Shown in pieces: positions 1 through 64,000 of a stretch of 64,000 nucleotides of DNA. Positions within the stretch are counted from its first letter, which is position 1. Every line of letters begins with the position of its first letter. The notes under the pieces are model-generated. The model was not told where the DNA came from. It worked only from the letters and a program-made list of their open reading frames with translations, and did no database searches. Source of the stretch: Hydrogenophaga sp. SL48 (GTDB lineage: Bacteria; Pseudomonadota; Gammaproteobacteria; Burkholderiales; Burkholderiaceae_C); the NCBI RefSeq assembly GCF_021729865.1, contig NZ_CP063400.1, positions 4,278,001 to 4,342,000 of the forward strand. Reading direction: 5' to 3'. A program made the translations under genes and the position numbers.

Positions 1-386
1 AACTGGCGCCAGGCGACTACGTGATGCCCGCCATGTTGTCGATGGCCCGGTCCTTCCCGTTCATCGGGAGTTTCCAAACCGTGCTGATGCAGGACCTGTC
101 CTTCCCCAAGGCGGGCGTTTATTACATCGGACATGTCCAAGCCGTGGTGCGCGAGCGCAAGGACGATGAGGAGCGTGCCGGTCCCGTCATTCCACTGATC
201 GATCAAGCCGTGGTCGGCGCCAGCGGAGGCACCTTTGACGTCACCATCTCCGATCAATGGGCCGGCGACGAAGCACTGTTCAAAACGGCCTACCCTTCAC
301 TGGCCAAGGTCGGCATCGAAAAGAAGCTGCTCGCGCCGCACGACCAGGCCAAAGTGAAGTCCCGCTGGGAAGCGCTCAAACAATAG
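1..386 (+). CDS. C-terminal part of an unrecognised protein (5' end outside window)
   Basis: The reading frame is already open at base 3 and runs to a TAG at 384-386, so the true start lies upstream. About 128 residues are visible. They are soluble-looking, with a hydrophobic stretch near the left edge, and have no motif I recognise. The gene ends about 55 bases before the stop of the convergent sensor kinase gene. No function is proposed. Confidence 0.6.
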   Translation, partial: LAPGDYVMPAMLSMARSFPFIGSFQTVLMQDLSFPKAGVYYIGHVQAVVRERKDDEERAGPVIPLIDQAVVGASGGTFDVTISDQWAGDEALFKTAYPSLAKVGIEKKLLAPHDQAKVKSRWEALKQ

Positions 387-440
387 ACGCCGCCGGAGCG
401 CGGGTTCCCTGCGCAGCGCAGCTGCGCAACGATGGCTTCT

Positions 441-2510
441 CTAGGCTCCCGGCAGCGTGAACCGGAACACCGTGCCGCGCGGCTGCGCCGGCTCGTGGGT
501 CAGTGCGCCGCCGTGCTGCTCGATCACCGTGCGGCACAGCGAGAGGCCCAGGCCCATGCCCTCGGCCTTGGTGGTGAAGAAGGGGGTGAAGAGCTTGTCG
601 CGCACCTCGTCGCTCAGGCCACGGCCGTGGTCGGTGACGGCGAACTCGACCCAGACCTTGCGCGGCGGGTCTTCCTCGCCCGAGTGCAGGCGCGACTGCC
701 CGACCGACAGCGTGAGCACGCGCCGCCCCGAGGCGGTCGGCGGGTCGCCCTCGGGCATGGCCTGCATGCCGTTGCGCGCCAGGTTGAGCAGCACCTGCTC
801 GACCATGGTGCGGTCGCACAGCACGGGCGGGCAGCCCGGGGACACCGAGGTCTGCACCCGGATGCCGAGCTTCTTGGACTGCAGCGTGAGCAGCGGCATG
901 ATGGCCTCGATCAGGCTCTCGGGCGCCACCGCCTCGCGCACCTGCTCGCGCCGGCGCACGAAGTCGGCCACGCTCTTGATCACGCGACCGGCGCGATCGG
1001 CCTGTTCGCTGATGCGCTGCATGGCCTGGCGCAGGTCGCTGGTGGGCAGGCCTTGACCCATGTCGGCGGGCTCGTCGAGCAGGTTGAGCGTGCCGCTGGC
1101 GTAGCTGGCGATGGCCGCGAGCGGCTGGTTGAGTTCGTGGCTGAGCAGCGAGGCCATCTCGCCCACCGTGGCCAGGCGCGCCGTGGCCTGCAGGCGCTCC
1201 TGAGAAGCGCGGTTGAGCTCTTCGACGCGGCGCTGCTCGCTCAGGTCGAGGATGGCGCTCATGAAACCGGTCTGGGTGCCCTGGGCGTCGATCAGCGGCG
1301 CCTCGATGATGAGCACCGGGAAACGCGTGCCGTCCTTGCGCTGGAACACCGACTCGTAGCCCTCGCGCGGCAGCGTCTGCCCCGCCAGGCGGATGGCCAG
1401 GCGCTGCTGGTACTCGTCGATCAGTTCGGGCGGCCACCACGGTGCGGGCAGGCCGGTGCCGATCAGCTCATCGGCCTCGAAGCCCACCATCTGGCAGAAG
1501 GCCGGGTTGACGTAGGACACGCGCCCGTCCATGCCGCGAGCGCGCAGGCCGGTGACCAGCGAGTTCTCCATCGCCTTGCGGAACGCCAGCGCCTCGGCCA
1601 CCTCGGTCTCGGCGCGCTGGCGCCGGCGCATGTCGCGGCCGAACAGGGCCATCACAGCGAGCAGCGCCAGCGAAAGCGCACCGACCACGGCGGTGAGCAC
1701 GTTGGGGAACAGCCCGGCCACCCGGCGCGGGCTCTCCAGCCGCAGCATCAGCGTGTGGCCGGGCAGGTCGAGCAGGGTGTTGGCGACCTGGGTGCGGCGG
1801 CTGCCGGGCGCGCTGCTGTGCAGCGCCAGGCGCGTGCCATCGACCTCGGTGAAGGCCAGGCCGCGGCCGCGCAGCAGCTCCTTGTTGCTGAATTCGGAGA
1901 GCAGGCCCGGCAGCGAGTAGGTGGCGATGAGGAACCCGTCGTTGACCCCGGCCCGCACCACCGGCAGGCACATCTCGATGATCTCCATGCCCAGCCCGCT
2001 GGCCATCGGCCAGAAGAAGCTGGGCGAAAACGAGGGCCCCGAGACCCGCTGCGCACTCTCGCAGGCCTGGCGCACATCGGGCAGGGCCTGCTCGCGCGGG
2101 AGGTAGCTGAACAGGTCGGCCACGTAGACCGAGTCGCGGTGTGCCAGCAGGCGCAGGGCGCTGTCGCGCCACTCCAGGCGCACGAGTTCACGCTGCGCCG
2201 ACAGCACCTCCGCCGCAGGGTCGAGCCACGAGTCGGGGGTGGGCGCCACGCTGTGCAGCGACTGCAGGGTCTGCACATTGCGCACCAGCCCGCTGCGGAT
2301 GTCGCTGGCCACGGTGGCGGCGTCGCGATCCAGCGCCGCCTGATCGCGCCCCTCTTCGTACTCCCCCGCCAGGAACACCAGCACCCCCAGCAGCGCCGCC
2401 ACCAGCAGCAGCAGCGCGCCCCACAGCAGCCAGCGTCGCGAGCGCAGGCCGGAGCGGACGGGCGGCGTGGCGTGAGCGGGTGTTGGCGTTCCGTCTGGAT
2501 GCGCGGGCAT
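441..2510 (-). CDS. membrane PAS-domain sensor histidine kinase
   Basis: This 689-residue protein is a two-component sensor kinase. It has an N-terminal membrane helix (about 27-49), a periplasmic sensor region (50-267), a second helix (about 270-291), a PAS domain (about 310-425), a HisKA dimerisation helix with phospho-acceptor His458 in SHELNQPLAAI, and a HATPase domain. The ATPase domain has an N box (LNLARNGMQAM), DHGRGL and GMGLGLSLC. The two-helix topology and H-box are close to the DctB/FixL type, so a role in carboxylate or aromatic uptake is possible but not shown. No response regulator is visible inside the window; a partner would have to lie to the left. The stop is convergent with the preceding gene. 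Confidence 0.85.
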   Translation of the reverse strand: MPAHPDGTPTPAHATPPVRSGLRSRRWLLWGALLLLVAALLGVLVFLAGEYEEGRDQAALDRDAATVASDIRSGLVRNVQTLQSLHSVAPTPDSWLDPAAEVLSAQRELVRLEWRDSALRLLAHRDSVYVADLFSYLPREQALPDVRQACESAQRVSGPSFSPSFFWPMASGLGMEIIEMCLPVVRAGVNDGFLIATYSLPGLLSEFSNKELLRGRGLAFTEVDGTRLALHSSAPGSRRTQVANTLLDLPGHTLMLRLESPRRVAGLFPNVLTAVVGALSLALLAVMALFGRDMRRRQRAETEVAEALAFRKAMENSLVTGLRARGMDGRVSYVNPAFCQMVGFEADELIGTGLPAPWWPPELIDEYQQRLAIRLAGQTLPREGYESVFQRKDGTRFPVLIIEAPLIDAQGTQTGFMSAILDLSEQRRVEELNRASQERLQATARLATVGEMASLLSHELNQPLAAIASYASGTLNLLDEPADMGQGLPTSDLRQAMQRISEQADRAGRVIKSVADFVRRREQVREAVAPESLIEAIMPLLTLQSKKLGIRVQTSVSPGCPPVLCDRTMVEQVLLNLARNGMQAMPEGDPPTASGRRVLTLSVGQSRLHSGEEDPPRKVWVEFAVTDHGRGLSDEVRDKLFTPFFTTKAEGMGLGLSLCRTVIEQHGGALTHEPAQPRGTVFRFTLPGA

Positions 2511-2570
2511 GTGTGAAAGAACCTCAGCCTCTCAGGACTTGGACGGAGCGCGATGTCCCACCCAGCAAAC

Positions 2571-2737
2571 ACCGTGGAACCGGCTTCGCCGGGCCACTGG
2601 TGTTGCCCCCCAGTGGGGGGCTGAGGACCGCGGCTCCGAGCCTGCCTGCGCAGGCTGGGACGGGACGAAGAGGCATCGACTCTGTCGATGACGCGGCCTG
2701 CAAGGCACGCGCCCCTGGGCGCGGCGCGGGGGGCGTC
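2571..2737. repeat. GC-rich palindromic repeat copy A, downstream of the nitrilase gene
   Basis: Two segments of the window-wide repeat lie here. One, at 2573-2622, holds the stem CCGGCTTCGCCGG and a CCCCCC/GGGGGG stem. The other, at 2711-2736, is a CGCCGCG-type stem abutting the stop codon of the amidase gene. Oriented from the gene, the order is C-run, GCGCCGC stem, C6/G6 stem, then CCGGC-GAA-GCCGG stem, the same order as at 3619 and 48219. Confidence 0.75.
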
Positions 2738-3544
2738 TCATAATCTGCGGTGCTGGAGCGAAGGCAGCTGCTCTCGCACGTTGCGCAGGCGCTCCAGGTC
2801 GATGTCGGCCAGCACCACGCCGGGGCCTTCGGCCTGCATGGCCATGACCTGGCCCCAGGGGTCGATGACCATGCTGTGGCCCCAGGTGCGGCGGCCGTTT
2901 TCATGCAGGCCACCCTGGGCGCTGGCGATCACATAGGCCTGGTTCTCGATGGCACGGGCCCGCAGCAGGATCTCCCAGTGCGCCTGGCCGGTGGTGTAGG
3001 TGAAGGCGGCGGGCACCAGCAGCAGATCAGCCGCCAGCATGCGGTAGAGCTCACCAAAACGCAGGTCGTAACACACGCTCATGCCCACGCGCCAGGGCTC
3101 GCCCTGGTGCGGCGTGAAGTCGAACACCGTGGGTGTTTCGCCCGCGCGCAGCACCGCCGATTCGTCGTAGGCCTCTTTGCCGTTGTCGTAGCGGAACAGG
3201 TGGATCTTGTCGTAGCGGCTGACGCAGTGGCCTTTGTGGTCGTAGACCAGCGAGGCGTTGGCAGCGTGGGCCGGATCGTCGGTGGCCATGGGCAGGGTGC
3301 CGCCCACGATCCACATCTTCAGCTCGCGCGCGGCGTCGGACAGAAAGTCCTGCACCGTGCCCAGCCCCGGCGTTTCAGCCAGCAGCAGCTTGTCGGCGTC
3401 CTGCTGGCCCATGAAGCAGAAATACTCCGGCAACACGGCCAGCTCCGCGCCACTGCGGGCGGCCTGGGTGAGCAAGGCGCGCGCGGCGCTGAGGTTGGCG
3501 TCCAGGCTGATGCCCGAGACCATTTGAATCGCAGCGACTTTCAT
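2738..3544 (-). CDS. carbon-nitrogen hydrolase (nitrilase family), deaminated-glutathione amidase-like
   Basis: This 268-residue cytosolic amidase of the nitrilase superfamily has the catalytic triad in the expected places: Glu40 (AVLPEYF), Lys113 (YDKIHLF) and Cys158 (SVCYDLRF). The length and the YDKIHLF and CYDLRFGE signatures fit the Nit1/Nit2 branch, whose members clear deaminated glutathione or omega-amides; the exact substrate is inference. It is the downstream neighbour of yhdP on the same strand, with 151 bases between them that include a repeat copy. In proteobacteria a nitrilase gene commonly follows yhdP, so the order is conserved. The start is preceded by AAGGAG-like sequence (reverse of ctccttaa at 3551). 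Confidence 0.88.
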   Translation of the reverse strand: MKVAAIQMVSGISLDANLSAARALLTQAARSGAELAVLPEYFCFMGQQDADKLLLAETPGLGTVQDFLSDAARELKMWIVGGTLPMATDDPAHAANASLVYDHKGHCVSRYDKIHLFRYDNGKEAYDESAVLRAGETPTVFDFTPHQGEPWRVGMSVCYDLRFGELYRMLAADLLLVPAAFTYTTGQAHWEILLRARAIENQAYVIASAQGGLHENGRRTWGHSMVIDPWGQVMAMQAEGPGVVLADIDLERLRNVREQLPSLQHRRL

Positions 3545-3618
3545 GAGAACTCCTTAACGAACCCGACAACAAACCGTTTGTACCCCAGCAACGCGACCCG
3601 GCGCGATCGGGGCCCACC

Positions 3619-3695
3619 CAGAACGCGGTGGAACCGGCTTCGCCGGGCCACTCGCGTTGCCCCCTGGGGGGTGACGCCGAAGGCGGCGCGGGGGG
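3619..3695. repeat. GC-rich palindromic repeat copy B, immediately after yhdP
   Basis: It contains GGAACCGGCTTCGCCGGGCC, then a CCCCC/GGGGG stem, then GACGCCGAAGGCGGCGC followed by a G-run that touches the yhdP stop codon. The order of elements relative to the gene end is the same as in copies A and E. It may fold into three successive hairpins in the yhdP mRNA 3' end. Confidence 0.8.
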
Positions 3696-6600
3696 TCATT
3701 TTTTTTCTACTTTCGGGTCCGCCCAGCTCCCACTGATGTGGAACTGCTGTGTGGCCGCGCTCTGCAGCGGCTCGCGCAGCAGGAACTGGGCGAGGAAAGT
3801 GCCCAGGCCCACGGCGGGGTTGATGGCGGTGGCGATCAGCGAGGCGGTGCCGGCGTTGATCTCGGGCACCACCACGACCTTGAGGTCCTGCTGCTCGCGC
3901 GCGATGTCGGCGCTGCCCTCCATCAGCACGGCGGCGTTGATGCCCTTCATCTGCAGGTTGTTGGTCTGCGCCACGCCCTGGGCGATGCGCACGTCGCCGC
4001 GCACGAAGTCGAAGGCAAAACCTTCGGAGAACACGTCACGGAAATCCAGCGTCAGCCGGCGCGGCAGGGCCTGCAGGCTGAGCACGCCCAGCAGTTTGGC
4101 GGCGCCGGGATCGACCTTCAGGAACTGGCCGGACGCGATGTCGGCCTTGAGCGCGCCCGAGAGGCTGGGGTAATCGAGCGAGAAGGGCGATCCCTGCCAG
4201 CCGATCTCGCCCTCGAAGCTGCCGCTGCCGCCGCGCACCACGCCGGCCCGGCCAAAACGCGAGAGCAACTGACCCGAATCGTCGATGTCGAGGCGGAAGT
4301 CGAGGCGGGTGCGCCGCGCCGCGTCGCCCTCGGCGACCCAGTTGCCGCTGGCGATCAGGCGCGCCTCGGGCACGCGGATGTTGAGTTTGTTCAGGCGCCA
4401 TTCGCGCGTGCGCCCCGAGCCCCGGTTGACCGCCTGGATGTCCACCAGCCCCAGTTGCCGCCCCGCGAGCACCAGGTTCTCGACCGTGATGTCGAGCGCG
4501 GGCACGCTGCTGGGCTGCTGCAGCAGCTGCTCCACCTCGGCCGCCGCCGAGGGCGCGAGGTTGAGCCGGGCCAGGCGAGCGTAGATGCTGCCGGCGCTGG
4601 TGGCGCCGGGCTGGCGGTACTCGACATAGCCGTTGGCCTCGTCGGCGTCGATGTTGGCGCGCCAATGCGTGCCCTCGCGCGAGCCGCCGAGCACCACGTT
4701 GTTGAAGGTGCGGCCATCGACCGCGACCTGTTCGGCCCGCACCGCCAGCACCGTGGGCAGGTAGGCCAGGCTGGCACTGGATGGCGCGGGCGTGGCTGGC
4801 GCCGTGGCGGTGCTGCGCACATCGACGCCGCTCGCGGCACTGAAGACCCGCTCCCAGGCGTCCACGTCGATGCGGCTGAAACGCAGGTTGGCGGCCACCC
4901 CCTGCGGAGGCAGCGGCGCCGACTCACCCGCCAGCAGCCCCACGCCCAGACTGCCTCGCAGCACCCTGGGCTCGGCCTCGGTGATGTCGCGCTCGAACAC
5001 CGCCGACAGCAGCGGCTGCTGGGCCGGGCCCATCTCGACCGTGAGCCGGTCGCTGCGCGCGACATCGCCGCTCGGGTCGCTGACCACGCCCAGCACCGCG
5101 TTGTCGTAGCGCAAGGGCAGGATTTCTTCGGCCTTCTTCGCCAGCGGCGCCGGCAGGTGGATGGCCATGCCCTGCAGGTTGGTGTTGATCAGCAGCTCGG
5201 GCACGCCGCCGCGAAACCCGAGCCGCGCCTGGTAGGCGGCACTGCCGCTGGCGTGGTCGAAGAGGCCCGAGACAAAACCCAGTCCGCCGTCGCGCACACC
5301 CTCGGCGCTGGCCGTGCCCTGGCCCCGGAACTCGACCCGGGCCGACCCACCCCTGGCGTCGGGCACCATGCCGCCCTCCAGCGCGATCTCGCCGCCATAG
5401 ACCCGCGCCCGGGCATCGCTCAGCTTGAAGCCGCGTTCGGTGAAGGCGATGGTGCCGACGCTGCGTTCCAGCAGCGGCGAGTCGGGGGTGATCTTGAGGT
5501 CGTTGCCGGCGAGCTGCACCTGGCCTTGCAGCGTGAGCTGGTCCACCTTCTCCAGCGGCAGCTGCAGCTTGATGCCCACGCCGGCCGCGCCGGTCCCGGT
5601 GGTGCGCGCCAGCGCCCCGCCGAGGAGCGCGTTGACCGGCGAGCCCTGCACGAAGGCCAGCACCTCGCTGGCCGGCCCCTGGGCACGCGCACTGAGCACC
5701 AGCGTCGGCGAGACCATGAGGTCGGACACGGTGACCTCGCCCTCGCTCAGCCGCACCTTGGGCAGACCGTCCACGCCCGCGGTCAGGCCCTTGAGCTGCA
5801 GGGACGCGCGCTCCAGCACCATCTGTCCGGTCACCCCCTTGAGCGCCGGCCAGGCGGGCTCGCCGGTCGACTGCAGGTAGGCCGGCAGGTAGGCGAAATC
5901 GACGCCGCCCAGGTTGGCGGCCACGCGGAACTCGCCGTCGGCGCCGGGCAGGTGGTAGGGCAGGTCCCAGAGGTCGCCCCGGACCCGGAAATCGACCTTG
6001 TCGGACGACCCGCCACGAACCGCCTCGCGCACGTAACGCCGCACCTCGGGACCCAGGCTCAGCGGCAGGTAACGGTGCGTCTGCAGGGCGTTGGCGCGGC
6101 TCAGGCTGGCGTTGAGATCGAGCACGCCGGGGAAGCGGGACTTGGAGGTGCTGCGGACCGGGTCGCTGGTCTGCCAGTAGACCCGCGCGGTGCCGGCGGC
6201 GTCGGCGTTGGCCATGCGCACGTTGTCCACCCAGGCCTCGACGCGCTCGCCGCTGAGCTTCCAGCGCGCATCGGCCTGCAGGCTGGTCAGCGGGATCACC
6301 GACGCCTCGAACATGCCGGGCAGGTCGATCGATCCGTTGGTGATCGAGAGGCGCGCCTGGCCGCCGTCCTGGTTCAGCTCGAAGTCGCCGCTGGCGCCGG
6401 TCACGCCCGGCCGGCCTGGCACGGGATAGGGTCCGTAACTCGACACCTGGCCACTGGGCTGGCCGGCGAGCGCGAGACCGACAGCGCGGCCTTTGGCCTG
6501 ATAGGCCGTGATCGGCGGGGCGGGTGGCGCCGGCTGCCCCGCGACCGCCGCGGGCGCCACCGGACCCTGCCAGCGCGCGCTCAGGCCCTCGACGCTGCCG

Positions 6601-7853
6601 GCCGGCTTGAGACTGGTCAGCAGCGTGCGACTGCCCTCGGGCAAGGGCAGGCGGGTCGCGAGCGCGGCCAGCGCGGCCAGGTCCACGCGATCGGCGCTGA
6701 CCGCGGTCGAGACCGTGCGGCTGGACAGGCCGTTGTCGTGCTTCACCCTGAGCTTGCCGCCGGGCCAGGCCTGGCCCTCGCGGGTGCGGAAGCTGAGGTT
6801 GTCGGTGGTGATCTCGAAGCCCTGGTCGTTCCAGGTGGCCGCGAGGCGACCCTGCACCTGCTCCAGCGCCAGTTCCGGCAGCTGCTGCCCCAGACGGGTG
6901 GCGACGTTGCGCAGGCCGAGGTCGGCGGTCACGCCCGCGAGCTGACCCCGGGTCACATCGCCCCAGGCGCGCAGCAGCCCCTGGCCTGTGCGCACCTCGG
7001 CACCCCACTCGGACAGGTCCACGTGCGCGCGCAGCCGGGACACATCGACGCTGGGGAAATCGGCGTAGAGCTCACCGCTCCAGTTGTGCCAGGGGGCCTG
7101 CCCGGCGCGCGGCGGGGCCAGGTCGATCAGCGGCTCGCGCAGGTTGGCCAGCAGGCTGAACGGCTGGCCCCACTCGGCCGGCGGCGTGGCGTCGAGCCGC
7201 ATCAGGTGACTGCGCGCACTGTTGCGGGACACGAAGCTGAGCGCGTTCAGGGCCAGCGGCGGCTGGCGGCGCAGGTCGTCGGTCCAGCGCACGGTGCCGT
7301 CCCGGATCACGAACTCGGTCTGCGAGAAGAACCAGTCGGTGGCGCGGTGGTCCTGCCCCTGCGGGCTGGAGACGTTGAGGCCCGCCACCTCGATCTGGCC
7401 CTGAGCGGTGCGGCGCACGTCGAGCACCGGGCTCTCGATCAGCAGCTGCTCGAAGCCCAGGCGCCAGAGCGAGCTGACCGTGACCGCCGCGCGCACCTTG
7501 GGCAGCAGCAGGGCTTCACGGCCGGCGGGGTCGAACAGGCGCACGTCGCTGAGTTCGAACGCGGGCACCAGACGGAACAGGAAGCCGGCGTCGGCGCTGG
7601 CGCTGCCCTGCGCCTCGGCGCGCAAGGCACCGACCGTGACCGGTACCCCCACAGCGACGCTGGCCCAGCGTTCCAGGTCGGGACGCCATTCGCCGATTCG
7701 CGGCACAATCCAGAGATGCAAGGCGCCCCATGTCAGGGCAAACACGGTCCAGGCGGCCAGCACCATCCACAACAGCAGCCGCGTGAACACGGAATAGGTC
7801 TTATGGGTTCGCGAGGTGAGGGCGACTGGGGCCGGGCTTTGATTCATATCCAC
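3696..7853 (-). CDS. yhdP: YhdP family AsmA-like protein
   Basis: This very large protein (1385 residues) has one N-terminal membrane helix (about 25-50, LLLWMVLAAWTVFALTWGAL) followed by a long periplasmic, beta-rich region. Its C terminus shows the family block VVVPEINAGTASLIATAINP followed by AVGLGTFLAQFLLREPL. YhdP is one of the AsmA-like proteins known in Escherichia coli to carry phospholipids across the periplasm to the outer membrane; length and architecture match. The first Met (MDMNQ) lies only 8 bases from the divergent glnE start, so each promoter must lie inside the other gene or its leader. The start at 7847 (MNQ) is equally possible. Confidence 0.93.
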   Translation of the reverse strand: MDMNQSPAPVALTSRTHKTYSVFTRLLLWMVLAAWTVFALTWGALHLWIVPRIGEWRPDLERWASVAVGVPVTVGALRAEAQGSASADAGFLFRLVPAFELSDVRLFDPAGREALLLPKVRAAVTVSSLWRLGFEQLLIESPVLDVRRTAQGQIEVAGLNVSSPQGQDHRATDWFFSQTEFVIRDGTVRWTDDLRRQPPLALNALSFVSRNSARSHLMRLDATPPAEWGQPFSLLANLREPLIDLAPPRAGQAPWHNWSGELYADFPSVDVSRLRAHVDLSEWGAEVRTGQGLLRAWGDVTRGQLAGVTADLGLRNVATRLGQQLPELALEQVQGRLAATWNDQGFEITTDNLSFRTREGQAWPGGKLRVKHDNGLSSRTVSTAVSADRVDLAALAALATRLPLPEGSRTLLTSLKPAGSVEGLSARWQGPVAPAAVAGQPAPPAPPITAYQAKGRAVGLALAGQPSGQVSSYGPYPVPGRPGVTGASGDFELNQDGGQARLSITNGSIDLPGMFEASVIPLTSLQADARWKLSGERVEAWVDNVRMANADAAGTARVYWQTSDPVRSTSKSRFPGVLDLNASLSRANALQTHRYLPLSLGPEVRRYVREAVRGGSSDKVDFRVRGDLWDLPYHLPGADGEFRVAANLGGVDFAYLPAYLQSTGEPAWPALKGVTGQMVLERASLQLKGLTAGVDGLPKVRLSEGEVTVSDLMVSPTLVLSARAQGPASEVLAFVQGSPVNALLGGALARTTGTGAAGVGIKLQLPLEKVDQLTLQGQVQLAGNDLKITPDSPLLERSVGTIAFTERGFKLSDARARVYGGEIALEGGMVPDARGGSARVEFRGQGTASAEGVRDGGLGFVSGLFDHASGSAAYQARLGFRGGVPELLINTNLQGMAIHLPAPLAKKAEEILPLRYDNAVLGVVSDPSGDVARSDRLTVEMGPAQQPLLSAVFERDITEAEPRVLRGSLGVGLLAGESAPLPPQGVAANLRFSRIDVDAWERVFSAASGVDVRSTATAPATPAPSSASLAYLPTVLAVRAEQVAVDGRTFNNVVLGGSREGTHWRANIDADEANGYVEYRQPGATSAGSIYARLARLNLAPSAAAEVEQLLQQPSSVPALDITVENLVLAGRQLGLVDIQAVNRGSGRTREWRLNKLNIRVPEARLIASGNWVAEGDAARRTRLDFRLDIDDSGQLLSRFGRAGVVRGGSGSFEGEIGWQGSPFSLDYPSLSGALKADIASGQFLKVDPGAAKLLGVLSLQALPRRLTLDFRDVFSEGFAFDFVRGDVRIAQGVAQTNNLQMKGINAAVLMEGSADIAREQQDLKVVVVPEINAGTASLIATAINPAVGLGTFLAQFLLREPLQSAATQQFHISGSWADPKVEKK

Positions 7854-7861
7854 TGCAAATT

Positions 7862-10768
7862 ATGACGGTCAGCCCTCACAACGGTTCCGCAGCGGCGGTT
7901 TCAGCTTTGTCATCAAATGTGAATCCTCCCCTCGCACCCTGGCCGTCGTTCACTGCGGCCGACCGGCAGGCCGACCATTCGCGGTTCGTGCAGCGTGTGC
8001 GCCGCCGCTACGAGAGCGAGATGCCCTGCCTGCCGCCTGGCGCCCCGACCCACGCCACGATGGCCGACGGCCTGGCGCAACTGCGCGAACGGGGCCTGCC
8101 CTTGCCCGCGGCCTTGCGCGCGCTGCGCCAGCTGGTGATGGAGCGCCTGGTGGTGCTCGACTGCGAGCAGGGCGCACCACTCGCCGATGTCACGCGCGCC
8201 GTGACCGAGCTGGCCGAGCTGGCGCTCGACCACGCCTGCCAGATGGCCTTTGCCGAGCTGGACGAGCTGCACGGTGCGCCGTTGGTTTCACCTTTCGAAG
8301 GACAGGGGCAGCCGCCGGGCCGCCCCAAGGCTGACCAAGCCCCCTCGGGGGGCAGCGAACCACACACCGTGGGGAGCGTGGGGGCCAGCGGCCTTCAACG
8401 CGCCCAGCTGTGGGTGATCGGCATGGGCAAGCTGGGTGCGCGCGAGCTCAACGTGTCCAGCGACATCGACCTGATCTACGTGTACGACGCCGACGGCGAG
8501 ACCGCCGGCAACGCGCAGGGCCGCCACCGCATCAGCAACCACGAGTACTTCGGCAAGGCGGTCAAGCACATCTACAACACGGTGGGCGAGGCCACCGAAC
8601 ACGGCAACGTGTTCCGCGTCGACCTGGCGCTGCGGCCCAACGGCAACTCAGGGCCGAGCGCGGTCTCGCTGGGTGCGCTCGAAGAGTATTTCCAGGTGCA
8701 GGGCCGCGAGTGGGAGCGTTTTGCCTGGCTCAAGAGCCGCGTGATCGCGCCGGCCGCCTGCATCGCCGACAAGAGCGCGGGCGCGCTGCGCGGCGCGGTG
8801 CTGCCCTTCGTGTTCCGCAAGTACCTGGACTACAACGTCTTCGACTCGCTGCGCACCCTGCACCGCCAGATCCGCGAGCACGCGGCCAAGCGCGCCGCCG
8901 GCAACCCGGGCCGCGCGAACGACGTGAAGCTCTCGCGCGGCGGCATCCGCGAGATCGAGTTCACCGTGCAGCTGCTGCAGGTGGTGCGCGGCGGCCAGTT
9001 CCCCGAGCTGCGCACGCGCCCCACCCTGGACGCGCTGCAGCGGGTCGCCAAGGCCAACCTGATGCCACGCGCCACCGCCGAGGCGCTGGCGCAGGCCTAC
9101 GAGTTCCTGCGCAAGGTCGAGCACCGCATCCAGTACCTCGACGATCAGCAGACCCACCTGATCCCCACGCGCGACGACGACCTGGCCTGGATCGCCGCGA
9201 CCATGGACTTCCCCGATGTCTGCGCCTTTCTCTGTGCGCTGGACACCCACCGCGAGGTGGTGGCGAGCGAGTTCGACATCCTGCTCGGCGGCGCGCCCGG
9301 TGGCGGCTGCAACGGCAAGGGCTGCAACGGCAAGGCCGGCGCGCGCAGCTCGGTCGAAGACCTGCAGGGCGTGATGGCCCAGCTGCCCGAGGCCTTCGCG
9401 GCCAAGGTGGCCCAGTGGTGCGAGCACCCGCGCGTGCTGGCGCTGCGCGAAGACGCCCGCGCAAGGCTGGTGCGGCTGGTCGAGCGCACCGGCGCCTGGC
9501 TCGACGAAGGGCGTGTCTCCGAGGTGGCGGCGCTGCGCCTGGCCGACTGGATCGAGCCGCTGCTGCGCCGCGAGAGTTACCTGGCCCTGCTGCAGGAGCG
9601 CCCCTCGGTGCACGAGCGGCTGCTGCGCCTGCTGGGCGCGGCCAAGTGGCCCGCGCGTTACCTGCTCCAGCACCCCGGCGTGATCGACGAGCTGGCGAGC
9701 CAGCAGCTGCTGACCGACCGCTTCGAGGCGGTCCAGTTCGAGGCCGACCTCGAAGACCGCCGCGCCTCGCTCAAGCGCACCCAGGAAGACGACGAGGAGG
9801 CCCTGCTCAACCTGCTGCGCCGCGCCCACCACGCCGAGGTGTTCCGCACCCTGGCGCGCGACGTCGAAGGCGTGCTCACGGTCGAGCAGGTGGCCGACGA
9901 CCTGAGCGCGCTGGCCGACGCAGTGCTGCGCGTGACGGCGCGCTGGTGCTGGAGCCGCCTGAAGAACCGCCACCGCGAGGAGCCGGCCTTCGCCATCATT
10001 GGCTACGGCAAGCTCGGTGGCAAGGAGCTGGGCTACGGCAGCGACCTCGACATCGTGTTCGTCTACGAGGACGAGCACGAGAACGCCAGCGAGATCTACG
10101 CCGCCTTCGTGCGCAAGATGATCAACTGGCTGACCGTGAAAACCGGCGAGGGCGACCTGTTCGAGATCGACACCGCGCTGCGCCCCAACGGCAACTCCGG
10201 CATGCTGGTCACCAGCTTCACCGCCTACGCCAACTACCAGCAGCAGCGCGGCAGCAACACGGCCTGGACCTGGGAGCACCAGGCCATGACACGCGCCCGC
10301 TTCGTGCTGGGGCAGCCGGAACTGGCGCCACGCTTCGACGCTGTGCGCGAGAGCGTGATCAGCGCCGAGCGCGACCGCGTGGCCCTGGCGCAGGAGATCC
10401 GCAGCATGCGCGAGAAGGTGCGCGCGGCGCACCCGGTGCGCGGCGAAAAGTTCGACGTGAAGCACAGCGTGGGCGCCATGGTGGACGCGGAGTTCGTGGT
10501 CCAGTACCTGGTGCTCGCGCACTCGGGCGAACACCCCGAGCTGCTCGGCAACGTGGGCAACATCGCCCTGCTGCAACGCGCCGAAACGGTGGGGCTGCTG
10601 CCCCCGGGCATGGGTCTTGAAGCGGCCGACGCCTACCGCGAGCTGCGCCACATCCAGCACCGCGCGCGGCTGGACGAAGCCCCCACCCAGATCGACGCGG
10701 TGACCGCTCAGACCCTGGCCCCTGCCGTGCAGACCCTCTGGCAACACGTGCTCGGCACCCGGCCGTGA
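7862..10768 (+). CDS. glnE: bifunctional glutamine synthetase adenylyltransferase/deadenylase
   Basis: GlnE adds and removes AMP on glutamine synthetase in response to PII proteins. The 968 residues contain two nucleotidyltransferase domains: the N-terminal deadenylylase (IGMGKLGARELNVSSDIDLI, from about 185) and the C-terminal adenylylase (IGYGKLGGKELGYGSDLDIV, from about 714). Between them is a Gly/Cys/Asn-rich linker (GCNGKGCNGK). About 35 extra residues just before the first nucleotidyltransferase motif are encoded by a chromosomal repeat unit (see 8301-8390) but stay in frame, so the gene appears intact. A GTG at 7919 is an alternative start that would separate the gene from yhdP. The stop overlaps the next gene (GTGA). 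Confidence 0.95.
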   Translation: MTVSPHNGSAAAVSALSSNVNPPLAPWPSFTAADRQADHSRFVQRVRRRYESEMPCLPPGAPTHATMADGLAQLRERGLPLPAALRALRQLVMERLVVLDCEQGAPLADVTRAVTELAELALDHACQMAFAELDELHGAPLVSPFEGQGQPPGRPKADQAPSGGSEPHTVGSVGASGLQRAQLWVIGMGKLGARELNVSSDIDLIYVYDADGETAGNAQGRHRISNHEYFGKAVKHIYNTVGEATEHGNVFRVDLALRPNGNSGPSAVSLGALEEYFQVQGREWERFAWLKSRVIAPAACIADKSAGALRGAVLPFVFRKYLDYNVFDSLRTLHRQIREHAAKRAAGNPGRANDVKLSRGGIREIEFTVQLLQVVRGGQFPELRTRPTLDALQRVAKANLMPRATAEALAQAYEFLRKVEHRIQYLDDQQTHLIPTRDDDLAWIAATMDFPDVCAFLCALDTHREVVASEFDILLGGAPGGGCNGKGCNGKAGARSSVEDLQGVMAQLPEAFAAKVAQWCEHPRVLALREDARARLVRLVERTGAWLDEGRVSEVAALRLADWIEPLLRRESYLALLQERPSVHERLLRLLGAAKWPARYLLQHPGVIDELASQQLLTDRFEAVQFEADLEDRRASLKRTQEDDEEALLNLLRRAHHAEVFRTLARDVEGVLTVEQVADDLSALADAVLRVTARWCWSRLKNRHREEPAFAIIGYGKLGGKELGYGSDLDIVFVYEDEHENASEIYAAFVRKMINWLTVKTGEGDLFEIDTALRPNGNSGMLVTSFTAYANYQQQRGSNTAWTWEHQAMTRARFVLGQPELAPRFDAVRESVISAERDRVALAQEIRSMREKVRAAHPVRGEKFDVKHSVGAMVDAEFVVQYLVLAHSGEHPELLGNVGNIALLQRAETVGLLPPGMGLEAADAYRELRHIQHRARLDEAPTQIDAVTAQTLAPAVQTLWQHVLGTRP
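8301..8390. repeat. palindromic repeat copy H, inside the glnE coding region
   Basis: This GC-rich segment contains a CCGCCGGGCCGCCCC stretch, the perfect stem GCCCCC-TC-GGGGGC and a CACACCGTGGGGAGCGTGGG tail. It resembles the intergenic repeats of this window yet is read as protein (residues about 147-178, rich in Gly, Pro, Ser and Gln). The flanking GlnE sequence aligns with the family on both sides, so the unit looks inserted without a frameshift. Confidence 0.65.
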
Positions 10769-11404
10769 GAGCCTCGCGCGCCTGGCTGCTGCTGTGCGCC
10801 CTGCACGGGGTGGCCAGCATGTTGCTGTGGTGGGGCCAGACCAGCGCGGTGGACGCACTGATCTGGCGCGCCGACACCTGGACCGAGCGGCCCTGGACGC
10901 TGTGGACCAGCGCCTGGGTGCACGTGAACACCCCGCACCTGATCATGAACCAGATCGCGCTGGGCGCGCTCACCGCGTTCGCCTGGGTGATCCGTCCCAC
11001 ACTGCCCAGCGCCCTGGCCTGGTGGCTCTGCTGGCCGCTGATCCAGGTGTCGATGGTGCTCTGGCCCCAGGTGGGCTACGCGGTGGGGCTCTCGGGTCTG
11101 CTGCACGCGGGGGCCATGGTGCTCGCGGTGCAGCTGCTGCTGCGCTGCATCGTGATCCGCAAGGCACGGCGCTGGGGGGGGGCTGCTGATGCTGGCGCTG
11201 CTGATCGAGGTGCTGCTGGAGCGCAGCTGGTCCCATCCCGTGGTGTGGGACGACGGCAATGGGACCTCGGTGGTGCAGGCCGCCCACCTGGCTGGCGCGT
11301 TCTGGGGTCTGTGCCTGGGCCTGCTGGCGGCCTGGTGGCTCAGGCGGCGCCAGGCGCCCGCCACGAACACCCACCCCACGACCGGCGCCCCACACCGCGC
11401 CTGA
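10765..11404 (+). pseudogene. rhombosortase-like intramembrane serine protease, frameshifted at a 9-G run
   Basis: It begins with GTG overlapping the glnE stop (GTGA at 10765-10768). The first part (about 137 codons) has rhomboid hallmarks: WVHVNTPHLIMNQ, and GLSGLLHAG with the catalytic Ser. The last conserved helix, with the catalytic His (VVQAAHLAGAFWGL), is in the next frame, ending at 11404. The two frames join if the run of nine G at 11174-11182 is read as eight, giving RRWGGLLMLALLIEVLLERS. The whole would be about 212 residues, typical for the small rhombosortase family, which processes GlyGly-CTERM proteins; no such substrate is in the window. The break is a real pseudogene, a phase-variable tract or a sequencing error; these cannot be told apart here. 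Confidence 0.75.
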
Positions 11405-11585
11405 CCGGCTGCCCGGCCCCGGACGGTGCCACCCGGCACCGGGCCTCCCCTTCGCCCGCTCGTTCGTCGCGGCACCGCCTTGGCCGCCTGAATCCATCCG
11501 CCAGCCCGCTGCGTATCCAGTGCACCGGGCCCCCGACCAATAACCCCATTGATCGCATGGACGAAAAAGATATCCATCAGGACAA

Positions 11586-11607
11586 ATTGTGACCAATCAG
11601 TCACAAT
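11586..11607. promoter_or_regulatory. perfect inverted repeat, candidate operator
   Basis: ATTGTGAC, a 6-base spacer and GTCACAAT form an exact 22-base dyad in the 489-base gap between the rhombosortase-like gene and the fatty-acid operon. It looks CRP-like, but the TGTGA and TCACA halves are 8 bases apart, not 6, so a different dimeric regulator (for example of the MerR or TetR type) is more likely. An AT-rich stretch follows at once. No -35/-10 pair could be assigned with confidence. Confidence 0.55.
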
Positions 11608-11660
11608 AAAACCAGACGGTTCAAATGCAATCCCACCCACAACCCACATCCGGAGAATCC

Positions 11661-11891
11661 ATGGCCACGACAACGCGGAACTTTTCCACCGGGTGGTTGC
11701 TCGAAACCCGCACGACCCCGCCTTTGGTGGCGGTGTCGGGTATTCCGGTTTTTGCACTGCGAAGCCTTCCGGCCCCTGGTGGGTCGGTTGAAATCCCGAG
11801 GCGCTTCTCCTCCTCCTCCCTCCCTCCCTCCTTCGCGTCGGGGCGCTTCGCAGGCTTTTGTTCAACAGGCCACCAGGCCGCCGGGTTCTGA
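11661..11891 (+). CDS. possible 76-codon leader ORF before the fatty-acid operon
   Basis: An ATG preceded at ideal distance by GGAG (11652-11655) opens a 76-codon frame that ends with TGA at 11889-11891, two bases before the ATG of the flavin oxidoreductase gene. The peptide (starts MATTTRNFSTGWLLE, Ser/Pro/Arg-rich later) matches no family I know, and its C-terminal half is low-complexity (TCC repeats). Its value may be translational coupling: the next gene has no good ribosome site, and its start sits in a hairpin whose first arm includes this ORF's stop. It could equally be fortuitous. Confidence 0.35.
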   Translation: MATTTRNFSTGWLLETRTTPPLVAVSGIPVFALRSLPAPGGSVEIPRRFSSSSLPPSFASGRFAGFCSTGHQAAGF

Positions 11892-11909
11892 AGATGTATT
11901 CAGAACCCG
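11882..11909 (+). promoter_or_regulatory. 11-bp perfect hairpin with the downstream ATG in its loop
   Basis: CGGGTTCTGAA (11882-11892) and TTCAGAACCCG (11899-11909) are exact complements around the six-base loop GATGTA, which contains the ATG (11894-11896) of the oxidoreductase gene. In RNA this would hide or present the start codon. As DNA it is also a 28-base dyad that a repressor could bind. The stop codon of the small upstream ORF lies within the 5' arm. Confidence 0.65.
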
Positions 11910-13285
11910 CCCCCCAACCCATCGGCGGCGCCTCGCGCCGTCCCCGTGTCGCCATCGTCGGTTCGGGCATCTCGGGCCTGGGCGCTGCCCACACCCTCGG
12001 CGGTCTCGCCGATCTCACGCTGTTTGAAGCCGGCGCTTACTTCGGCGGCCACACCCACACGGTGGATGTCACGCTGCCCGACGCCCAGGGCCGGGCCACC
12101 ACCTTCGGCGTGGACACTGGCTTTCTGGTGCTCAACGAACGCACCTACCCCCAGCTGCTGGCGCTGTTCGCCCAGCTCGGTGTGCCGGTCGCGAAGTCGG
12201 ACATGTCGTTTTCGGTGCAGGCGCCCGGCGCCGGCCCGAAAGGCGCGGCGCTGGAATGGAGCGGCTCGGACCTCTCCAGCGTGTTCGCCCAGCGCGCCAA
12301 CCTCGCCAACCCGCGCTTCTGGCGCATGTTGTCCGACATCGTGCGCTTCAACCGCCTCACGACGCGGCTGGCCGAGCGCGGTGAAGACCTCGCGCCCGAC
12401 AGCCCGCTGCTGCAGCCGCTGGGCGACTTCCTGAAGGCCCAGAACTTCTCGGCCGAGTTCCGCGACTGGTACTTCCTGCCGATGATGGGCTGCATCTGGA
12501 GCTGTCCGACCGACCAGATGCTGGCCTTCCCGGTCGCGACCATGGTGCGCTTCTGCCACAACCACGGCCTGATCCAGATCATCAACCGGCCACAGTGGTA
12601 CACGGTGGCCGGCGGCGCGCGGCAGTACGTGGACAAGATCCTCGCCGGCATCCCCGACCGCCGCCTGAACACCCCGGTGCAGCAGGTGCTGCGCGACGGG
12701 CAGGGCGTGCGCGTGGTGAGCGAAGGACGGGTCGAGCACTTCGACGCCATCGTCATGGCCTGCCACAGCGACCAGGCGCTGGCGATCCTCGGCGATGGCG
12801 CGAGCCATGCGGAACGCCAGGCGCTGGGGGCCGTGCGCTACCAGCCCAACCGCGCCGTGCTGCACACCGACACCTCGGTGCTGCCCGACAGCCAACGCGC
12901 CTGGGCCGCCTGGAACTACGAGGCCGCGAGCGCCCACGCACAAGGCGAACCCCAGGTCTGCCTGCACTACCTGATCAACCGCCTGCAACCGCTGCCGGTG
13001 GCTCAGCCGGTGGTGGTCTCGCTCAACCCGCAGCGGGCCATAGCTCCCGCCACCGTGATCGGCGAATACGACTACGCCCACCCGGTGTTCGACCTCGCCG
13101 CGATCCGCGCCCAGGGCCAGATGCCCGCACTGCAGGGCCAGCAACACACCTGGTTTGCCGGCGCCTGGATGGGCTACGGCTTCCATGAAGACGGCCTGAA
13201 AGCCGGTCTGAACGCCGCGCGCCTGCTGATCGAGACGCACGGCCTCGTGCCGGGCAAGGCCTCGTTGCCCGGAGTGGCGGCGTGA
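11894..13285 (+). CDS. NAD(P)/FAD-dependent oxidoreductase (amine-oxidase-like, COG2907 type)
   Basis: This 463-residue flavoprotein starts with a classical dinucleotide-binding fold (VAIVGSGISGLGAAHTL, about residues 18-34). It ends with an FAD-contact block (WFAGAWMGYGFHEDGLKAG) of the family found next to cyclopropane-fatty-acid synthase genes. In Rhodobacter-type clusters the homologue is thought to desaturate or otherwise act on the fatty-acyl chain; that role is inference here. The ATG at 11894 was chosen over an upstream TTG because the FAD motif then sits at the usual distance, although no strong ribosome site precedes it and the codon lies in a hairpin loop. The stop overlaps the next gene by 4 bases. 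Confidence 0.87.
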   Translation: MYSEPAPQPIGGASRRPRVAIVGSGISGLGAAHTLGGLADLTLFEAGAYFGGHTHTVDVTLPDAQGRATTFGVDTGFLVLNERTYPQLLALFAQLGVPVAKSDMSFSVQAPGAGPKGAALEWSGSDLSSVFAQRANLANPRFWRMLSDIVRFNRLTTRLAERGEDLAPDSPLLQPLGDFLKAQNFSAEFRDWYFLPMMGCIWSCPTDQMLAFPVATMVRFCHNHGLIQIINRPQWYTVAGGARQYVDKILAGIPDRRLNTPVQQVLRDGQGVRVVSEGRVEHFDAIVMACHSDQALAILGDGASHAERQALGAVRYQPNRAVLHTDTSVLPDSQRAWAAWNYEAASAHAQGEPQVCLHYLINRLQPLPVAQPVVVSLNPQRAIAPATVIGEYDYAHPVFDLAAIRAQGQMPALQGQQHTWFAGAWMGYGFHEDGLKAGLNAARLLIETHGLVPGKASLPGVAA

Positions 13286-14070
13286 ACGAAGCGTCGGCCC
13301 TGATCGGCTTCGGCCAGGTGCGCCACAGCCGCACCCGGCCCAGCGAGCACGCCTTTGCCTACCCGACCTATTTCCTGATGCTGCCGATGCGCAGCCTTCG
13401 CGCGAACGGCAACGGCGCGCTGGCGCGCAACCGCCGCGCGGCGCTGGCCTTCCACGACAAGGACCACGGCGACGGTCGCGACGACGCGCTGGCCTGGATC
13501 GACGAATTGCTCGCGCAACACGGCATCACCGACGCCCAGGGCGAGGTCTGGCTGCACACCTACCCGCGCGTGCTCGGCTACAGCTTCAAGCCGGTGAGCT
13601 TCTGGTACTGCCACCGGGCCGACGGCTCGCTGCGCGCGGTGCTGGCCGAGGTCAACAACACCTTCGGCGAGCGCCACTGTTACCTGCTCGACGCACCGCA
13701 CTACGGCGTGCCGGTGGCGGCCGACAAGGTGTTCCATGTCTCGCCGTTCTGCCCGGTGCGTGGCCACTACCGCTTCGTCTTCATGCGCACGACGCACGGC
13801 GGCCAGGACCGCACGGTGGCGCGCATCGATTTCCACGACGAGGCCGGTGCGCCCGCGCTGATCCGCACCAGCGTGAGCGGCGAGCTGCAGGCCCTGGACG
13901 CCGCAAGCACCCGCCGCGCGCTCTGGCGCCACCCGGCCATGACCTTCGGCGTGATCGGTCGCATCCACCTGCAGGCGCTGCGGCTGTGGCTCAAGCGCGC
14001 CCCGTTTTTCCGCCAGCCCGAGCCCCCGCGCGACTTCGTGACCGCCGGCGACACGCCTTCCTCTCCCTGA
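13282..14070 (+). CDS. DUF1365 family protein
   Basis: This 262-residue DUF1365 protein begins at a GTG overlapping the previous stop (GTGA). Family landmarks include the N-terminal GQVRHSRTRPSEHAFAYPTY and the central RVLGYSFKPVSFWYCH and EVNNTFGERHCY. The function is unknown, but the gene is nearly always found beside the flavin oxidoreductase and a cyclopropane-fatty-acyl synthase, as here, so it probably acts on the same lipid product. A 17-base gap separates it from the synthase gene. Confidence 0.85.
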   Translation: MNEASALIGFGQVRHSRTRPSEHAFAYPTYFLMLPMRSLRANGNGALARNRRAALAFHDKDHGDGRDDALAWIDELLAQHGITDAQGEVWLHTYPRVLGYSFKPVSFWYCHRADGSLRAVLAEVNNTFGERHCYLLDAPHYGVPVAADKVFHVSPFCPVRGHYRFVFMRTTHGGQDRTVARIDFHDEAGAPALIRTSVSGELQALDAASTRRALWRHPAMTFGVIGRIHLQALRLWLKRAPFFRQPEPPRDFVTAGDTPSSP

Positions 14071-14087
14071 ACCGCTGCAGCCCCACC

Positions 14088-15317
14088 ATGAACAGCACCA
14101 CCGCCTCCCGACAGAGCGTCGGCCTGAACCTGCCCGGCAACGCACCCGCCGCCGCGCGCACCGTGATGCACCTGCTGCACCGCCTGCAACACGGCAGCCT
14201 CTCGCTGCAGCTGCCCGACGGCACGGTGCAGCGCTTCGGCAGCGCCGACGGCCCGCACGCGAGCCTGCGCCTGCACAACTGGAACGTGTGCGGCGCGGCG
14301 CTGAAATCGGGCGACATCGGCTTCGCCGAGAGCTACATCGCGGGCGACTGGCATTCACCCAACCTCACCGATCTGCTGCGCCTGTTCGTCGCCAACCGGC
14401 GCGAGATCGAGGACGTGATCTATGGCTCATGGTTCGGCCGACTGGCCTACTGGGTCAAGCACCGCCTCAACCGCAACAGCAAGGCCAACAGCCGCAAGAA
14501 CATCCACGCCCACTACGACCTGGGCAACGCCTTCTACAGCCTCTGGCTGGACCAGACGATGAACTACTCGTCGGCCCTGTTCGAGTCGCCGGAACAGCCC
14601 ATGGTCGAGGCGCAGCACGCCAAGGTGCGGCGCGCCCTGACCATGGTGAACACCCAGCCCGGCGACCGCGTGCTGGAGATCGGCTGCGGCTGGGGCGCGC
14701 TGGCCGAGATGGCGACCACCGAGTTCGGCGCCTCGGTCACCGGCGTCACGCTCTCCACCGAACAACTCGCGTTTGCTCAGGCGCGCATGGAACGGCTGGG
14801 TGTGCAGGACCGGGCCGACTTGCGTCTGCAGGACTACCGCGACATCAACGACGCGCCTTTCGACGCCATCTGCTCCATCGAGATGGTCGAGGCCGTGGGT
14901 CGCGACTACTGGCCCACCTATTTCAGCGCCCTGCAGCGCCTGCTCAAGCCGGGCGGCCGCGCCTGCATCCAGAGCATCGTGATTCACGACGCGCTGTTCG
15001 ACCGCTACATCGCCGGCACCGACTTCATCCAGCAGTACATCTTTCCCGGCGGCTGCCTGCCCTGCCCGCGCGAGCTGCGCGCGCAGGCCGCGCTCGCGGG
15101 CCTGGAGGTGGAAGACAACTTCTGCTTCGGCCTGGACTACGCGCGCACGCTGCGGCTCTGGCGCGAGGACTTCCTGGCCAAGCAGGAACAGGTGACGGCC
15201 CTCGGTTTCGACCAGCGCTTCCTGCGCATCTGGGAGTTCTACCTCGCCTACTGCGAAGCCGCGTTCGAAGAGCGCAACACCGACGTGGTGCAGCTGACGC
15301 TGCGCAAGCCGGGCTGA
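14088..15317 (+). CDS. cyclopropane-fatty-acyl-phospholipid synthase family methyltransferase
   Basis: This 409-residue SAM-dependent enzyme acts on double bonds of membrane phospholipid acyl chains to give a cyclopropane or methyl branch. The SAM site is VLEIGCGWGALAEMA, preceded by the family block HYDLGNAFYSLWLDQTMNYSSA; the C-terminal part has IQQYIFPGGCLP. The length equals typical Cfa. In this gene neighbourhood the product could instead be a methylated precursor of furan fatty acids, as described for the related Rhodobacter cluster; sequence alone does not decide. The ATG at 14088 was chosen because translation upstream of it shows no family similarity. Confidence 0.9.
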   Translation: MNSTTASRQSVGLNLPGNAPAAARTVMHLLHRLQHGSLSLQLPDGTVQRFGSADGPHASLRLHNWNVCGAALKSGDIGFAESYIAGDWHSPNLTDLLRLFVANRREIEDVIYGSWFGRLAYWVKHRLNRNSKANSRKNIHAHYDLGNAFYSLWLDQTMNYSSALFESPEQPMVEAQHAKVRRALTMVNTQPGDRVLEIGCGWGALAEMATTEFGASVTGVTLSTEQLAFAQARMERLGVQDRADLRLQDYRDINDAPFDAICSIEMVEAVGRDYWPTYFSALQRLLKPGGRACIQSIVIHDALFDRYIAGTDFIQQYIFPGGCLPCPRELRAQAALAGLEVEDNFCFGLDYARTLRLWREDFLAKQEQVTALGFDQRFLRIWEFYLAYCEAAFEERNTDVVQLTLRKPG

Positions 15318-15327
15318 TCGGTCCGCC

Positions 15328-15879
15328 ATGCCCCAACGCCGCCGCCTCTGCCTTGCCGCGCTCGCCGCCACGCTGCCGCTCGCCACGCGGGCCAACACGC
15401 CCGAGAGCGCACTGGACAGCGCGCTGGAGAACACCCAGCCCGTGGGCGCGGCGCGGCTGAAGGTCTGGGGCTTCGACGTGTACGACGCCAAGCTCCGGGC
15501 CGACCCCGGCTTCAGCGCGGCGGCGTTTGACCGCCACCGCTTCGCGCTGGAGCTGGCGTACCTGCGCACGTTCAAGGGCGCCGACATCGCCGAGCGCTCC
15601 ATCGGTGAAATGCGCGGCATCGAACCACTCAGCGCCGAACAAGCCACGCGCTGGCAGGAGGCCATGGCCCGCCTGTTCCCCGACGTGCAGAAAGGCGACC
15701 GCATCACCGGCCTGCACCAGCCCGGCCAGGCGGCGCGCTTCTACCTCAACGGCCGCCTGCTCGGCGACATCAGCGACCCCGCGTTCTCACGCCGCTTCTT
15801 CGGCATCTGGCTCTCGCCCCAGACCTCACAGCCGCGCATGCGTGAGCAGTTGCTGGGCCTGGCCGGCCGCACGCCATGA
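15328..15879 (+). CDS. chalcone-isomerase-like periplasmic protein
   Basis: This 183-residue protein has an N-terminal export signal (RRRLCLAALAATLPLATRA, cut expected near residue 22). The chalcone_isomerase-like domain that follows shows VWGFDVYDAKL, RFALELAYLRTFKGADIAERS and FYLNGRLLGDI. Bacterial members are not flavonoid enzymes; they are thought to bind fatty acids. Its place between the synthase and the transporter suggests a carrier or modifier of the lipid product. The stop overlaps the MFS start (ATGA). Confidence 0.82.
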   Translation: MPQRRRLCLAALAATLPLATRANTPESALDSALENTQPVGAARLKVWGFDVYDAKLRADPGFSAAAFDRHRFALELAYLRTFKGADIAERSIGEMRGIEPLSAEQATRWQEAMARLFPDVQKGDRITGLHQPGQAARFYLNGRLLGDISDPAFSRRFFGIWLSPQTSQPRMREQLLGLAGRTP

Positions 15880-17264
15880 ACACTCTGTCCGACGCCAGCC
15901 CGCGCAGCCGCACACCCAGCGAAGCCGCGCGGGATGGCACCGACCCCGCGGCCCGCTTCATCGGGCACGGCGCCTGGCGCGCGGGCCTGGGCTACGGCCT
16001 GCTCGGACTGCCGCTCGCCTTCGTGGCGCTGCCGCTTTACGTCGTGCTGCCCAACCACTACGCGCGCAGCTTCGCCGCACCGCTGGCCGCGCTGGGCGCG
16101 GTGCTGCTGGCCGCGCGCCTGTTTGACGCGGTGCTCGATCCCTGGATCGGGCGCTGGGTGGACCGCCTGTTCGCGCGCTCGCACCGCGCCGTGCTGGGCG
16201 CGGGCGCCGTGGCCGCCGCCGTGCTGGCGCTGGGCCTGTGGGGCCTGATGTTCCCGCCCGAGGCGGTGCACGCCGCCGGTACCGTGGTCCTGCTCAGCTG
16301 GGCCGGCTTGCTGATGGCGCTGACCTACACCGCCTACAGCATCGCCAGCGTGGCGCACCAGGCCTGGGGCGCACGGCTGGGCGGCAGCGAGCCGCAGCGC
16401 AGCCGCGTCGTCGCGTGGCGCGAAGGCCTGGCGCTGGTCGGTGTGCTGATCGCGGCGGTGTTGCCCGGCACGCTGGGCCTGGGCGCCACGGTCGGCGCCT
16501 TCGCCGTGCTGCTGGCGCTGGGCTGGTGGGCCTGGAGCCGCTCGGTGGTGCCGCTCGCGGGGGACTCCGTCCACCGCGAGGTGATCGATGGCCGCTCGCC
16601 ACTGCGACAGCCCGCGTTCGTGCGGCTGCTGCTGGTGTTCGTGGTCAACGGCACCGCCAGCGCCGTGCCGGCGACGCTGGTGCTGTTTTTCGTGCAGGAC
16701 CGGCTGCAGGCGCCCGCCGCGCTGGAGCCGGCGTTCCTCGGTCTGTATTTCCTGTTTGCCGCGCTGTCGCTGCCGCTGTGGCTGCGCCTGGTGGGCCGCA
16801 TCGGGCTGGCGCGCAGCTGGCTGGTGGGCATGGCGCTGTCCATCGCGGCCTTTGTCTGGACCACCACGCTGGGCACCGGCGACAGCACCGCCTTTCTGAT
16901 CATCTGCGCGCTCTCCGGCATCGCGCTGGGCACCGACCTGGCGCTGCCGGGAGCGCTGCTCACGGGCCTGCTCGGTGAGCTGGGCGAACGCGGCCGCCGA
17001 GAGGGCGCCTACCTCGGCTGGTGGAACTTCGCCGCCAAGCTCAACCTCGCGCTCGCCGCCGGCCTGGCGCTGCCTTTGCTCGCGCTGTTCGGCTACGCGC
17101 CGGGCGCGCGAGACGAAGCCGCGCTGCAGAGCCTGTCCATCGCCTACGGCCTGCTGCCCTGCGCGCTCAAGCTGCTGGCCGCCGCCGGCCTGTACCTGCT
17201 GGTGATCCGCCGCCCGGCGGCATCACCGCTCACCGCACCCACCCCTTTGAAAGCCCACCCATGA
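15876..17264 (+). CDS. MFS transporter (MFS_2/COG2211 type)
   Basis: This 462-residue protein has about twelve hydrophobic segments and an N-terminal hydrophilic tail. It carries MFS-like cytoplasmic loops (ARLFDAVLDPWIGRWVDR between helices 2 and 3) and belongs to the glycoside-pentoside-hexuronide/lysophospholipid branch. In this operon a lipid or fatty-acid substrate is likely, but this is inferred from context only. It overlaps both neighbours by 4 bases (ATGA at both ends), so translation is coupled. Confidence 0.85.
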   Translation: MNTLSDASPRSRTPSEAARDGTDPAARFIGHGAWRAGLGYGLLGLPLAFVALPLYVVLPNHYARSFAAPLAALGAVLLAARLFDAVLDPWIGRWVDRLFARSHRAVLGAGAVAAAVLALGLWGLMFPPEAVHAAGTVVLLSWAGLLMALTYTAYSIASVAHQAWGARLGGSEPQRSRVVAWREGLALVGVLIAAVLPGTLGLGATVGAFAVLLALGWWAWSRSVVPLAGDSVHREVIDGRSPLRQPAFVRLLLVFVVNGTASAVPATLVLFFVQDRLQAPAALEPAFLGLYFLFAALSLPLWLRLVGRIGLARSWLVGMALSIAAFVWTTTLGTGDSTAFLIICALSGIALGTDLALPGALLTGLLGELGERGRREGAYLGWWNFAAKLNLALAAGLALPLLALFGYAPGARDEAALQSLSIAYGLLPCALKLLAAAGLYLLVIRRPAASPLTAPTPLKAHP

Positions 17265-17797
17265 AACGACGTCTCTTGCTCTCCGCCGGGGCCGCCGCCA
17301 GCGCGCTGGTGCTCACCGGCTGCGCCGGCCCCCAGATCAGCGATTTCGCCGGCCAGAAACCTGCGCTCGACCTGCGCGAGTACTTCAACGGCACGCTCGA
17401 CGCCTACGGCGTGTTCACCGACCGCTCGGGTGCGGTGGTCAAGCGCTTCACCGTGGTCATGCGCTGCACCTGGACCGGCGAAGACGGCGTGCTCGACGAA
17501 GACTTCACCTACTCGGACGGCACGACGCAGAAGCGCATCTGGCGCCTGAAGCACCTGGGCAACGGCCGCTACAGCGGCACGGCGGACGATGTGGTCGGCA
17601 GCGCGCTGGGCGAGACGCAGGGCAACACCTTCCGCTGGGGCTACACGCTGGCGCTGCCGGTCGACGGGAGCGTCTGGAACGTCGAGTTCGACGACTGGAT
17701 GTACCTGATGGATCAGCGCGTGATGCTCAACAAGGCCACGATGAGCAAGTTCGGCATCCGACTGGGCGAGGTCACGCTGAGCTTCGTCAAGAGATGA
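17261..17797 (+). CDS. DUF3833 lipoprotein
   Basis: This 178-residue protein has a lipobox (ALVLTGCAG, lipidated Cys near residue 20) after a short signal, so it is a membrane-anchored periplasmic lipoprotein. The rest is a DUF3833 domain with YFNGTLDAYGVFTDRSG near the start and WMYLMDQRVMLNKATMSKFG near the end. The family is small and usually linked to the same fatty-acid cluster. The start overlaps the MFS stop, and a long GC-rich repeat follows the stop directly. Confidence 0.85.
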   Translation: MKRRLLLSAGAAASALVLTGCAGPQISDFAGQKPALDLREYFNGTLDAYGVFTDRSGAVVKRFTVVMRCTWTGEDGVLDEDFTYSDGTTQKRIWRLKHLGNGRYSGTADDVVGSALGETQGNTFRWGYTLALPVDGSVWNVEFDDWMYLMDQRVMLNKATMSKFGIRLGEVTLSFVKR

Positions 17798-17905
17798 CCC
17801 CCCGGACATGAAGCACCCCCCGCGCCGCTTCGCGTCACCCCCCTCAAGGGGGGCGGCACTGGCCGTCCGGCAAAGCCGGCCCGGCGGTGCCCTTGGGCTG
17901 GCACC
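17798..17905. repeat. GC-rich palindromic repeat copy C, after the DUF3833 gene
   Basis: It starts at the stop codon: C-run, CGCGCCGCTTCGCG stem, CCCCCC-TCAA-GGGGGG stem, then CCGGCAAAGCCGG and CCGGCGGTGCCCTTGGG. It fills most of the 183-base gap inside the fatty-acid operon, so it could act as a processing or attenuation signal between the DUF3833 and SDR genes. Confidence 0.75.
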
Positions 17906-17980
17906 GTTTCGCCCGATGCGGGTCGCGCTCCGGCGTCTTGAAAACACCTATTTCCCCCCCCTGTCCTACCGGCCACACCC

Positions 17981-18853
17981 ATGAGCACCCGCAGCAGTTT
18001 CGTTGAACCCAGCCTCGCGCGCACGGACCACCCTGCGCAGCAGCGGCGCGGCTGGTCGCTGCTGCGCCCCTTCAACCCACCGATCACCGACTGGCGCGGC
18101 CAGCGGGTCTGGGTGGTGGGCGCTTCCAGCGGCATCGGGCTGGCCACGGCCGAGGCGCTGATCGCGCGCGGCGCCAGTGTGCAGGTCTCGGCGCGCGGCG
18201 CGGCGGCGCTGGAGCGGCTGGTGGCGCAGCACACGCGCACCGGCGAGCCGCCCGCCGTGCAGGCCTGGCCGCTGGACGTGACCGACGCCAGCGCCGTGGC
18301 CGCCACCGCGCGCGCCATGCTGGCGCAAGGCCCGCTGGACCTGGTCGTCTACTGCGCGGGCCACTACCGCGAGATGCGCGCCACCGAGTTCGACCTCGCC
18401 GAGATGCGGCAGCACCTGGCGATCAACTACACCGGCGCGCTCAACGTACTCGACGCGGTGCTGCCCGCCTTCATCGCGCGCGGCGCCGGCCACCTCAGCC
18501 TCATCAGCAGCGTGGCGGGTTTCCGCGGCCTGCCCAAGAGCCTGGCCTACGGCCCCACCAAGGCCGCGCTCACCAACCTGGCCGAGACGCTGTACCTCGA
18601 CCTGGAACCGCTGGGGCTGGGCGTGAGCGTGGTGCACCCGGGCTTCGTGCAGACGCCACTGACCGCACAGAACAACTTCACCATGCCCGCGCTGATCACG
18701 CCCGAGCAGGCCGCCACAGCCATGCTCGACGGCTGGGCCGCGGGCGACTTCGACATCCACTACCCCAAGCGTTTCACCCGCTGGATGAAGCTGCTGCGCC
18801 TGCTGCCCTACCGCGCCTACTTCCCGGCCGTGCGGCGATTCACCGGGCTATAA
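17981..18853 (+). CDS. short-chain dehydrogenase/reductase (SDR)
   Basis: This 290-residue classical SDR has the NAD(P) site VVGASSGIGLATAEAL (about residues 46-61), the CAG motif after LVVYCAG, the catalytic Ser in LISSVAGF and YGPTKAAL with the Tyr-x3-Lys pair. The N-terminal 40 residues are an extension without motif. Its location at the end of the fatty-acid cluster suggests an oxidised lipid or aldehyde substrate; a comparable SDR gene lies in the Rhodobacter singlet-oxygen cluster. It is separated from the lipoprotein gene by a repeat element and followed after 6 bases by the next gene. Confidence 0.85.
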   Translation: MSTRSSFVEPSLARTDHPAQQRRGWSLLRPFNPPITDWRGQRVWVVGASSGIGLATAEALIARGASVQVSARGAAALERLVAQHTRTGEPPAVQAWPLDVTDASAVAATARAMLAQGPLDLVVYCAGHYREMRATEFDLAEMRQHLAINYTGALNVLDAVLPAFIARGAGHLSLISSVAGFRGLPKSLAYGPTKAALTNLAETLYLDLEPLGLGVSVVHPGFVQTPLTAQNNFTMPALITPEQAATAMLDGWAAGDFDIHYPKRFTRWMKLLRLLPYRAYFPAVRRFTGL

Positions 18854-18859
18854 ACGGCC

Positions 18860-19303
18860 ATGCACACCGAAGACAGCCGCGCCGCCGTCGCGCGCCTCAC
18901 CGCCTGGTTCGAATCGCTGACGCCACAAAGCCTGGGACAACTGGGCCGCTTCTACACCGCCGACGCGCGCTTCAAGGACCCCTTCAACGAGGTCCGGGGC
19001 GTGCCCTCGATCACCCTGATCTTCAAACACATGTTCGTGGCCCTGCACGAACCGCGCTTTGTCGTGACCCACCAGATCGTGGATGGCCCGCAGGCATTCC
19101 TGGTGTGGGAGTTCCGCTTCCGCTTCAAACGCTTCGACACCGTGACCGAACAGGTGATCCGCGGCGGCTCCCACCTCACCCTCGCTGCCGACGGTCGCGT
19201 CAGCGACCACCGCGACTACTGGGACGCGGCCGAAGAGCTGTACGAAAAACTGCCGGGCCTGGGCGCGCTCATGCGGTGGCTGAAACGCATGGCGAACCGC
19301 TGA
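18860..19303 (+). CDS. SnoaL-like/NTF2-fold protein
   Basis: This small 147-residue protein has an NTF2-like cone fold signature: LTAWFESLTPQSLGQLGRFY, then DPFNEVRG and VSDHRDYWDAAEELYEKLP. Such folds serve as small isomerases, cyclases or binding domains, and no catalytic assignment is possible. It closes the fatty-acid operon and is found beside the same genes in related bacteria, so it probably acts on the same pathway. Confidence 0.8.
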   Translation: MHTEDSRAAVARLTAWFESLTPQSLGQLGRFYTADARFKDPFNEVRGVPSITLIFKHMFVALHEPRFVVTHQIVDGPQAFLVWEFRFRFKRFDTVTEQVIRGGSHLTLAADGRVSDHRDYWDAAEELYEKLPGLGALMRWLKRMANR

Positions 19304-19319
19304 ACCGTCAGACCAGAGG

Positions 19320-19396
19320 CCGTTGGACCCCGGGAGGGTGCTGGTGACCTGCCGGGCCAATCACCCGTGCAGCCCCGAGGGCGGCGCAGGGGGGCT
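19320..19396. repeat. degenerate GC-rich repeat copy D, after argC
   Basis: A worn copy of the 3'-end repeat lies between the convergent SnoaL-like gene and argC. It ends in GCCCCGAGGGCGGCGCAGGGGGGC directly before the argC stop; that stretch is two adjoining elements, GCCCCGAGGGC and GGCGCAGGGGGGC. The first stems are not well preserved. Confidence 0.45.
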
Positions 19397-20320
19397 TCAC
19401 ACGTTCAGCATCAACTGCAGGTTCTGCACCGCAGCGCCGCTGGCGCCCTTGCCCAGGTTGTCCAGCCGCGCGATCAGCACCGCCTGACGGTGGGCCTCGT
19501 TGGCGAACACGCGCAGTTCCAGCTTGTTGGTGTCGTTGAGCGCGGTGGCGTCGAGCTTGCCACTCTCGGGCGCGGCCTCCACGCTGACCCAGCCACCCGC
19601 CGCCACGCTGGCGGCGTAGTGCGCCACCAGTGCGTCGTGCAGGTCGCTGGCCTTCGGTGCACCGGGCAGGTCGTCCAGGTGCAGCGGCAACTGCACCAGC
19701 ATGCCCTGGCGGAAATTGCCCACGGCGGGGATGAACACGGGCCGACGGGTCAGACCGGTGTAACGCAGGATTTCAGGGATGTGCTTGTGCGTCAGACCCA
19801 GCGCGTAGGCCTCGTGCAGCGGCGCTTCGCCCTTCTCATAGGCCTCGATCATGGTGCGGCCGCCACCCGAGTAGCCGCTCACCGACGGCAGGGCGACCGG
19901 AAAGTCTTTGGGCAACAGGCCCGCGTCCACCAGCGGGCGCAACAACGCGATGGCACCGGTGGCGTAGCAGCCCGGGTTGGCCACGCGATCGGCTTTTTGC
20001 ACCGCAGCTTGCTGGCCCGCGCTCAGCTCGGGGAAGCCATACACCCAGCCGTCGTGGCAACGGTGCGCGGTGGATGCGTCGATGATGCGGGGTTTTTTGC
20101 CGGGCAGCGCGTCCACCATCGCCACCGATTCGATGGCCGCGTCGTCGTGCAGGCACAGAATCACCAGGTCGGCCTGCGCCATGAGTTCGCGCTTGGCTTC
20201 GGGGTCTTTGCGCCGCTCGGGCGCGATGCTCAGCAGCTGGATCTGCGGCATCTGCTGCAGCCGTTCGCGGATCTGCAGGCCGGTGGTGCCGGCTTCGCCG
20301 TCGATGAAGATCTGGGCCAT
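19397..20320 (-). CDS. argC: N-acetyl-gamma-glutamyl-phosphate reductase, short type
   Basis: The third enzyme of arginine synthesis, it reduces N-acetylglutamyl phosphate to the semialdehyde with NADPH. The 307 residues match the shorter type 2 family: N-terminal [17 protein letters not shown], catalytic Cys118 in [10 protein letters not shown], and the substrate loop [15 protein letters not shown]. It stands alone, divergent from sucCD with 184 bases between the start codons, where an AT-rich promoter region lies. Confidence 0.95.
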
Positions 20321-20362
20321 GGCGTCTCCTGTGTGTGTCAGTCAGGGTTCAGCGTCGGCTTC

Positions 20363-20397
20363 TATAATTATGCATTACGTAAGCCGCTGCTTATAGT
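20363..20397 (+). promoter_or_regulatory. AT-rich promoter region between argC and sucC
   Basis: The most AT-rich stretch in this gap includes TATAAT at 20363-20368 and TATAGT at 20392-20397 on the + strand, each a good -10 hexamer. No convincing -35 hexamer at 16-18 bases was found, so the start site for sucC (ATG at 20505) is only approximate. The same stretch probably also serves argC on the other strand. Confidence 0.4.
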
Positions 20398-20504
20398 TTG
20401 GTGCGTTGCACCATGATACAGTCGCCGGCTGTCGTGTTCACTGCCCGCGCCCCCGGCCGTGCCCTTTGGCCGGATCGCACAACCTCCAGTCTGAGAGAGA
20501 CCTC

Positions 20505-21665
<1,161 letters not shown>

Positions 21666-21683
21666 GCCCGGAGAAGAAACACC

Positions 21684-22577
21684 ATGTCGATCTACATCAA
21701 CAAAGACACCAAGGTCATCACCCAGGGCATCACGGGCAAGACGGGCCAGTTCCACACCGAGAAGTGCCAGGAATACGCGAACGGCAAGAACGCCTTCGTG
21801 GCGGGCGTGAACCCCAAAAAGGCCGGTGAGTCGATCTTCAACATCCCGATCTACGCCTCCGTCAAGGAAGCCGCCCAGCAGACCGGCGCCACCGTTTCGG
21901 TGATCTACGTGCCGCCCGCCGGCGCCGCTGCCGCGATCTGGGAAGCCGTCGAGGCCGACCTCGATCTGGCGGTCTGCATCACCGAAGGCATCCCGGTCAA
22001 GGACATGCTGGAGGTGCGCAACCGCATGAAGGCCAAGGAAGCCGCCGGCGGCAAGAAGACCCTGCTGCTGGGCCCCAACTGCCCCGGTCTGATCACGCCC
22101 GACGAAATCAAGATCGGCATCATGCCTGGTCACATCCACCGCAAGGGCCGCATCGGCGTCGTGTCCCGCTCGGGCACGCTGACCTATGAAGCCGTGGCCA
22201 TGCTGACCGAAGTGGGTCTGGGCCAGTCCAGCGCCGTCGGCATCGGTGGCGATCCGATCAACGGTCTGAAGCACATCGACGTGATGAAGGCCTTCAACGA
22301 CGATCCCGACACCGACGCCGTGATCATGATCGGCGAGATCGGTGGCCCGGACGAAGCCGAAGCCGCCATGTGGTGCAAGGCCAACATGAAGAAGCCCATC
22401 GTCGGCTTCATCGCCGGCGTGACCGCCCCTCCCGGCAAGCGCATGGGCCACGCCGGTGCGCTGATCTCCGGTGGCGCCGACACGGCCGATGCCAAGCTCG
22501 CCATCATGGAAGAGTCGGGTTTCATCATCACGCGCAACCCGTCCGAGCTGGGCAAGCTGCTCAAGGCGCAGCTGTGA
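21684..22577 (+). CDS. sucD: succinyl-CoA synthetase, alpha subunit
   Basis: This 297-residue partner of SucC binds CoA and carries the phosphorylated active-site His in [13 protein letters not shown] (near residue 255). Other marks are [14 protein letters not shown] and [13 protein letters not shown] good GGAG ribosome site lies 9 bases before ATG. A strong intrinsic terminator follows the stop. Confidence 0.97.
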
Positions 22578-22603
22578 AGCGGCCCTGAGGCTGACGTGAC
22601 AAA

Positions 22604-22630
22604 GGCAACGCTTGCGTTGCCTTTTTTCTT
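22604..22630 (+). terminator. rho-independent terminator of sucCD
   Basis: GGCAACGC, the two-base loop TT and GCGTTGCC form a perfect 8-bp stem followed by TTTTTTCTT. It lies 26 bases after the sucD stop. Confidence 0.93.
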
Positions 22631-22835
22631 GTGCGCTTCTCAAATGAACCCTGAAGTCGGCCCCCGGGCTTGATGTGGCACGGTAGTTGAAACAGAATGC
22701 AACACTCATGCACCCGGCGCTCCTGTCGATGCCGTGAGATGCCATCCAGGCGTTGCCCCAGCCTTGTCGGCCGCAACGGCCCCCTCACGCCCACAAGGTT
22801 GGAAATTGCCCCGCTCTCCTGAACGCCGCCAAGCC

Positions 22836-25442
22836 ATGCCCCCGAGCGCCCGCCGCAGGGGCTGGCGTTCGGACGCGCTGATTGCCTTGGCCGTGGTGGC
22901 GGGCGTGCTGGCCCTGCACGCCGCCACCGATCTCTTCAGCGGTCTGGAGCGACGCTTCTACGATTTCGCGAGTGTTCACAACACCCGAGCACCCAGCGAC
23001 CGCATCGCCATCATCGCCATCGACGACCAGAGCATCGCCAACATCGGTCGCTGGCCCTGGCCGCGCGAGGTGCACGCGCAGCTGATCGACCAGCTCAAGG
23101 CCGCAGGCGCCAAGACGGTGGCGCACACGGCGTTGTTCTTTGAACCCCAGACCGAGCGAGGCCTGGACAGCCTGCGCGCCTTGCGCACGCAGATCGAGGG
23201 TGGCACGCTGACCGACCTGGGACCGCTGTCCCGCGACAGCCTGGTCCGGACCATCACCGAGGCAGAGCGGCAACTCGATTCCGACGGCCGCCTGGTGGCC
23301 AGCATGGCGCGGGCGGGCAACGTGATCGTGCCCTCGGTGTTTGAACTCGGTGAACCCCTGGGTCGGCCCGACCAGCCACTGCCGGCCTTTGCACAGAAGG
23401 GCGCGCTGGTGGATGGCTCCGGTTTCGGCTTTCCGGCCGCTCAGTCGCAGCAGCCCATCGCCGCCATTGGCGAGGCCGCTGTGGGCGTGGCCCATCTCAA
23501 CCAGCTTCAGGACATCGATGGCGCGGTGCGGCAGGAGCCGCTGTTGCTGAGCTTCGATGGTCACGCCGTGCCCAGCATGGGTCTGGCGGTGGCGGCCCAC
23601 AGCCTGAACCTGGGTCCGCAGGACCTGCGCTTGCTGCCCGGCGAGGCGGTGCTGCTCGGGCGCCAGCGCATCGACACCGATGAGCTGGCGCGCGTGCTGC
23701 CGCAGTTCTACCCGGACCGAGCCGGTCGTCCCGCGTTTGCGGTGGACAGCTTCTACGACGTGGTCTCGGGCAAGATCCCGGCCACCAAGTACGCCGGCAA
23801 GATCGTGATCGTGGGTGCCACCGCAGCCGGCGTGGGCACGGTGTTCACCACGCCCGTGGCGGCGGCCATGTCGCCGGCGGTGATCCTGGCGCACATCAGC
23901 TCCAGCATCCTGCAGGGCCACTTCATCGCCCAGCCGGTGTGGGGCGGCATCGCCGAGGTGGCGCTGGTGCTGGTGGTGGCGGCTTACCTGTTGTTCGCGC
24001 TGCCGCGGCTGTCGGCCGCACGTGGCGCCTGGGTGTCGGGGGCGCTGTTCGTGGCCATGCTGGGCATGGAATACGGCCTGCTGGCGTCGTCGGCCCTGTG
24101 GCTGCCGCTGGTCTTCCCGGCGGCGCTGCTGCTGACCGGCCACCTGGCACTGGTCACGCGGCGTTTCGGCGTGACGGAAGCGCGCAAGGTGGCCACCGAT
24201 GCCGAGTCGGCCGAGACCAACCGCATGATGGGCCTCGCCCTGCAAAGCCAGGGCCAGCTCGACATGGCCTTTGACCGCCTGAAGCGCGTGTCGCACAGCG
24301 AAGCACTGATGGACAACCTCAAGCAGCTGGCGCTGGACTTTGAACGCAAGCGACAGTTCAACAAGGCGCAGGCGGTGTACGAGCACATGGCCGGTCTGGA
24401 CCGTGCCGACACCGATGTGCAGCGGCGACTGAAGCGGGCGAAAAACCTGTCGGAAACCGTGGTGCTGGGCGGTGCGGCATCGCACCCGGGCGGCACCTTG
24501 CTGCTTTCGGGCGGCGACATCGAGAAACCCATGCTCGGACGCTACCAGGTGGAGAAAGAGCTGGGCAAGGGCGCCATGGGGGTGGTGTATCTGGGGCGAG
24601 ATCCGAAGATCGGCCGTCAGGTGGCAATCAAGACCCTGGCGCTGAGCAGCGAGTTTGAAGGCGGCGAGTTGACGGACGTCCGCGAGCGCTTTTTCCGCGA
24701 AGCCGAGACTGCGGGACGCCTGCAACATCCCCACATCGTGACCATTTTTGACGCCGGCGAAGAGCACGACCTGGCCTACATCGCGATGGAGTTCCTGCGT
24801 GGCCAGGACCTGGTGCCACACACACAGGCCGGCCAGTTGCTGCCGGTGCCCGTGGTGCTGCGCATCGGGCTGCAGGTGGCTCAGGCGCTGGACTACGCTC
24901 ACCAGCAGAGCGTGGTGCACCGTGACATCAAGCCCGGCAACATCATGTACGACCCGGTGTCCGGCGCGGTGAAGGTGACGGATTTCGGCATCGCTCGCAT
25001 CACCGACGCCAGCCGCACCCGGACCGGCCTGGTGCTGGGCACGCCCAGCTTCATGTCACCCGAACAGCTCGCTGGACAGCACATCGATGGCCGCTCAGAC
25101 CTCTATTCCCTGGGGGTGACCTTGTTCCAGCTGTTGACGGGCACCCTGCCCCTGAGGGCCGATTCGATGGCGGCGCTGATGTACCAGATCGCGAACGAGG
25201 CCCCACCCGACGTGCGCAGCCTGCGGCCGGAGCTGCCGGCGGCCCTCACCGATATACTGGGAAAAGCCATGGCCAAGGCACCAGAAGACCGCTTCCAGAC
25301 CGGTGCCGAATTCGCCAGCAGCCTGGCGCACATGTCGGCGGACCTTCCCCCGGCAGTCCCCCAAAAATCTGCCACCCGCAACAGGGACAGCACGCACGCT
25401 TTTGAGAAAACGCTGATCGCGCCCCGCTCTCCGGAAGTATGA
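22836..25442 (+). CDS. CHASE2-domain membrane serine/threonine protein kinase
   Basis: This 868-residue protein has an N-terminal membrane helix (about 16-34), a large extracytoplasmic CHASE2 sensor (to about 350) and three close membrane helices (about 365-450). A helical, TPR-like linker follows (about 460-550). The Hanks-type kinase domain (from about 570) has the Gly loop LGKGAMGVVYLG, the VAIK lysine, HRDIKPGNIM, DFG and SPEQ. It phosphorylates Ser/Thr in response to an unknown periplasmic cue. The PP2C phosphatase and FHA genes that follow are its probable antagonist and reader. ATG 22836 places the membrane helix at the N terminus; no strong ribosome site is seen. Confidence 0.93.
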   Translation: MPPSARRRGWRSDALIALAVVAGVLALHAATDLFSGLERRFYDFASVHNTRAPSDRIAIIAIDDQSIANIGRWPWPREVHAQLIDQLKAAGAKTVAHTALFFEPQTERGLDSLRALRTQIEGGTLTDLGPLSRDSLVRTITEAERQLDSDGRLVASMARAGNVIVPSVFELGEPLGRPDQPLPAFAQKGALVDGSGFGFPAAQSQQPIAAIGEAAVGVAHLNQLQDIDGAVRQEPLLLSFDGHAVPSMGLAVAAHSLNLGPQDLRLLPGEAVLLGRQRIDTDELARVLPQFYPDRAGRPAFAVDSFYDVVSGKIPATKYAGKIVIVGATAAGVGTVFTTPVAAAMSPAVILAHISSSILQGHFIAQPVWGGIAEVALVLVVAAYLLFALPRLSAARGAWVSGALFVAMLGMEYGLLASSALWLPLVFPAALLLTGHLALVTRRFGVTEARKVATDAESAETNRMMGLALQSQGQLDMAFDRLKRVSHSEALMDNLKQLALDFERKRQFNKAQAVYEHMAGLDRADTDVQRRLKRAKNLSETVVLGGAASHPGGTLLLSGGDIEKPMLGRYQVEKELGKGAMGVVYLGRDPKIGRQVAIKTLALSSEFEGGELTDVRERFFREAETAGRLQHPHIVTIFDAGEEHDLAYIAMEFLRGQDLVPHTQAGQLLPVPVVLRIGLQVAQALDYAHQQSVVHRDIKPGNIMYDPVSGAVKVTDFGIARITDASRTRTGLVLGTPSFMSPEQLAGQHIDGRSDLYSLGVTLFQLLTGTLPLRADSMAALMYQIANEAPPDVRSLRPELPAALTDILGKAMAKAPEDRFQTGAEFASSLAHMSADLPPAVPQKSATRNRDSTHAFEKTLIAPRSPEV

Positions 25443-25471
25443 GAAAAAAGTCTCATGACCGCCCGGCGTCC

Positions 25472-25485
25472 GTGACAAATGTCAC
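25472..25485. promoter_or_regulatory. 14-bp palindrome upstream of the phosphatase gene
   Basis: GTGACA-AA-TGTCAC sits in the 91-base gap between the kinase and phosphatase genes, with an AT-rich TTATAAAA stretch 30 bases further on. It could be an operator for a second promoter inside the signalling block. No regulator can be named. Confidence 0.35.
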
Positions 25486-25533
25486 CGACAACACCCAAGT
25501 AGCGCGCCGTTTCAAGTTATAAAACCGATCAGC

Positions 25534-26322
25534 ATGATCTTTGAGTACTACAGCCAGACGGATCCCGGCCTCGTTCGTGAAAACAACGAAGACTCGGTCG
25601 CGCTCGACACCGTCAACCAGGTGGTGGTGCTGGCGGACGGCATGGGTGGCTACAACGCTGGCGAGGTGGCCAGCGCGATGGCCACGAGCTTCATCCACAC
25701 CGAGCTCGGGCGCTGGATGAGCGAAGGCGGCCTGGACGCCAATGTGCGGGAGATCAAGCGCGCCATGGAAATCTGCGTCGACAACGCCAACCGTTCGATT
25801 TTCAACGCCGCCAATTCCAACTCGCTGTACGCCGGCATGGGAACCACCCTGGTCATGGCCGTGTTTCAGGGCGCCCGCGCGATGGTCGGTCATGTGGGTG
25901 ATTCCCGTTGCTACCGCCTGCGGAGCGGTACCCTGCAGCAGATCACCCGCGACCACTCGCTGCTGCAGGAGCAGATCGACGCGGGCCTGATTTCTGTCGA
26001 GCAGGCGCAATACGCGACGCACAAAAACCTGGTCACGCGTGCGCTCGGCGTGGAAGACACGGTGTTGCTGGAAGTCAACGAATACCGGGTGGACGACGGT
26101 GACCTGTACCTCTTTTGCTCCGACGGACTCAGCGACATGGTGTCTGACGAACGCATCACGGCGCTGCTGATGGAAGAGGCGCCGCTGGATCACATCGGGC
26201 GCGCTTTGATCGATGCAGCCAATGGAAGCGGCGGTCGCGACAATATTTCGGTGATACTGGCGACGGCACGGGCCAAACCGGTGCGCAGGGGGTTGTTGTC
26301 CCGTATGCTGGGGCAGCAGTAG
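25534..26322 (+). CDS. PP2C-family serine/threonine phosphatase
   Basis: This 262-residue cytosolic metal-dependent phosphatase has the PP2C motifs in order: RENNEDS, VVVLADGMGGYNAGEVAS, GMGTTLVMA, HVGDSRCYRLR, CSDGLSDMV and GGRDNISVIL. All metal-binding Asp positions are present. It follows a kinase with a receptor domain and precedes an FHA protein, the usual kinase/phosphatase/phosphothreonine-reader trio, so it likely reverses the kinase. Confidence 0.94.
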   Translation: MIFEYYSQTDPGLVRENNEDSVALDTVNQVVVLADGMGGYNAGEVASAMATSFIHTELGRWMSEGGLDANVREIKRAMEICVDNANRSIFNAANSNSLYAGMGTTLVMAVFQGARAMVGHVGDSRCYRLRSGTLQQITRDHSLLQEQIDAGLISVEQAQYATHKNLVTRALGVEDTVLLEVNEYRVDDGDLYLFCSDGLSDMVSDERITALLMEEAPLDHIGRALIDAANGSGGRDNISVILATARAKPVRRGLLSRMLGQQ

Positions 26323-26362
26323 ATACATAGAATTATTTCTTCAGGTTCCACAGGAGTCGGCC

Positions 26363-26986
26363 ATGCCGAAAATGATCGTTTCCATCGATGGCGTGGTCAT
26401 CAAGGAAGTGCAGCTCACCAAAGACCGCACCACCCTCGGTCGCCGGCCTTACAACGACATCGTGATCGACAACCTCGCGGTCAGCGGCGAGCACGCGGTG
26501 ATGCAGATGTCAGGCCTTGAGGTGTTCCTTGAAGACCTCAACAGCACCAATGGCACCTACGTCAACGGCAAGGCGATCAAGAAGCAGCAGCTGCAAAACG
26601 GTGACACGGTCGAAATCGGCAAATACAAGATCAAGTTCGTGCACGACGGCGCTTCCGACAACCACGAAAAAACCATGGTCATCAACGCCGGTGCCGTGGT
26701 CGGGGCGCAGGAAGTGCCCACCGTGGGCAACGCCGCGATCAAGGTGATGTCGGGTGCGGCGGCCGGACGCGAAGTGCCCTTGGTCAAGGTGGTCACCACC
26801 ATCGGCAAGCCGGGTGTGGCTGTCGCGGCCATCACCCGCCGTCCGCATGGCTACGTCGTGGCGCTGGTGGAAGGGGCGGTCAAACCCACCGTGAACGGCG
26901 TCGAGCTCAACGCCGAAGCCGTCAATTTGCGGCATGGCGACATGATCGAGCTGGCCGGCACCCAGATGCAGTTCGTGCAACTGTGA
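26363..26986 (+). CDS. tandem FHA-domain protein
   Basis: The 207 residues form two forkhead-associated domains. The first (about 5-93) has all phosphothreonine contacts: TLGRRPYND, the Ser-x-x-His of AVSGEHAV, and LNSTNGTYVNG. The second (about 125-207) keeps the fold (VNGVELNAEAVNLRHGDMIELAG) but lacks the Ser/His pair, so it may be structural. It is probably the phospho-reader for the adjacent kinase and phosphatase. A GGAG-type ribosome site precedes the ATG. No type VI secretion genes are near, so it is not obviously a T6SS Fha. Confidence 0.9.
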   Translation: MPKMIVSIDGVVIKEVQLTKDRTTLGRRPYNDIVIDNLAVSGEHAVMQMSGLEVFLEDLNSTNGTYVNGKAIKKQQLQNGDTVEIGKYKIKFVHDGASDNHEKTMVINAGAVVGAQEVPTVGNAAIKVMSGAAAGREVPLVKVVTTIGKPGVAVAAITRRPHGYVVALVEGAVKPTVNGVELNAEAVNLRHGDMIELAGTQMQFVQL

Positions 26987-27044
26987 CGAACGCTCGCGTG
27001 CGGGCGCCGTCGCCGGACTGACCGCACGCTTTTCCCGCTCCTTC

Positions 27045-29297
27045 ATGCAGGCCTTGAGCAGACACGGCCCGCGCATCGCCGTCACCCTGCTCCCGCTGAT
27101 CCTGGCGATCCTGCACGCCGTGGGCGTGGTGCCCATGGGGGTGTTGCAGCGTCTCGACGACATCATCTACGACACCCGCCTGCGGGCCACCATGCCGGGC
27201 ACGCTCGACGAGCGCATCGTGATCGTGGACATCGACGAGAAGAGCCTGGCCGAGGTCGGTCGCTGGCCATGGTCGCGCCACCACATGGCGAACTTGGTGG
27301 ACACGCTCTTTGAGCAGCAACACATTGCGATGCTCGGGTTCGACACCGTGTTCGCCGAGGCCGACGACAGCTCCGGTTTGCGGCAACTGCAGCAACTGGC
27401 GCGCGGAGAGCTGGCCGATCAACCAGGGTTTGTCGAGCAGGTGAACGCGCTGCAACCCCGGCTGGACTTCGACAGCCGCTTCGCCCAATCCCTGCGGGGT
27501 CGGCCGGTGGTGCTGGGCTATTACTTCACCAGCGACCGTGATGGCCGCAGCCATGGCGTGCTGCCTGCGCCGGTCATGAACACGGAGGCCCTGGGCGGCC
27601 GCTCCATCCGCAGCACACGATGGAACGGCCATGGTGCCAACATCGCTCCGCTGGCCCAGGCCGCGCCGCTGGCGGGCTTCTTCAACGCCATCCCCAGCAG
27701 CAGCGACGGCGTGGTCCGGACCCTGCCCATGCTGGCCGAGTACCAGGGTGCGTATTACGAGTCCCTGGCGCTCGCCATGTTTCGCCTGCTGACCGGGCGC
27801 CCGCAGGTCGAGCCCGGGTTTCCGGCTCAGGGGTGGCTGGGCCACGACTACGGGGCGCTTGAAAGCATCCGGCTGAGCCAGGGTGGCACATCGATGCAGA
27901 TCCCGGTCGACGACCGCCTGACCGTGCTCGTGCCCTTTCGCGGCCCCGGGGGGCCTCGCGGGGGCTCGTTCCGCTACGTGTCCGCGAGCGACCTGCTGAC
28001 GGGGCGCGTGGCGGCGGGTGAGCTCAAGGACAAGATCGTGCTCGTGGGCACCACGGCGCCCGGCCTGCAGGACCTGCGCGTCACGCCGCTGAGCGAAACC
28101 TACCCCGGCGTCGAAACCCACGCCAACCTCATCGCCGGCCTGCTCGACGGCCGCCTGCCAAACCGGCCGGACTACGCTGTCGGCTACGAACTCGTGGTGC
28201 TGGTGCTGGCCGGGCTGGTGCTCGCGCTGGTGCTGCCCCTGCTCAGCGCCACGCGCGCTGTGGTTCTGAGCGTGCTGGTGGTGACGGTGGTGCTCGGGCT
28301 CAACACCTGGCTCTACCTCGCCCACGCGCTGGTGCTGCCGGTGGCCAGCACGCTGGTCATGGCTGGGCTCGCGTTCGCGCTCAACATGAGCTACGGCTAC
28401 CTGGTCGAGAGCCGAGCCAAGCGCGAGCTGGCCCAGCTGTTTGGCACCTACGTGCCGCCCGAGCTGGTCGACGAAATGGTCAAGGACCCCGACAGCTACA
28501 GCATGGACGCGTCCACGCGCGAACTCACCGTGATGTTCTGCGACATGCGCGGCTTCACGCAAATCTCCGAAACCATGCCGCCCACCGAGCTGCAGGGCCT
28601 GCTCAACACCGTGTTCAGCCGCCTGACCCGCATCATCCGCGGCCACCGCGGCACCATCGACAAATACATGGGCGACTGCGTCATGGCCTTCTGGGGCGCG
28701 CCGGTCGCCACCCCCGACCACGCCAGCCTCGCGGTCCAGACCGCGCTCGACATGTCCGACGCCATCCGGACGTTCAACCAGGAGCGCCACCAGGCGGGCC
28801 TGCCCGCCATCGGGGTGGGAGTGGGCCTGAACACTGGCGAAATGTGCGTGGGCGACATGGGCTCCGATGTGCGCCGCAGCTACACCGTGGTGGGTGACGC
28901 GGTGAACCTGGGCGCCCGCCTGGAAGGCCTCTCGAAGCTCTACGGGGTGGACATCGTGGCCAGCGAATTCACCCGCCGGCAGGCGCCGGGGTTTGTCTGG
29001 CAGGAGCTGGACCGGGTCCGCGTGAAAGGCAAGGCCCAGGCCGTGACGATCCACACGCCGCTGTGCACCCGCGAGCAGACCTCCGCCGCGCTGGAGGACG
29101 AGCTGCGCGAGTGGCAAAAAGCCCTGCTGGCCTGGCGCGCACAAGACTGGGATGCCTGCGACGTGCATCTGCTCAACGTGCAGCGCCAGAATGCCAAAAA
29201 AGTCCTTTACCGCCTTTATGCCGAGCGGGTAGTCTCGATGCGACTTTCGCCGCCGCCTGCGGGCTGGGACGGCTCCACCACCTTTGACACCAAATAG
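27045..29297 (+). CDS. CHASE2-domain adenylate/guanylate cyclase (class III)
   Basis: This 750-residue protein has an N-terminal helix, a CHASE2 periplasmic sensor (about 30-370), three membrane helices (about 378-450) and a class III cyclase domain (about 490-680). Metal-binding Asp residues are in FCDMRGFT and MGDCVMAFWG. The purine-specifying Lys (IDKYMGD) and Asp (VVGDAVNLGARLEG) fit ATP as substrate. The sensor has the same layout as that of the kinase upstream (DERIVIVDIDEKSLAEVGRWPW versus the kinase's DRIAIIAIDDQSIANIGRWPW), so the two may sense the same cue. A phosphodiesterase gene follows after 34 bases. Confidence 0.93.
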   Translation: MQALSRHGPRIAVTLLPLILAILHAVGVVPMGVLQRLDDIIYDTRLRATMPGTLDERIVIVDIDEKSLAEVGRWPWSRHHMANLVDTLFEQQHIAMLGFDTVFAEADDSSGLRQLQQLARGELADQPGFVEQVNALQPRLDFDSRFAQSLRGRPVVLGYYFTSDRDGRSHGVLPAPVMNTEALGGRSIRSTRWNGHGANIAPLAQAAPLAGFFNAIPSSSDGVVRTLPMLAEYQGAYYESLALAMFRLLTGRPQVEPGFPAQGWLGHDYGALESIRLSQGGTSMQIPVDDRLTVLVPFRGPGGPRGGSFRYVSASDLLTGRVAAGELKDKIVLVGTTAPGLQDLRVTPLSETYPGVETHANLIAGLLDGRLPNRPDYAVGYELVVLVLAGLVLALVLPLLSATRAVVLSVLVVTVVLGLNTWLYLAHALVLPVASTLVMAGLAFALNMSYGYLVESRAKRELAQLFGTYVPPELVDEMVKDPDSYSMDASTRELTVMFCDMRGFTQISETMPPTELQGLLNTVFSRLTRIIRGHRGTIDKYMGDCVMAFWGAPVATPDHASLAVQTALDMSDAIRTFNQERHQAGLPAIGVGVGLNTGEMCVGDMGSDVRRSYTVVGDAVNLGARLEGLSKLYGVDIVASEFTRRQAPGFVWQELDRVRVKGKAQAVTIHTPLCTREQTSAALEDELREWQKALLAWRAQDWDACDVHLLNVQRQNAKKVLYRLYAERVVSMRLSPPPAGWDGSTTFDTK

Positions 29298-29331
29298 GCC
29301 GCTCCCGAGGCCCCATTCACCTGGAAAACCA

Positions 29332-30135
29332 ATGAGGGTACGTGTACTGGGGTGTTCCGGCGCCATTGCCCAAGGGTGCCGAACCACCTCGTTCTTGCTG
29401 GACGACGACGTGCTGATCGACGCCGGCACCGGCGTGGGCGACCTCAGCCTGAACGAAATGGCTGCGGTCAACCACGTCCTGCTCACCCACTCCCACCTCG
29501 ACCACGTGGCCAGCCTGCCCTTGATGCTCGATGCCGTGGCCGCGTTGCGGCTGGCCGCCGGCGCCCCGCCGCTGCAGGTGCACGCGCTGCCGGGCACCAT
29601 CGACGCGCTCAAGGTGCACATCTTCAACAACCTGATCTGGCCGGACTTCTCGGCCATCCCCAGCGCCGACACGCCGCTGATGCGCTTCAACCCCATCGCC
29701 GTGGGTGAAACGCTGCAGGTGGGCGGCAAACGCATCGAAGCGCTGCCCGCCGTGCACACCGTGCCCGCCGTCGGCTACGCGGTGGACAGCGCCAGCGGTC
29801 ACTGGGTCTTCAGCGGCGACACCGAGCGCAACCCCGCCTTCTGGCAGCGCGTCAACCAGCTCAAGGTGGCCCTGCTCATCATCGAAACCGCCTTCAGCGA
29901 CCGCGAAAAAGAGCTGGCCAAGCGCAGCCTGCACCTCGCGCCCAGCACCCTCGCCGAAGAGCTCGACCAGATCCAGTGCGACCGCCGCTTCCCGATCTAC
30001 ATCACCCACACCAAGCCGGCCGAGACCGGGCTGATCATGGAAGAAATCCGCCGCTTCGACCAGACGCCGAACCGCGAAGCCGACGTGCGCCACGACATCC
30101 GCTGGCTCAGCGCCGGGCAGACCTTCGAGCTGTGA
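29332..30135 (+). CDS. metallo-beta-lactamase-fold 3',5'-cyclic-nucleotide phosphodiesterase (class II-like)
   Basis: This 267-residue MBL hydrolase has LLTHSHLDHVASLPL (His/Asp metal ligands, about residue 54), a second ligand block at HTVPAVGYAV and SGDTERN. Its overall pattern (LGCSGAIAQGCRTTSFLLDDDVLIDAGTG is read in two parts: LGCSGAIAQGCRTTS and DVLIDAGTG) is that of class II cyclic-nucleotide phosphodiesterases. Standing directly after an adenylate cyclase, it would degrade the same messenger. ATG 29332 was chosen because the family starts with this beta strand; the upstream open frame has no similarity. Confidence 0.85.
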   Translation: MRVRVLGCSGAIAQGCRTTSFLLDDDVLIDAGTGVGDLSLNEMAAVNHVLLTHSHLDHVASLPLMLDAVAALRLAAGAPPLQVHALPGTIDALKVHIFNNLIWPDFSAIPSADTPLMRFNPIAVGETLQVGGKRIEALPAVHTVPAVGYAVDSASGHWVFSGDTERNPAFWQRVNQLKVALLIIETAFSDREKELAKRSLHLAPSTLAEELDQIQCDRRFPIYITHTKPAETGLIMEEIRRFDQTPNREADVRHDIRWLSAGQTFEL

Positions 30136-30174
30136 CAAAAATTGTTCCCCCAGCCCAGACCGACAAAAATTGTC
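30134..30174 (+). promoter_or_regulatory. two GACAAAAATTGT boxes upstream of pilin gene 1
   Basis: GACAAAAATTGT occurs at 30134-30145 and again as the 13-base dyad GACAAAAATTGTC at 30162-30174, 28 bases apart start to start. They lie about 90-130 bases before a sigma-54 promoter, the normal place for an enhancer-binding activator such as PilR. A related GACAAAAATT occurs at 31031 before the second pilin. Activator identity is inference. Confidence 0.6.
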
Positions 30175-30260
30175 AGCGATGCGAGGTGACAGGGGACACA
30201 AATCGTCACACGCAGGGGGGCAGGCGTGAAAAAGCACTCAAAACCACCGGCATTTCCGCC

Positions 30261-30276
30261 TGGCACGCTCTCTGCT
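30261..30276 (+). promoter_or_regulatory. sigma-54 promoter of pilin gene 1
   Basis: TGGCACGCTCTCTGCT matches the -24/-12 consensus TGGCACG-N4-TTGCW with one mismatch and the required 10 bases between GG and GC. It lies 48 bases upstream of the pilin ATG. Type IV pilin genes are commonly RpoN/PilR dependent. Confidence 0.88.
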
Positions 30277-30323
30277 GAGAAGTACCCGTCCCCAACCCAC
30301 AAACCCCTCTAGGAGTTGTCTCA

Positions 30324-30875
30324 ATGAAGCGTTCCATGCAAAAAGGTTTCACCCTGATCGAATTGATGATCGTGGTGGCCATCATCGGTATCCTGGCTGC
30401 TGTCGCTCTGCCGGCTTATCAGGACTACACGATTCGCGCTCGCATCACCGAAGGTCTGTCGGTGGCTGCCGATGCGAAGACGCAGATTGGCACGAGCGCC
30501 ACGACGGCGCCAGAGCTGCTCGCCTTGGCAACATCCTGGAATGCCCAGGGAGGCAGCACAGGTGCGACCAGCAAGTACGTGTCCAGCGTGTTTATCAACG
30601 AAACCACCGGTGAGATTGAGGTGACTTACAACAGGGCCAACGTGGGCGCCATTCCTGATGCCGCGACGCTGTATCTGAAGCCGTTCATGTCGGTTGGTAC
30701 CAGCAACTTCGTGGCGCTCGATACTGCATTGGCTGCCGGGTATTCCGGTGAAACCGGCGCCATCGATTGGGCTTGCGGTTCTGAAGTCCATAGTGTTGCT
30801 ACTTCGCGCGGCATGGGCACCGGCGTCTCTACTGGATCTCTGCCGGCCAAGTTCGCGCCCAGCGAGTGCCGATAA
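30324..30875 (+). CDS. pilA: type IV pilin, major pilin-like (first copy)
   Basis: This 183-residue prepilin has a short leader MKRSMQKG cleaved before Phe. The class IVa hydrophobic helix follows ([20 protein letters not shown]) with the conserved Glu at mature position 5. A C-terminal disulfide region (DWACGS to SECR) forms the D-loop. An AGGAG ribosome site precedes the ATG. It has its own sigma-54 promoter and a strong terminator, so it can be made in large amounts alone. The adjacent second pilin and TfpZ gene suggest variant pili with dedicated modification. Confidence 0.93.
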
Positions 30876-30918
30876 TAGATGCTTGAAGAGCTGACAGGGT
30901 TCTTCTGGTAGGGAAAAA

Positions 30919-30944
30919 GGACGCTATCCAGCGTCCTTTTTTTT
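30919..30944 (+). terminator. rho-independent terminator after pilin gene 1
   Basis: AGGACGCT-ATCC-AGCGTCCT followed by seven T. It lies 43 bases after the stop and separates the two pilin transcription units. Confidence 0.93.
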
Positions 30945-31030
30945 GACACAGAGATATCAATCTGGACGCGTCTGAGCATTTTTCGCCGCTTGCCATATGG
31001 CAATAATTGTTTCATCTCTCGTGTGAAGTT

Positions 31031-31040
31031 GACAAAAATT
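31031..31040 (+). promoter_or_regulatory. single GACAAAAATT box upstream of pilin gene 2
   Basis: This box is identical to the first ten bases of the two boxes in front of pilin gene 1 and sits 63 bases before the second sigma-54 promoter. It supports a shared activator but is closer and single. Confidence 0.45.
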
Positions 31041-31093
31041 TACAACGCGCCAGAAATCCGTGAAAAAAATCACGATAAATGGTGCATTGCTAT

Positions 31094-31109
31094 TGGCATG
31101 ACATCTGCT
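31094..31109 (+). promoter_or_regulatory. sigma-54 promoter of pilin gene 2
   Basis: TGGCATGACATCTGCT keeps GG-N10-GC spacing and the TGGCA core; the -12 element is CTGCT as in the first pilin promoter. It lies 40 bases before the ATG at 31149. It may also drive the long operon that follows, because no terminator is seen after pilin 2. Confidence 0.78.
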
Positions 31110-31148
31110 CCTGTTATTGGGTCGAAAAAAGCATTCCAAGGGGCTTGC

Positions 31149-31697
31149 ATGAAATCTGAAAGCATTCGAGGCTTCACCCTCATTGAACTGATGATCGTAG
31201 TGGCGATCATCGGCATCTTGGCGGCGGTGGCACTGCCGGCCTATCAGGACTACACCATCCGCGCGCGCATTACTGAGGGGCTGTCGTTGGCCACTGATGC
31301 CAAACAGATTGTTTCTACTGCAGCTCTGACGCAGGCCGAGTTGGCCGCACTTGCGACTGCATTCAATGAGGGGCACGGCAGCACAGGGTTGGTGAGCAAA
31401 TATGTCCAGAGGGTTCAGATAGATACGACAACAGGTGAAATTGCAGTCACCTTCAATCAGGAAAATATCGGTGCCATTCCTGATGCTGCAGTTTTGGCGT
31501 TAAAGCCATTCCTGTCAGTAGGTAGCAACTTCGTTCCATTGGACACGGCACTTTCTGCCGCTTACTCGGGAGAGACCGGAGCTCTGGACTGGGCCTGTGC
31601 ATCCTCTGCCAACACGTTGGCATCGGCCCGAGGCATGGCGATCACGGCGCCATCGAATCCGCTGCCCGCTCGATTCGCACCCAGCGAGTGCCGCTGA
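31149..31697 (+). CDS. type IV pilin (second copy)
   Basis: This 182-residue prepilin is closely similar to the first: leader MKSESIRG, the same N-terminal helix, the same C-terminal loop (DWACAS to SECR). The middle region differs more, as expected for surface-exposed parts. Its base composition is poorer in GC than that of the first copy. ATG 31149 was chosen because it gives the eight-residue leader. There is no hairpin terminator before the TfpZ gene 79 bases on, so co-transcription with the modification operon is likely. Confidence 0.92.
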
Positions 31698-31776
31698 TTG
31701 ATAATCCAGAGTTTTTAGGCAGTCCTCATGCACGCTAGAAGTTGAAGGACCGGCGTGGCAGGCCGAGAAAACAGAA

Positions 31777-32568
31777 GTGCACGCGACAACCCCCGGATTT
31801 TTCAAGACCTTTGGCACGCGAGCGCGTGCAGCAGGGCTCCATCTGCTGGCGTCCGGCTCCATTGCAGCGGTGGTGGCCGTACTGGTTTTTGGGTACTGGT
31901 ATCCAGGCGACCTTCGGCTTGTGGCAGGCGGAACAGCCCTGTTCACACTTGTCATGGTGGTTGACGTTGTCATGGGCCCGATGCTGACCTTCGTGGTCTT
32001 TGATCGTTCCAAGGGGGTGTCTCATCTTCGGCGAGATATTGCCGTCATTGCTCTCTTGCAGATGCTGGCGCTGTCATACGGGCTGCACACCATGTACATG
32101 GGGCGCCCAGTCGGGCTGGCATTTGAATTTGATCGTTTTCGTGTGGTGTCCATGGCGGAAGTCGTCGTCGCGGAACTGGATCAGGCACCACCCATGTTTC
32201 GTCGCTTGCCATTGGACGGACCGATGCTGTTCGCCGTGCGGAAGTCCAGCACCACGGAAGAGCGTGCGGATGCCCTGAACGCCTCGATTTTCCAGGGGGT
32301 CGACAACGGACAGCGCCCCAAGTTCTGGATCCCGTATGACGAACAGGCGCGAGCCCAAGCGGCAGCGGCGGGGCGCCCATTGGACGCTCTTATTTCAAAG
32401 TACCCTTCCTCCAAGGCCGCAGTCGACCGGATACGGACTGCTATGGCGACGCAGGATGATCGCGACGGACTGCGATTTTTACCTGTTCGTGCCAAGCACG
32501 ATGCGGTCGTTGTATTGACACACAATGGCGGGATTGTCGAGTTTCTTCTTTACGACGGCTTTTTCTGA
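31777..32568 (+). CDS. TfpX/TfpZ family type IV pilin accessory protein
   Basis: This 263-residue inner-membrane protein starts at GTG, with hydrophobic segments near residues 20-45, 48-72 and 85-100 and a soluble C-terminal domain. The block VVDVVMGPMLTFVVFD is typical of TfpX/TfpZ proteins, encoded beside pilin genes in Pseudomonas, Acinetobacter and Moraxella, where they help surface display of the matching pilin. Its stop overlaps the next gene by one base (TGATG). It is the first gene of a nine-gene run with overlaps or very short gaps. Confidence 0.8.
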   Translation: MHATTPGFFKTFGTRARAAGLHLLASGSIAAVVAVLVFGYWYPGDLRLVAGGTALFTLVMVVDVVMGPMLTFVVFDRSKGVSHLRRDIAVIALLQMLALSYGLHTMYMGRPVGLAFEFDRFRVVSMAEVVVAELDQAPPMFRRLPLDGPMLFAVRKSSTTEERADALNASIFQGVDNGQRPKFWIPYDEQARAQAAAAGRPLDALISKYPSSKAAVDRIRTAMATQDDRDGLRFLPVRAKHDAVVVLTHNGGIVEFLLYDGFF

Positions 32569-33986
32569 TGCGACAGACGCTATTGGCTGATCAAACTTAT
32601 CAATCTCACGCGGGTTGGATAAAAGTTGGGCTGGGGCTGATCACCTTCATACTGTTGAACGCAATTTTTCAGTATGTTGCCATCCGTTTTGGATACAAGC
32701 GGTATTTTATAAGTGCCGAAATTCTGGTTGCAGTGATCGCGTTCAGCTTGAGGTACCGATTGATTGGTCTGATAGCTTTTCTTGCCGCTGTCGGATTGGA
32801 AATAGTGCTGGGTCTCACTGGCGTTTTTCATTTCATGGATGTGCGGGAGGCGTTGGACATGGCAGAGTTCGCCTTTCTCGCCCGAACGGAATACCTGATC
32901 AGCTTCGTTGCCATGATTGCGTTGGCGATCGCTTGCTTCTGGACCACGGGCAGGTTTGTTGGCAAATTTCGACCCAGGCAAGTAGTATTGGTGCTGTCAT
33001 CTCTGGGAGTTGGGCTGACGTACTCCCAATGGTCTCTGTCCGAGGACGGTGGGAACTTCTTTACGCCTGTTCATGCCAGCCGAAGCTCGCTGGCGTTTGG
33101 TAGTTCGGCCTTCATCTTGAAGGATTCTCTTGAATTGAACAGGGTGAAGCAAGCTGCCAGTGGTGATCCAGATATTGAGTACCACCGTGTTCGGCATCCG
33201 TCGGCGGCAAATATCGCCATTCAAGAAACTCCATCATCCCGTAGAATACTTTTTGTGATCAGTGAGGCGTGGGGGTTACCAAAAAATTCCAAAGTACTGG
33301 AAGAGAATATTCAAGCGCTTCGCAACAGCCCGAATGTCAAAGATCTTGAGGTGCAAGGTGTTCACGCTCGCGGCGCGACCGCCGCAGGCGAGTTACGTGA
33401 GCTTTGCGGCCTGATACCCAGCCGAATGAACCTAGGGAAAATGACGCCCGAATTGATTGGCGAGTGTCTGCCGCTAAAGCTGAACAAACAAGGCTACAAG
33501 ACGGTGGCTGTCCACGGGGCAGAAAGCTCCATGTACCGAAGAAGCCGGTGGTACCCGTTGCTTGGGTTTGAACAGATGATTTTTAAAGGCGACATGCCTC
33601 CGGTCGACACAGATTGTTATTCCTTCCCCGGGTACTGTGACAAAAACATCTTCCCGGTGGTGAGTGATCAACTGAAACAAAACAAGGTGTTTGTTTATTG
33701 GTTGACACTCAACAGCCATATTCCCTACGACCGGCGAGACATTGTGAATTACCGTGAGGATCTTTGCAGGGAGTTCTCAACTGCAAATAATGCTGAGTTG
33801 CTCTGCAACTATCAGAACTTGCATGTCCAGTTTTTTGAGGGGCTGGCCAAGCTCATTGAGGACGAAGCCTTGCGGGGTGTGACGGTGGTGGTGGTCGGGG
33901 ACCACCCGCCCATCTTCTACGACGACGAGGCACGTGGGGGCTTTGAGGCTGAGCAAGTGCCCATGCTGCACTTCACCGTGAAATGA
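32568..33986 (+). CDS. membrane sulfatase-type phosphotransferase, tandem copy 1
   Basis: This 472-residue protein has about five N-terminal membrane helices and a periplasmic alkaline-phosphatase/sulfatase-fold domain (from about 200), as in EptA, LtaS and OpgB. Metal and catalytic positions are visible: Glu in ISEAWG, a Thr nucleophile candidate in GATAAGELRELCG, His in NSHIPYDRRD, and Asp-His in VVGDHPPIF. Such enzymes move phosphoethanolamine or phosphoglycerol from phospholipids. Coupled to TfpZ (one-base overlap) and to a paralogue (ATGA), it is a good candidate for a pilin or surface-glycan phospho-modifier. Low GC and many A/T-ending codons set it apart from the flanking chromosome. 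Confidence 0.8.
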   Translation: MRQTLLADQTYQSHAGWIKVGLGLITFILLNAIFQYVAIRFGYKRYFISAEILVAVIAFSLRYRLIGLIAFLAAVGLEIVLGLTGVFHFMDVREALDMAEFAFLARTEYLISFVAMIALAIACFWTTGRFVGKFRPRQVVLVLSSLGVGLTYSQWSLSEDGGNFFTPVHASRSSLAFGSSAFILKDSLELNRVKQAASGDPDIEYHRVRHPSAANIAIQETPSSRRILFVISEAWGLPKNSKVLEENIQALRNSPNVKDLEVQGVHARGATAAGELRELCGLIPSRMNLGKMTPELIGECLPLKLNKQGYKTVAVHGAESSMYRRSRWYPLLGFEQMIFKGDMPPVDTDCYSFPGYCDKNIFPVVSDQLKQNKVFVYWLTLNSHIPYDRRDIVNYREDLCREFSTANNAELLCNYQNLHVQFFEGLAKLIEDEALRGVTVVVVGDHPPIFYDDEARGGFEAEQVPMLHFTVK

Positions 33987-35392
33987 TCGAACCGACTCCC
34001 AAGGTTGAGGGTTTAACCGGCGACCGTCATGGCCATTGGGTGTTTGCGCTGATTGGTTTCGTCGTCTTCAGTCTGGTGTTTCAGTGGGCTTCGCTCCACT
34101 TCGGCTTCAAGCGCTATCTCCTCAGTGCGGAGATGCTGATGGCCATGCTGCTTTTTGTGATGGGGCTGCGGTGGTTGGGAGTCGCATTGTTCTTGGTCAC
34201 GGCTGGCCTTGAGATGGCACTGGGAGCCATCACGGTGTTTCGCCTGATCGACATCGGTCAGGTCCTGGACATTGCGGAATACCTATTCGAAGCAAGGGTG
34301 TCCTATCTCATGATGCTGGTTCTGCTGCTGGTATTTGCAGCGACCAGCTTCTGGATAGCAGCCAACCGCCTGAAGGGCGCGCGCTGGGCGTGGCTTCCGC
34401 TTATTGCGTCTGTTCTGATGCTGGCTCAGTGGCAACTGTCGTTTGCGAAGGCAACCTTCTTTTCCCCTCCGTTTGCCGAGAGAAATGAGTTGTTGTTTGG
34501 CAGTTCCGCCCTTTTTGTACACGCGGTGCTTGAGGAGAATCGAAGACGGCACGTTCACATTGGAGCCAACTCGGAGGACGCCGAATACATGCCGGTCGCG
34601 CATCCTTCGGCGGCCAGTTTGACGTTGGGCGAGCAGCCGACCTCGCCGCGCATCCTGTTCATCATTGCTGAGTCTTGGGGGGTGTCCAAGGAGCAGGCGG
34701 TGATCAAGCAGCAGATATCTGCTCTGAGCGCCAGTGTGCATGTGCAGAACTTGAGACTGGGCAGCATCGACGCTGTTGGCACGACTGCGGCGGGTGAGTT
34801 GCGTGAACTTTGCGGACGGATTCCGACGCGCCTGAATTTTCGTCAGATGACGGCGGAAGCCATTGGGGAATGCATGCCCGCCAAGCTCGCAAAACAAGGC
34901 TACAAGACGGTTGCGCTGCATGGAGCGTTTGGCGCGATGTACCGTCGAAAGCTTTGGTACCCGGTCATCGGCTTTAGCGACCTGGTGTTCAGGGAAACCC
35001 TGCCGTTCACAGGCACGCAGTGTCATTCCTTCCCTGGCTACTGCGACCGCGATCTGCTCGGTGTCGTGCGACAGAAGCTCAACCAGGACAAGGTGCTCCT
35101 CTACTGGTTGACCTTGAATTCGCACATACCCTACGATCGACGCGATGCTGTGAACTACCGAGAGGACTTGTGCCGTGCGGTGTTCGGGGCGACTTACAGT
35201 GAACAACTGTGCGGCTATCAAAACCTGCATGTGCAGTTTTTTGAGCACTTGGCCAAGCTCGCCGAAGATGAAACCATGAGGGGCGTGGAAGTGGTCGTCG
35301 TGGGCGACCATGCGCCCATCTTCAACGATTCAGCAGCTCGCGCGCGGTTCGAGCAGGAACAGGTGCCCACGCTTCATTTCGTGGTGCAATGA
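33983..35392 (+). CDS. membrane sulfatase-type phosphotransferase, tandem copy 2
   Basis: This 469-residue paralogue of the previous gene lines up over its full length. Shared blocks include TAAGELRELCG, KQGYKTVA-HGA, YWLTLNSHIPYDRRD and QNLHVQFFE. The nucleophile Thr (GTTAAGEL) and the GDHAPIF metal pair are intact, so both copies should be active. The membrane helices differ more than the catalytic domain, which suggests a different donor lipid or partner. It starts within the stop of copy 1 (ATGA). Confidence 0.8.
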   Translation: MIEPTPKVEGLTGDRHGHWVFALIGFVVFSLVFQWASLHFGFKRYLLSAEMLMAMLLFVMGLRWLGVALFLVTAGLEMALGAITVFRLIDIGQVLDIAEYLFEARVSYLMMLVLLLVFAATSFWIAANRLKGARWAWLPLIASVLMLAQWQLSFAKATFFSPPFAERNELLFGSSALFVHAVLEENRRRHVHIGANSEDAEYMPVAHPSAASLTLGEQPTSPRILFIIAESWGVSKEQAVIKQQISALSASVHVQNLRLGSIDAVGTTAAGELRELCGRIPTRLNFRQMTAEAIGECMPAKLAKQGYKTVALHGAFGAMYRRKLWYPVIGFSDLVFRETLPFTGTQCHSFPGYCDRDLLGVVRQKLNQDKVLLYWLTLNSHIPYDRRDAVNYREDLCRAVFGATYSEQLCGYQNLHVQFFEHLAKLAEDETMRGVEVVVVGDHAPIFNDSAARARFEQEQVPTLHFVVQ

Positions 35393-35429
35393 TGGCCCCG
35401 TTCCATTCAAGATTCCTGTTGTGAAACGC

Positions 35430-36203
35430 ATGGCGCAGCAAGCACCCAAGAATGTCGTTCTCCTGGCCGCCGGTCGAGGCTCGCGCATGTCGCCGTTGAC
35501 CGACCATTGCCACAAGTCCTTGCTTCCGGTGGCTGGCAAACCTGCGCTGCAAATCATTCTCGACGAAGTGCTGAAGGGTGGCGCGGAAGATGTCGTCGTC
35601 GTGGTCGGGCACAGGCGTGCAGACATCGAGGCCTTCGTGCAAGGCAGGTATGGTGACGCAGTCCGTTGTGTGGCCAACGAGCGGTATGACGAAGACGTCA
35701 ACATCCTGTCAGTCCAGACCGGGGTGGACGCTTTGCGCCAGCCCGAGCAAGGCTACCTGATCATCGAAACCGATCTGGTCATGGAGCCCCGGGGCTGGCG
35801 TTCCGTGCTGTGCATTGAAGACCTTGGCACGTCGTTCTGGGTGACGCGTGGCCGCTATTCACAGGCACTGACCGGTGGTGCCCTGGATGCCGATGCGCAG
35901 GGTGGGGTTGTGCAGTTGGTCTACCGGCCGCACTACGATCCGGCCTGCGAGGGTTGGAGCAAGCTGCTGGGCATTCTTTATGTCGGTAGCGACGCCGTCG
36001 GGCAGGACATCTTGCTCAGGCAGCAAGCCATCGGCAAGAGCATCGCCCAGTACTACATGATGCCCTGGGTGGAGCATCTGGCCGAACTGCCGTGCTGCGC
36101 GCGCGACCTTGAAGATGTTTACGCGGTTTCATACAACGATGAGGCTGCCTATCGCCGCGCGGACGAGGCGTACGCGCACATACTGAGTCATGAAGGACGA
36201 TAA
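35430..36203 (+). CDS. nucleotidyltransferase (LicC-like head-group cytidylyltransferase), first
   Basis: This 257-residue protein has a nucleotidyltransferase fold: VVLLAAGRGSRMSPLTDHCH, then KSLLPVAGKP (Lys), ANERYDEDVNILSV, and the metal Asp in LIIETDLVM. It resembles LicC-type phosphocholine cytidylyltransferases and sugar-phosphate nucleotidyltransferases rather than tRNA enzymes. In this operon it probably activates a small phosphorylated head group with CTP; substrate unknown. A GTG at 35421 is an alternative start. It stands 37 bases after the second transferase gene, the largest gap in the operon. Confidence 0.75.
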   Translation: MAQQAPKNVVLLAAGRGSRMSPLTDHCHKSLLPVAGKPALQIILDEVLKGGAEDVVVVVGHRRADIEAFVQGRYGDAVRCVANERYDEDVNILSVQTGVDALRQPEQGYLIIETDLVMEPRGWRSVLCIEDLGTSFWVTRGRYSQALTGGALDADAQGGVVQLVYRPHYDPACEGWSKLLGILYVGSDAVGQDILLRQQAIGKSIAQYYMMPWVEHLAELPCCARDLEDVYAVSYNDEAAYRRADEAYAHILSHEGR

Positions 36204-36590
36204 ATGGGCATCGAGATGGTGGATGTGACTTTCCTGAAGCACATCGAGGGCTTTAGCAAGAAGCGGGTGCAATGGCTCAAGGACAAGATCGTTCGCGAAG
36301 GGGTGTGGAACAAGCCAGTGGCTCTGGATGTTTCGCATGGGCTTGTGCTGGATGGGCAGCACCGCATGGAGGTGGCCAAGGCCCTGGGGCTCAAGCGCAT
36401 TCCAGCGATCAAGTACGACTACTCCGCCGTGAAGGTCTGGAGCCTCAGGCCGGGCAAGCATGAGTTCACCTGGGAGACCGTGGTGGCGCGGGCATTGGCT
36501 GGCGACATCTATCCGTACAAGACAGTGAAACACGAGTTCCCTGTACCTCTGCCGGCCTGTCATTTCAGTATCGACGAGTTGATGGCATGA
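36204..36590 (+). CDS. ParB-fold protein resembling SerK/SbnI free-serine kinases
   Basis: This 128-residue single-domain protein of the ParB/sulfiredoxin fold has Glu32 and DGQHRMEVAKALGLKRIPAI (Asp50, His53, Arg54). The late motif YPYKTVKHEF resembles the one near the C terminus of SerK and SbnI, which phosphorylate free serine to O-phosphoserine. No DNA-binding helix-turn-helix follows, so it is not a partition ParB. Wedged between two nucleotidyltransferase genes (ATGA overlap with the next), it would supply a phosphorylated small molecule for activation. The kinase role is inference from motif and context. Confidence 0.6.
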   Translation: MGIEMVDVTFLKHIEGFSKKRVQWLKDKIVREGVWNKPVALDVSHGLVLDGQHRMEVAKALGLKRIPAIKYDYSAVKVWSLRPGKHEFTWETVVARALAGDIYPYKTVKHEFPVPLPACHFSIDELMA

Positions 36591-37261
36591 GCAAGGTAGG
36601 CAAAGCGATCATTCTGGCCGCAGGTCGAGGCAATCAAGCCGACGGGATTGCCAAGGCGCTCATCCGCCATCCGGTGACGGGAAAGTCCATTCTGAGTCAT
36701 GCGATAGAGGCGTTTGCAGGCAAGAAGATCGTCGTGGTGGCCGGCTTCCGTGCCATCCAGATGATGGAAACCCATCCGGAGGTGGACTATGTGCTCAACC
36801 ACGACTGGGCGATCACCAACAACGCCATGAGCCTGGCCTTGGCGTTGGCGTTGGACGACGAACCCAGTTACGTGGTGTCCGGCGACATTTTCTTTGAACG
36901 TGGGCTGATCGAGCGCCTGGACGCTGAGCCGGCCGACCTGGTTCTGACGGAGAACCGGGAGAACCGCGCACTGAGTGCCGTTCATTGCAAACTGCGAGCG
37001 GACGGGACGGTAGCGGCCACGTATCAGGGACCCGTTCAGGACATGGCCCACCCTGAGGCGATAGGGCTTTTCAAGGTCTCCAGCCCGAAAATCCTCAATG
37101 CTTGGAAACGACTTTGCACCAAGCACGGCAATCTGTTTGTCGGGCAGGTCCTGCCGTGCGGCGAAGATCCGGTTCACGCGGTGGATCGCGCTCAGGCCAT
37201 GTTTGACGAGATCAACACACCGGTCGACTACTTGCAACTCATAGAGCGCACACGCAAATGA
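36587..37261 (+). CDS. nucleotidyltransferase, second
   Basis: This 224-residue protein has AIILAAGRGNQADGIAKALI at the N terminus, the LNHDWAITNNAMSLALAL block and the metal Asp in VVSGDIFFERG. The TNN-x-SL motif is shared with phosphocholine, phosphonate and related head-group cytidylyltransferases. It is distinct from the first enzyme and shorter. It overlaps both neighbours (ATGA), so it is made together with the SerK-like protein; phosphoserine or a derivative is a reasonable guess for the substrate. Confidence 0.72.
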   Translation: MSKVGKAIILAAGRGNQADGIAKALIRHPVTGKSILSHAIEAFAGKKIVVVAGFRAIQMMETHPEVDYVLNHDWAITNNAMSLALALALDDEPSYVVSGDIFFERGLIERLDAEPADLVLTENRENRALSAVHCKLRADGTVAATYQGPVQDMAHPEAIGLFKVSSPKILNAWKRLCTKHGNLFVGQVLPCGEDPVHAVDRAQAMFDEINTPVDYLQLIERTRK

Positions 37262-38520
37262 TTCGCTCCCTGACCCTTGGGTTGCCGATGGGTATGCAGG
37301 CACCGAACGAGGTGGGTGCGCAGGCAAAGGCGTTTCTCGATCTGGCCCGTCAACGTCTGAACGCGGCCGATCTGGCACCGCGAACCACCCGTTTTACGCT
37401 GCCTCCTATGGGGCAGGAGGGTGAAACCGCGGGCGTATTGCTTTCAACCCTGCGCTGGGTTGACGACCTGGCTCAGGAAACCGGGGTGCGCTGGGTCTGT
37501 CTGCCGCTGGATTGGGTGGCGGAGGGTCCGCGTCGGGAGCGCAAGTTGTCCGCCATGGACGCGTTGACCCGGTTTCCGAGGGCCTTCGTTAATCTCATGA
37601 TCGCGCATGAGGGGCGCATTGCCGTCGAAGCCATCAACGATGCGGCGTCGTTCGTGCTCAACCTCTCCAAAAAGTCCAACAACGGCTTTGACAACTTCCG
37701 GGTAGGCGCGTCTGCCAACTGTCCGGCCAATGCCCCTTTCTTTCCCTTCTCACGCCATGAAGGAGAAAACATGGCGTTCAGCTTCGCCCTGGAAACGATT
37801 GGGCCAGCGCTGGAAGTCATGCGTTTGCCCGAGGTGCGGGCGCACCGCGACATTGCGCTGATCCGCGACAGAATGGTCCAGGCCTTGGTGCCTATGCTGC
37901 GGCGCATCGACGCCATTGGTCACAAGCTGGCCGAGCAGGGGCACGTGATCTACAGCGGGCTGGACGCATCGCTGGCCCCGTTTCCGGATGGCCAGATGTC
38001 GGTTGGGCTGCTGATCGAGCAGATATTGGGCGCCCCCGTTGGCAGTCAGGGCAGCGTATTCGTGACCACGGTGCTGACCGATGTACTGCGCACGGCGATT
38101 CGCGAAAGCGGGGCGAAGGCCGTCGGATTCAACGGCGTCATGTTCTCCGTCCTGGAGGACGAGTACCTGGCCTCGGCGAGCAGCCGGCGGCAGGTGAGCA
38201 TTGATGGGCTGACAGCCCTGGCCGCCGTGTGCGGTTGCGGCATCGACATGGTTCCCGTACCGGGCACCAGCTTTCAGGAAGAGATCGCAGCCGTCATGTT
38301 CGATATTGCCGCCCTGTCGTCGACCCTGGGGAAACCGCTGGGCGTGCGGCTGTTGCCCATTCCCAATCGAAGCGTCAATGAGTTCACCCAGTTCAACCTG
38401 GACTTCCTGTGTGATGGCCGGGTGTTGGCGCTGACCTCGAACGACCATAAATTTACTTCCGCCAGTGCCCTGCTGGACATTCAGAGCCCCTTGCGTTCAT
38501 TGAAAGGAAAGCCGTCGTGA
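37258..38520 (+). CDS. DUF711 (UPF0210) family protein
   Basis: This 420-residue protein carries the DUF711 signature NFRVGASANCPANAPFFPFS followed by RHEG, plus GFNGVMFSVLED and CGCGIDMVPVPG near the C-terminal third. The biochemical function of this widespread family is unknown to me. Its presence in a head-group operon between a nucleotidyltransferase and a methyltransferase gives it a testable context. It overlaps both neighbours (ATGA and GTGA). Confidence 0.8.
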   Translation: MIRSLTLGLPMGMQAPNEVGAQAKAFLDLARQRLNAADLAPRTTRFTLPPMGQEGETAGVLLSTLRWVDDLAQETGVRWVCLPLDWVAEGPRRERKLSAMDALTRFPRAFVNLMIAHEGRIAVEAINDAASFVLNLSKKSNNGFDNFRVGASANCPANAPFFPFSRHEGENMAFSFALETIGPALEVMRLPEVRAHRDIALIRDRMVQALVPMLRRIDAIGHKLAEQGHVIYSGLDASLAPFPDGQMSVGLLIEQILGAPVGSQGSVFVTTVLTDVLRTAIRESGAKAVGFNGVMFSVLEDEYLASASSRRQVSIDGLTALAAVCGCGIDMVPVPGTSFQEEIAAVMFDIAALSSTLGKPLGVRLLPIPNRSVNEFTQFNLDFLCDGRVLALTSNDHKFTSASALLDIQSPLRSLKGKPS

Positions 38521-39230
38521 TCGATCAGGACAAGGTGAAATCATTCTGGGATGCTCGGGCGAAGACCTACGAGAACCTTGCCTTCGAGAGCATCGCCAAT
38601 CTGGAGCAGGATTCCGAAAACCTCCAGCTCAAGATTCAACTGGAAACCGAGAAGGTGGGCCAATTCCTGGGCAACGTGGCGAGAATGTCTGTTCTCGACC
38701 TGGGTGCGGGCGTCGGCCAGTGGGCATTCCGGTTTACCGAAGCGGGCGCGCGCAGTGTCACGGCTGTGGAGTATTCGGAGCCCTTGGCCGAAATCGGCCG
38801 AGCCGAGGCTGAGCGACGCAGCTTTGGCAACGTCAGTTTCGTGGTGTCCTCTGCGGAAAACTATTCTTCGCCGGTGGCTTACGACCTGGTCTTCATCTCC
38901 GGTCTCTTCGTTTACATGAACGATGATCAGGCAGAGCGTCTGGTGAGCAATCTCAAGGGGTTCTGCCACGACCAGACCCTGATCCTCCTGCGCGACGGTA
39001 CGGCCTTGGCCTCGCGACATGAAATCAATGATCGTATGTCGGACCACCTGCAGTCTCGTTATTCGGCGACCTATCGCACGCGCCAGGAGTACATGGACTT
39101 GTTTGGCCAACATGGCTTCGTTCTTCAAAAGGACGAGAACATGTTTGACGAAGGATGCCCGTTGAACAAATATCCAGAAACGCGGCTGCGGATTTACCGC
39201 TTTGCGCGTGGCGTGGCATGCCAACGCTAG
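38517..39230 (+). CDS. SAM-dependent methyltransferase
   Basis: This 237-residue class I methyltransferase starts at GTG in a GTGA overlap. The SAM motif is VLDLGAGVGQWAFRFTEAGA (about 60-79), followed by an acidic residue at the end of the second strand (VTAVEYSEPL) and DLVFISGLFVY as motif III region. The substrate is unknown; the operon suggests a small amino-acid-like head group. The last 13 bases overlap the next gene. Confidence 0.8.
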   Translation: MIDQDKVKSFWDARAKTYENLAFESIANLEQDSENLQLKIQLETEKVGQFLGNVARMSVLDLGAGVGQWAFRFTEAGARSVTAVEYSEPLAEIGRAEAERRSFGNVSFVVSSAENYSSPVAYDLVFISGLFVYMNDDQAERLVSNLKGFCHDQTLILLRDGTALASRHEINDRMSDHLQSRYSATYRTRQEYMDLFGQHGFVLQKDENMFDEGCPLNKYPETRLRIYRFARGVACQR

Positions 39231-39961
39231 CCCCGGCCGGGGGTGAGGTTTCATGGCCCCTGGATGAGGGGGTGCTCGGTGTGGTCGGTGTGGCGCCTTG
39301 GGCCACACTGGAGTTCTGCCGCTGTTTCTATGGTCTGGTGAGCGCCCAGAAGGATTGGCACTTCCCCCGTGTGCTGCTGGATATCAACACCAAGCTTCCG
39401 AGCAGGGGCAGGCACCTGCAGCTGGGTGAGCGCGACCCGTCTCCCTACATTGCCGAGACCATTGCCGAGTTGGCGCAGGCCGGTGCAACGGTGGCGGTTG
39501 TCGCCTGCAACACGGCTCACATCCTTTTTGACCGGTGGTCCTACGGAGCACCTATTCCCGTGCTCAACATTGTTCGGGAGTCGGTTAGCAGTGCCCAGCG
39601 TTCGGGTGCGCGACGGCTGCTGGTGCTGGCGTCGGCTTCATTGGCTCAACACAATCTCTATGCCCAACAGGCCGAGTGGGCCGGTCTGGCCTGTTTGCCG
39701 CTGGCACCGGACCTTCAGTGCATCGTCAATGGGTTGATCGAGACCATCAAGACAAGCGGCAGCTTCTCGGCAAGCGATGGCGGGGCAATCGCAGAGCTTG
39801 TCGAATACGCCCACAAGGGTCAGGCCGATACGGTCCTGCTGGGTTGCACCGAGCTGTCGACGTTGAGGCAACATGTTGAAAGCGCAGGGCTTCAGGTCGT
39901 CGACTCGAACGAAGCGCTGGCCCGAGCCGCTTACATGTCCATCTGCCCAACAGCATCCTGA
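39218..39961 (+). CDS. aspartate/glutamate racemase family protein
   Basis: This 247-residue protein has the two catalytic Cys motifs of the cofactor-independent racemase fold, VACNTAHILFD and LLGCTELSTL, plus PVLNIVRESV. It could racemise or isomerise an amino-acid-like intermediate of the operon (serine-derived by the SerK model), or act as a decarboxylase of the same fold. ATG 39218 lies inside the methyltransferase gene. It ends 9 bases before the stop of the convergent transferase gene, where the two halves of the accessory region meet. Confidence 0.78.
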   Translation: MPTLAPAGGEVSWPLDEGVLGVVGVAPWATLEFCRCFYGLVSAQKDWHFPRVLLDINTKLPSRGRHLQLGERDPSPYIAETIAELAQAGATVAVVACNTAHILFDRWSYGAPIPVLNIVRESVSSAQRSGARRLLVLASASLAQHNLYAQQAEWAGLACLPLAPDLQCIVNGLIETIKTSGSFSASDGGAIAELVEYAHKGQADTVLLGCTELSTLRQHVESAGLQVVDSNEALARAAYMSICPTAS

Positions 39962-39970
39962 CCCTGGCAT

Positions 39971-42037
39971 CTACTTGCCCTCCACGCTCCAACCCTTTGC
40001 GTCAAAAGGGTCCTTCCCCCTGAGGATGAACTGCCTGTTGATCACAAAGGTGTTGGGCTTCTGTGCGCTGAACTGCCAAGGCACCATGGACGCCACAAAA
40101 GGGTCGTTTCTTCCCTGGGCCTCTATCGGTCGCATCCCCAGGTAGGGATTGACGCAGCCGCCGATGTCCTGGCAAAGCAGGCGGGGTACTTCCGCGTTGG
40201 GCATGTATTCTTCAGAGACAGTGACTGGACCGGTCGCACCGGCCGGCTTGAACAGAACCAAGGGGCGCAGACGGACAAAGTTGTTTTCCGTGGTTCCGCC
40301 GCCCTTCGCCCTGCGCGATTCGTCCTTCACATCCCCGACAATGCCGTGGTCTGACGCTAGGACAATCGTTGTGTTGTCGTAGACGCCCCGGGCCTTGAGC
40401 ACATCCATGTACTTGGCTACGGACAGCAGAACACAGCGCGCCGTATTGGCGTGCTGCCAAGAAAACTGGCTCTTGTGGCCCAGGCGTGCAAGTTCATCGC
40501 TGTCGGCCGTCACGCGCTCGGGCTGAGGCAGGCAATCCTTGCCCATGAAGTAGGGCTCGTGGGGCAAGATATTGGCGATGTAGTTGAAGCTGGGACCTCC
40601 ATCGTCGACCGCCGTCATCTGGTCCAGTGCTTCCAGCTCGGCCCATTCCCGAAAAGTGGTGCCGGCTGAGTGGTCCAGAAACGGCTTCCACGGTCCTTTG
40701 ACCTGGATGGCCTCCTTCATGGAGTAGGGCGCAATGCGCATGGTGCCCAGAATGTTCAGGAGATCCGCGTAGTTGGCCTCCGCCAGGTCATTGACGGGAA
40801 AACCCATGGCTTTGGCCTTTTGCAGGGAAATGCTCGAGGGCGTATGGGTGCAGGAGACCCCCTTTACATCCAGGAAGCTGCAGTCTCCCATCATGGTGAA
40901 GCCCAGTCCACGTGGATTGACGACGTTGACCCGGTATCCCTTGCCGGCGAAGTTGTAGGGAAGAATCGAAAACGCCTCGACCGACAGGTCTTGCAGCAGT
41001 CTGTTTCGCCCGTTCATCTCGACGGGCAGGTAGTCGTAACCCCCCCACATGGGGTGAACGCCGGCGATCGAGTTTTCGCCGGCTGACACGGAGCCCGGGT
41101 ACCAGGTGAAACCGCTCAAGCGGGTTGCCAGGGCGGGGTCATCTTCCAGTATCGCCTCCACGTACGACCCCATGAAGCGGTCGAGAAAGATGAACAACGT
41201 GTTCGACTGTGATCGGGAGAATTTCAGCGGCCTCTCAACCATGGCCTTCGCACCGCCTGACCCGCCCGCTTCACCCACCTGATCCTTGCTGGCACTGACA
41301 GTCGCCGCGACGACGATGGACACGTTGGCAATGACCAAGGCCACCACGAGAGGAGCCGTACCGAAGTGACGCCAAACGTGGCGCAAGACCAGTCCGACCG
41401 TTACGGCGATGGCCGCATCTGCCAAAGCTCGCATACCCACGGTGGGCAGAGGGATCGGCATCTGCTCGAACGCCAAACCTGAAAGCATGGGATATCCGAA
41501 AGGCAGTACGAAGGCATACAGCCAGCAGAGAAAGAAGCCGCCAACGGACAACACGGTCATGGCCGACCGCATGCCAGGGGAATGGATCACGCCATACAGT
41601 ATGGCCGCCAGATAGACGACCACCATTGCATCACGTGCGTTCACTCTCAACAATCGGTCCAGGTGAATGCCGATTTCACCGGGCGAAGTAAGAAACGTGG
41701 TGATCGGAATGGCCACGAGTGCCAATGTCGATATGCCCAGCACCGACAAGAGATACATCGGCAGGCGATAGCGGCCCAGCACGCTGGCAAGCTGCACCAG
41801 TTGAGGTTCTGCGTGCAGCCGATATGCCACCACCGATGCCATCGCCGATGCGGCCACCGACCAGGGCGAACATTCCAGCCACAGGGCAACGCAAAGCAGC
41901 GCGTAAGCCAGGCTGAGCTTCAGCGCGAAAGCAGCCATTTCCCCGAACCGGGACACTGCAAAATCCGATGCCTTCAACGCCAACAAGGCAACCGGAACGG
42001 TCACCAGAAACACGACAAGGGTGAGTAGGGCATTCAT
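39971..42037 (-). CDS. large membrane sulfatase/LtaS-like phosphotransferase
   Basis: This 688-residue protein has about eight hydrophobic segments in the first 245 residues and an alkaline-phosphatase-superfamily domain after them. Visible features are FIFLDRFMGSYVE (metal Asp), GSVSAGENSIAG with a Ser nucleophile candidate, NILPHEPYFM and LASDHGIVG with the Asp-His metal pair. It is larger than the tandem pair on the other strand and only distantly similar. With a glycerophosphotransferase-like gene and a private YidC upstream, a role in making or attaching a phosphoglycerol-type surface polymer is likely but inferred. Confidence 0.77.
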   Translation of the reverse strand: MNALLTLVVFLVTVPVALLALKASDFAVSRFGEMAAFALKLSLAYALLCVALWLECSPWSVAASAMASVVAYRLHAEPQLVQLASVLGRYRLPMYLLSVLGISTLALVAIPITTFLTSPGEIGIHLDRLLRVNARDAMVVVYLAAILYGVIHSPGMRSAMTVLSVGGFFLCWLYAFVLPFGYPMLSGLAFEQMPIPLPTVGMRALADAAIAVTVGLVLRHVWRHFGTAPLVVALVIANVSIVVAATVSASKDQVGEAGGSGGAKAMVERPLKFSRSQSNTLFIFLDRFMGSYVEAILEDDPALATRLSGFTWYPGSVSAGENSIAGVHPMWGGYDYLPVEMNGRNRLLQDLSVEAFSILPYNFAGKGYRVNVVNPRGLGFTMMGDCSFLDVKGVSCTHTPSSISLQKAKAMGFPVNDLAEANYADLLNILGTMRIAPYSMKEAIQVKGPWKPFLDHSAGTTFREWAELEALDQMTAVDDGGPSFNYIANILPHEPYFMGKDCLPQPERVTADSDELARLGHKSQFSWQHANTARCVLLSVAKYMDVLKARGVYDNTTIVLASDHGIVGDVKDESRRAKGGGTTENNFVRLRPLVLFKPAGATGPVTVSEEYMPNAEVPRLLCQDIGGCVNPYLGMRPIEAQGRNDPFVASMVPWQFSAQKPNTFVINRQFILRGKDPFDAKGWSVEGK

Positions 42038-42053
42038 TCCTGTACGCCTCTGT

Positions 42054-42701
42054 TCAGGCGCCTCGCGCCAACATGTTGCGAAGCAGTGACCAGAAGTTGT
42101 TCATCGTCCAATACAGGACCAGACCTGCGGGACTGGCGTACAACAACACCAGAAAAACCAGCGCCAGCGCGATGGCTTGAAGTCGCTTGGCGGGGTCTTT
42201 CACATAGTAGAAAACCGAAATGGCATTGATCCCTGTCATGAGCAGCGGAAGCAGGTTGATTCCGACGAGCAGTCCATCGGGTTTGCCAAGATCGTCGATC
42301 TGGCCGAAAGACATTCCTGCGAGGAGACCCGGTTGCGAAAGGAAATGGTAAACGGTGAAAAAGACGAGCAATTGCAGAAACAGCTCGTTTGAAGACACCA
42401 GCGACTGGATCGGGTGATAGTGAAACTGCCTATGCACAGCGCGCACATAAAAATAGCGCTCGCGCCCTTTGAAGTGGGTCTTCATGCGGGTCACTTCCCG
42501 GTCCATGCGCTCACGCTGAGCCCGCCCGGCCCGTGCTCTCTTCTCCATTTCGCGGTAAAGCGGATGAAGCAGCAGATTGATCGTGATACTGAATGCCACG
42601 ATTTTTCCGCCCATGTCCAGCCATGAAGGGAAATCGAGCAGGGCCTGATAAATCACCATCAGAGGCTGCAGCAGGATGATGTCGAGAATGGCCATCATCA
42701 T
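42054..42701 (-). CDS. YidC/Oxa1-like membrane insertase paralogue
   Basis: This 215-residue protein has five hydrophobic segments and a positively charged loop (EMEKRARAGRAQRERMDREV) like that of the YidC/Oxa1 core. It lacks the large periplasmic domain of housekeeping YidC, so it resembles the short Oxa1/Gram-positive form. The start overlaps the stop of the glycerophosphotransferase-like gene. A dedicated insertase beside a many-helix transferase suggests it inserts or stabilises that enzyme. The housekeeping yidC would be elsewhere. Confidence 0.78.
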   Translation of the reverse strand: MMMAILDIILLQPLMVIYQALLDFPSWLDMGGKIVAFSITINLLLHPLYREMEKRARAGRAQRERMDREVTRMKTHFKGRERYFYVRAVHRQFHYHPIQSLVSSNELFLQLLVFFTVYHFLSQPGLLAGMSFGQIDDLGKPDGLLVGINLLPLLMTGINAISVFYYVKDPAKRLQAIALALVFLVLLYASPAGLVLYWTMNNFWSLLRNMLARGA

Positions 42702-44017
42702 CGGTCAACGCGCTTGACGGTTTTCATTGCCGCCGAATCCTGAATGCGATGGTAGATGTGCTCTATTTGCGCTGCGGCTGCTTCAGCTGCGTGCCCGAAG
42801 TTGTAAATGAGCCTTTCACGAAACTGTTCGATCTTTTCCGCAGAGTGTTGGCTCAAGGCGTTGCCCAAGTGGGCCACGATGTTGCCCATTTCCGAGGGAG
42901 GAATCGGAATGATGAATTCCTTGCACAGTTGTTTCAGATCGCTGTCCCCACCCAGCAACTCCCCCTCCAGTCCTCCCATCTTCTGCTCTTGATCGATCAC
43001 GATCACCGGGCGCTGAAACACGAAGGCGCACTCATGGGCGATACCCGAAATATCGCTCAGCAAGATATGGGCTCTTGACAGCGATTCCGAAGGTGTCCGT
43101 GCGGTATCAATTTCTACATGGGCCAGGGCTGCCACCTCAGCAAACAGCTCCGGTTGTGAAATCCTCATCTGGGGATGCGGCCTCACGATCACGCGGTATC
43201 GCTTGGCAATGTCGGCGACAAATCCGGTACCCAGGCTGGTGAACATGCTCAAGGGCCCCCAGCTCGGGGCCACCAATACCACGGTTTCCGTTGAGGGTGA
43301 GGGGGGGGTAATGCGCGCAGCCTTGATCATTTCGTTGTAATAGGGAACACCCGTTTCAAGGAGTTCCTTGGCCCAGCCTCCCCGAATGGCTTCCATTTTC
43401 CGGATATTGGTCTTCAAAAACGGCCCGCAGCACAATACCGAATCAAAGTGATCGTAGGCATAGGGTCGAACAAATCTGGACTCACCCAAGGCATGCTGCA
43501 CCACGGTGTAATGCTTTACGCGCGGTGATCGCCTGAATGTCATGACATCCAGCTGGGGTGTCGTGGTCACCAGCAACGTGGCCTCAAGGTGATTCAGGAT
43601 GGAATAGCCGATCATTCCTGCTGGAATGGGGGAATGAGATATGCCTTCTGGCAGAGGTTCGAAGGAGTCGTCGCGCTGGTACATGGTGAAAAGCGTGACG
43701 TCGATATTCCGAGCATTCATGGCCCGCAGGATGGGTAGAAACGTTGTTTCGTAACGCGGGTCTTCACAGTGAATCGCAACGTCGCACTTCTGATCCTGAT
43801 GCCGAACGCGAAACAGCAGTTCGATGGCTCTGTAATAGAGGCCACGCACCGCAAAGTAGACCGAGACCACAATGCCTGTGACGATATAAAACAGTGCACT
43901 GCCCGTGCCCGGATCGATGTAGGCGGCGGCCGGGGCGGTATGCAGCAACAGGCCCAACGCAAAAAGTCTGCGCCTCTGGTGGGTTCGGCCGCGACCGCTG
44001 GTCAGCTTGTGTCTCAT
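42698..44017 (-). CDS. CDP-glycerol glycerophosphotransferase-like (TagB/TagF family) membrane protein
   Basis: This 439-residue protein has the N-terminal membrane block [20 protein letters not shown] and a second short hydrophobic part, then a GT-B-like domain. Motifs seen in TagB/TagF enzymes are [19 protein letters not shown] and [14 protein letters not shown]. The family transfers glycerol phosphate from CDP-glycerol to a growing wall polymer in Gram-positives; in Gram-negatives it acts in some capsules. No CDP-glycerol synthase (TagD) is in the window. The start overlaps the moaC stop (ATGA), an unusual link. Confidence 0.75.
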
Positions 44018-44565
44018 GCGTCAGACACGCCGACGTCGTTCACATCCTGGTGGCGTTGGCCAGACGGTTCAGCCACAAAATGTCCACTCTTCCCCCCCCG
44101 CTTCTCCAACACCCTCAACCCGCTGACCGTCATCCCCCGGTCCACCGCCTTGCACATGTCGTAGATCGTGAGCAGGGCCACGCTGCAGGCGGTCAGGGCT
44201 TCCATTTCCACGCCGGTCTGGCCGGTGCATTCGGCCGTGGCTCGGCACAACACGCTGTGGTTTGACGCATTCACCTCGAATTCCACCGCCACGCGCGTGA
44301 GCGCAATCGGGTGGCAGAGCGGGATCAGGTCGCTGGTGCGTTTGGCGCCCTGGATGCCAGCGATGCGGGCGATGCCGAGCACGTCGCCCTTTTTGGCGTT
44401 GCCGCTCTGGATCAGCGCCAGGGTGGCCGGTTCCATGGTGATGTGACCTTCGGCCACGGCCACCCGGTGGGTGCTGGCTTTGGCGGACACGTCCACCATG
44501 TGTGCCTGCCCCTGGGCGTCGAAGTGGGTGAGCGGGCTGCTGCTGGCGGGGGTGGTGTCTGGCAT
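44014..44565 (-). CDS. moaC: cyclic pyranopterin monophosphate synthase
   Basis: This 183-residue enzyme of molybdenum cofactor synthesis turns the MoaA product into cyclic pyranopterin monophosphate. Landmarks are [55 protein letters not shown] and the final catalytic KAVDRGM. It is slightly longer than usual at the C terminus, and this tail overlaps the glycerophosphotransferase-like gene. It is divergent from the M48 protease gene with 61 bases between. Confidence 0.95.
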
Positions 44566-44626
44566 GGTGGGTTTTCTTTGCGCGGTCTTTACAGAAACCT
44601 CTGGGGCTTGGCGGCATCATACGGGG

Positions 44627-46189
44627 ATGCACTCGAGTACCTTTTCCCTTCGCCCGCTGGGCTCGCGGCTGGTGTCGGCGGGCGTGCTGCTCGCTGCGCT
44701 GGCAGCGGTGCCGGCGTCTTTGTCCCATGCCCAGAGCACGGCGCTACCCACCCTGGGTGACGGTTCGGGCATGTCGATCGCGGCGGAGCGGCGGCTGGGC
44801 GACAGCATCGCTCGCGACATCTACCGAGACCCCGACTACCTCGATGACCCGGTGCTGGTCGACTACCTGCAGTCGCTCTGGCAGCCGTTGCTGGGCGCGG
44901 CGCGCACGCGTGGCGATGTGCCCCCCGAGCTGTCGGAGCGACTGGCCTGGCAGCTGGTGATTTCGCGCGACAAGCGGGTCAATGCGTTTGCGCTGCCGGG
45001 CGGTTACCTGGGTGTGCACCTGGGTCTGGTGGCGGTGACCGAGAGCTCGCAGGAGCTCGCCAGCGTGCTCGCGCACGAACTGAGCCACGTCTCGCAGCGC
45101 CACATCGCGCGCATGCTCTCGCGCCAGGAGCAGCAGGCACCCTGGCTGCTGGGGGCCATGATCCTGGGCGTGCTGGCGGCGCGGGCCAATGCCGACGTGG
45201 CCAACGCTGCGATCGCGGGCAGTCAGGCAGTGTCGATGCAGTCGCAGCTCAATTTCTCGCGCGACATGGAGCGCGAGGCCGACCGGGTGGGTTTTGGCGT
45301 GCTGACCACGGCCGGGTTCGAGGGGCGCGGCTTTGTCACCATGTTCGACAAGCTGCAACAGGCCGCGCGCCTGAACGACGACGGTTCGTTCCCCTACCTG
45401 CGCAGCCACCCGCTGACCAGTGAGCGCATGGCCGACATGCGCTCGCGGCTGCCGCTGGCCGACGCGCCCCCGGTCACCGGCCCTCGTGTGGGCGCCGCGC
45501 CATTGCTGGCCGCAGCGCCGCCACCGGCTGTGCACGCGCTCATGGCGGCGCGGGCCCGCGTGCTTGCGGAAAACGCGACCGAGCGCCAGCGCGCTTGGTT
45601 GCGGGTCGGGCAGGCAGCGCAGGCCAGCCCGGCCGATCTGTATGCGGCCGCGTTGTCGGCCCACCGGCTCGGCCAGGCACCGCAGGCCTTGGCGCTCGCA
45701 CAACGTTTGCGCGACGGCGCGCCGGCCGCCACCCAGGGTGTGGTGGACCGGTTGCAGATGGAGATCTTGCTGGCGCCCAAAGCCCAGGGGCTGAACGACG
45801 GCCTGCTGGCGTCGCTGCGCGACCGGGCGCTGACCGGCAGCACCCGCGCCGACCTGTTGCTGGGCGCCCAGGCGGCACTGTCCACGCCCGCCGCACCGCA
45901 TGCGATGGCCCGGCTGCAACAGTGGCTGGTGGTGAACCCGAAAGACGCTCAGGCCTGGCTGACCTTGTCGCGTCTTCAAGCGGCGCAGGGCCAGCGTTTG
46001 CGTTCGGTGCGCTCGGAGGCGGAGGCACGCGCCGCGCAGTTTGATTTTGCGGGGGCCGCCGACCGTTTCAAGGCCGCGCAGTCCCTGCCGGCGGCGGAGC
46101 GCAGCGCCGATGCGATGGAACTGGCCATCGTCGACGTGCGCCGGCGCGAGGTGGAAGAACAGTTCCGCGAATCAGCGCGAGAGAACTGA
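44627..46189 (+). CDS. M48-family metalloprotease with C-terminal TPR-like region (BepA/YfgC-like)
   Basis: This 520-residue exported protein has a signal sequence (LVSAGVLLAALAAVPASLSHA, cut near residue 34), a zinc protease domain with HELSH and the downstream third ligand Glu in MEREADRVGF, then an Ala/Leu-rich helical repeat region. BepA-type proteins work in the periplasm on outer-membrane protein assembly, including LptD, which is encoded 7 kb away. ATG 44627 was chosen because it places the signal peptide at the N terminus. Confidence 0.88.
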   Translation: MHSSTFSLRPLGSRLVSAGVLLAALAAVPASLSHAQSTALPTLGDGSGMSIAAERRLGDSIARDIYRDPDYLDDPVLVDYLQSLWQPLLGAARTRGDVPPELSERLAWQLVISRDKRVNAFALPGGYLGVHLGLVAVTESSQELASVLAHELSHVSQRHIARMLSRQEQQAPWLLGAMILGVLAARANADVANAAIAGSQAVSMQSQLNFSRDMEREADRVGFGVLTTAGFEGRGFVTMFDKLQQAARLNDDGSFPYLRSHPLTSERMADMRSRLPLADAPPVTGPRVGAAPLLAAAPPPAVHALMAARARVLAENATERQRAWLRVGQAAQASPADLYAAALSAHRLGQAPQALALAQRLRDGAPAATQGVVDRLQMEILLAPKAQGLNDGLLASLRDRALTGSTRADLLLGAQAALSTPAAPHAMARLQQWLVVNPKDAQAWLTLSRLQAAQGQRLRSVRSEAEARAAQFDFAGAADRFKAAQSLPAAERSADAMELAIVDVRRREVEEQFRESAREN

Positions 46190-46522
46190 CTTGAGCGCCA
46201 TGTCCACCAGCAGCATCAGCGCCGAGTAGATCAGCGAACCCAGCAGCGCGGCGCCAAAGCCGTTGACATGGAAGCCGTCGAGCACGCTGGCGGCGGCCCA
46301 GAACAGCAGCGCGTTGATCACGAACAGGAACAATCCCAGCGTGATCACGGTCACGGGCAAGGTCAGCACCACCAGCACCGGGCGCAACAGGGCGTTGAAC
46401 AGGCCGACCACGGCGGCTGCGATCAGGGCCGACGTGAAGCTCTGCACCTGCACGCCGGGGTAGAGGTAAGCGACCAGCAGCAGGGCGCAGGCCGACAACA
46501 ACCATTTCAGTAGGAGTTTCAT
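46172..46522 (-). CDS. phage-holin-like/DUF360-type small membrane protein
   Basis: This 116-residue protein has four hydrophobic helices (MKLLLKWLLSACALLLVAYL and three more). It belongs to the YvlD-like, phage holin family 4-like group common on bacterial chromosomes; it is not evidence for a prophage. The last 18 bases overlap the M48 protease gene tail-to-tail. Confidence 0.85.
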   Translation of the reverse strand: MKLLLKWLLSACALLLVAYLYPGVQVQSFTSALIAAAVVGLFNALLRPVLVVLTLPVTVITLGLFLFVINALLFWAAASVLDGFHVNGFGAALLGSLIYSALMLLVDMALKSVLSR

Positions 46523-46633
46523 GCGGTCAGCATAGCACCGTGACCCACGGACAGCACAAAAAAAGGCGGCCACCCGGAGGTGCCGCCCAGTGTCTCGGAA
46601 CCGCTGCGCCGCAGCGGTCCTGTGCATGCGCCC

Positions 46634-47392
46634 TCAGGCGCTGGCTTCTTCGTCGACCGGTTTCTGGCGCGAAGCAATGGCCTTGCCGATGGCCAGCACC
46701 AGCAACGCGCCGGCAATGTGGGCGGTCCAGTACAGCGTGTCGGAAATGACCGCCATGCCCTGCGTGTCCACCGTGCCCAGCTTGGGCATCCAGGTCCACT
46801 TGTCGGGGGTCACGAAGGCGGGGTCCGTGACCAGCATGCCACCCGCGATCCAGCCCAGCAGCATGCCGCCCAGCGTGATGATGAAGGGGAAACGCGCCAT
46901 CAGCTTGATGACGACGGTGCTGCCCCAGACAATGATGGGGATGGAGATCAGCAGGCCCAGCACCACCAGCAGCGTCGAGTGCTCTCCGGCGTTCTGCGCG
47001 GCGCCGGCGATGGCGATCACGTTGTCCACGCTCATCACCAGGTCGGCCACGATGATGGTCTTGATGGCGGCGAGCAGCTTGTCGCTGCCCTGGATGTCGC
47101 CGTGGCCGTCTTCGTCGGGCGCCAGCAGTTTCACGCCGATCCAGACCAGCAGGATCGCCCCCACCAGCTTGATGAACGGCACGCTGAGCAGCGTCATCGC
47201 GAACATGATCAGCACCACGCGCAGGACGATGGCGCCCGCTGTGCCGTAAATGATGCCCTTGGTGCGTTGCGCGGGCGGCAGCTTGCGGCAGGCCAGCGCG
47301 ATCACGACCGCGTTGTCGCCGCCGAGCAGGATGTCGATGATGATGATCTGTCCCAGGGCGACCCAGAACTCGGGTGATGTCAGGAATTCCAT
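46634..47392 (-). CDS. TerC family membrane protein (YjbE-like, manganese export type)
   Basis: This 252-residue protein has about seven membrane helices and the paired acidic motifs of TerC: IDILLGGDNAVVIAL near the N terminus and LVMSVDNVIAIAG mid-protein. The leader contains a yybP-ykoY riboswitch, which senses Mn2+ and commonly controls this family, so manganese handling is the best-supported role. ATG 47392 matches the family start and has a GAGGACC ribosome site. Confidence 0.9.
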   Translation of the reverse strand: MEFLTSPEFWVALGQIIIIDILLGGDNAVVIALACRKLPPAQRTKGIIYGTAGAIVLRVVLIMFAMTLLSVPFIKLVGAILLVWIGVKLLAPDEDGHGDIQGSDKLLAAIKTIIVADLVMSVDNVIAIAGAAQNAGEHSTLLVVLGLLISIPIIVWGSTVVIKLMARFPFIITLGGMLLGWIAGGMLVTDPAFVTPDKWTWMPKLGTVDTQGMAVISDTLYWTAHIAGALLVLAIGKAIASRQKPVDEEASA

Positions 47393-47566
47393 GTGGTCCT
47401 CGTGTGGTTGTTGTCCGGTCCTGACCAGGGCCGCGCAGCAGTCGCTGGCGGCTCGCTTCGCGCACGGTGCCCTTGCAACAGCAAACACCAACGCAAGGGC
47501 AGGCAGGCCTTGATCGGCCCGGGTGGGCCTATCAAAGGTCTTGCTCAGTCGGGTGACGGATCACCT

Positions 47567-47678
47567 GACTCGAACCGCCGGAAGCTTGGGGCTTCGTGTT
47601 GACGACGGTTCGAACGGCTGGATGGGACGGCCCGCGCTGGCCCGCCACCCCCGCCGGAGAGCTACTCCCCTTCGAGTC
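47567..47678 (-). ncRNA. yybP-ykoY family manganese riboswitch
   Basis: Read on the minus strand, the outer helix is GACTCGAA (47678-47671) with TTCGAGTC (47574-47567). Directly after the 5' arm is the family hallmark GGGGAGTAGC (47670-47661), and in the second internal region CGTCAACACG. About 112 bases lie between the helix ends, the usual size. A GGTGA-TCCG-TCACC hairpin follows downstream. It lies about 175 bases before the TerC-family start codon, as expected for this class. Confidence 0.85.
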
Positions 47679-47810
47679 CGGCGATTGTAAGGGCCCCCAC
47701 CTGTCCATGGCTGTCGTTGGAGATAAGCACTTTCCACAGCACCGTCGGGGCTCTCGTGGCGAATCCCTGTGCGCCTCAGGGGTGGGCACGCTGGCTATGA
47801 TCGCCCTCCC

Positions 47811-48212
47811 ATGGCCGGCATCCACATCACCGACATCGAAGCCGCGATCAATTTCTGGCGTGAGCGCTCACCCTCGCCCGAGGGTATGGCTTTGGGGCCT
47901 GAGCTGCGAGCCCTGGCTCAGGTGTACGCGCTGATGGTGTATCTCCGCGAAAGCGAGGCCGACGAAGGCACCCTGCCAGACCCGGCGCGCGAGGCCTGGC
48001 TGGCGTGGTTTCAGAGCACACCCGACACGCCCTGCATCGCCATCTGCTCGACCAGCCAGGGCGACGACACCTGCAAGGGTTGCGGCCGCAGTTTCGACGA
48101 GGTGCAGCACTGGACCGTGATGAGCCCGAGCGAAAAACGCGTCGTCTGGCGCCGCATCACGCAAGAGGCCAGCGCCTGGCGCTTCAACCGCTACGCCGAG
48201 CGGGCTCGGTAG
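47811..48212 (+). CDS. DUF3717-DUF1289 fusion protein
   Basis: The 133 residues form two small domains. The N-terminal DUF3717 (IHITDIEAAINFWRER) is known mainly from Burkholderiales. The C-terminal DUF1289 has the Cys cluster CIAICSTSQGDDTCKGCGRS and HWTVMSPSEKRVVWRRI, probably a metal-binding knuckle. The function is unknown. It stands alone, divergent from the TerC riboswitch leader. Confidence 0.85.
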   Translation: MAGIHITDIEAAINFWRERSPSPEGMALGPELRALAQVYALMVYLRESEADEGTLPDPAREAWLAWFQSTPDTPCIAICSTSQGDDTCKGCGRSFDEVQHWTVMSPSEKRVVWRRITQEASAWRFNRYAERAR

Positions 48213-48417
48213 CTGGGCTCCCCCCGCGCCGCCTGCGGCGTCACCCCCCAGGGGGCGATGCGAGTGGCCCGGCAAAGCCGGTTCCACCGCATCCTGGGTG
48301 AAGTCACTTTGCGCCGGAAGGGGAGTTTGCCCCAGGGCACCGCCGGGCCGGCTTTGCCGGACGGCCAGTGCCGCCCCCCTCGGGGGGTGACGCCGCAGGC
48401 GGCGCGGGGGGAGCCTA
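48213..48417. repeat. two inverted GC-rich repeat copies between convergent genes (copies E and E')
   Basis: The left copy (48219-48284) starts right after the DUF3717/DUF1289 stop: C-run, GCGCCGCCTGCGGCG, CCCCCCAGGGGGC, GTGGCCCGGCAAAGCCGG. The right copy (48337-48413) is the mirror image and ends at the stop of the ODP-like gene. The pair shows the rule in this window: the C-run/GCGCCGC end faces the stop codon of the adjacent gene. Confidence 0.85.
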
Positions 48418-49185
48418 TCAAGCCGGCACGGCGTAGTTGGCCTGGGTCAGGTGGTCCACACCGCAGGACAGGTCGCCGATCCAGGCCAGGAACTCGGGAA
48501 TGGCGTCACCCACCAGGGGCGCGCCGTGCTGGGGCACGATCATTTCGATCGGCAACGTGCGCGCCATGTTCACCCAGAGGCGCAGCACCTTCTGCGAGAC
48601 CATGTAGCGCCGGTGAAAGGCTTCCATGCGGGGCAGGTGGGGCGCCAGGCTGGTGATCCGCTGTCCCGCTTCGGCCGACGTGCCCAGAGAGACGCCCAGG
48701 TCACCCGAAAACAGGATGCGGCTGACCGGGTCCCAGAACTGGAAGTTGCCCTCCGAGTGCATGAAATGCGCGGGCAGCGCCACGATTTCGCTGCGCCCCA
48801 GCGGAATGCGCATGCCGGGGTCGGGAATGCCCACGATGCGCCCGGCCGTCTTGCCCGGTTTGCAGAAATGCGGCGCAAACCGTTCCCAGAGGCGCGAGAT
48901 GAAGAGGGTGGCCTGGGTGCTGGTCATCCAGCGGTCGAGCGAGGCGATGATGTCCGGATCGGCGTGCGAGGCCAGGATCTCGGTGAGCTTGCTGGGCGGA
49001 AAGTAGCGACCGATGGTGAGCAGCAGCTCGTTGTAGGCCATGTTGCCGCCCGGGTCGATGATCGCGCCCTGCTGCTCGTCGATCACGAGAAACTGGTTGG
49101 CTTGAACCGCTTCGCCGCCCTCGTCGCTCAGGTGGGCGAACATCAGGCACACATGGCCATTCTTGTTGTACAGCTCGATGGCCAT
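48418..49185 (-). CDS. MBL-fold oxygen-binding di-iron protein (ODP/FprA-like, flavodoxin domain absent)
   Basis: The 255 residues form an MBL-fold domain of the flavo-diiron (FprA/ODP) type: IIDPGGNMAYNELL, ILASHADPDIIAS (His/Asp ligands), HFMHSEGNFQFWDP and ILFSGDLGVSLG. It lacks the flavodoxin half of true flavodiiron NO/O2 reductases, so it more resembles stand-alone oxygen-sensing or -binding ODP proteins. An FNR-like box lies upstream. ATG 49185 has a good GGAGAA ribosome site. Confidence 0.8.
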   Translation of the reverse strand: MAIELYNKNGHVCLMFAHLSDEGGEAVQANQFLVIDEQQGAIIDPGGNMAYNELLLTIGRYFPPSKLTEILASHADPDIIASLDRWMTSTQATLFISRLWERFAPHFCKPGKTAGRIVGIPDPGMRIPLGRSEIVALPAHFMHSEGNFQFWDPVSRILFSGDLGVSLGTSAEAGQRITSLAPHLPRMEAFHRRYMVSQKVLRLWVNMARTLPIEMIVPQHGAPLVGDAIPEFLAWIGDLSCGVDHLTQANYAVPA

Positions 49186-49265
49186 GAATATTTTCTCCAA
49201 CGATGAAATCAACCGGTGGTGCGGCGCGGCATCGCCACTGACGGACGACTTCAGGGGGTCAATGT

Positions 49266-49280
49266 AGGTGTCCGACACCT
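49266..49280. promoter_or_regulatory. palindrome AGGTGTC-C-GACACCT
   Basis: A perfect 7+1+7 dyad lies 80 bases upstream of the ODP-like gene and 9 bases from the FNR-like box. It is a candidate operator; the regulator is unknown. Confidence 0.5.
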
Positions 49281-49288
49281 GCACCGAC

Positions 49289-49302
49289 TTGAGCCATGTC
49301 AA
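49289..49302. promoter_or_regulatory. FNR/CRP-family-like box
   Basis: TTGAGCCATGTCAA matches the FNR consensus TTGAT-N4-ATCAA except at the two inner positions and keeps dyad spacing. It sits about 104 bases upstream of the ODP-like start codon, so oxygen-responsive control of an oxygen-binding protein is plausible. Confidence 0.5.
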
Positions 49303-49362
49303 GTCACGGTGCACTGCGCCCTGAAAAACGCTGGAAACGAGCGAAAAATGACAAAAACGAGC

Positions 49363-49390
49363 AAAAAAAGCCGGCCGCAAAGGGCCGGCT
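49363..49390 (-). terminator. rho-independent terminator of purB
   Basis: On the minus strand AGCCGGCC-(6)-GGCCGGCT is followed by seven T. It lies 20 bases after the purB stop. Confidence 0.93.
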
Positions 49391-49410
49391 GCTGGTTGAG
49401 CTGCGCGAAC

Positions 49411-50880
<1,470 letters not shown>

Positions 50881-50946
50881 TCAGCGCAAGCCAAGCGACG
50901 GCTGGCTAAAATGGCCGGCCCAGGGACCCCCACTCACACGCAACCC

Positions 50947-51561
50947 ATGAAACTCATCGGCGCCATCACCAGCCCTTACGTGCGCAAAGTGCGCATCGTC
51001 ATGGCCGAGAAGAAGCTGGACTACCAGTTCCTGCCGGAAGACGTGTGGTCGGCAGACACCAAGATCGCCACTTCCAACCCGCTCGGCAAGGTGCCCTGTC
51101 TGGTGATGGAGGGCGGCGAAGCGGTGTTCGACTCGCGCGTGATCGTGGAATACCTCGACACGCTGTCGCCGGTGGGCAAACTGATCCCGGTGCAGGGCCG
51201 CGAGCGCGCCGAGGTCAAGACCTGGGAAGCGCTGGCCGACGGGGTGCTCGACGCGGCCATCCTGGCGCGGCTCGAATCGACCTGGGCCGGGCGCAGCGCC
51301 GAGCAGCGCTCGCAGGCCTGGATCGACCGCCAGATGGCCAAGATCGATGCCGCCCTGAAAGCCATGGGACAGGGCCTGGGCGACAAGCCTTTCTGTTCGG
51401 GCATTCACCTGAGCCTGTCCGACATCGCGGTGGGCTGCGCCCTGGGTTACCTCGACTTCCGCTTCCCGGACATCGACTGGCGCACCGCACACCCCAACCT
51501 GGTCAAGCTCAGCGACAAGCTGGCGCTGCGCCAGAGCTTTGCGGACACCAGGCCGGATTGA
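50947..51561 (+). CDS. glutathione S-transferase family protein
   Basis: This 204-residue cytosolic protein has an N-terminal thioredoxin-fold domain (MKLIGAITSPYVRKVRIVM, NPLGKVPCLV, FDSRVIVEYLD) and an all-helical C-terminal domain (LSDIAVGCALGYLDFRFPD). Ser9, in the SPY motif, is the likely glutathione-activating residue. ATG 50947 gives the typical beta strand start. It is usually a detoxification enzyme; the substrate is unknown. Confidence 0.9.
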   Translation: MKLIGAITSPYVRKVRIVMAEKKLDYQFLPEDVWSADTKIATSNPLGKVPCLVMEGGEAVFDSRVIVEYLDTLSPVGKLIPVQGRERAEVKTWEALADGVLDAAILARLESTWAGRSAEQRSQAWIDRQMAKIDAALKAMGQGLGDKPFCSGIHLSLSDIAVGCALGYLDFRFPDIDWRTAHPNLVKLSDKLALRQSFADTRPD

Positions 51562-51589
51562 CCTCCAGCGCCACGCCCCACGCCTGAGC

Positions 51590-51647
51590 AGAGGGCTCGC
51601 CACCACACTCTGGCGGCCTGGCAGAACCGGTCGGGCGGTGCCCTCGG
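51590..51647. repeat. degenerate GC-rich repeat copy F between GST and rsmE
   Basis: GGCAGAACCGGTCGGGCGGT followed by GCCCTCGG resembles the CCGGCAAAGCCGGCCCGGCGG segment of copy C (compared in parts), ending at the rsmE stop. The C-run and first stem are lost. Confidence 0.4.
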
Positions 51648-52367
51648 TTAGACCGACAAGGCCAGCGCGAGCAAGGCGGCGGTTTCAGCACGAAGCACAC
51701 GCGGCCCCAGCGTCACCGGCAGGAACCCCGCAGCCCTTGCCTGGGCATCTTCGCTGGGTGACAGTCCACCTTCAGGACCACTGAGAAAACACACCGACAC
51801 GTCGGCGGGCACGCCCGCCAGCACCTCGGCAAGGGGTTTTGAACCTTCGGCGAGGGACAACACGCAGCGCAGGGAGGCGACACCGTGGGAGCGACCGATC
51901 CACGCAGCGAGATCGCTCACCGGCAGCACCTCAGGCACGCGGTTGCCGCCGCATTGCTCACACGCTGCCACAGCCACCTGTTGCCAGTGGCCCTGCTTCT
52001 TCGTTGCACGTTCGCCTGAGAGGCGCAGCACGCTGTGCGCGGTGTGCAGCGGCTGCACGCTGGCCACGCCAAGCTCGGCGGCTTTCTCCACCAGCCAGTC
52101 CATGCGGTCGTTGGCGGGCATGCCGAGCGCCAGGTGCACTCGGCGGCGGGTTTCGCGTTCCAGCGGCTGGTGGCTGTCCACATGCACGGCCACATCAGCG
52201 CGGCCCATGCGCAGGATGGTGGCGCTGTGTTCGCCACCCTCGCCGTTGAACAGCGTGATCACGCCGCCGGGCTGCAGGCGCAGCACCTGCACATGTCGCG
52301 CCGCCGCAGCGGGCAACTCCAGTTCGGCGCCAACGGTCAGCGGGACGGGGCAGTGAAAGCGCGCCAT
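51648..52367 (-). CDS. rsmE: 16S rRNA (uracil-1498-N3)-methyltransferase
   Basis: This 239-residue SPOUT-fold enzyme methylates U1498 of 16S rRNA in the assembled small subunit. Marks are the N-terminal PUA-like region and the knot motifs MDWLVEKAAELGV, LSGPEGGLSPSED and LGPRVLRAETAALLAL. It follows amgK after 10 bases on the same strand. Confidence 0.94.
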   Translation of the reverse strand: MARFHCPVPLTVGAELELPAAAARHVQVLRLQPGGVITLFNGEGGEHSATILRMGRADVAVHVDSHQPLERETRRRVHLALGMPANDRMDWLVEKAAELGVASVQPLHTAHSVLRLSGERATKKQGHWQQVAVAACEQCGGNRVPEVLPVSDLAAWIGRSHGVASLRCVLSLAEGSKPLAEVLAGVPADVSVCFLSGPEGGLSPSEDAQARAAGFLPVTLGPRVLRAETAALLALALSV

Positions 52368-52377
52368 GCGTTCGCAC

Positions 52378-53469
52378 TCAGACCCGACCGAAGGCGTAGC
52401 CCGAAGCGGCCTCGAAGCCTTCGACTTTGTCGATCAGTTGCAGAAACGGACCCAGCTCGCGGTAGCGGTGCGTGGTGTGGCGGATGTAGTCGATGAAGCG
52501 CGGCGCGTCGGCCAGGTATCTGGGTTTGCCGTCGCGCAGCGTCAGCCGCGCGAAGATGCCGGCCACCTTCAGGTGCCGCTGCAGGCCCATCCATTCCACC
52601 GCACGGTAGAAGGCACCGAAGTCGCTGTGCCAGTCCTCAAAGTCCATCAGCCCGGCCTTGCGGGCCTTTTCCCAGTAGCGGATGGTGATGTCGATGACGA
52701 AATCCTCTTCCCAGGTCAGGAAGGCGTCGCGCATCAGGCTGGCGATGTCGTAGGTGATGGGGCCGTAGACCGCGTCCTGGAAATCGAGCACGCCGAGCTG
52801 CTGGGCCGGAGAGCTGCCGGGCTGGGTGGGGATCATCAGGTTGCGAGGCATGAAGTCGCGGTGCACGTAGACGCTGGGCGCTGCGAGGGTGCGTTTCACG
52901 ATGCTGTCGAAGGCTTTGCTCAGCGTCTCGGCGTCCTTGCCTTGCAGCGCGGTCTGGCGGTGTTGCACCAGGTACCAGTCGGGGAAGAGTTGCAGCTCAC
53001 GGCGCAGCAAGGGCTCATCGTAGGCCGGCAGCACGCCAGGCCTGGAAGCCAGCTGCCAGGCCAGCAGCGTGTCCAGCGCCTGCAGGTAGCGCGCGTGGTT
53101 GGCCGCGGAGCTCTCGGGCTGGATCTGCTCCATCATGGTCTGCGTGCCCAGGTCCTGCAGCAGCATGAAACCCTGGGGTTCGTCCCAGTCCAGAATTTTC
53201 GGCACCAGCAGGCCGGCGTCCTGCATCAGGCCGGCCACGTGCACGAAGGGCTGACAATTTTCTTTGTCCGGGGGCGCGTCCATGACGATGCGGCTGCCGC
53301 CGCCCACCGCGTCCACACGCAGGTAGCGCCGAAAACTGGCGTCGGCCGAGGCCGGTCGCAGGGATGCGGGCATCAGCCCCTGGGCACTCGCGATGCCCCC
53401 CAGCCAGGCGTTGAAAGCGGCCTCGCGCTGCGGATCGGTCCAGGCGACGGCGGGTGAGGATGGTGTCAT
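52378..53469 (-). CDS. amgK: cell-wall amino-sugar anomeric kinase (aminoglycoside phosphotransferase family)
   Basis: This 363-residue APH-fold kinase has ATP-binding and catalytic motifs: RIVMDAPP, the Brenner-type motif VHRDFMPRNLM (catalytic Asp) and the metal Asp in LDFQDAVYGP. AmgK phosphorylates N-acetylmuramic acid/GlcNAc at the anomeric position for peptidoglycan recycling and is typically divergent from lptD, as here. Its usual partner murU (nucleotidyltransferase) is not beside it; rsmE is. The gap to lptD is 175 bases. Confidence 0.85.
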   Translation of the reverse strand: MTPSSPAVAWTDPQREAAFNAWLGGIASAQGLMPASLRPASADASFRRYLRVDAVGGGSRIVMDAPPDKENCQPFVHVAGLMQDAGLLVPKILDWDEPQGFMLLQDLGTQTMMEQIQPESSAANHARYLQALDTLLAWQLASRPGVLPAYDEPLLRRELQLFPDWYLVQHRQTALQGKDAETLSKAFDSIVKRTLAAPSVYVHRDFMPRNLMIPTQPGSSPAQQLGVLDFQDAVYGPITYDIASLMRDAFLTWEEDFVIDITIRYWEKARKAGLMDFEDWHSDFGAFYRAVEWMGLQRHLKVAGIFARLTLRDGKPRYLADAPRFIDYIRHTTHRYRELGPFLQLIDKVEGFEAASGYAFGRV

Positions 53470-53644
53470 GAAGCGGGGTGGTTGGTGCGCGCGGATGCGA
53501 GGTGGCGTGCCGGATGACAGGCATAGGATAATGACCGGAGATTCTACAAATCCACTGTCGGCGGTATTCCTCCGCGCGCAGTCTGTGGCTCCTCCGTTAC
53601 CGTGCGGTCGGGCTGTGTGTCACCAGCATTGAGAGACGGCCGTT

Positions 53645-56131
53645 TTGCCATACACCGCCTTGAAACCTGCTTCCTCCCTACCGAACATCTCTTCGCGCAC
53701 GCTGCGCGGTGCCCACCGCATTCGGGTCACGCGACGCGCGTCCTTTGAGCCCACGTCCCTGTCGCGTGCCGTTCAGGGTGCCATGGCGGTGCTGGCGCTG
53801 GGGGCCGGCTGTGTGCCGGTCTGGGCTCAGGCCGACGCTGCCGCCATGGCGGATGCACCCGGCATCAAGCTCAAGCAAGGCACCTCACTGCTGCAACAGG
53901 TGCCCAACGAAGTCCGCAAGGACCTGCCAGTCTTTGGCTGGGGTGAAAACATCGAAGGCGAGATGGACGGCGTCTCGGTGTTCGAAGGCGGCGCCGAGCT
54001 TCGCCGGCACGACACCGTGATCAAGGCGGATCGCGTCGAACACGACAAGCGCACCGGCGACACCAAGGCCACCGGCAACGTGCTGCTCAACCGCAACGGC
54101 GACCGCGTGACCGGTCCCGACCTGCAGATCAACGTCAACACCTACGAAGGCTATTTCAATCAGCCCGATTACTCGCTGCTGAAGAACGAGGCCAAAGGTG
54201 ATGCACGTCGCATCGACTTTCTGGGCGAAGACAAGATGCTGGTGCACGACGGCCGCTACTCCACTTGTCCGCGCCAGCCGGGCGTGGCCTGGATGCCCGA
54301 CTGGCTCGTGCGCGCTTCGAGCATCGAACTCGATAAGGCCGAGGACGTCGGCATCGCCAAGTCGGGCGTGATCGAGTTCATGGGTGTGCCGATTCTCGCG
54401 GCGCCCATTCTCAGTTTCCCGCTCTCGGACCAACGCAAGACGGGCGCGCTGCCGCCCAGCATCAGCGTGAGCACGCAGAGTGGTGTTGAGCTGTCGACGC
54501 CCTACTACTTCAACATCGCGCCCAACTACGACGCCACGGTCACGCCGACGGTGATGACCAAACGGGGGCTGGACCTCTCGGGCGAGTTCCGTTACCTGCA
54601 GCCGCGCTACACGGGACGCCTGCGCGCTTCTTACATGCCGTCGGACCAGTTGCGCGACATGGACCGCTGGGCCTATTCCTTTCAGCATGGCCAGTCGCTG
54701 ATCCCGTCGCTGGGTGGCGGCAGCGCCCTGGGGCTGCGCGTGAACCTCAACAAGGTGAGCGACGACAACTACTGGCGCGACTTCCCGCGCACGATCACCT
54801 CGCTGACCTCGCGCCTGCTGTACAACGATGTGGCGCTGGGCTGGAGCAAGGGGCCGTGGACGGTCAGTGGCGGCATGTACCGCTACCAGACCCTGCAGGA
54901 CGTGAACGCTCCGATCACGCCGCCGTTTGACCGCTTGCCTTCAATGGGTTTCAGCTACCAGCAGGTCAACCAGACACTGCTGGGCACGCCCGGCTGGGAC
55001 TTGTCGCTGAACACCAACGTGACCCGATTCCAGCGCTCGGTACTGAGGTCATCGACGCAGCAGAAAACGGGTGGCGACCGCTCGCTGGTGGTGGCCAATC
55101 TGGCCCGCCGTTTCCAGGCACCTGGCTGGTACGTGGAGCCCACCGCGCGCCTGCACATGGCGCAGTACCGCAACGACAACACCACGGGTTCCAACGTGTC
55201 CGCCTCGCGCAGCGTGCCCACACTCAGTCTTGACAGCGGGCTGGTGTTCGAGCGTCCGGCCAACTTCTTCGGCACCGATTACATCCAGACCCTGGAGCCA
55301 CGTGCCTTCGCCACCTGGACACCGTTCCGAGACCAAAGCAAGCTGCCCAACTACGACTCCGGTGCGCGCGACTTCAACCTCTCGAGCATGTTTGCCGAGA
55401 ACGCGTTCAGTGGCAACGACCGCATCAGCGACACCCGCGCGGTGACCTTGGGCGTGAGCTCCCGCCTGCTGGACATGGGCACCGGTGCTGAAGTCATCCG
55501 TCTGGGTGTGGCGCAGCGTGCCCTGCTCGCGGACCAGAGCGTGACCCTGCCCGGTGGAACGCCCGTCACCGAACGCCTGAGCGATACGCTGGTGGCGGCC
55601 CGCGTGCAATGGGATCCGCTGTGGTCGCTGGACACCAACATCCAGTACAACACCAAGAGCCGCGAATCCAAGCGCAGCACCATCGGAGGTCGCTACACGC
55701 CGGGGCCGTTCAAGGTGCTCAGCGCCGCCTACCGAATCCAGCGGGGCACCAGCGAACAGATCGATCTGGGCTGGCAGTGGCCGTTGTCGGGCCTGTGGGG
55801 CAAGTCGCCCGAGGCGATCCCCGGCCGCGCTCTGGGTCCCGGCCAGTGGTACAGCGTGGGCCGCATGAACTACAGCCTGCCGGATCGCAAGATGATCGAT
55901 CTGGTTGCAGGTTTCGAATATGACGCCGGATGCTGGCTGGGCCGCGTGGTGCTGGAGCGTTTGCAGCTCAGCTCCACCACCAACGACCAGCGCATCCTGT
56001 TCCAGCTGGAGTTCAATGGCTTCTCGCGCGTGGGTGCCAGTTCGTTGCAGAGCATCCAGGCCAATGTGCCTAAGTACCAGTACCTGCGCGAAGAGGTCGT
56101 CCAGCCCAACCGTTTCCAGCAATATGACTGA
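53645..56131 (+). CDS. lptD: LPS-assembly outer-membrane protein LptD
   Basis: This 828-residue outer-membrane beta-barrel inserts lipopolysaccharide in the outer leaflet. The OstA-like N-terminal domain (GVSVFEGGAELRRHDTVIKA, DRVEHDKRTGDTKATGNVLL) is followed by the barrel. Two Cys (YSTCPRQPG and DAGCWLG) fit a long-range disulfide like one of the two in E. coli LptD. The frame opens with a TTG; the signal helix (MAVLALGAGCVPVWAQA) starts about 46 residues later, so the exported N terminus has an unusually long Arg-rich n-region. An in-frame stop at 53630 excludes a longer form. surA overlaps the stop. Confidence 0.95.
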   Translation: MPYTALKPASSLPNISSRTLRGAHRIRVTRRASFEPTSLSRAVQGAMAVLALGAGCVPVWAQADAAAMADAPGIKLKQGTSLLQQVPNEVRKDLPVFGWGENIEGEMDGVSVFEGGAELRRHDTVIKADRVEHDKRTGDTKATGNVLLNRNGDRVTGPDLQINVNTYEGYFNQPDYSLLKNEAKGDARRIDFLGEDKMLVHDGRYSTCPRQPGVAWMPDWLVRASSIELDKAEDVGIAKSGVIEFMGVPILAAPILSFPLSDQRKTGALPPSISVSTQSGVELSTPYYFNIAPNYDATVTPTVMTKRGLDLSGEFRYLQPRYTGRLRASYMPSDQLRDMDRWAYSFQHGQSLIPSLGGGSALGLRVNLNKVSDDNYWRDFPRTITSLTSRLLYNDVALGWSKGPWTVSGGMYRYQTLQDVNAPITPPFDRLPSMGFSYQQVNQTLLGTPGWDLSLNTNVTRFQRSVLRSSTQQKTGGDRSLVVANLARRFQAPGWYVEPTARLHMAQYRNDNTTGSNVSASRSVPTLSLDSGLVFERPANFFGTDYIQTLEPRAFATWTPFRDQSKLPNYDSGARDFNLSSMFAENAFSGNDRISDTRAVTLGVSSRLLDMGTGAEVIRLGVAQRALLADQSVTLPGGTPVTERLSDTLVAARVQWDPLWSLDTNIQYNTKSRESKRSTIGGRYTPGPFKVLSAAYRIQRGTSEQIDLGWQWPLSGLWGKSPEAIPGRALGPGQWYSVGRMNYSLPDRKMIDLVAGFEYDAGCWLGRVVLERLQLSSTTNDQRILFQLEFNGFSRVGASSLQSIQANVPKYQYLREEVVQPNRFQQYD

Positions 56132-57506
56132 TCACCGAATGAGCCGCCGCCGGGGCGGCCTGTCCATCGTCGTGGCTGTGGGCCTGCAACTGGGGGTGCT
56201 CTCTCTGGCGCAAGCGCAGGCCTTGCGTCCGTCTGCCCAGCTGCAGCGCCCTGCCACGGCGGCAGCGCCTGCAACCGGTACCGTGGACTACATCGTGGTG
56301 CTGGTCAACTCCGAGCCTGTGACCAATTTCGATGTGCGCCAGCGCCTGCTGCGCGTGGAGCAACAACTGGCCTCACAAGGTCAGTCTCTGCCGCCTCGCG
56401 AACAGCTGCTGCCTCAAGTCCTTGAGCAACTGGTGGTTGAACGTGCGCAGCTGCAACAGGCCAGTGAGTTGGGCATGCGCGTGGACGAGGCGACCCTGTT
56501 GCAGGCCGAACAAGCCATCGCGGCGCAGAACCAGCTGGATCTGGAGGCTTTTCGTCGGCGCGTGGTGTCGGAAGGGATGGACCTCAACCGCCTGCGCAAC
56601 GAGTTGCGCAACCAGGTTTTGCTGCAGCGTTTGCGTGAACGCGAAGTGGAATCGCGTGTGCGCGTGAGCGAAGCCGACATCGACAGTTTCATCCGGGAGC
56701 GCCAAAGCGCCAACCCGGAGGCCCTGGAGATCAATCTGGGCCACGTGTTGATCCAGGTGCCCGAAGGGGCCAGTGCAGCGCGCGTCAGCGAGTTGCAGGC
56801 CCGTGCCCAGGGGGTCGCGGACCGCTTGCGTGCGGGGGCGGACTTTGCGGAGCAGGCCCGCGAGCATTCCGAGTCGCCAGAGGCGGCCAGCGGGGGTCAG
56901 ATGGGCTTGCGGTCGATCGGACGGTTGCCGGAGCTCTTTGTGGAAGCGACGCGTTCGCTGCCCACCGGCGGGGTCGCGGGTCCGTTGCGCAGCGCCGCCG
57001 GATTTCACGTGCTGAAGGTGATCGAACGTCGCCAGTCGGCGGCGCCCGATTTCAGCGTCACACAAAGCCGAGCACGTCACATCCTTCTGCGTCCCGGGCC
57101 CCAGCTCAACCAGGCCGATGCCGTGGCCCGTCTGGCGCAGTTCCGGCAGAAGATCGCGAGTGGACAGGCGAATTTTGAAACCCTTGCCCGTCAGCACAGC
57201 CAAGACGGTTCGGCCCGCGAAGGCGGTGACCTGGGCTGGGTCAGTCCCGGTCAGTTCGTGCCCGAATTCGAGCAAGCCATGAATGCCTTGCGCCCCGGGG
57301 AGATGTCGCAGCCCGTGGTGTCCCGTTTCGGTGTGCACCTGATCCGGCTGGACGAACGGCGTCAGACCGAGCTCAGCGAGCGTGAACAGCGTGACCTTGC
57401 GCGCGACCTGGTACGTGAGCAGAAATCGGAGGAGGCGTTGAGGGCCTGGAGCGAGGACGTTCGCGGGCGCGCTTTCGTCGAGCAGCGCGAAGCACCCCAG
57501 CTGTGA
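56124..57506 (+). CDS. surA: periplasmic peptidyl-prolyl isomerase/chaperone SurA
   Basis: This 460-residue periplasmic chaperone for outer-membrane proteins including LptD has a signal peptide ([21 protein letters not shown]), a SurA_N chaperone domain ([19 protein letters not shown] onward), and two parvulin domains ([11 protein letters not shown] from about 205; [11 protein letters not shown] from about 315). The ATG at 56124 overlaps lptD by 8 bases; ATG at 56139 is equally plausible. The lptD-surA-rsmA order is conserved in proteobacteria. Confidence 0.95.
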
Positions 57507-57528
57507 GCATTTTTCTGCGGTTCGGCGC

Positions 57529-58290
57529 ATGAAGCACGTTGCGCGCAAGCGGTTTGGCCAGCATTTCCTGACCGATGCCGCCGTGATCGACGGGATCGTC
57601 GAGGCCATTGCACCCTTGCCGGACGATGCCATGGTCGAAATCGGCCCGGGTCTGGCCGCGCTGACGCAGCCGCTGGTCGAGCGCCTGGGTCGACTCACCG
57701 TCATTGAACTCGACCGTGATCTTGCGGTGCGCCTGCGTGCGCATCCGCAGTTGAGTGTGATCGAGTCCGATGTGCTCAAGGTGGACTTCTCTGCATTGGC
57801 TGCGAACATGGGCGTCGCAAAGATCCGGGTGGTCGGCAACCTGCCGTACAACATTTCCACCCCCATCCTTTTTCACCTGCTGGACCATGTGCATGTGGTC
57901 CAGGACCAGCATTTCATGCTGCAGAAGGAGGTGATCGATCGCATGGTGGCAGCGCCCGCGACGGCCGATTACAGCCGCCTCTCGGTGATGTTGCAGTGGC
58001 GCTATGCGATGACCAACGTGCTCTTCGTGCCGCCTGAGAGCTTTGACCCGCCGCCGCGCGTGGACAGCGCCATCGTGCGCATGGTCCCGCTGGCCGAACC
58101 ACCGGCCATCGACATCAAGCTGTACGGCGAGCTGGTGCAAGTCGCTTTCAGCCAGCGCCGCAAGATCCTGCGCAACACACTGGGCAAGTGGCTGGACGCG
58201 CGCGAATTTGCAGGCCCCTTCGACTTGCAGCGCCGGGCTGAAGAAGTGCCGGTGGCCGAGTACGTGGCCCTCGCGCAAGCCGTGCGGTAG
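57529..58290 (+). CDS. rsmA: 16S rRNA dimethyladenosine transferase
   Basis: This 253-residue KsgA/RsmA enzyme dimethylates A1518 and A1519 in 16S rRNA. Motifs are [25 protein letters not shown] (SAM), VIELDRDL and [13 protein letters not shown] (NLPY catalytic motif). It ends the lptD-surA-rsmA operon and is followed by a long hairpin. Confidence 0.96.
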
Positions 58291-58313
58291 CAAAGCAAAA
58301 GGCGCAGAAGTGA

Positions 58314-58340
58314 CAAAGCCGCTGCGATGCAGCGGCTTTG
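58314..58340 (+). terminator. 12-bp perfect hairpin after rsmA
   Basis: CAAAGCCGCTGC-GAT-GCAGCGGCTTTG, 23 bases after the rsmA stop. Only a weak T stretch follows (ACTTTG), so termination may be inefficient, or it may act on the opposite strand as well. Confidence 0.7.
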
Positions 58341-58346
58341 ACTTTG

Positions 58347-58413
58347 TCGGACTGCTGGGCCGCCCCCGGTGGGTGGTGGACGCGCCCTTAGGCGCGGCGC
58401 GGGGGTTGGCCTG
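58347..58413. repeat. GC-rich repeat copy G, after the barstar gene
   Basis: GGGCCGCCCCCGGTGGGTGG followed by GACGCGCCCTTAGGCGCGGC and a G-run, ending 9 bases before the barstar stop codon. It is oriented like the other copies, with the GCGCGG/G-run end at the gene stop. Confidence 0.6.
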
Positions 58414-58956
58414 TCAAGCGGCCGCCAGCCAATACCCGGCGTTGAACGGGCTGCTCATGCGCAGCGCCATGGGGCTCACATCGAGCAGCTTGTCGGTCGG
58501 CATCGGCTCCTCGTTTTCGACCTCGATCGGCTCTTCCCCCTTGGGTGCGCGGGCCACAGAGAACGAATAGAAACAGCGGAACGGGATCTTGCGGTCGCTC
58601 CAGTAGTCGGCCGTGTCACGGAAGATGTCGAGCAGCTGCTCGCGCGCTTCCTTGTCGAACTTGGCGTGCGCCGGGATGTGCTCCAGCACGACGATGAAAC
58701 CGGTCTGCGGACCCGACTTGTGGACCAGATCGGTCATGCAGTCGTAGAGCGCGTCAAAGTTTTTGCCGAAGTGCGAGGGCAGGGTGTACTGGGCCGCGAT
58801 CAGTTCGAGCACGTCCTGCTTGCTCTGGGCTTTGGCCAGGTTGGCGTACAGGAAGTGGTGGCCCAGCTGGTCGGCTGCGGCCTGCAGTTCTTTCACGCCA
58901 TAGGCGCGAATCGACTGGACGATGTTGGTGCGTACGTTACGAAGTGGCGTGTCCAT
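58414..58956 (-). CDS. barstar family ribonuclease inhibitor
   Basis: This 180-residue protein has the barstar domain in its first half; the block SHFGKNFDALYDCMTDL is the family hallmark around the RNase-binding face. The C-terminal 80 residues, ending in a conserved-looking hydrophobic tail, are additional to the classic 90-residue barstar. It should bind and neutralise the barnase-like RNase encoded directly upstream, before that enzyme leaves the cytoplasm. ATG 58956 was chosen because upstream codons lack similarity. Confidence 0.88.
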   Translation of the reverse strand: MDTPLRNVRTNIVQSIRAYGVKELQAAADQLGHHFLYANLAKAQSKQDVLELIAAQYTLPSHFGKNFDALYDCMTDLVHKSGPQTGFIVVLEHIPAHAKFDKEAREQLLDIFRDTADYWSDRKIPFRCFYSFSVARAPKGEEPIEVENEEPMPTDKLLDVSPMALRMSSPFNAGYWLAAA

Positions 58957-59009
58957 CTCCGCGTCTCTTTCAAAGGTCAAAGTTAAAAATCCATTTGCTT
59001 CACCCGGGG

Positions 59010-59447
59010 TCACTGCACGATCAGCCGAAAGCTGCTGTAGTGGTCCTCGGTGTAAAAACACGCATCCGGTGCACGGGGCTTTGGCCCTCCACACACAATT
59101 CGCCTTGCTCCCCGATGGCTCAACCCCGGGGACGGCACGGTGTACTCTCTGTAATATCCTCGCTTCTGGCTGGGCAACAGTCGCTCTCGGTTGCCGAAAA
59201 CCGTTCCGTCTTTTTCATAACGGAAGGGTCCGCCTTGACGGATCTGCTCCATCACTTCCTGGCCCTGCAACGGCAAGCCCGACAGGGCCACTGAGGCCAC
59301 CGAAGAACCGGGAAACTGGGAGGAAGATGGGGCTCTGGCCTGCACCAAGACAGTGCCGAGCGTGATCAACAGTGCACCCGTCAGCACCCGTCCACCCACC
59401 AGACTGGCGCGCCATTTCTTGGCCAGGATCGGTTGGAGCCCCATCAC
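59010..59447 (-). CDS. secreted barnase-like guanyl-specific ribonuclease
   Basis: This 145-residue protein has an N-terminal membrane/signal helix (LVGGRVLTGALLITLGTVLV) and a microbial RNase N1/T1 domain. Catalytic residues expected from barnase are visible: Glu101 in GYYREYTV, Arg115/116 in HRGARRIVCG and His136 in TEDHYSSF. It degrades RNA outside the cytoplasm or in target cells; its inhibitor gene follows after 53 bases on the same strand. A Cys pair (CGG...DACFY) may form a disulfide after export. There is no carrier domain, so it is not a polymorphic toxin tip. Confidence 0.87.
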   Translation of the reverse strand: MMGLQPILAKKWRASLVGGRVLTGALLITLGTVLVQARAPSSSQFPGSSVASVALSGLPLQGQEVMEQIRQGGPFRYEKDGTVFGNRERLLPSQKRGYYREYTVPSPGLSHRGARRIVCGGPKPRAPDACFYTEDHYSSFRLIVQ

Positions 59448-59653
59448 ATTCCCTGTTTCTCTGATGCCGTCAACCCACCTTCAACGCCCGGCAAAGTCAC
59501 TCCAAGCAGCCGTTTCGGGGTGGGTTAACCCTGAAATTCAAGCTGCGTAGTGTGCCTGATGCGTTACAGAAAAGCAAGCCGATGCTGAATATTTAGGCAG
59601 GGAAAGTGGGTGATTTTGTGTGAAAAAGTTAGTGCTTGCTTTTTCCCTGGAGC
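59448..59653. other. 206-base gap, no gene seen
   Basis: The gap between the maeB stop and the barnase-like gene is moderately AT-rich near 59570-59640 and should hold the promoter of the RNase/inhibitor pair. I found no strong -10/-35 pair and no clear terminator hairpin for maeB. Confidence 0.4.
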
Positions 59654-61957
59654 TTATCGGGCCACGTTGGCTTCGGCGACGGTCAGTGCCGTCATGTTGA
59701 CGATGCGTCTCACGGTGGCGCTGGCCGTGAGAATGTGCACGGGCTTGGCCACGCCCAGCAGCATCGGGCCGATCGCAATGCCCCCGCCGGAGGCCGTCTT
59801 GAGCAGGTTGTAGGCGATGTTGGCGGCGTCGATGTTGGGGCAGACCAGCAGGTTGGCGTCGCCCTTGAGGGTCGAGCGCGGCATGATCGTCTGGCGTGCA
59901 TCGGCGTCCAGTGCCACATCGCCGTGCATTTCGCCGTCCACCTCCAGCCATGGTGCATTCGTTTGCAGGATGGCGAGTGTTTCGCGCATCTTGATGGCGC
60001 TGGGCTGGTTGCTGGAGCCGAAGTTGGAGTGTGAGAGCAGGGCGACTTTGGGCGTGATACCAAAACGCAGCATCTTTCGTGCCGCCATCTTGGTGATTTC
60101 CGCGAGTTGCACGGCGGTCGGGTCGTAGTTGATGTGGGTGTCGACCAGGAACACCTGGCGGCCCGGCAGCATGAGCGCGTTCATGGCCGCGTAGCAGTTC
60201 GCGCCCTCGCGTTTGCCGATCACCTGGTCGATGTAGTCCAGGTGCAGCGCGGTGTTGCCCCAGGTGCCGCAGATCACGCCGTCCACGTCGCCGCGGCGCA
60301 GCAGCATGGAGCTGATGAGGGTCAGGCGGCGGCGCATCTCGATCTTGGCCAACTGCTCGGTGACGCCACGGCGCTCCATGAGCTGGTGGTAGGTCTGCCA
60401 CAGGTCGCGGTAGCGGTGGTCTTGCTCGACGTTGACGACGTCGTAGTCGAGGTCTTCTTTCAGGCGCAGGCCGAATTTTTCGATGCGCTCGGCGATGATG
60501 GCTGGGCGTCCGATCAGTGTGGGGCGGGCCAGGCCCTCGTCCACCACGATCTGGCAGGCGCGCAGCACGCGCTCTTCCTCGCCCTCGGCGTAGGCCACGC
60601 GCTTCTTCAGCGCCGTCTTGGCCGCCGCGTAGATCGGCTTCATGATCGTGCCCGAGGCGAACACGAAGCTCTGCAGGCGCTGCTTGTAGGCCTCCATGTC
60701 GGTGATCGGGCGCAGGGCCACACCGCTGTCGGCGGCTGCCTGCGCCACGGCCGGCGCGATCTTCATCATCAGGCGCGGATCAAACGGCTTGGGGATCAGG
60801 TACTCGGGGCCGAAGGCCAGCTTCTCGCCCGCGTAGGCTGCGGCCACCACCTCGCTCTGCTCGGCCTGCGCCAGCTCGGCGATGGCGTGCACCGCCGCGA
60901 TCTCCATCTCGTCGGTGATCGTCGAGGCGCCGGCGTCCAGCGCGCCACGGAAGATGTACGGGAAGCACAGGACGTTGTTGACCTGGTTCGGGTAGTCGGT
61001 GCGGCCGGTGGCCATGATGGCGTCGTCGCGCACCGCCTTCACGTCTTCGGGTGCGATCTCGGGGTTGGGGTTGGCCAGCGCGAAGATCAGCGGATTGGCC
61101 GCCATCTTGGCGACCATGTCTTTCTTGAGCACACCGCCGGCCGAGAGACCTAGGAACACGTCGGCACCCGCGATGGCCTCGGAGAGCGTGCGCTGGTCGG
61201 TCTTCTGGGCGAAGACGATCTTGTCTTCGTCCATCAGTTCGGTGCGGCCCTCGTACACCACACCCGCCAGGTCGGTGACCCAGATGTTCTCGCGCGGGAT
61301 GCCGAGCTTGACCAGCAGGCCCAGGCAGGCCAGTGCCGCAGCGCCGGCGCCCGAGGTCACGAGCTTGATCTGTTTCGGGTCCTTGCCCACGACCTTCAGG
61401 CCGTTCATCAGGGCCGCGCCCACCACGATGGCGGTGCCGTGCTGGTCGTCGTGGAAGACCGGGATCTTCATGCGCTCGCGCAGCTTGCGCTCCACATAGA
61501 AGCAGTCGGGCGCCTTGATGTCTTCGAGGTTGATGCCGCCGAAGGTGGGCTCCAGCGACGCGATGATGTCGACCAGCTTGTCCGGGTCTTTCTCGTTGAT
61601 CTCGATGTCGAAGACGTCGATGCCCGAGAACTTCTTGAACAGCACGCCCTTGCCTTCCATCACCGGCTTGGCGGCCAGCGGGCCGATGTCGCCCAGTCCG
61701 AGCACGGCGGTGCCGTTGGTGATGACGGCGACCAGGTTGCCGCGGCTGGTGTACTTGAAGGCGTTGTTGGGGTCGGCGACGATTTCTTCGCAGGGCGCGG
61801 CAACACCGGGTGAGTAGGCCAGGGCCAGGTCGCGCTGGTTGGTCAGCTGCTTGGTGGCGGCGATCGCCACTTTGCCGGGGGTCGGGAACTCGTGGTATTC
61901 GAGGGCGGCGCGGCGCAGTTCGGCGCGTTTGGTGTCCTGGACGTTGTCGTTGCTCAT
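59654..61957 (-). CDS. maeB: NADP-dependent malic enzyme with phosphotransacetylase-like C-terminal domain
   Basis: This 767-residue enzyme converts malate to pyruvate with NADPH. Its malic enzyme part (1 to about 430) shows [28 protein letters not shown] and [14 protein letters not shown] (NADP fold); the C-terminal part (about 440-760) is similar to phosphate acetyltransferase ([15 protein letters not shown]), a regulatory domain in MaeB. Full length is typical. The MaeB type is common in proteobacteria with acetyl-CoA control. Confidence 0.96.
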
Positions 61958-62116
61958 GCGGTTGTCTCCGGTCGGGTCATTCTGTAATGTGAAAGACGGT
62001 TGCGCATTCTAAATCCGCGTCCGGAAAAACCCCGCAGGGTTTTGCTGAAGCTGGGTCTGTCTGCTTTTGACATTCTCGACAGGAATCCCGATCTGGCAAC
62101 CTCGGTTTTCCACAGC

Positions 62117-62141
62117 AAAAGGCCGCCTCGAGGGCGGCCTT
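62117..62141 (-). terminator. rho-independent terminator of bfd
   Basis: On the minus strand AAGGCCGCC-(5)-GGCGGCCTT is followed by TTGCTG, 20 bases after the bfd stop. Confidence 0.8.
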
Positions 62142-62161
62142 GGGGGCAGGGCGGTGAATCG

Positions 62162-62386
62162 TCAAGCGGGCGTATGGGCCGTGAGCTCGGCGGGCTGCTG
62201 CCGGCTGAGGTGGGCCGTCGGCTGGGACGGGCGGCACTGCATCCACACCGCGCGGGCACTGGACTCGCACTGGCCGCACTGGGTGGCCACGCCCATGTCG
62301 ATCTGGATGTCATCAAAGCTCATGCCGCAGCGCGCGGCCTGGGCGATGGTTTTGTCGTTCACACGGCGGCAGACACAGACGATCAT
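62162..62386 (-). CDS. bfd: bacterioferritin-associated ferredoxin
   Basis: This 74-residue [2Fe-2S] protein donates electrons to bacterioferritin to release iron. The Cys pattern CVC near the N terminus (MIVCVCRRVND) and CGQC about 35 residues later matches the family. ATG 62386 was chosen because Bfd proteins start with MIVCVC; the frame upstream is not similar. A Fur box lies 31 bases upstream, consistent with induction in low iron, and bfr lies just beyond. Confidence 0.93.
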   Translation of the reverse strand: MIVCVCRRVNDKTIAQAARCGMSFDDIQIDMGVATQCGQCESSARAVWMQCRPSQPTAHLSRQQPAELTAHTPA

Positions 62387-62416
62387 GGTGCGGGTGGTCG
62401 GGAGATTGAGTTCACG

Positions 62417-62435
62417 AATGATAATTGATCTCATT
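62417..62435. promoter_or_regulatory. Fur box upstream of bfd
   Basis: AATGATAATTGATCTCATT matches a 19-base Fur site (AATGATAAT-G-ATTATCATT), perfectly in one half and well in the other. It also lies within a longer ACGAATGA/TCATTCGT dyad at 62414-62438. It covers the expected promoter of bfd, 31 bases before its ATG. Confidence 0.65.
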
Positions 62436-62485
62436 CGTTTCAACTCAAACCCGCACCCTCCACGCGGTCTTGGGCCGACGAAAGG

Positions 62486-62962
62486 TCAGCTCGGCTCGCC
62501 CATCTGGCTTTGCAGGTAGTTGGGCAGGCCGACCTTCTCGATCAGTTCCAGCTGGGTCTCCAGGAAGTCGATGTGCTCTTCCGTGTCGTCCAGGATCTTC
62601 ATCAGCAGGTCGCGGGAGACAAAGTCGCGGGCCGACTCGCAGTACGCCACGCCGTCCTTGATGGTGGCCTGCGCGCCGCGCTCCAGCGCGAGGTCGCTGC
62701 CCAGCATCTCCGGCACGGTCTCGCCGATGTTGAGCTTGCCCAGGTCCTGCAGGTTGGGCAGGCCGTCGAGCATGAAGATGCGGTCCATCAGCCAGTCGGC
62801 GTGTTTCATCTCGCCGATGGATTCGCTGTATTCCTTCTTGGCCAGCTTGTCCAGGCCCCAGTGCTTGAGCATGCGGTAGTGGACAAAGTACTGGTTGATG
62901 GCGGTGAGCTCGTTCTTGAGCTGGGCCTGCAGGTGGCCGATGGCCTGGGTGTCGCCTTTCAT
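62486..62962 (-). CDS. bfr: bacterioferritin
   Basis: This 158-residue four-helix ferritin stores iron as a 24-mer with haem. Ferroxidase ligands are Glu18, Glu51, His54, Glu94 and His130; Met52 is the haem ligand. The position matching E. coli Glu127 is Thr, followed by Glu128-Glu129; this is seen in related betaproteobacterial sequences, so it is probably tolerated rather than a defect. Good AGGACG-type ribosome site (reverse of cgtcct at 62968). It is divergent from the next gene across a Fur box. Confidence 0.95.
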   Translation of the reverse strand: MKGDTQAIGHLQAQLKNELTAINQYFVHYRMLKHWGLDKLAKKEYSESIGEMKHADWLMDRIFMLDGLPNLQDLGKLNIGETVPEMLGSDLALERGAQATIKDGVAYCESARDFVSRDLLMKILDDTEEHIDFLETQLELIEKVGLPNYLQSQMGEPS

Positions 62963-63055
62963 GGAGCGTCCTTTTCTGTGTGTGGAGGGGAAGACAGCGC
63001 TCCATTGTCCTCATTCTCCGGGTCTCTGACATGGTGGATTCGCACAGCTATTCAA

Positions 63056-63072
63056 ATGCGAATCATTCGCAT
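63056..63072. promoter_or_regulatory. Fur box between bfr and the right-hand operon
   Basis: ATGCGAAT-C-ATTCGCAT is a perfect 8+1+8 dyad of the Fur type, with the AATCATT core of the consensus. It lies 40 bases before the ATG at 63113 and 94 before bfr, so it most likely represses the rightward operon. Confidence 0.7.
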
Positions 63073-63112
63073 ACAATGGCCTGAGCCCACCCTGCACCTC
63101 ACGGAGAAACCC

Positions 63113-63439
63113 ATGCACGACACCGCCTGCGAAGCCTGCGCAATGGACGACGAAGCGCACACCTTGCCCAGCGTGGAGGCCCTGACGGCGGGCACGCTGG
63201 CGCTGATGACGGGTTACGCCCAGTCCGCCACCGAGTGCCCGCACCGCGGCCTCTTGGCCCGCAAGCTGCTGTCCAACCTGTTCTTCCTGTCCGAGCACCC
63301 CCATGTCTCACCGCCGATGCGGGCCATGCTGGTCAATCTGCGCGCGCGCTGGCAGCCGGCCGCAGAGGCCGCGCCCGCGGCGGGGTCGGAACGCCAGCCC
63401 TCGCCGCTGTGGCACGCCGCACCGGAGCACGTGCAATGA
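63113..63439 (+). CDS. small unrecognised protein, first gene of a Fur-type operon
   Basis: This 108-residue soluble protein has a Cys-rich start (MHDTACEACAMDDEAH), a helical middle (LLARKLLSNLFFLSEHPHVS) and a Pro/Ala tail. I know no family for it. A GGAG ribosome site precedes the ATG, and a Fur box lies just upstream, so iron limitation probably induces it. The stop overlaps the next gene (ATGA). Confidence 0.65.
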   Translation: MHDTACEACAMDDEAHTLPSVEALTAGTLALMTGYAQSATECPHRGLLARKLLSNLFFLSEHPHVSPPMRAMLVNLRARWQPAAEAAPAAGSERQPSPLWHAAPEHVQ

Positions 63440-63906
63440 GCGCCGCGCCAGGCCCTTCCCAAGCCAGCTCGCAGGGCGAAGGTCCCCCCGTGAGCACCGC
63501 CCCCGCCCTGCGGGCCATCGAGATCAAGGCCTTCGTGCCGGCCAAGGACTTTGAGCTGTCCAAGCGCTTCTTCACCGACCTGGGTTTCACCCAGCGCTCC
63601 GAAGGTGGCGGTGTCGCCTATTTCAATGTCGATGGCTGCGCCTTCCTGCTGCAGGACTTTCACGAGCCGGCGCTGGCCGACAACCTGGTCATGCATGTGC
63701 TGGTGCCGGACGTGGCGGCATGGCGTGCGCACGTGGAGGCGCAGGACCTGGCCGGGCGCTACGGCGCGCGCCTCACGCCGGTGGTGGAGCAGCCCTGGGG
63801 CATCACAGAATTCGTGCTCATCGACCCGTCCGGCGTGTGCTGGCACATCGGCCAGAACACGCCGGGTTTCCAGCCGGTGGGCCGCCTGCCCGACCCGCTC
63901 CCATGA
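63436..63906 (+). CDS. VOC/glyoxalase superfamily protein
   Basis: The 156 residues form a vicinal-oxygen-chelate fold: IKAFVPAKDFELSKRFFTDL, FLLQDFHEPALADNLVMHVL and WGITEFVLIDPSGVCWHIG. The usual metal ligand positions are only partly visible, so it could be an antibiotic-resistance or lyase-like member without known substrate. It is coupled to both neighbours by ATGA overlaps in a presumed iron-regulated operon. Confidence 0.8.
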   Translation: MSAAPGPSQASSQGEGPPVSTAPALRAIEIKAFVPAKDFELSKRFFTDLGFTQRSEGGGVAYFNVDGCAFLLQDFHEPALADNLVMHVLVPDVAAWRAHVEAQDLAGRYGARLTPVVEQPWGITEFVLIDPSGVCWHIGQNTPGFQPVGRLPDPLP

Positions 63907-64000
63907 CACCGAACCCCGCCCATGAGTCCCATGGGGTCACCCTCACCGTGCGCGAGCGCCTGGTGCAGATCCGGGCCGAAAAGGCCCTCGGTTCCGCGCC
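63903..64000 (+). CDS. N terminus of an unrecognised protein (cut by window end)
   Basis: ATG at 63903 overlaps the previous stop (ATGA) and an open frame continues to the window edge, 32 codons (contains VTLTVRERLVQIRAEKALGS). There is too little for a family call; position suggests an iron-related function. Coding status is supported by the overlap alone. Confidence 0.5.
   Translation, partial: MTPNPAHESHGVTLTVRERLVQIRAEKALGSA

Follow-up and report, generated by a model that had tools for sequence, protein, structure and literature searches.

The window, a stretch of 64,000 nucleotides, carries two type IV pilin genes followed by nine genes at 31777..39961 on the forward strand, and a trio of genes on the opposite strand (39971-44017) that the first-pass annotation had overlooked. 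The nine genes and their junctions (TGATG, ATGA or GTGA overlaps, and gaps of 0 and 37 bases) are real, as that annotation had described them. It had also treated them as one system; they are two modules. Module 1, the resident pilin locus, consists of the pilin, TfpZ and Sulf1/Sulf2 genes, and module 2 is a cassette of NTPT1, a SerK-like kinase, NTPT2, a DUF711 protein, a methyltransferase and a racemase. The opposite-strand genes for Cps, a YidC-like protein and SulfDown form module 3. Third-position GC drops to 0.59-0.78 between 30324 and 44017; the flanking genes that were tested have 0.84-0.89. Scans for promoter-like sites (5, against 3.4 in shuffles) and terminator-like sites (11, against 9.9) were uninformative.

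The pilin locus and its accessory slot

Pilin 1 (30324..30875, + strand), with a GFTLIELM motif, and pilin 2 (31149..31697, +; likely start ATG 31149) both match PF00114 and N_methyl. The next gene (31777..32568, +) belongs to the TfpX/TfpZ family of pilin accessory proteins, as it scores 204.2 bits with NF041437 (cut-off 200) and is placed after pilA. Sulf1 (32568..33986, +; PF00884, 47.8 bits) is a membrane sulfatase-type phosphotransferase resembling LtaP/LtaS, and its nearest solved structure is the lipoteichoic acid primase 4uop (E=1e-8). Sulf2 (33983..35392, +; PF00884, 28.4 bits) is a tandem copy, 51% identical to Sulf1. Both are sulfatase-fold membrane enzymes, as judged by PF00884 and hydrophobic segments, as in transferases of the PptA/PptB kind; the sole NCBIfam transferase match for either copy is a weak one to LtaS. 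G-x-T-A-x-x-E and GDH stretches are common to Sulf1, Sulf2 and their homologues in genomes G525 and G416.

These two genomes carry pilA-tfpZ-sulf at the same place, with the remaining genes absent. In the window the cargo sits between Sulf2 and moaC, where it is absent from the relatives examined, in a comparison covering the pilin side of moaC. In many members of the family, genes for pilin modification or accessory genes occupy this slot. The window cassette is an insertion into a pilin-accessory slot, probably acquired horizontally. Conversely, no match to TfpZ, Sulf1 or Sulf2 at E<=1e-4 was found in any of the 28 other cassette loci, by a search that misses distant sulfatases: the sulfatase pair of Xanthomonas sp. 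XNM01 matches Sulf1 at E=0.001-0.002, too distant for this threshold, and a PF00884 gene adjoins the cassette in locus L018.

Enzymes of the cassette

NTPT1 (35430..36203, +; PF12804; ORF open from 35310) is a LicC-like cytidylyltransferase. Its best solved match is CTP:phosphocholine cytidylyltransferase (1jyk, E=4.6e-9), and R59 and K69 are invariant in 28 sequences. The following gene (36204..36590, +) encodes a compact SerK-like protein of the ParB fold with a profile match to the free serine kinase 5x0b (E=1e-9). Its E15 aligns with SerK Glu30, the residue replaced by Q or A in chains 5x0j/5x0e, and the catalytic Glu, a DGxHR motif and a C-terminal KTxxH motif are common to this protein and SerK and invariant in 23 sequences. 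It falls short of the curated NCBIfam SerK family (35.4 bits against 380), and at 128 aa it lacks the middle segment of the 242-256 aa free serine kinases SerK/SbnI. It also differs from them in its frequent fusion to a nucleotidyltransferase, an enzyme that goes unmentioned in the main text of a survey of the ParB fold (PMC12704722). Assignment as a partition ParB was rejected because of the conserved catalytic Glu and this fusion. Among phages, the kinase had a single distant match, in Vibrio phage Va2.

NTPT2 (36587..37261, +; PF12804) is a divergent MobA-like nucleotidyltransferase in which K23 and D100 are invariant (21 sequences) and the invariant arginine of NTPT1 is not conserved. The DUF711/UPF0210 protein (37258..38520, +; PF05167, 195 bits) has a PFL-like fold, as indicated by its match to 2ha9, and C325 and C327 are invariant in 28 sequences. 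A search of plasmids for DUF711 gave 28 records, and the 15 listed were canonical "PFL family" or UPF0210 genes of about 22% identity. A SAM-dependent methyltransferase (38517..39230, +; PF13649) precedes an Asp/Glu-type racemase (39155..39961, +; PF01177; start at 39155 or 39218). The racemase is nearest to cysteate racemase CuyB, with 139.7 bits against the cut-off of 190 for the equivalog NF052483, which places it outside that equivalog. Its catalytic-type cysteines C118 and C231, located by alignment with 1jfl, are invariant in 16/16 sequences. Arylmalonate-decarboxylase-like enzymes have one cysteine, and that assignment was rejected since both are invariant here.

Distribution of the cassette

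The cassette also occurs separately from module 1, in Proteobacteria, Acidobacteriota, Chloroflexi, Bacteroidales, Clostridia and archaea, and has spread horizontally. Its core is NTPT1-SerK-DUF711. Among 30 loci (the window, G522 and 28 named loci), NTPT1 and DUF711 are each present in 28, NTPT2 in 21, the methyltransferase in 17 and the racemase in 16. NTPT1 and the SerK-like kinase are fused in 11/28 loci, and a 607-aa ORF in L019 also spans both; ORFs of the retrieved loci were called with a simple script rather than a gene finder. Distant members are under-sampled, because loci L002-L029 were retrieved via conserved SerK peptides. When the best 120 homologues of each protein were compared, 32 of 56 SerK contigs of at least 5 kb matched a DUF711 contig in exact length, against 0.2 under the null.

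The first-pass annotation had linked the cassette to a pilus, and this link is real: in addition to the slot occupied in the window, Xanthomonas sp. XNM01 carries pilA, two tandem PF00884 genes, Cps-YidC-SulfDown and a SerK-like gene in a row, so the association is not a one-off. The genes do occur unlinked in relatives, which counts against nine genes acting as a single unit, and XNM01 softens this result. Elsewhere, L004 has a pilin 8.5 kb upstream, and flagellar regions harbor two further cassettes (L009/L119 and L014/L120). No pilin, flagellin or FlgL-like gene was recognised in the surrounding stretch examined at 24/30 loci, and at L027 the sole candidate is a pilin-like ORF at a distance of 8 kb, so the pilus is not the target in every case.

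The convergent trio and CDP-using transferases

SulfDown (39971..42037, − strand) is a polytopic sulfatase-type transferase whose PF00884 score of 22.4 bits lies below the cut-off of 25; its only other matches of note were weak ones to LtaS. A search of 23 genomes (E<=1e-20), which took in 18 of the 29 cassette genomes, found it in 3/18 with the cassette and 0/5 without; the 15 cassette genomes lacking it include G522. The YidC/Oxa1-like membrane protein (42054..42701, −; PF02096, 66 bits) is fused to a sulfatase domain in the relative L121; the neighbors of the YidC-sulfatase fusion in G557 are an NTP transferase and a PF04464 Cps.

Cps (42698..44017, −) is a membrane-anchored transferase resembling CDP-glycerol glycerophosphotransferases (PF04464). 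This assignment comes from its homologues, of which those in L003, L010 and L121 pass the PF04464 cut-off and some of the 120 listed carry PF04464 or its name; the window protein has no PF04464 match of its own, its only family match being a weak one to Epimerase_2 (E=0.084). A profile search of solved structures returned no glycerophosphotransferase and nothing meaningful. CD0244 of Clostridioides difficile is likewise said, in passages of PMC10714395, to resemble UDP-GlcNAc 2-epimerase. L003 has the same convergent cassette/trio layout as the window. A point against pairing Cps with the cassette is that few Cps contigs of at least 5 kb equalled cassette contigs in exact length, 3 for SerK and 5 for DUF711 (null 0.3-0.4).

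PF04464- and LicD-type transferases use CDP donors, and the cassette is associated with both. Of 33 PF04464 matches in 29 genomes, 14, in 12 genomes, are no more than 10 kb from the kinase gene, where 0.23 were expected; two of the 33, of which one (G989) lies close to a cassette and the other is 12.6 kb distant, score below the Pfam cut-off. For LicD the count is 4/12, in four genomes (L024, L025, L026 and L028), against 0.09 expected. In the window genome, neither PF04464 nor LicD gave a match at E<=0.001. Because the clustering at cassettes is far above chance, the cassette probably yields a CDP-activated phospho-amino acid, with serine the likeliest. The earlier proposal of a small molecule that is phosphorylated, nucleotide-activated and probably methylated is supported at the level of prediction.

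Discussion

We favor, at a probability of roughly 0.5, a CDP-amino acid module that makes a phospho-amino acid, which is hung on the type IV pilin or another surface structure. The gene content, the fusion, the conserved catalytic residues of kinase and racemase, the association with PF04464 and LicD transferases, the insertion into the pilin slot and the second pilin-locus case were established computationally. The predicted SerK-like kinase would phosphorylate a free amino acid with a hydroxyl group, serine being the likeliest, and its often fused partner NTPT1 would couple that phosphate to CMP to form a CDP-amino acid. The amino-acid part may be reshaped, for example by N-methylation or inversion to the D form, by DUF711, which nearly all loci have, and by NTPT2, the methyltransferase and the racemase, which are often present. 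Cps would use the CDP donor at the inner membrane face, probably loading a lipid or glycolipid, which the YidC-like protein and SulfDown would carry to the outer face. Final transfer of the phospho-amino acid would fall to a sulfatase-type enzyme in the periplasm, SulfDown and perhaps also Sulf1/Sulf2, and the likeliest surface acceptor would be the pilin or a group attached to it. We infer the substrate, the order of steps, the lipid carrier, the DUF711 reaction and the final target. A bolder version strikes us as rather improbable: Cps would make a lipid-linked donor, the YidC-like protein would flip it, and a sulfatase pair working as primase and polymerase, like LtaP and LtaS in Gram-positives, would extend a short chain of phospho-amino acids, resembling teichoic acid, on the pilus. 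In that version DUF711 would act on the CDP-amino acid as a PFL-fold enzyme of a new, non-radical type.

The cassette and trio might instead decorate a surface glycan (LPS, capsule or a teichoic-acid-like polymer), the pilin-slot position being incidental. Glycans are the usual acceptors of PF04464 and LicD enzymes, several cassettes have genes of sugar biosynthesis around them (DegT, glycosyltransferases, epimerases), and most loci show no recognised filament gene in the stretch examined. In passages of the ChoP literature, moreover, carbohydrates are decorated from CDP donors and proteins from lipid donors (PMC10434233). In XNM01, however, pilA, a tandem sulfatase pair, the trio and the kinase gene line up in one row, and the window slot carries genes for pilin modification or accessory genes in many family members; we hold this alternative to be possible but unlikely.

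The first-pass annotation had the transferases attach the product directly. For Sulf1 and Sulf2 to use the nucleotide-activated product on pilin, with the trio not involved, is very doubtful despite their immediate adjacency to the cassette and the pilin phospho-form transferases PptA and PptB known in the same superfamily (parts of PMC3656113 and PMC10434233). Enzymes of this fold appear to draw their head groups from lipid donors outside the membrane (PMC10434233), Sulf homologues accompany pilA-tfpZ without the cassette, and cassettes elsewhere pair with CDP-using enzymes; Sulf1/Sulf2 are probably not direct users. We give similarly little credence to a variant lic-like phosphocholine or phosphoethanolamine pathway, with the SerK-like protein, DUF711 and racemase in other roles. 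NTPT1 is nearest to LicC and LicD lies near the kinase in four genomes, but no choline kinase or transporter family was found by Pfam among the nine genes, and the kinase with SerK residues fused to NTPT1, together with the two-cysteine racemase, points to an amino acid. Least credible of all are two unrelated neighboring operons, pilin and metabolic, since the close junctions throughout, the shared third-position GC drop and the XNM01 parallel argue against them even though each module also occurs alone.

The reading that we favor, a CDP-amino acid module, resembles the type A flagellin system of C. difficile (cd0240-cd0244) and the b-type system of Pseudomonas aeruginosa (pa1088-pa1091), which place a phospho-amino acid on a surface filament. 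Passages of PMC10714395 and PMC11833859 describe a cytidylyltransferase, a SAM methyltransferase and a TagF-like transferase there, and propose a CDP-amino acid intermediate. NTPT1 corresponds to their LicC-like cytidylyltransferase, and the window has a SAM methyltransferase as well. Whereas a ThrH-like HAD enzyme is proposed to supply phosphothreonine in those systems, the window has the SerK-like kinase, and Pfam detected no HAD family among the nine genes or the trio. Cps would correspond to the TagF-like transferase only through its homologues. The window adds NTPT2, DUF711, the racemase and the YidC-like/sulfatase trio, lies in a pilin slot rather than at fliC, and has no glycosyltransferase family among the parts listed, where those systems have a dedicated core glycosyltransferase. 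A description of this gene set was not found in the open-licence literature searched, in agreement with the first-pass annotation, but the flagellin glycans make the idea less isolated than it had appeared.

Neisseria PptA/PptB are alkaline-phosphatase-superfamily membrane enzymes that put phosphocholine, phosphoethanolamine or phosphoglycerol on pilin, and Sulf1/Sulf2 are perhaps alike in adding a phospho-group. Among solved structures, those nearest to Sulf1 are LtaP/LtaS, and this tandem pair sits in a Gram-negative-type pilin locus; for PptA, the relevant passages of PMC10434233 describe no dedicated head-group pathway. Many cassettes adjoin CDP-alcohol phosphotransferases of the TagF-type PF04464 or LicD kind, from which Cps differs as a divergent, N-terminally membrane-anchored branch.

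CDP-threonine has so far been a hypothesis for the flagella of two pathogens. Judging by the cassette, bacteria and archaea may make wider use of activated phospho-amino acids, produced with a different kinase. The window probably holds a little-known type of decoration, here with that kinase and further unexplained enzymes, and would add a second chemistry to the pilin-accessory slot, beside PglL/TfpO/TfpW glycans and PptA/PptB groups. A pathway role is now testable for the compact ParB-fold proteins and for DUF711/UPF0210, a family of unknown function that appears under the name DUF711 in the open-licence literature searched only in the context of ribonucleotide reductases. Two remote SerK-like relatives adjoin SbnA/cysteine-synthase-like or SbnB-like genes, with scores below those families' cut-offs, and such neighbors are in keeping with phosphoserine supply.

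Results

The gene set and its boundaries

The nine genes at 31777–39961, with the overlaps described for them and the gaps of 0 and 37 bases, are all present in the window sequence. The first-pass annotation proposed that they make a phosphorylated, nucleotide-activated and methylated molecule and attach it to pilin or another surface target; this interpretation was partly right, but its downstream end was drawn too narrowly and missed a minus-strand trio at 39971–44017, comprising Cps (PF04464-like), a YidC-like protein and the sulfatase-type SulfDown. The host genome is a single contig of 5.43 Mb. Third-position GC is 0.59–0.78 in every gene from pilin 1 (30324) through Cps (44017) and 0.84–0.89 in the flanking genes (n = 5 tested); thus, the foreign-looking stretch extends further than that annotation had placed it.

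We read the gene set as probably a novel form of phospho-amino acid decoration, on a filament or another surface structure. The kinase–cytidylyltransferase core of the proposed pathway is well supported, and the filament or surface target is moderately supported.

Enzymes and proposed chemistry

The cassette (35430–39961, plus strand) encodes NTPT1, a SerK-like kinase, NTPT2, DUF711, a methyltransferase and a racemase. Against the free serine kinase, the SerK-like profile gave a match with E = 1e-9, and its invariant E15 aligned with Glu30, the residue that chains 5x0j and 5x0e replace by Q or A. The DGxHR motif is common to both proteins, as is KTxxH, past a skipped middle segment. The nearest solved structure to NTPT1 is CTP:phosphocholine cytidylyltransferase. 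DUF711 carries an invariant cysteine pair, C325 and C327 (CGCG in the window), of which C325 aligns with a cysteine of a solved UPF0210 protein. The racemase retains both cysteines, and its nearest family is CuyB, with a score below the CuyB cut-off; the resemblance of cysteate to phosphoserine is a hint only.

The closest described counterpart is a flagellin modification, found as GlcNAc-phospho-N-methylthreonine in C. difficile and as deoxyhexose-phospho-N,N-dimethylthreonine in PAO1; CDP-threonine is proposed for both (PMC10714395, PMC11833859). The window system works like this modification but is not a member of it, since a SerK-like kinase stands in place of the HAD phosphotransferase, and NTPT2, DUF711 and the racemase are added. 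The same work names CDP-L-serine as known, citing a reference whose title concerns enzyme promiscuity. In a ParB-fold survey (PMC12704722), an archaeal SerK-like protein is described as binding CTP, so ADP, ATP and CTP are all candidates for the phosphate donor of the window kinase; the word “nucleotidyltransferase” does not occur in the survey's main text.

In 29 cassette genomes, PF04464 and LicD matches cluster near the kinase: no more than 10 kb from it lay 14 of 33 PF04464 matches, spread over 12 genomes, against 0.23 expected, and 4 of 12 LicD matches, spread over 4 genomes, against 0.09 expected. Since enzymes of both families draw on CDP-activated donors, the product is read as a CDP-amino acid. 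Neither family gave a match in the window genome at E ≤ 0.001, and the window Cps was assigned via homologues.

Beside two remote SerK-like proteins (L053, 8731–14008; L054, 3244–8554), SbnA/cysteine-synthase-like or SbnB-like and decarboxylase genes were found. These neighbourhoods are probably siderophore clusters; the SbnA/cysteine-synthase-like and SbnB-like genes score under curated cut-offs, and O-phosphoserine is the substrate of SbnA. A distant SerK-like protein (29.6% identity) is encoded by Vibrio phage Va2 (MW073017.1, 3437–3811).

Distribution of the cassette

A SerK-like family profile search yielded 28 named loci, making 30 with the window and G522, a genome of the same family. 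The hosts of the named loci are Proteobacteria, a Thermoanaerobaculia bacterium (acidobacterial), Chitinivibrionales, Anaerolineales, Bacteroidales, Coriobacteriaceae, Clostridia and archaea. NTPT1 and DUF711 were each present in 28/30 loci, NTPT2 in 21/30, the methyltransferase in 17/30 and the racemase in 16/30. Exceptions to the core were L005, which lies at a contig end and in which DUF711 was not seen; L010 (Xanthomonas sp. XNM01), where only the kinase is present and the remaining genes sit in another locus of that genome, L008; and L027, without NTPT1. In L027 (Bacillota, 8307–11576), an AA_kinase-GNAT protein is followed by a SerK-like ORF, whose N-terminal part is unassigned, and then DUF711. 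NTPT1 and SerK form one reading frame in 11/28 loci, and NTPT2 is also joined to them in L020 and in a 607-aa ORF of L019.

The cassette is rare among near relatives of the window. Matches were found in 7/399 genomes at order level (E ≤ 1e-3; window genome 1e-68, all others remote, best 1.7e-21), in 5/250 at family level (E ≤ 1e-10; besides the window, G522 with a full cassette and three at 2.6e-14 to 3.4e-22) and in 1/350 at class level (E ≤ 1e-25), the window genome itself. This patchiness, together with GC and phylum range, points to spread by horizontal transfer.

Filament genes and the trio

Filament genes lie close by in 5/30 cassette loci. A pilin is 8.5 kb upstream of the cassette in L004; in L009 (Pseudomonas mangrovi), flgK and an FlgL-like gene directly precede the cassette, with FlaG-/FliD-like genes (by eye) further on; and in L014 (Methylotenera), a flagellin is within 10 kb. 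L027, with a pilin-like ORF about 8 kb away, was left out of this count, and no filament genes were recognised in the locus stretches examined for the other 24.

In XNM01, one strand carries pilA, SulfA, SulfB, Cps, YidC, SulfDown, a SerK-like gene, a regulator-like gene (by eye), a histidine kinase gene and PilB. SulfA and SulfB are 46% identical to each other and hardly related to the window's tandem Sulf1/Sulf2 (SulfA, 23% over 124 residues of Sulf1); thus, the combination of a pilin, two tandem sulfatase-type genes, the trio and the kinase appears a second time, built from other components. The SerK-like gene adjoining this trio (L010, 10001–10384) is the second of its genome, in which the full cassette occupies a separate locus (L008).

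In both the window and L003, the trio and the cassette face each other in convergent orientation. Of 18 cassette genomes searched, three (those of the window, L003 and XNM01) had SulfDown at E ≤ 1e-20, and none of 5 genomes without a full cassette did; in the window's family, 2/250 matched at E ≤ 1e-40 (the window genome and, remotely, G557). Homologues of Cps are numerous (756 at E ≤ 1e-3), and few of their contigs coincide with cassette contigs when the two sets are paired by exact size; therefore, the trio goes with only some of the cassettes and probably works with other donors as well. A gene group related to the trio lies in a 20-kb stretch of G557 (L121, C78:200000–219999), where, at 8215–13210, a YidC–sulfatase fusion (a single 881-aa protein) is encoded between a LicC-like NTP transferase and a PF04464 Cps; no SerK-like gene was recognised in this stretch.

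The slot beside moaC

The window at 19–35 kb and 44–51 kb is syntenic with G525 and G416, two genomes of the same family, where pilA is preceded by kinase and/or PP2C genes and followed by TfpZ, a single Sulf and moaC. The window genes at 35.4–44.0 kb had no counterpart in 20-kb stretches from these genomes. We surveyed the moaC side in regions from 60 of 81 genomes with a moaC match, plus G525 and G416. A pilin-like gene lay 3′ of moaC in 39/62 regions, at about 1–11.7 kb, and these intervals held 86 co-directional ORFs (≥170 aa), matching Wzy_C (40), PglL_A (33), TfpZ (10) and Sulfatase (3); the interval is thus a pilin glycosylation/accessory slot. TfpY-like proteins (TfpX, TfpY, TfpZ) aid assembly and not pilin modification, according to PMC11841053. 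On the 3′ side of moaC, NTPT1, SerK, DUF711, Cps and SulfDown gave matches (E ≤ 1e-6) in 0/62 regions, and the cargo of the window's slot is unusual.

The cps start lies inside the moaC end (ATGA overlap, 44014–44017), joining the acquired trio tightly to a resident gene. The G416 slot (L052, 10202–15376) contains a CptA/EptA-like phosphoethanolamine transferase and, by eye, two membrane-protein-like ORFs and a transposase-like ORF. A terminator-like hairpin with a T run follows pilin 1 (30919–30944), seen by eye and absent from the list of the terminator scan. Immediately upstream of the pilins (27045–30135) are a CHASE2 adenylate/guanylate cyclase and a class II cAMP-phosphodiesterase-like metallohydrolase, and several relatives likewise have matches to one or both ahead of pilA, on its upstream side.
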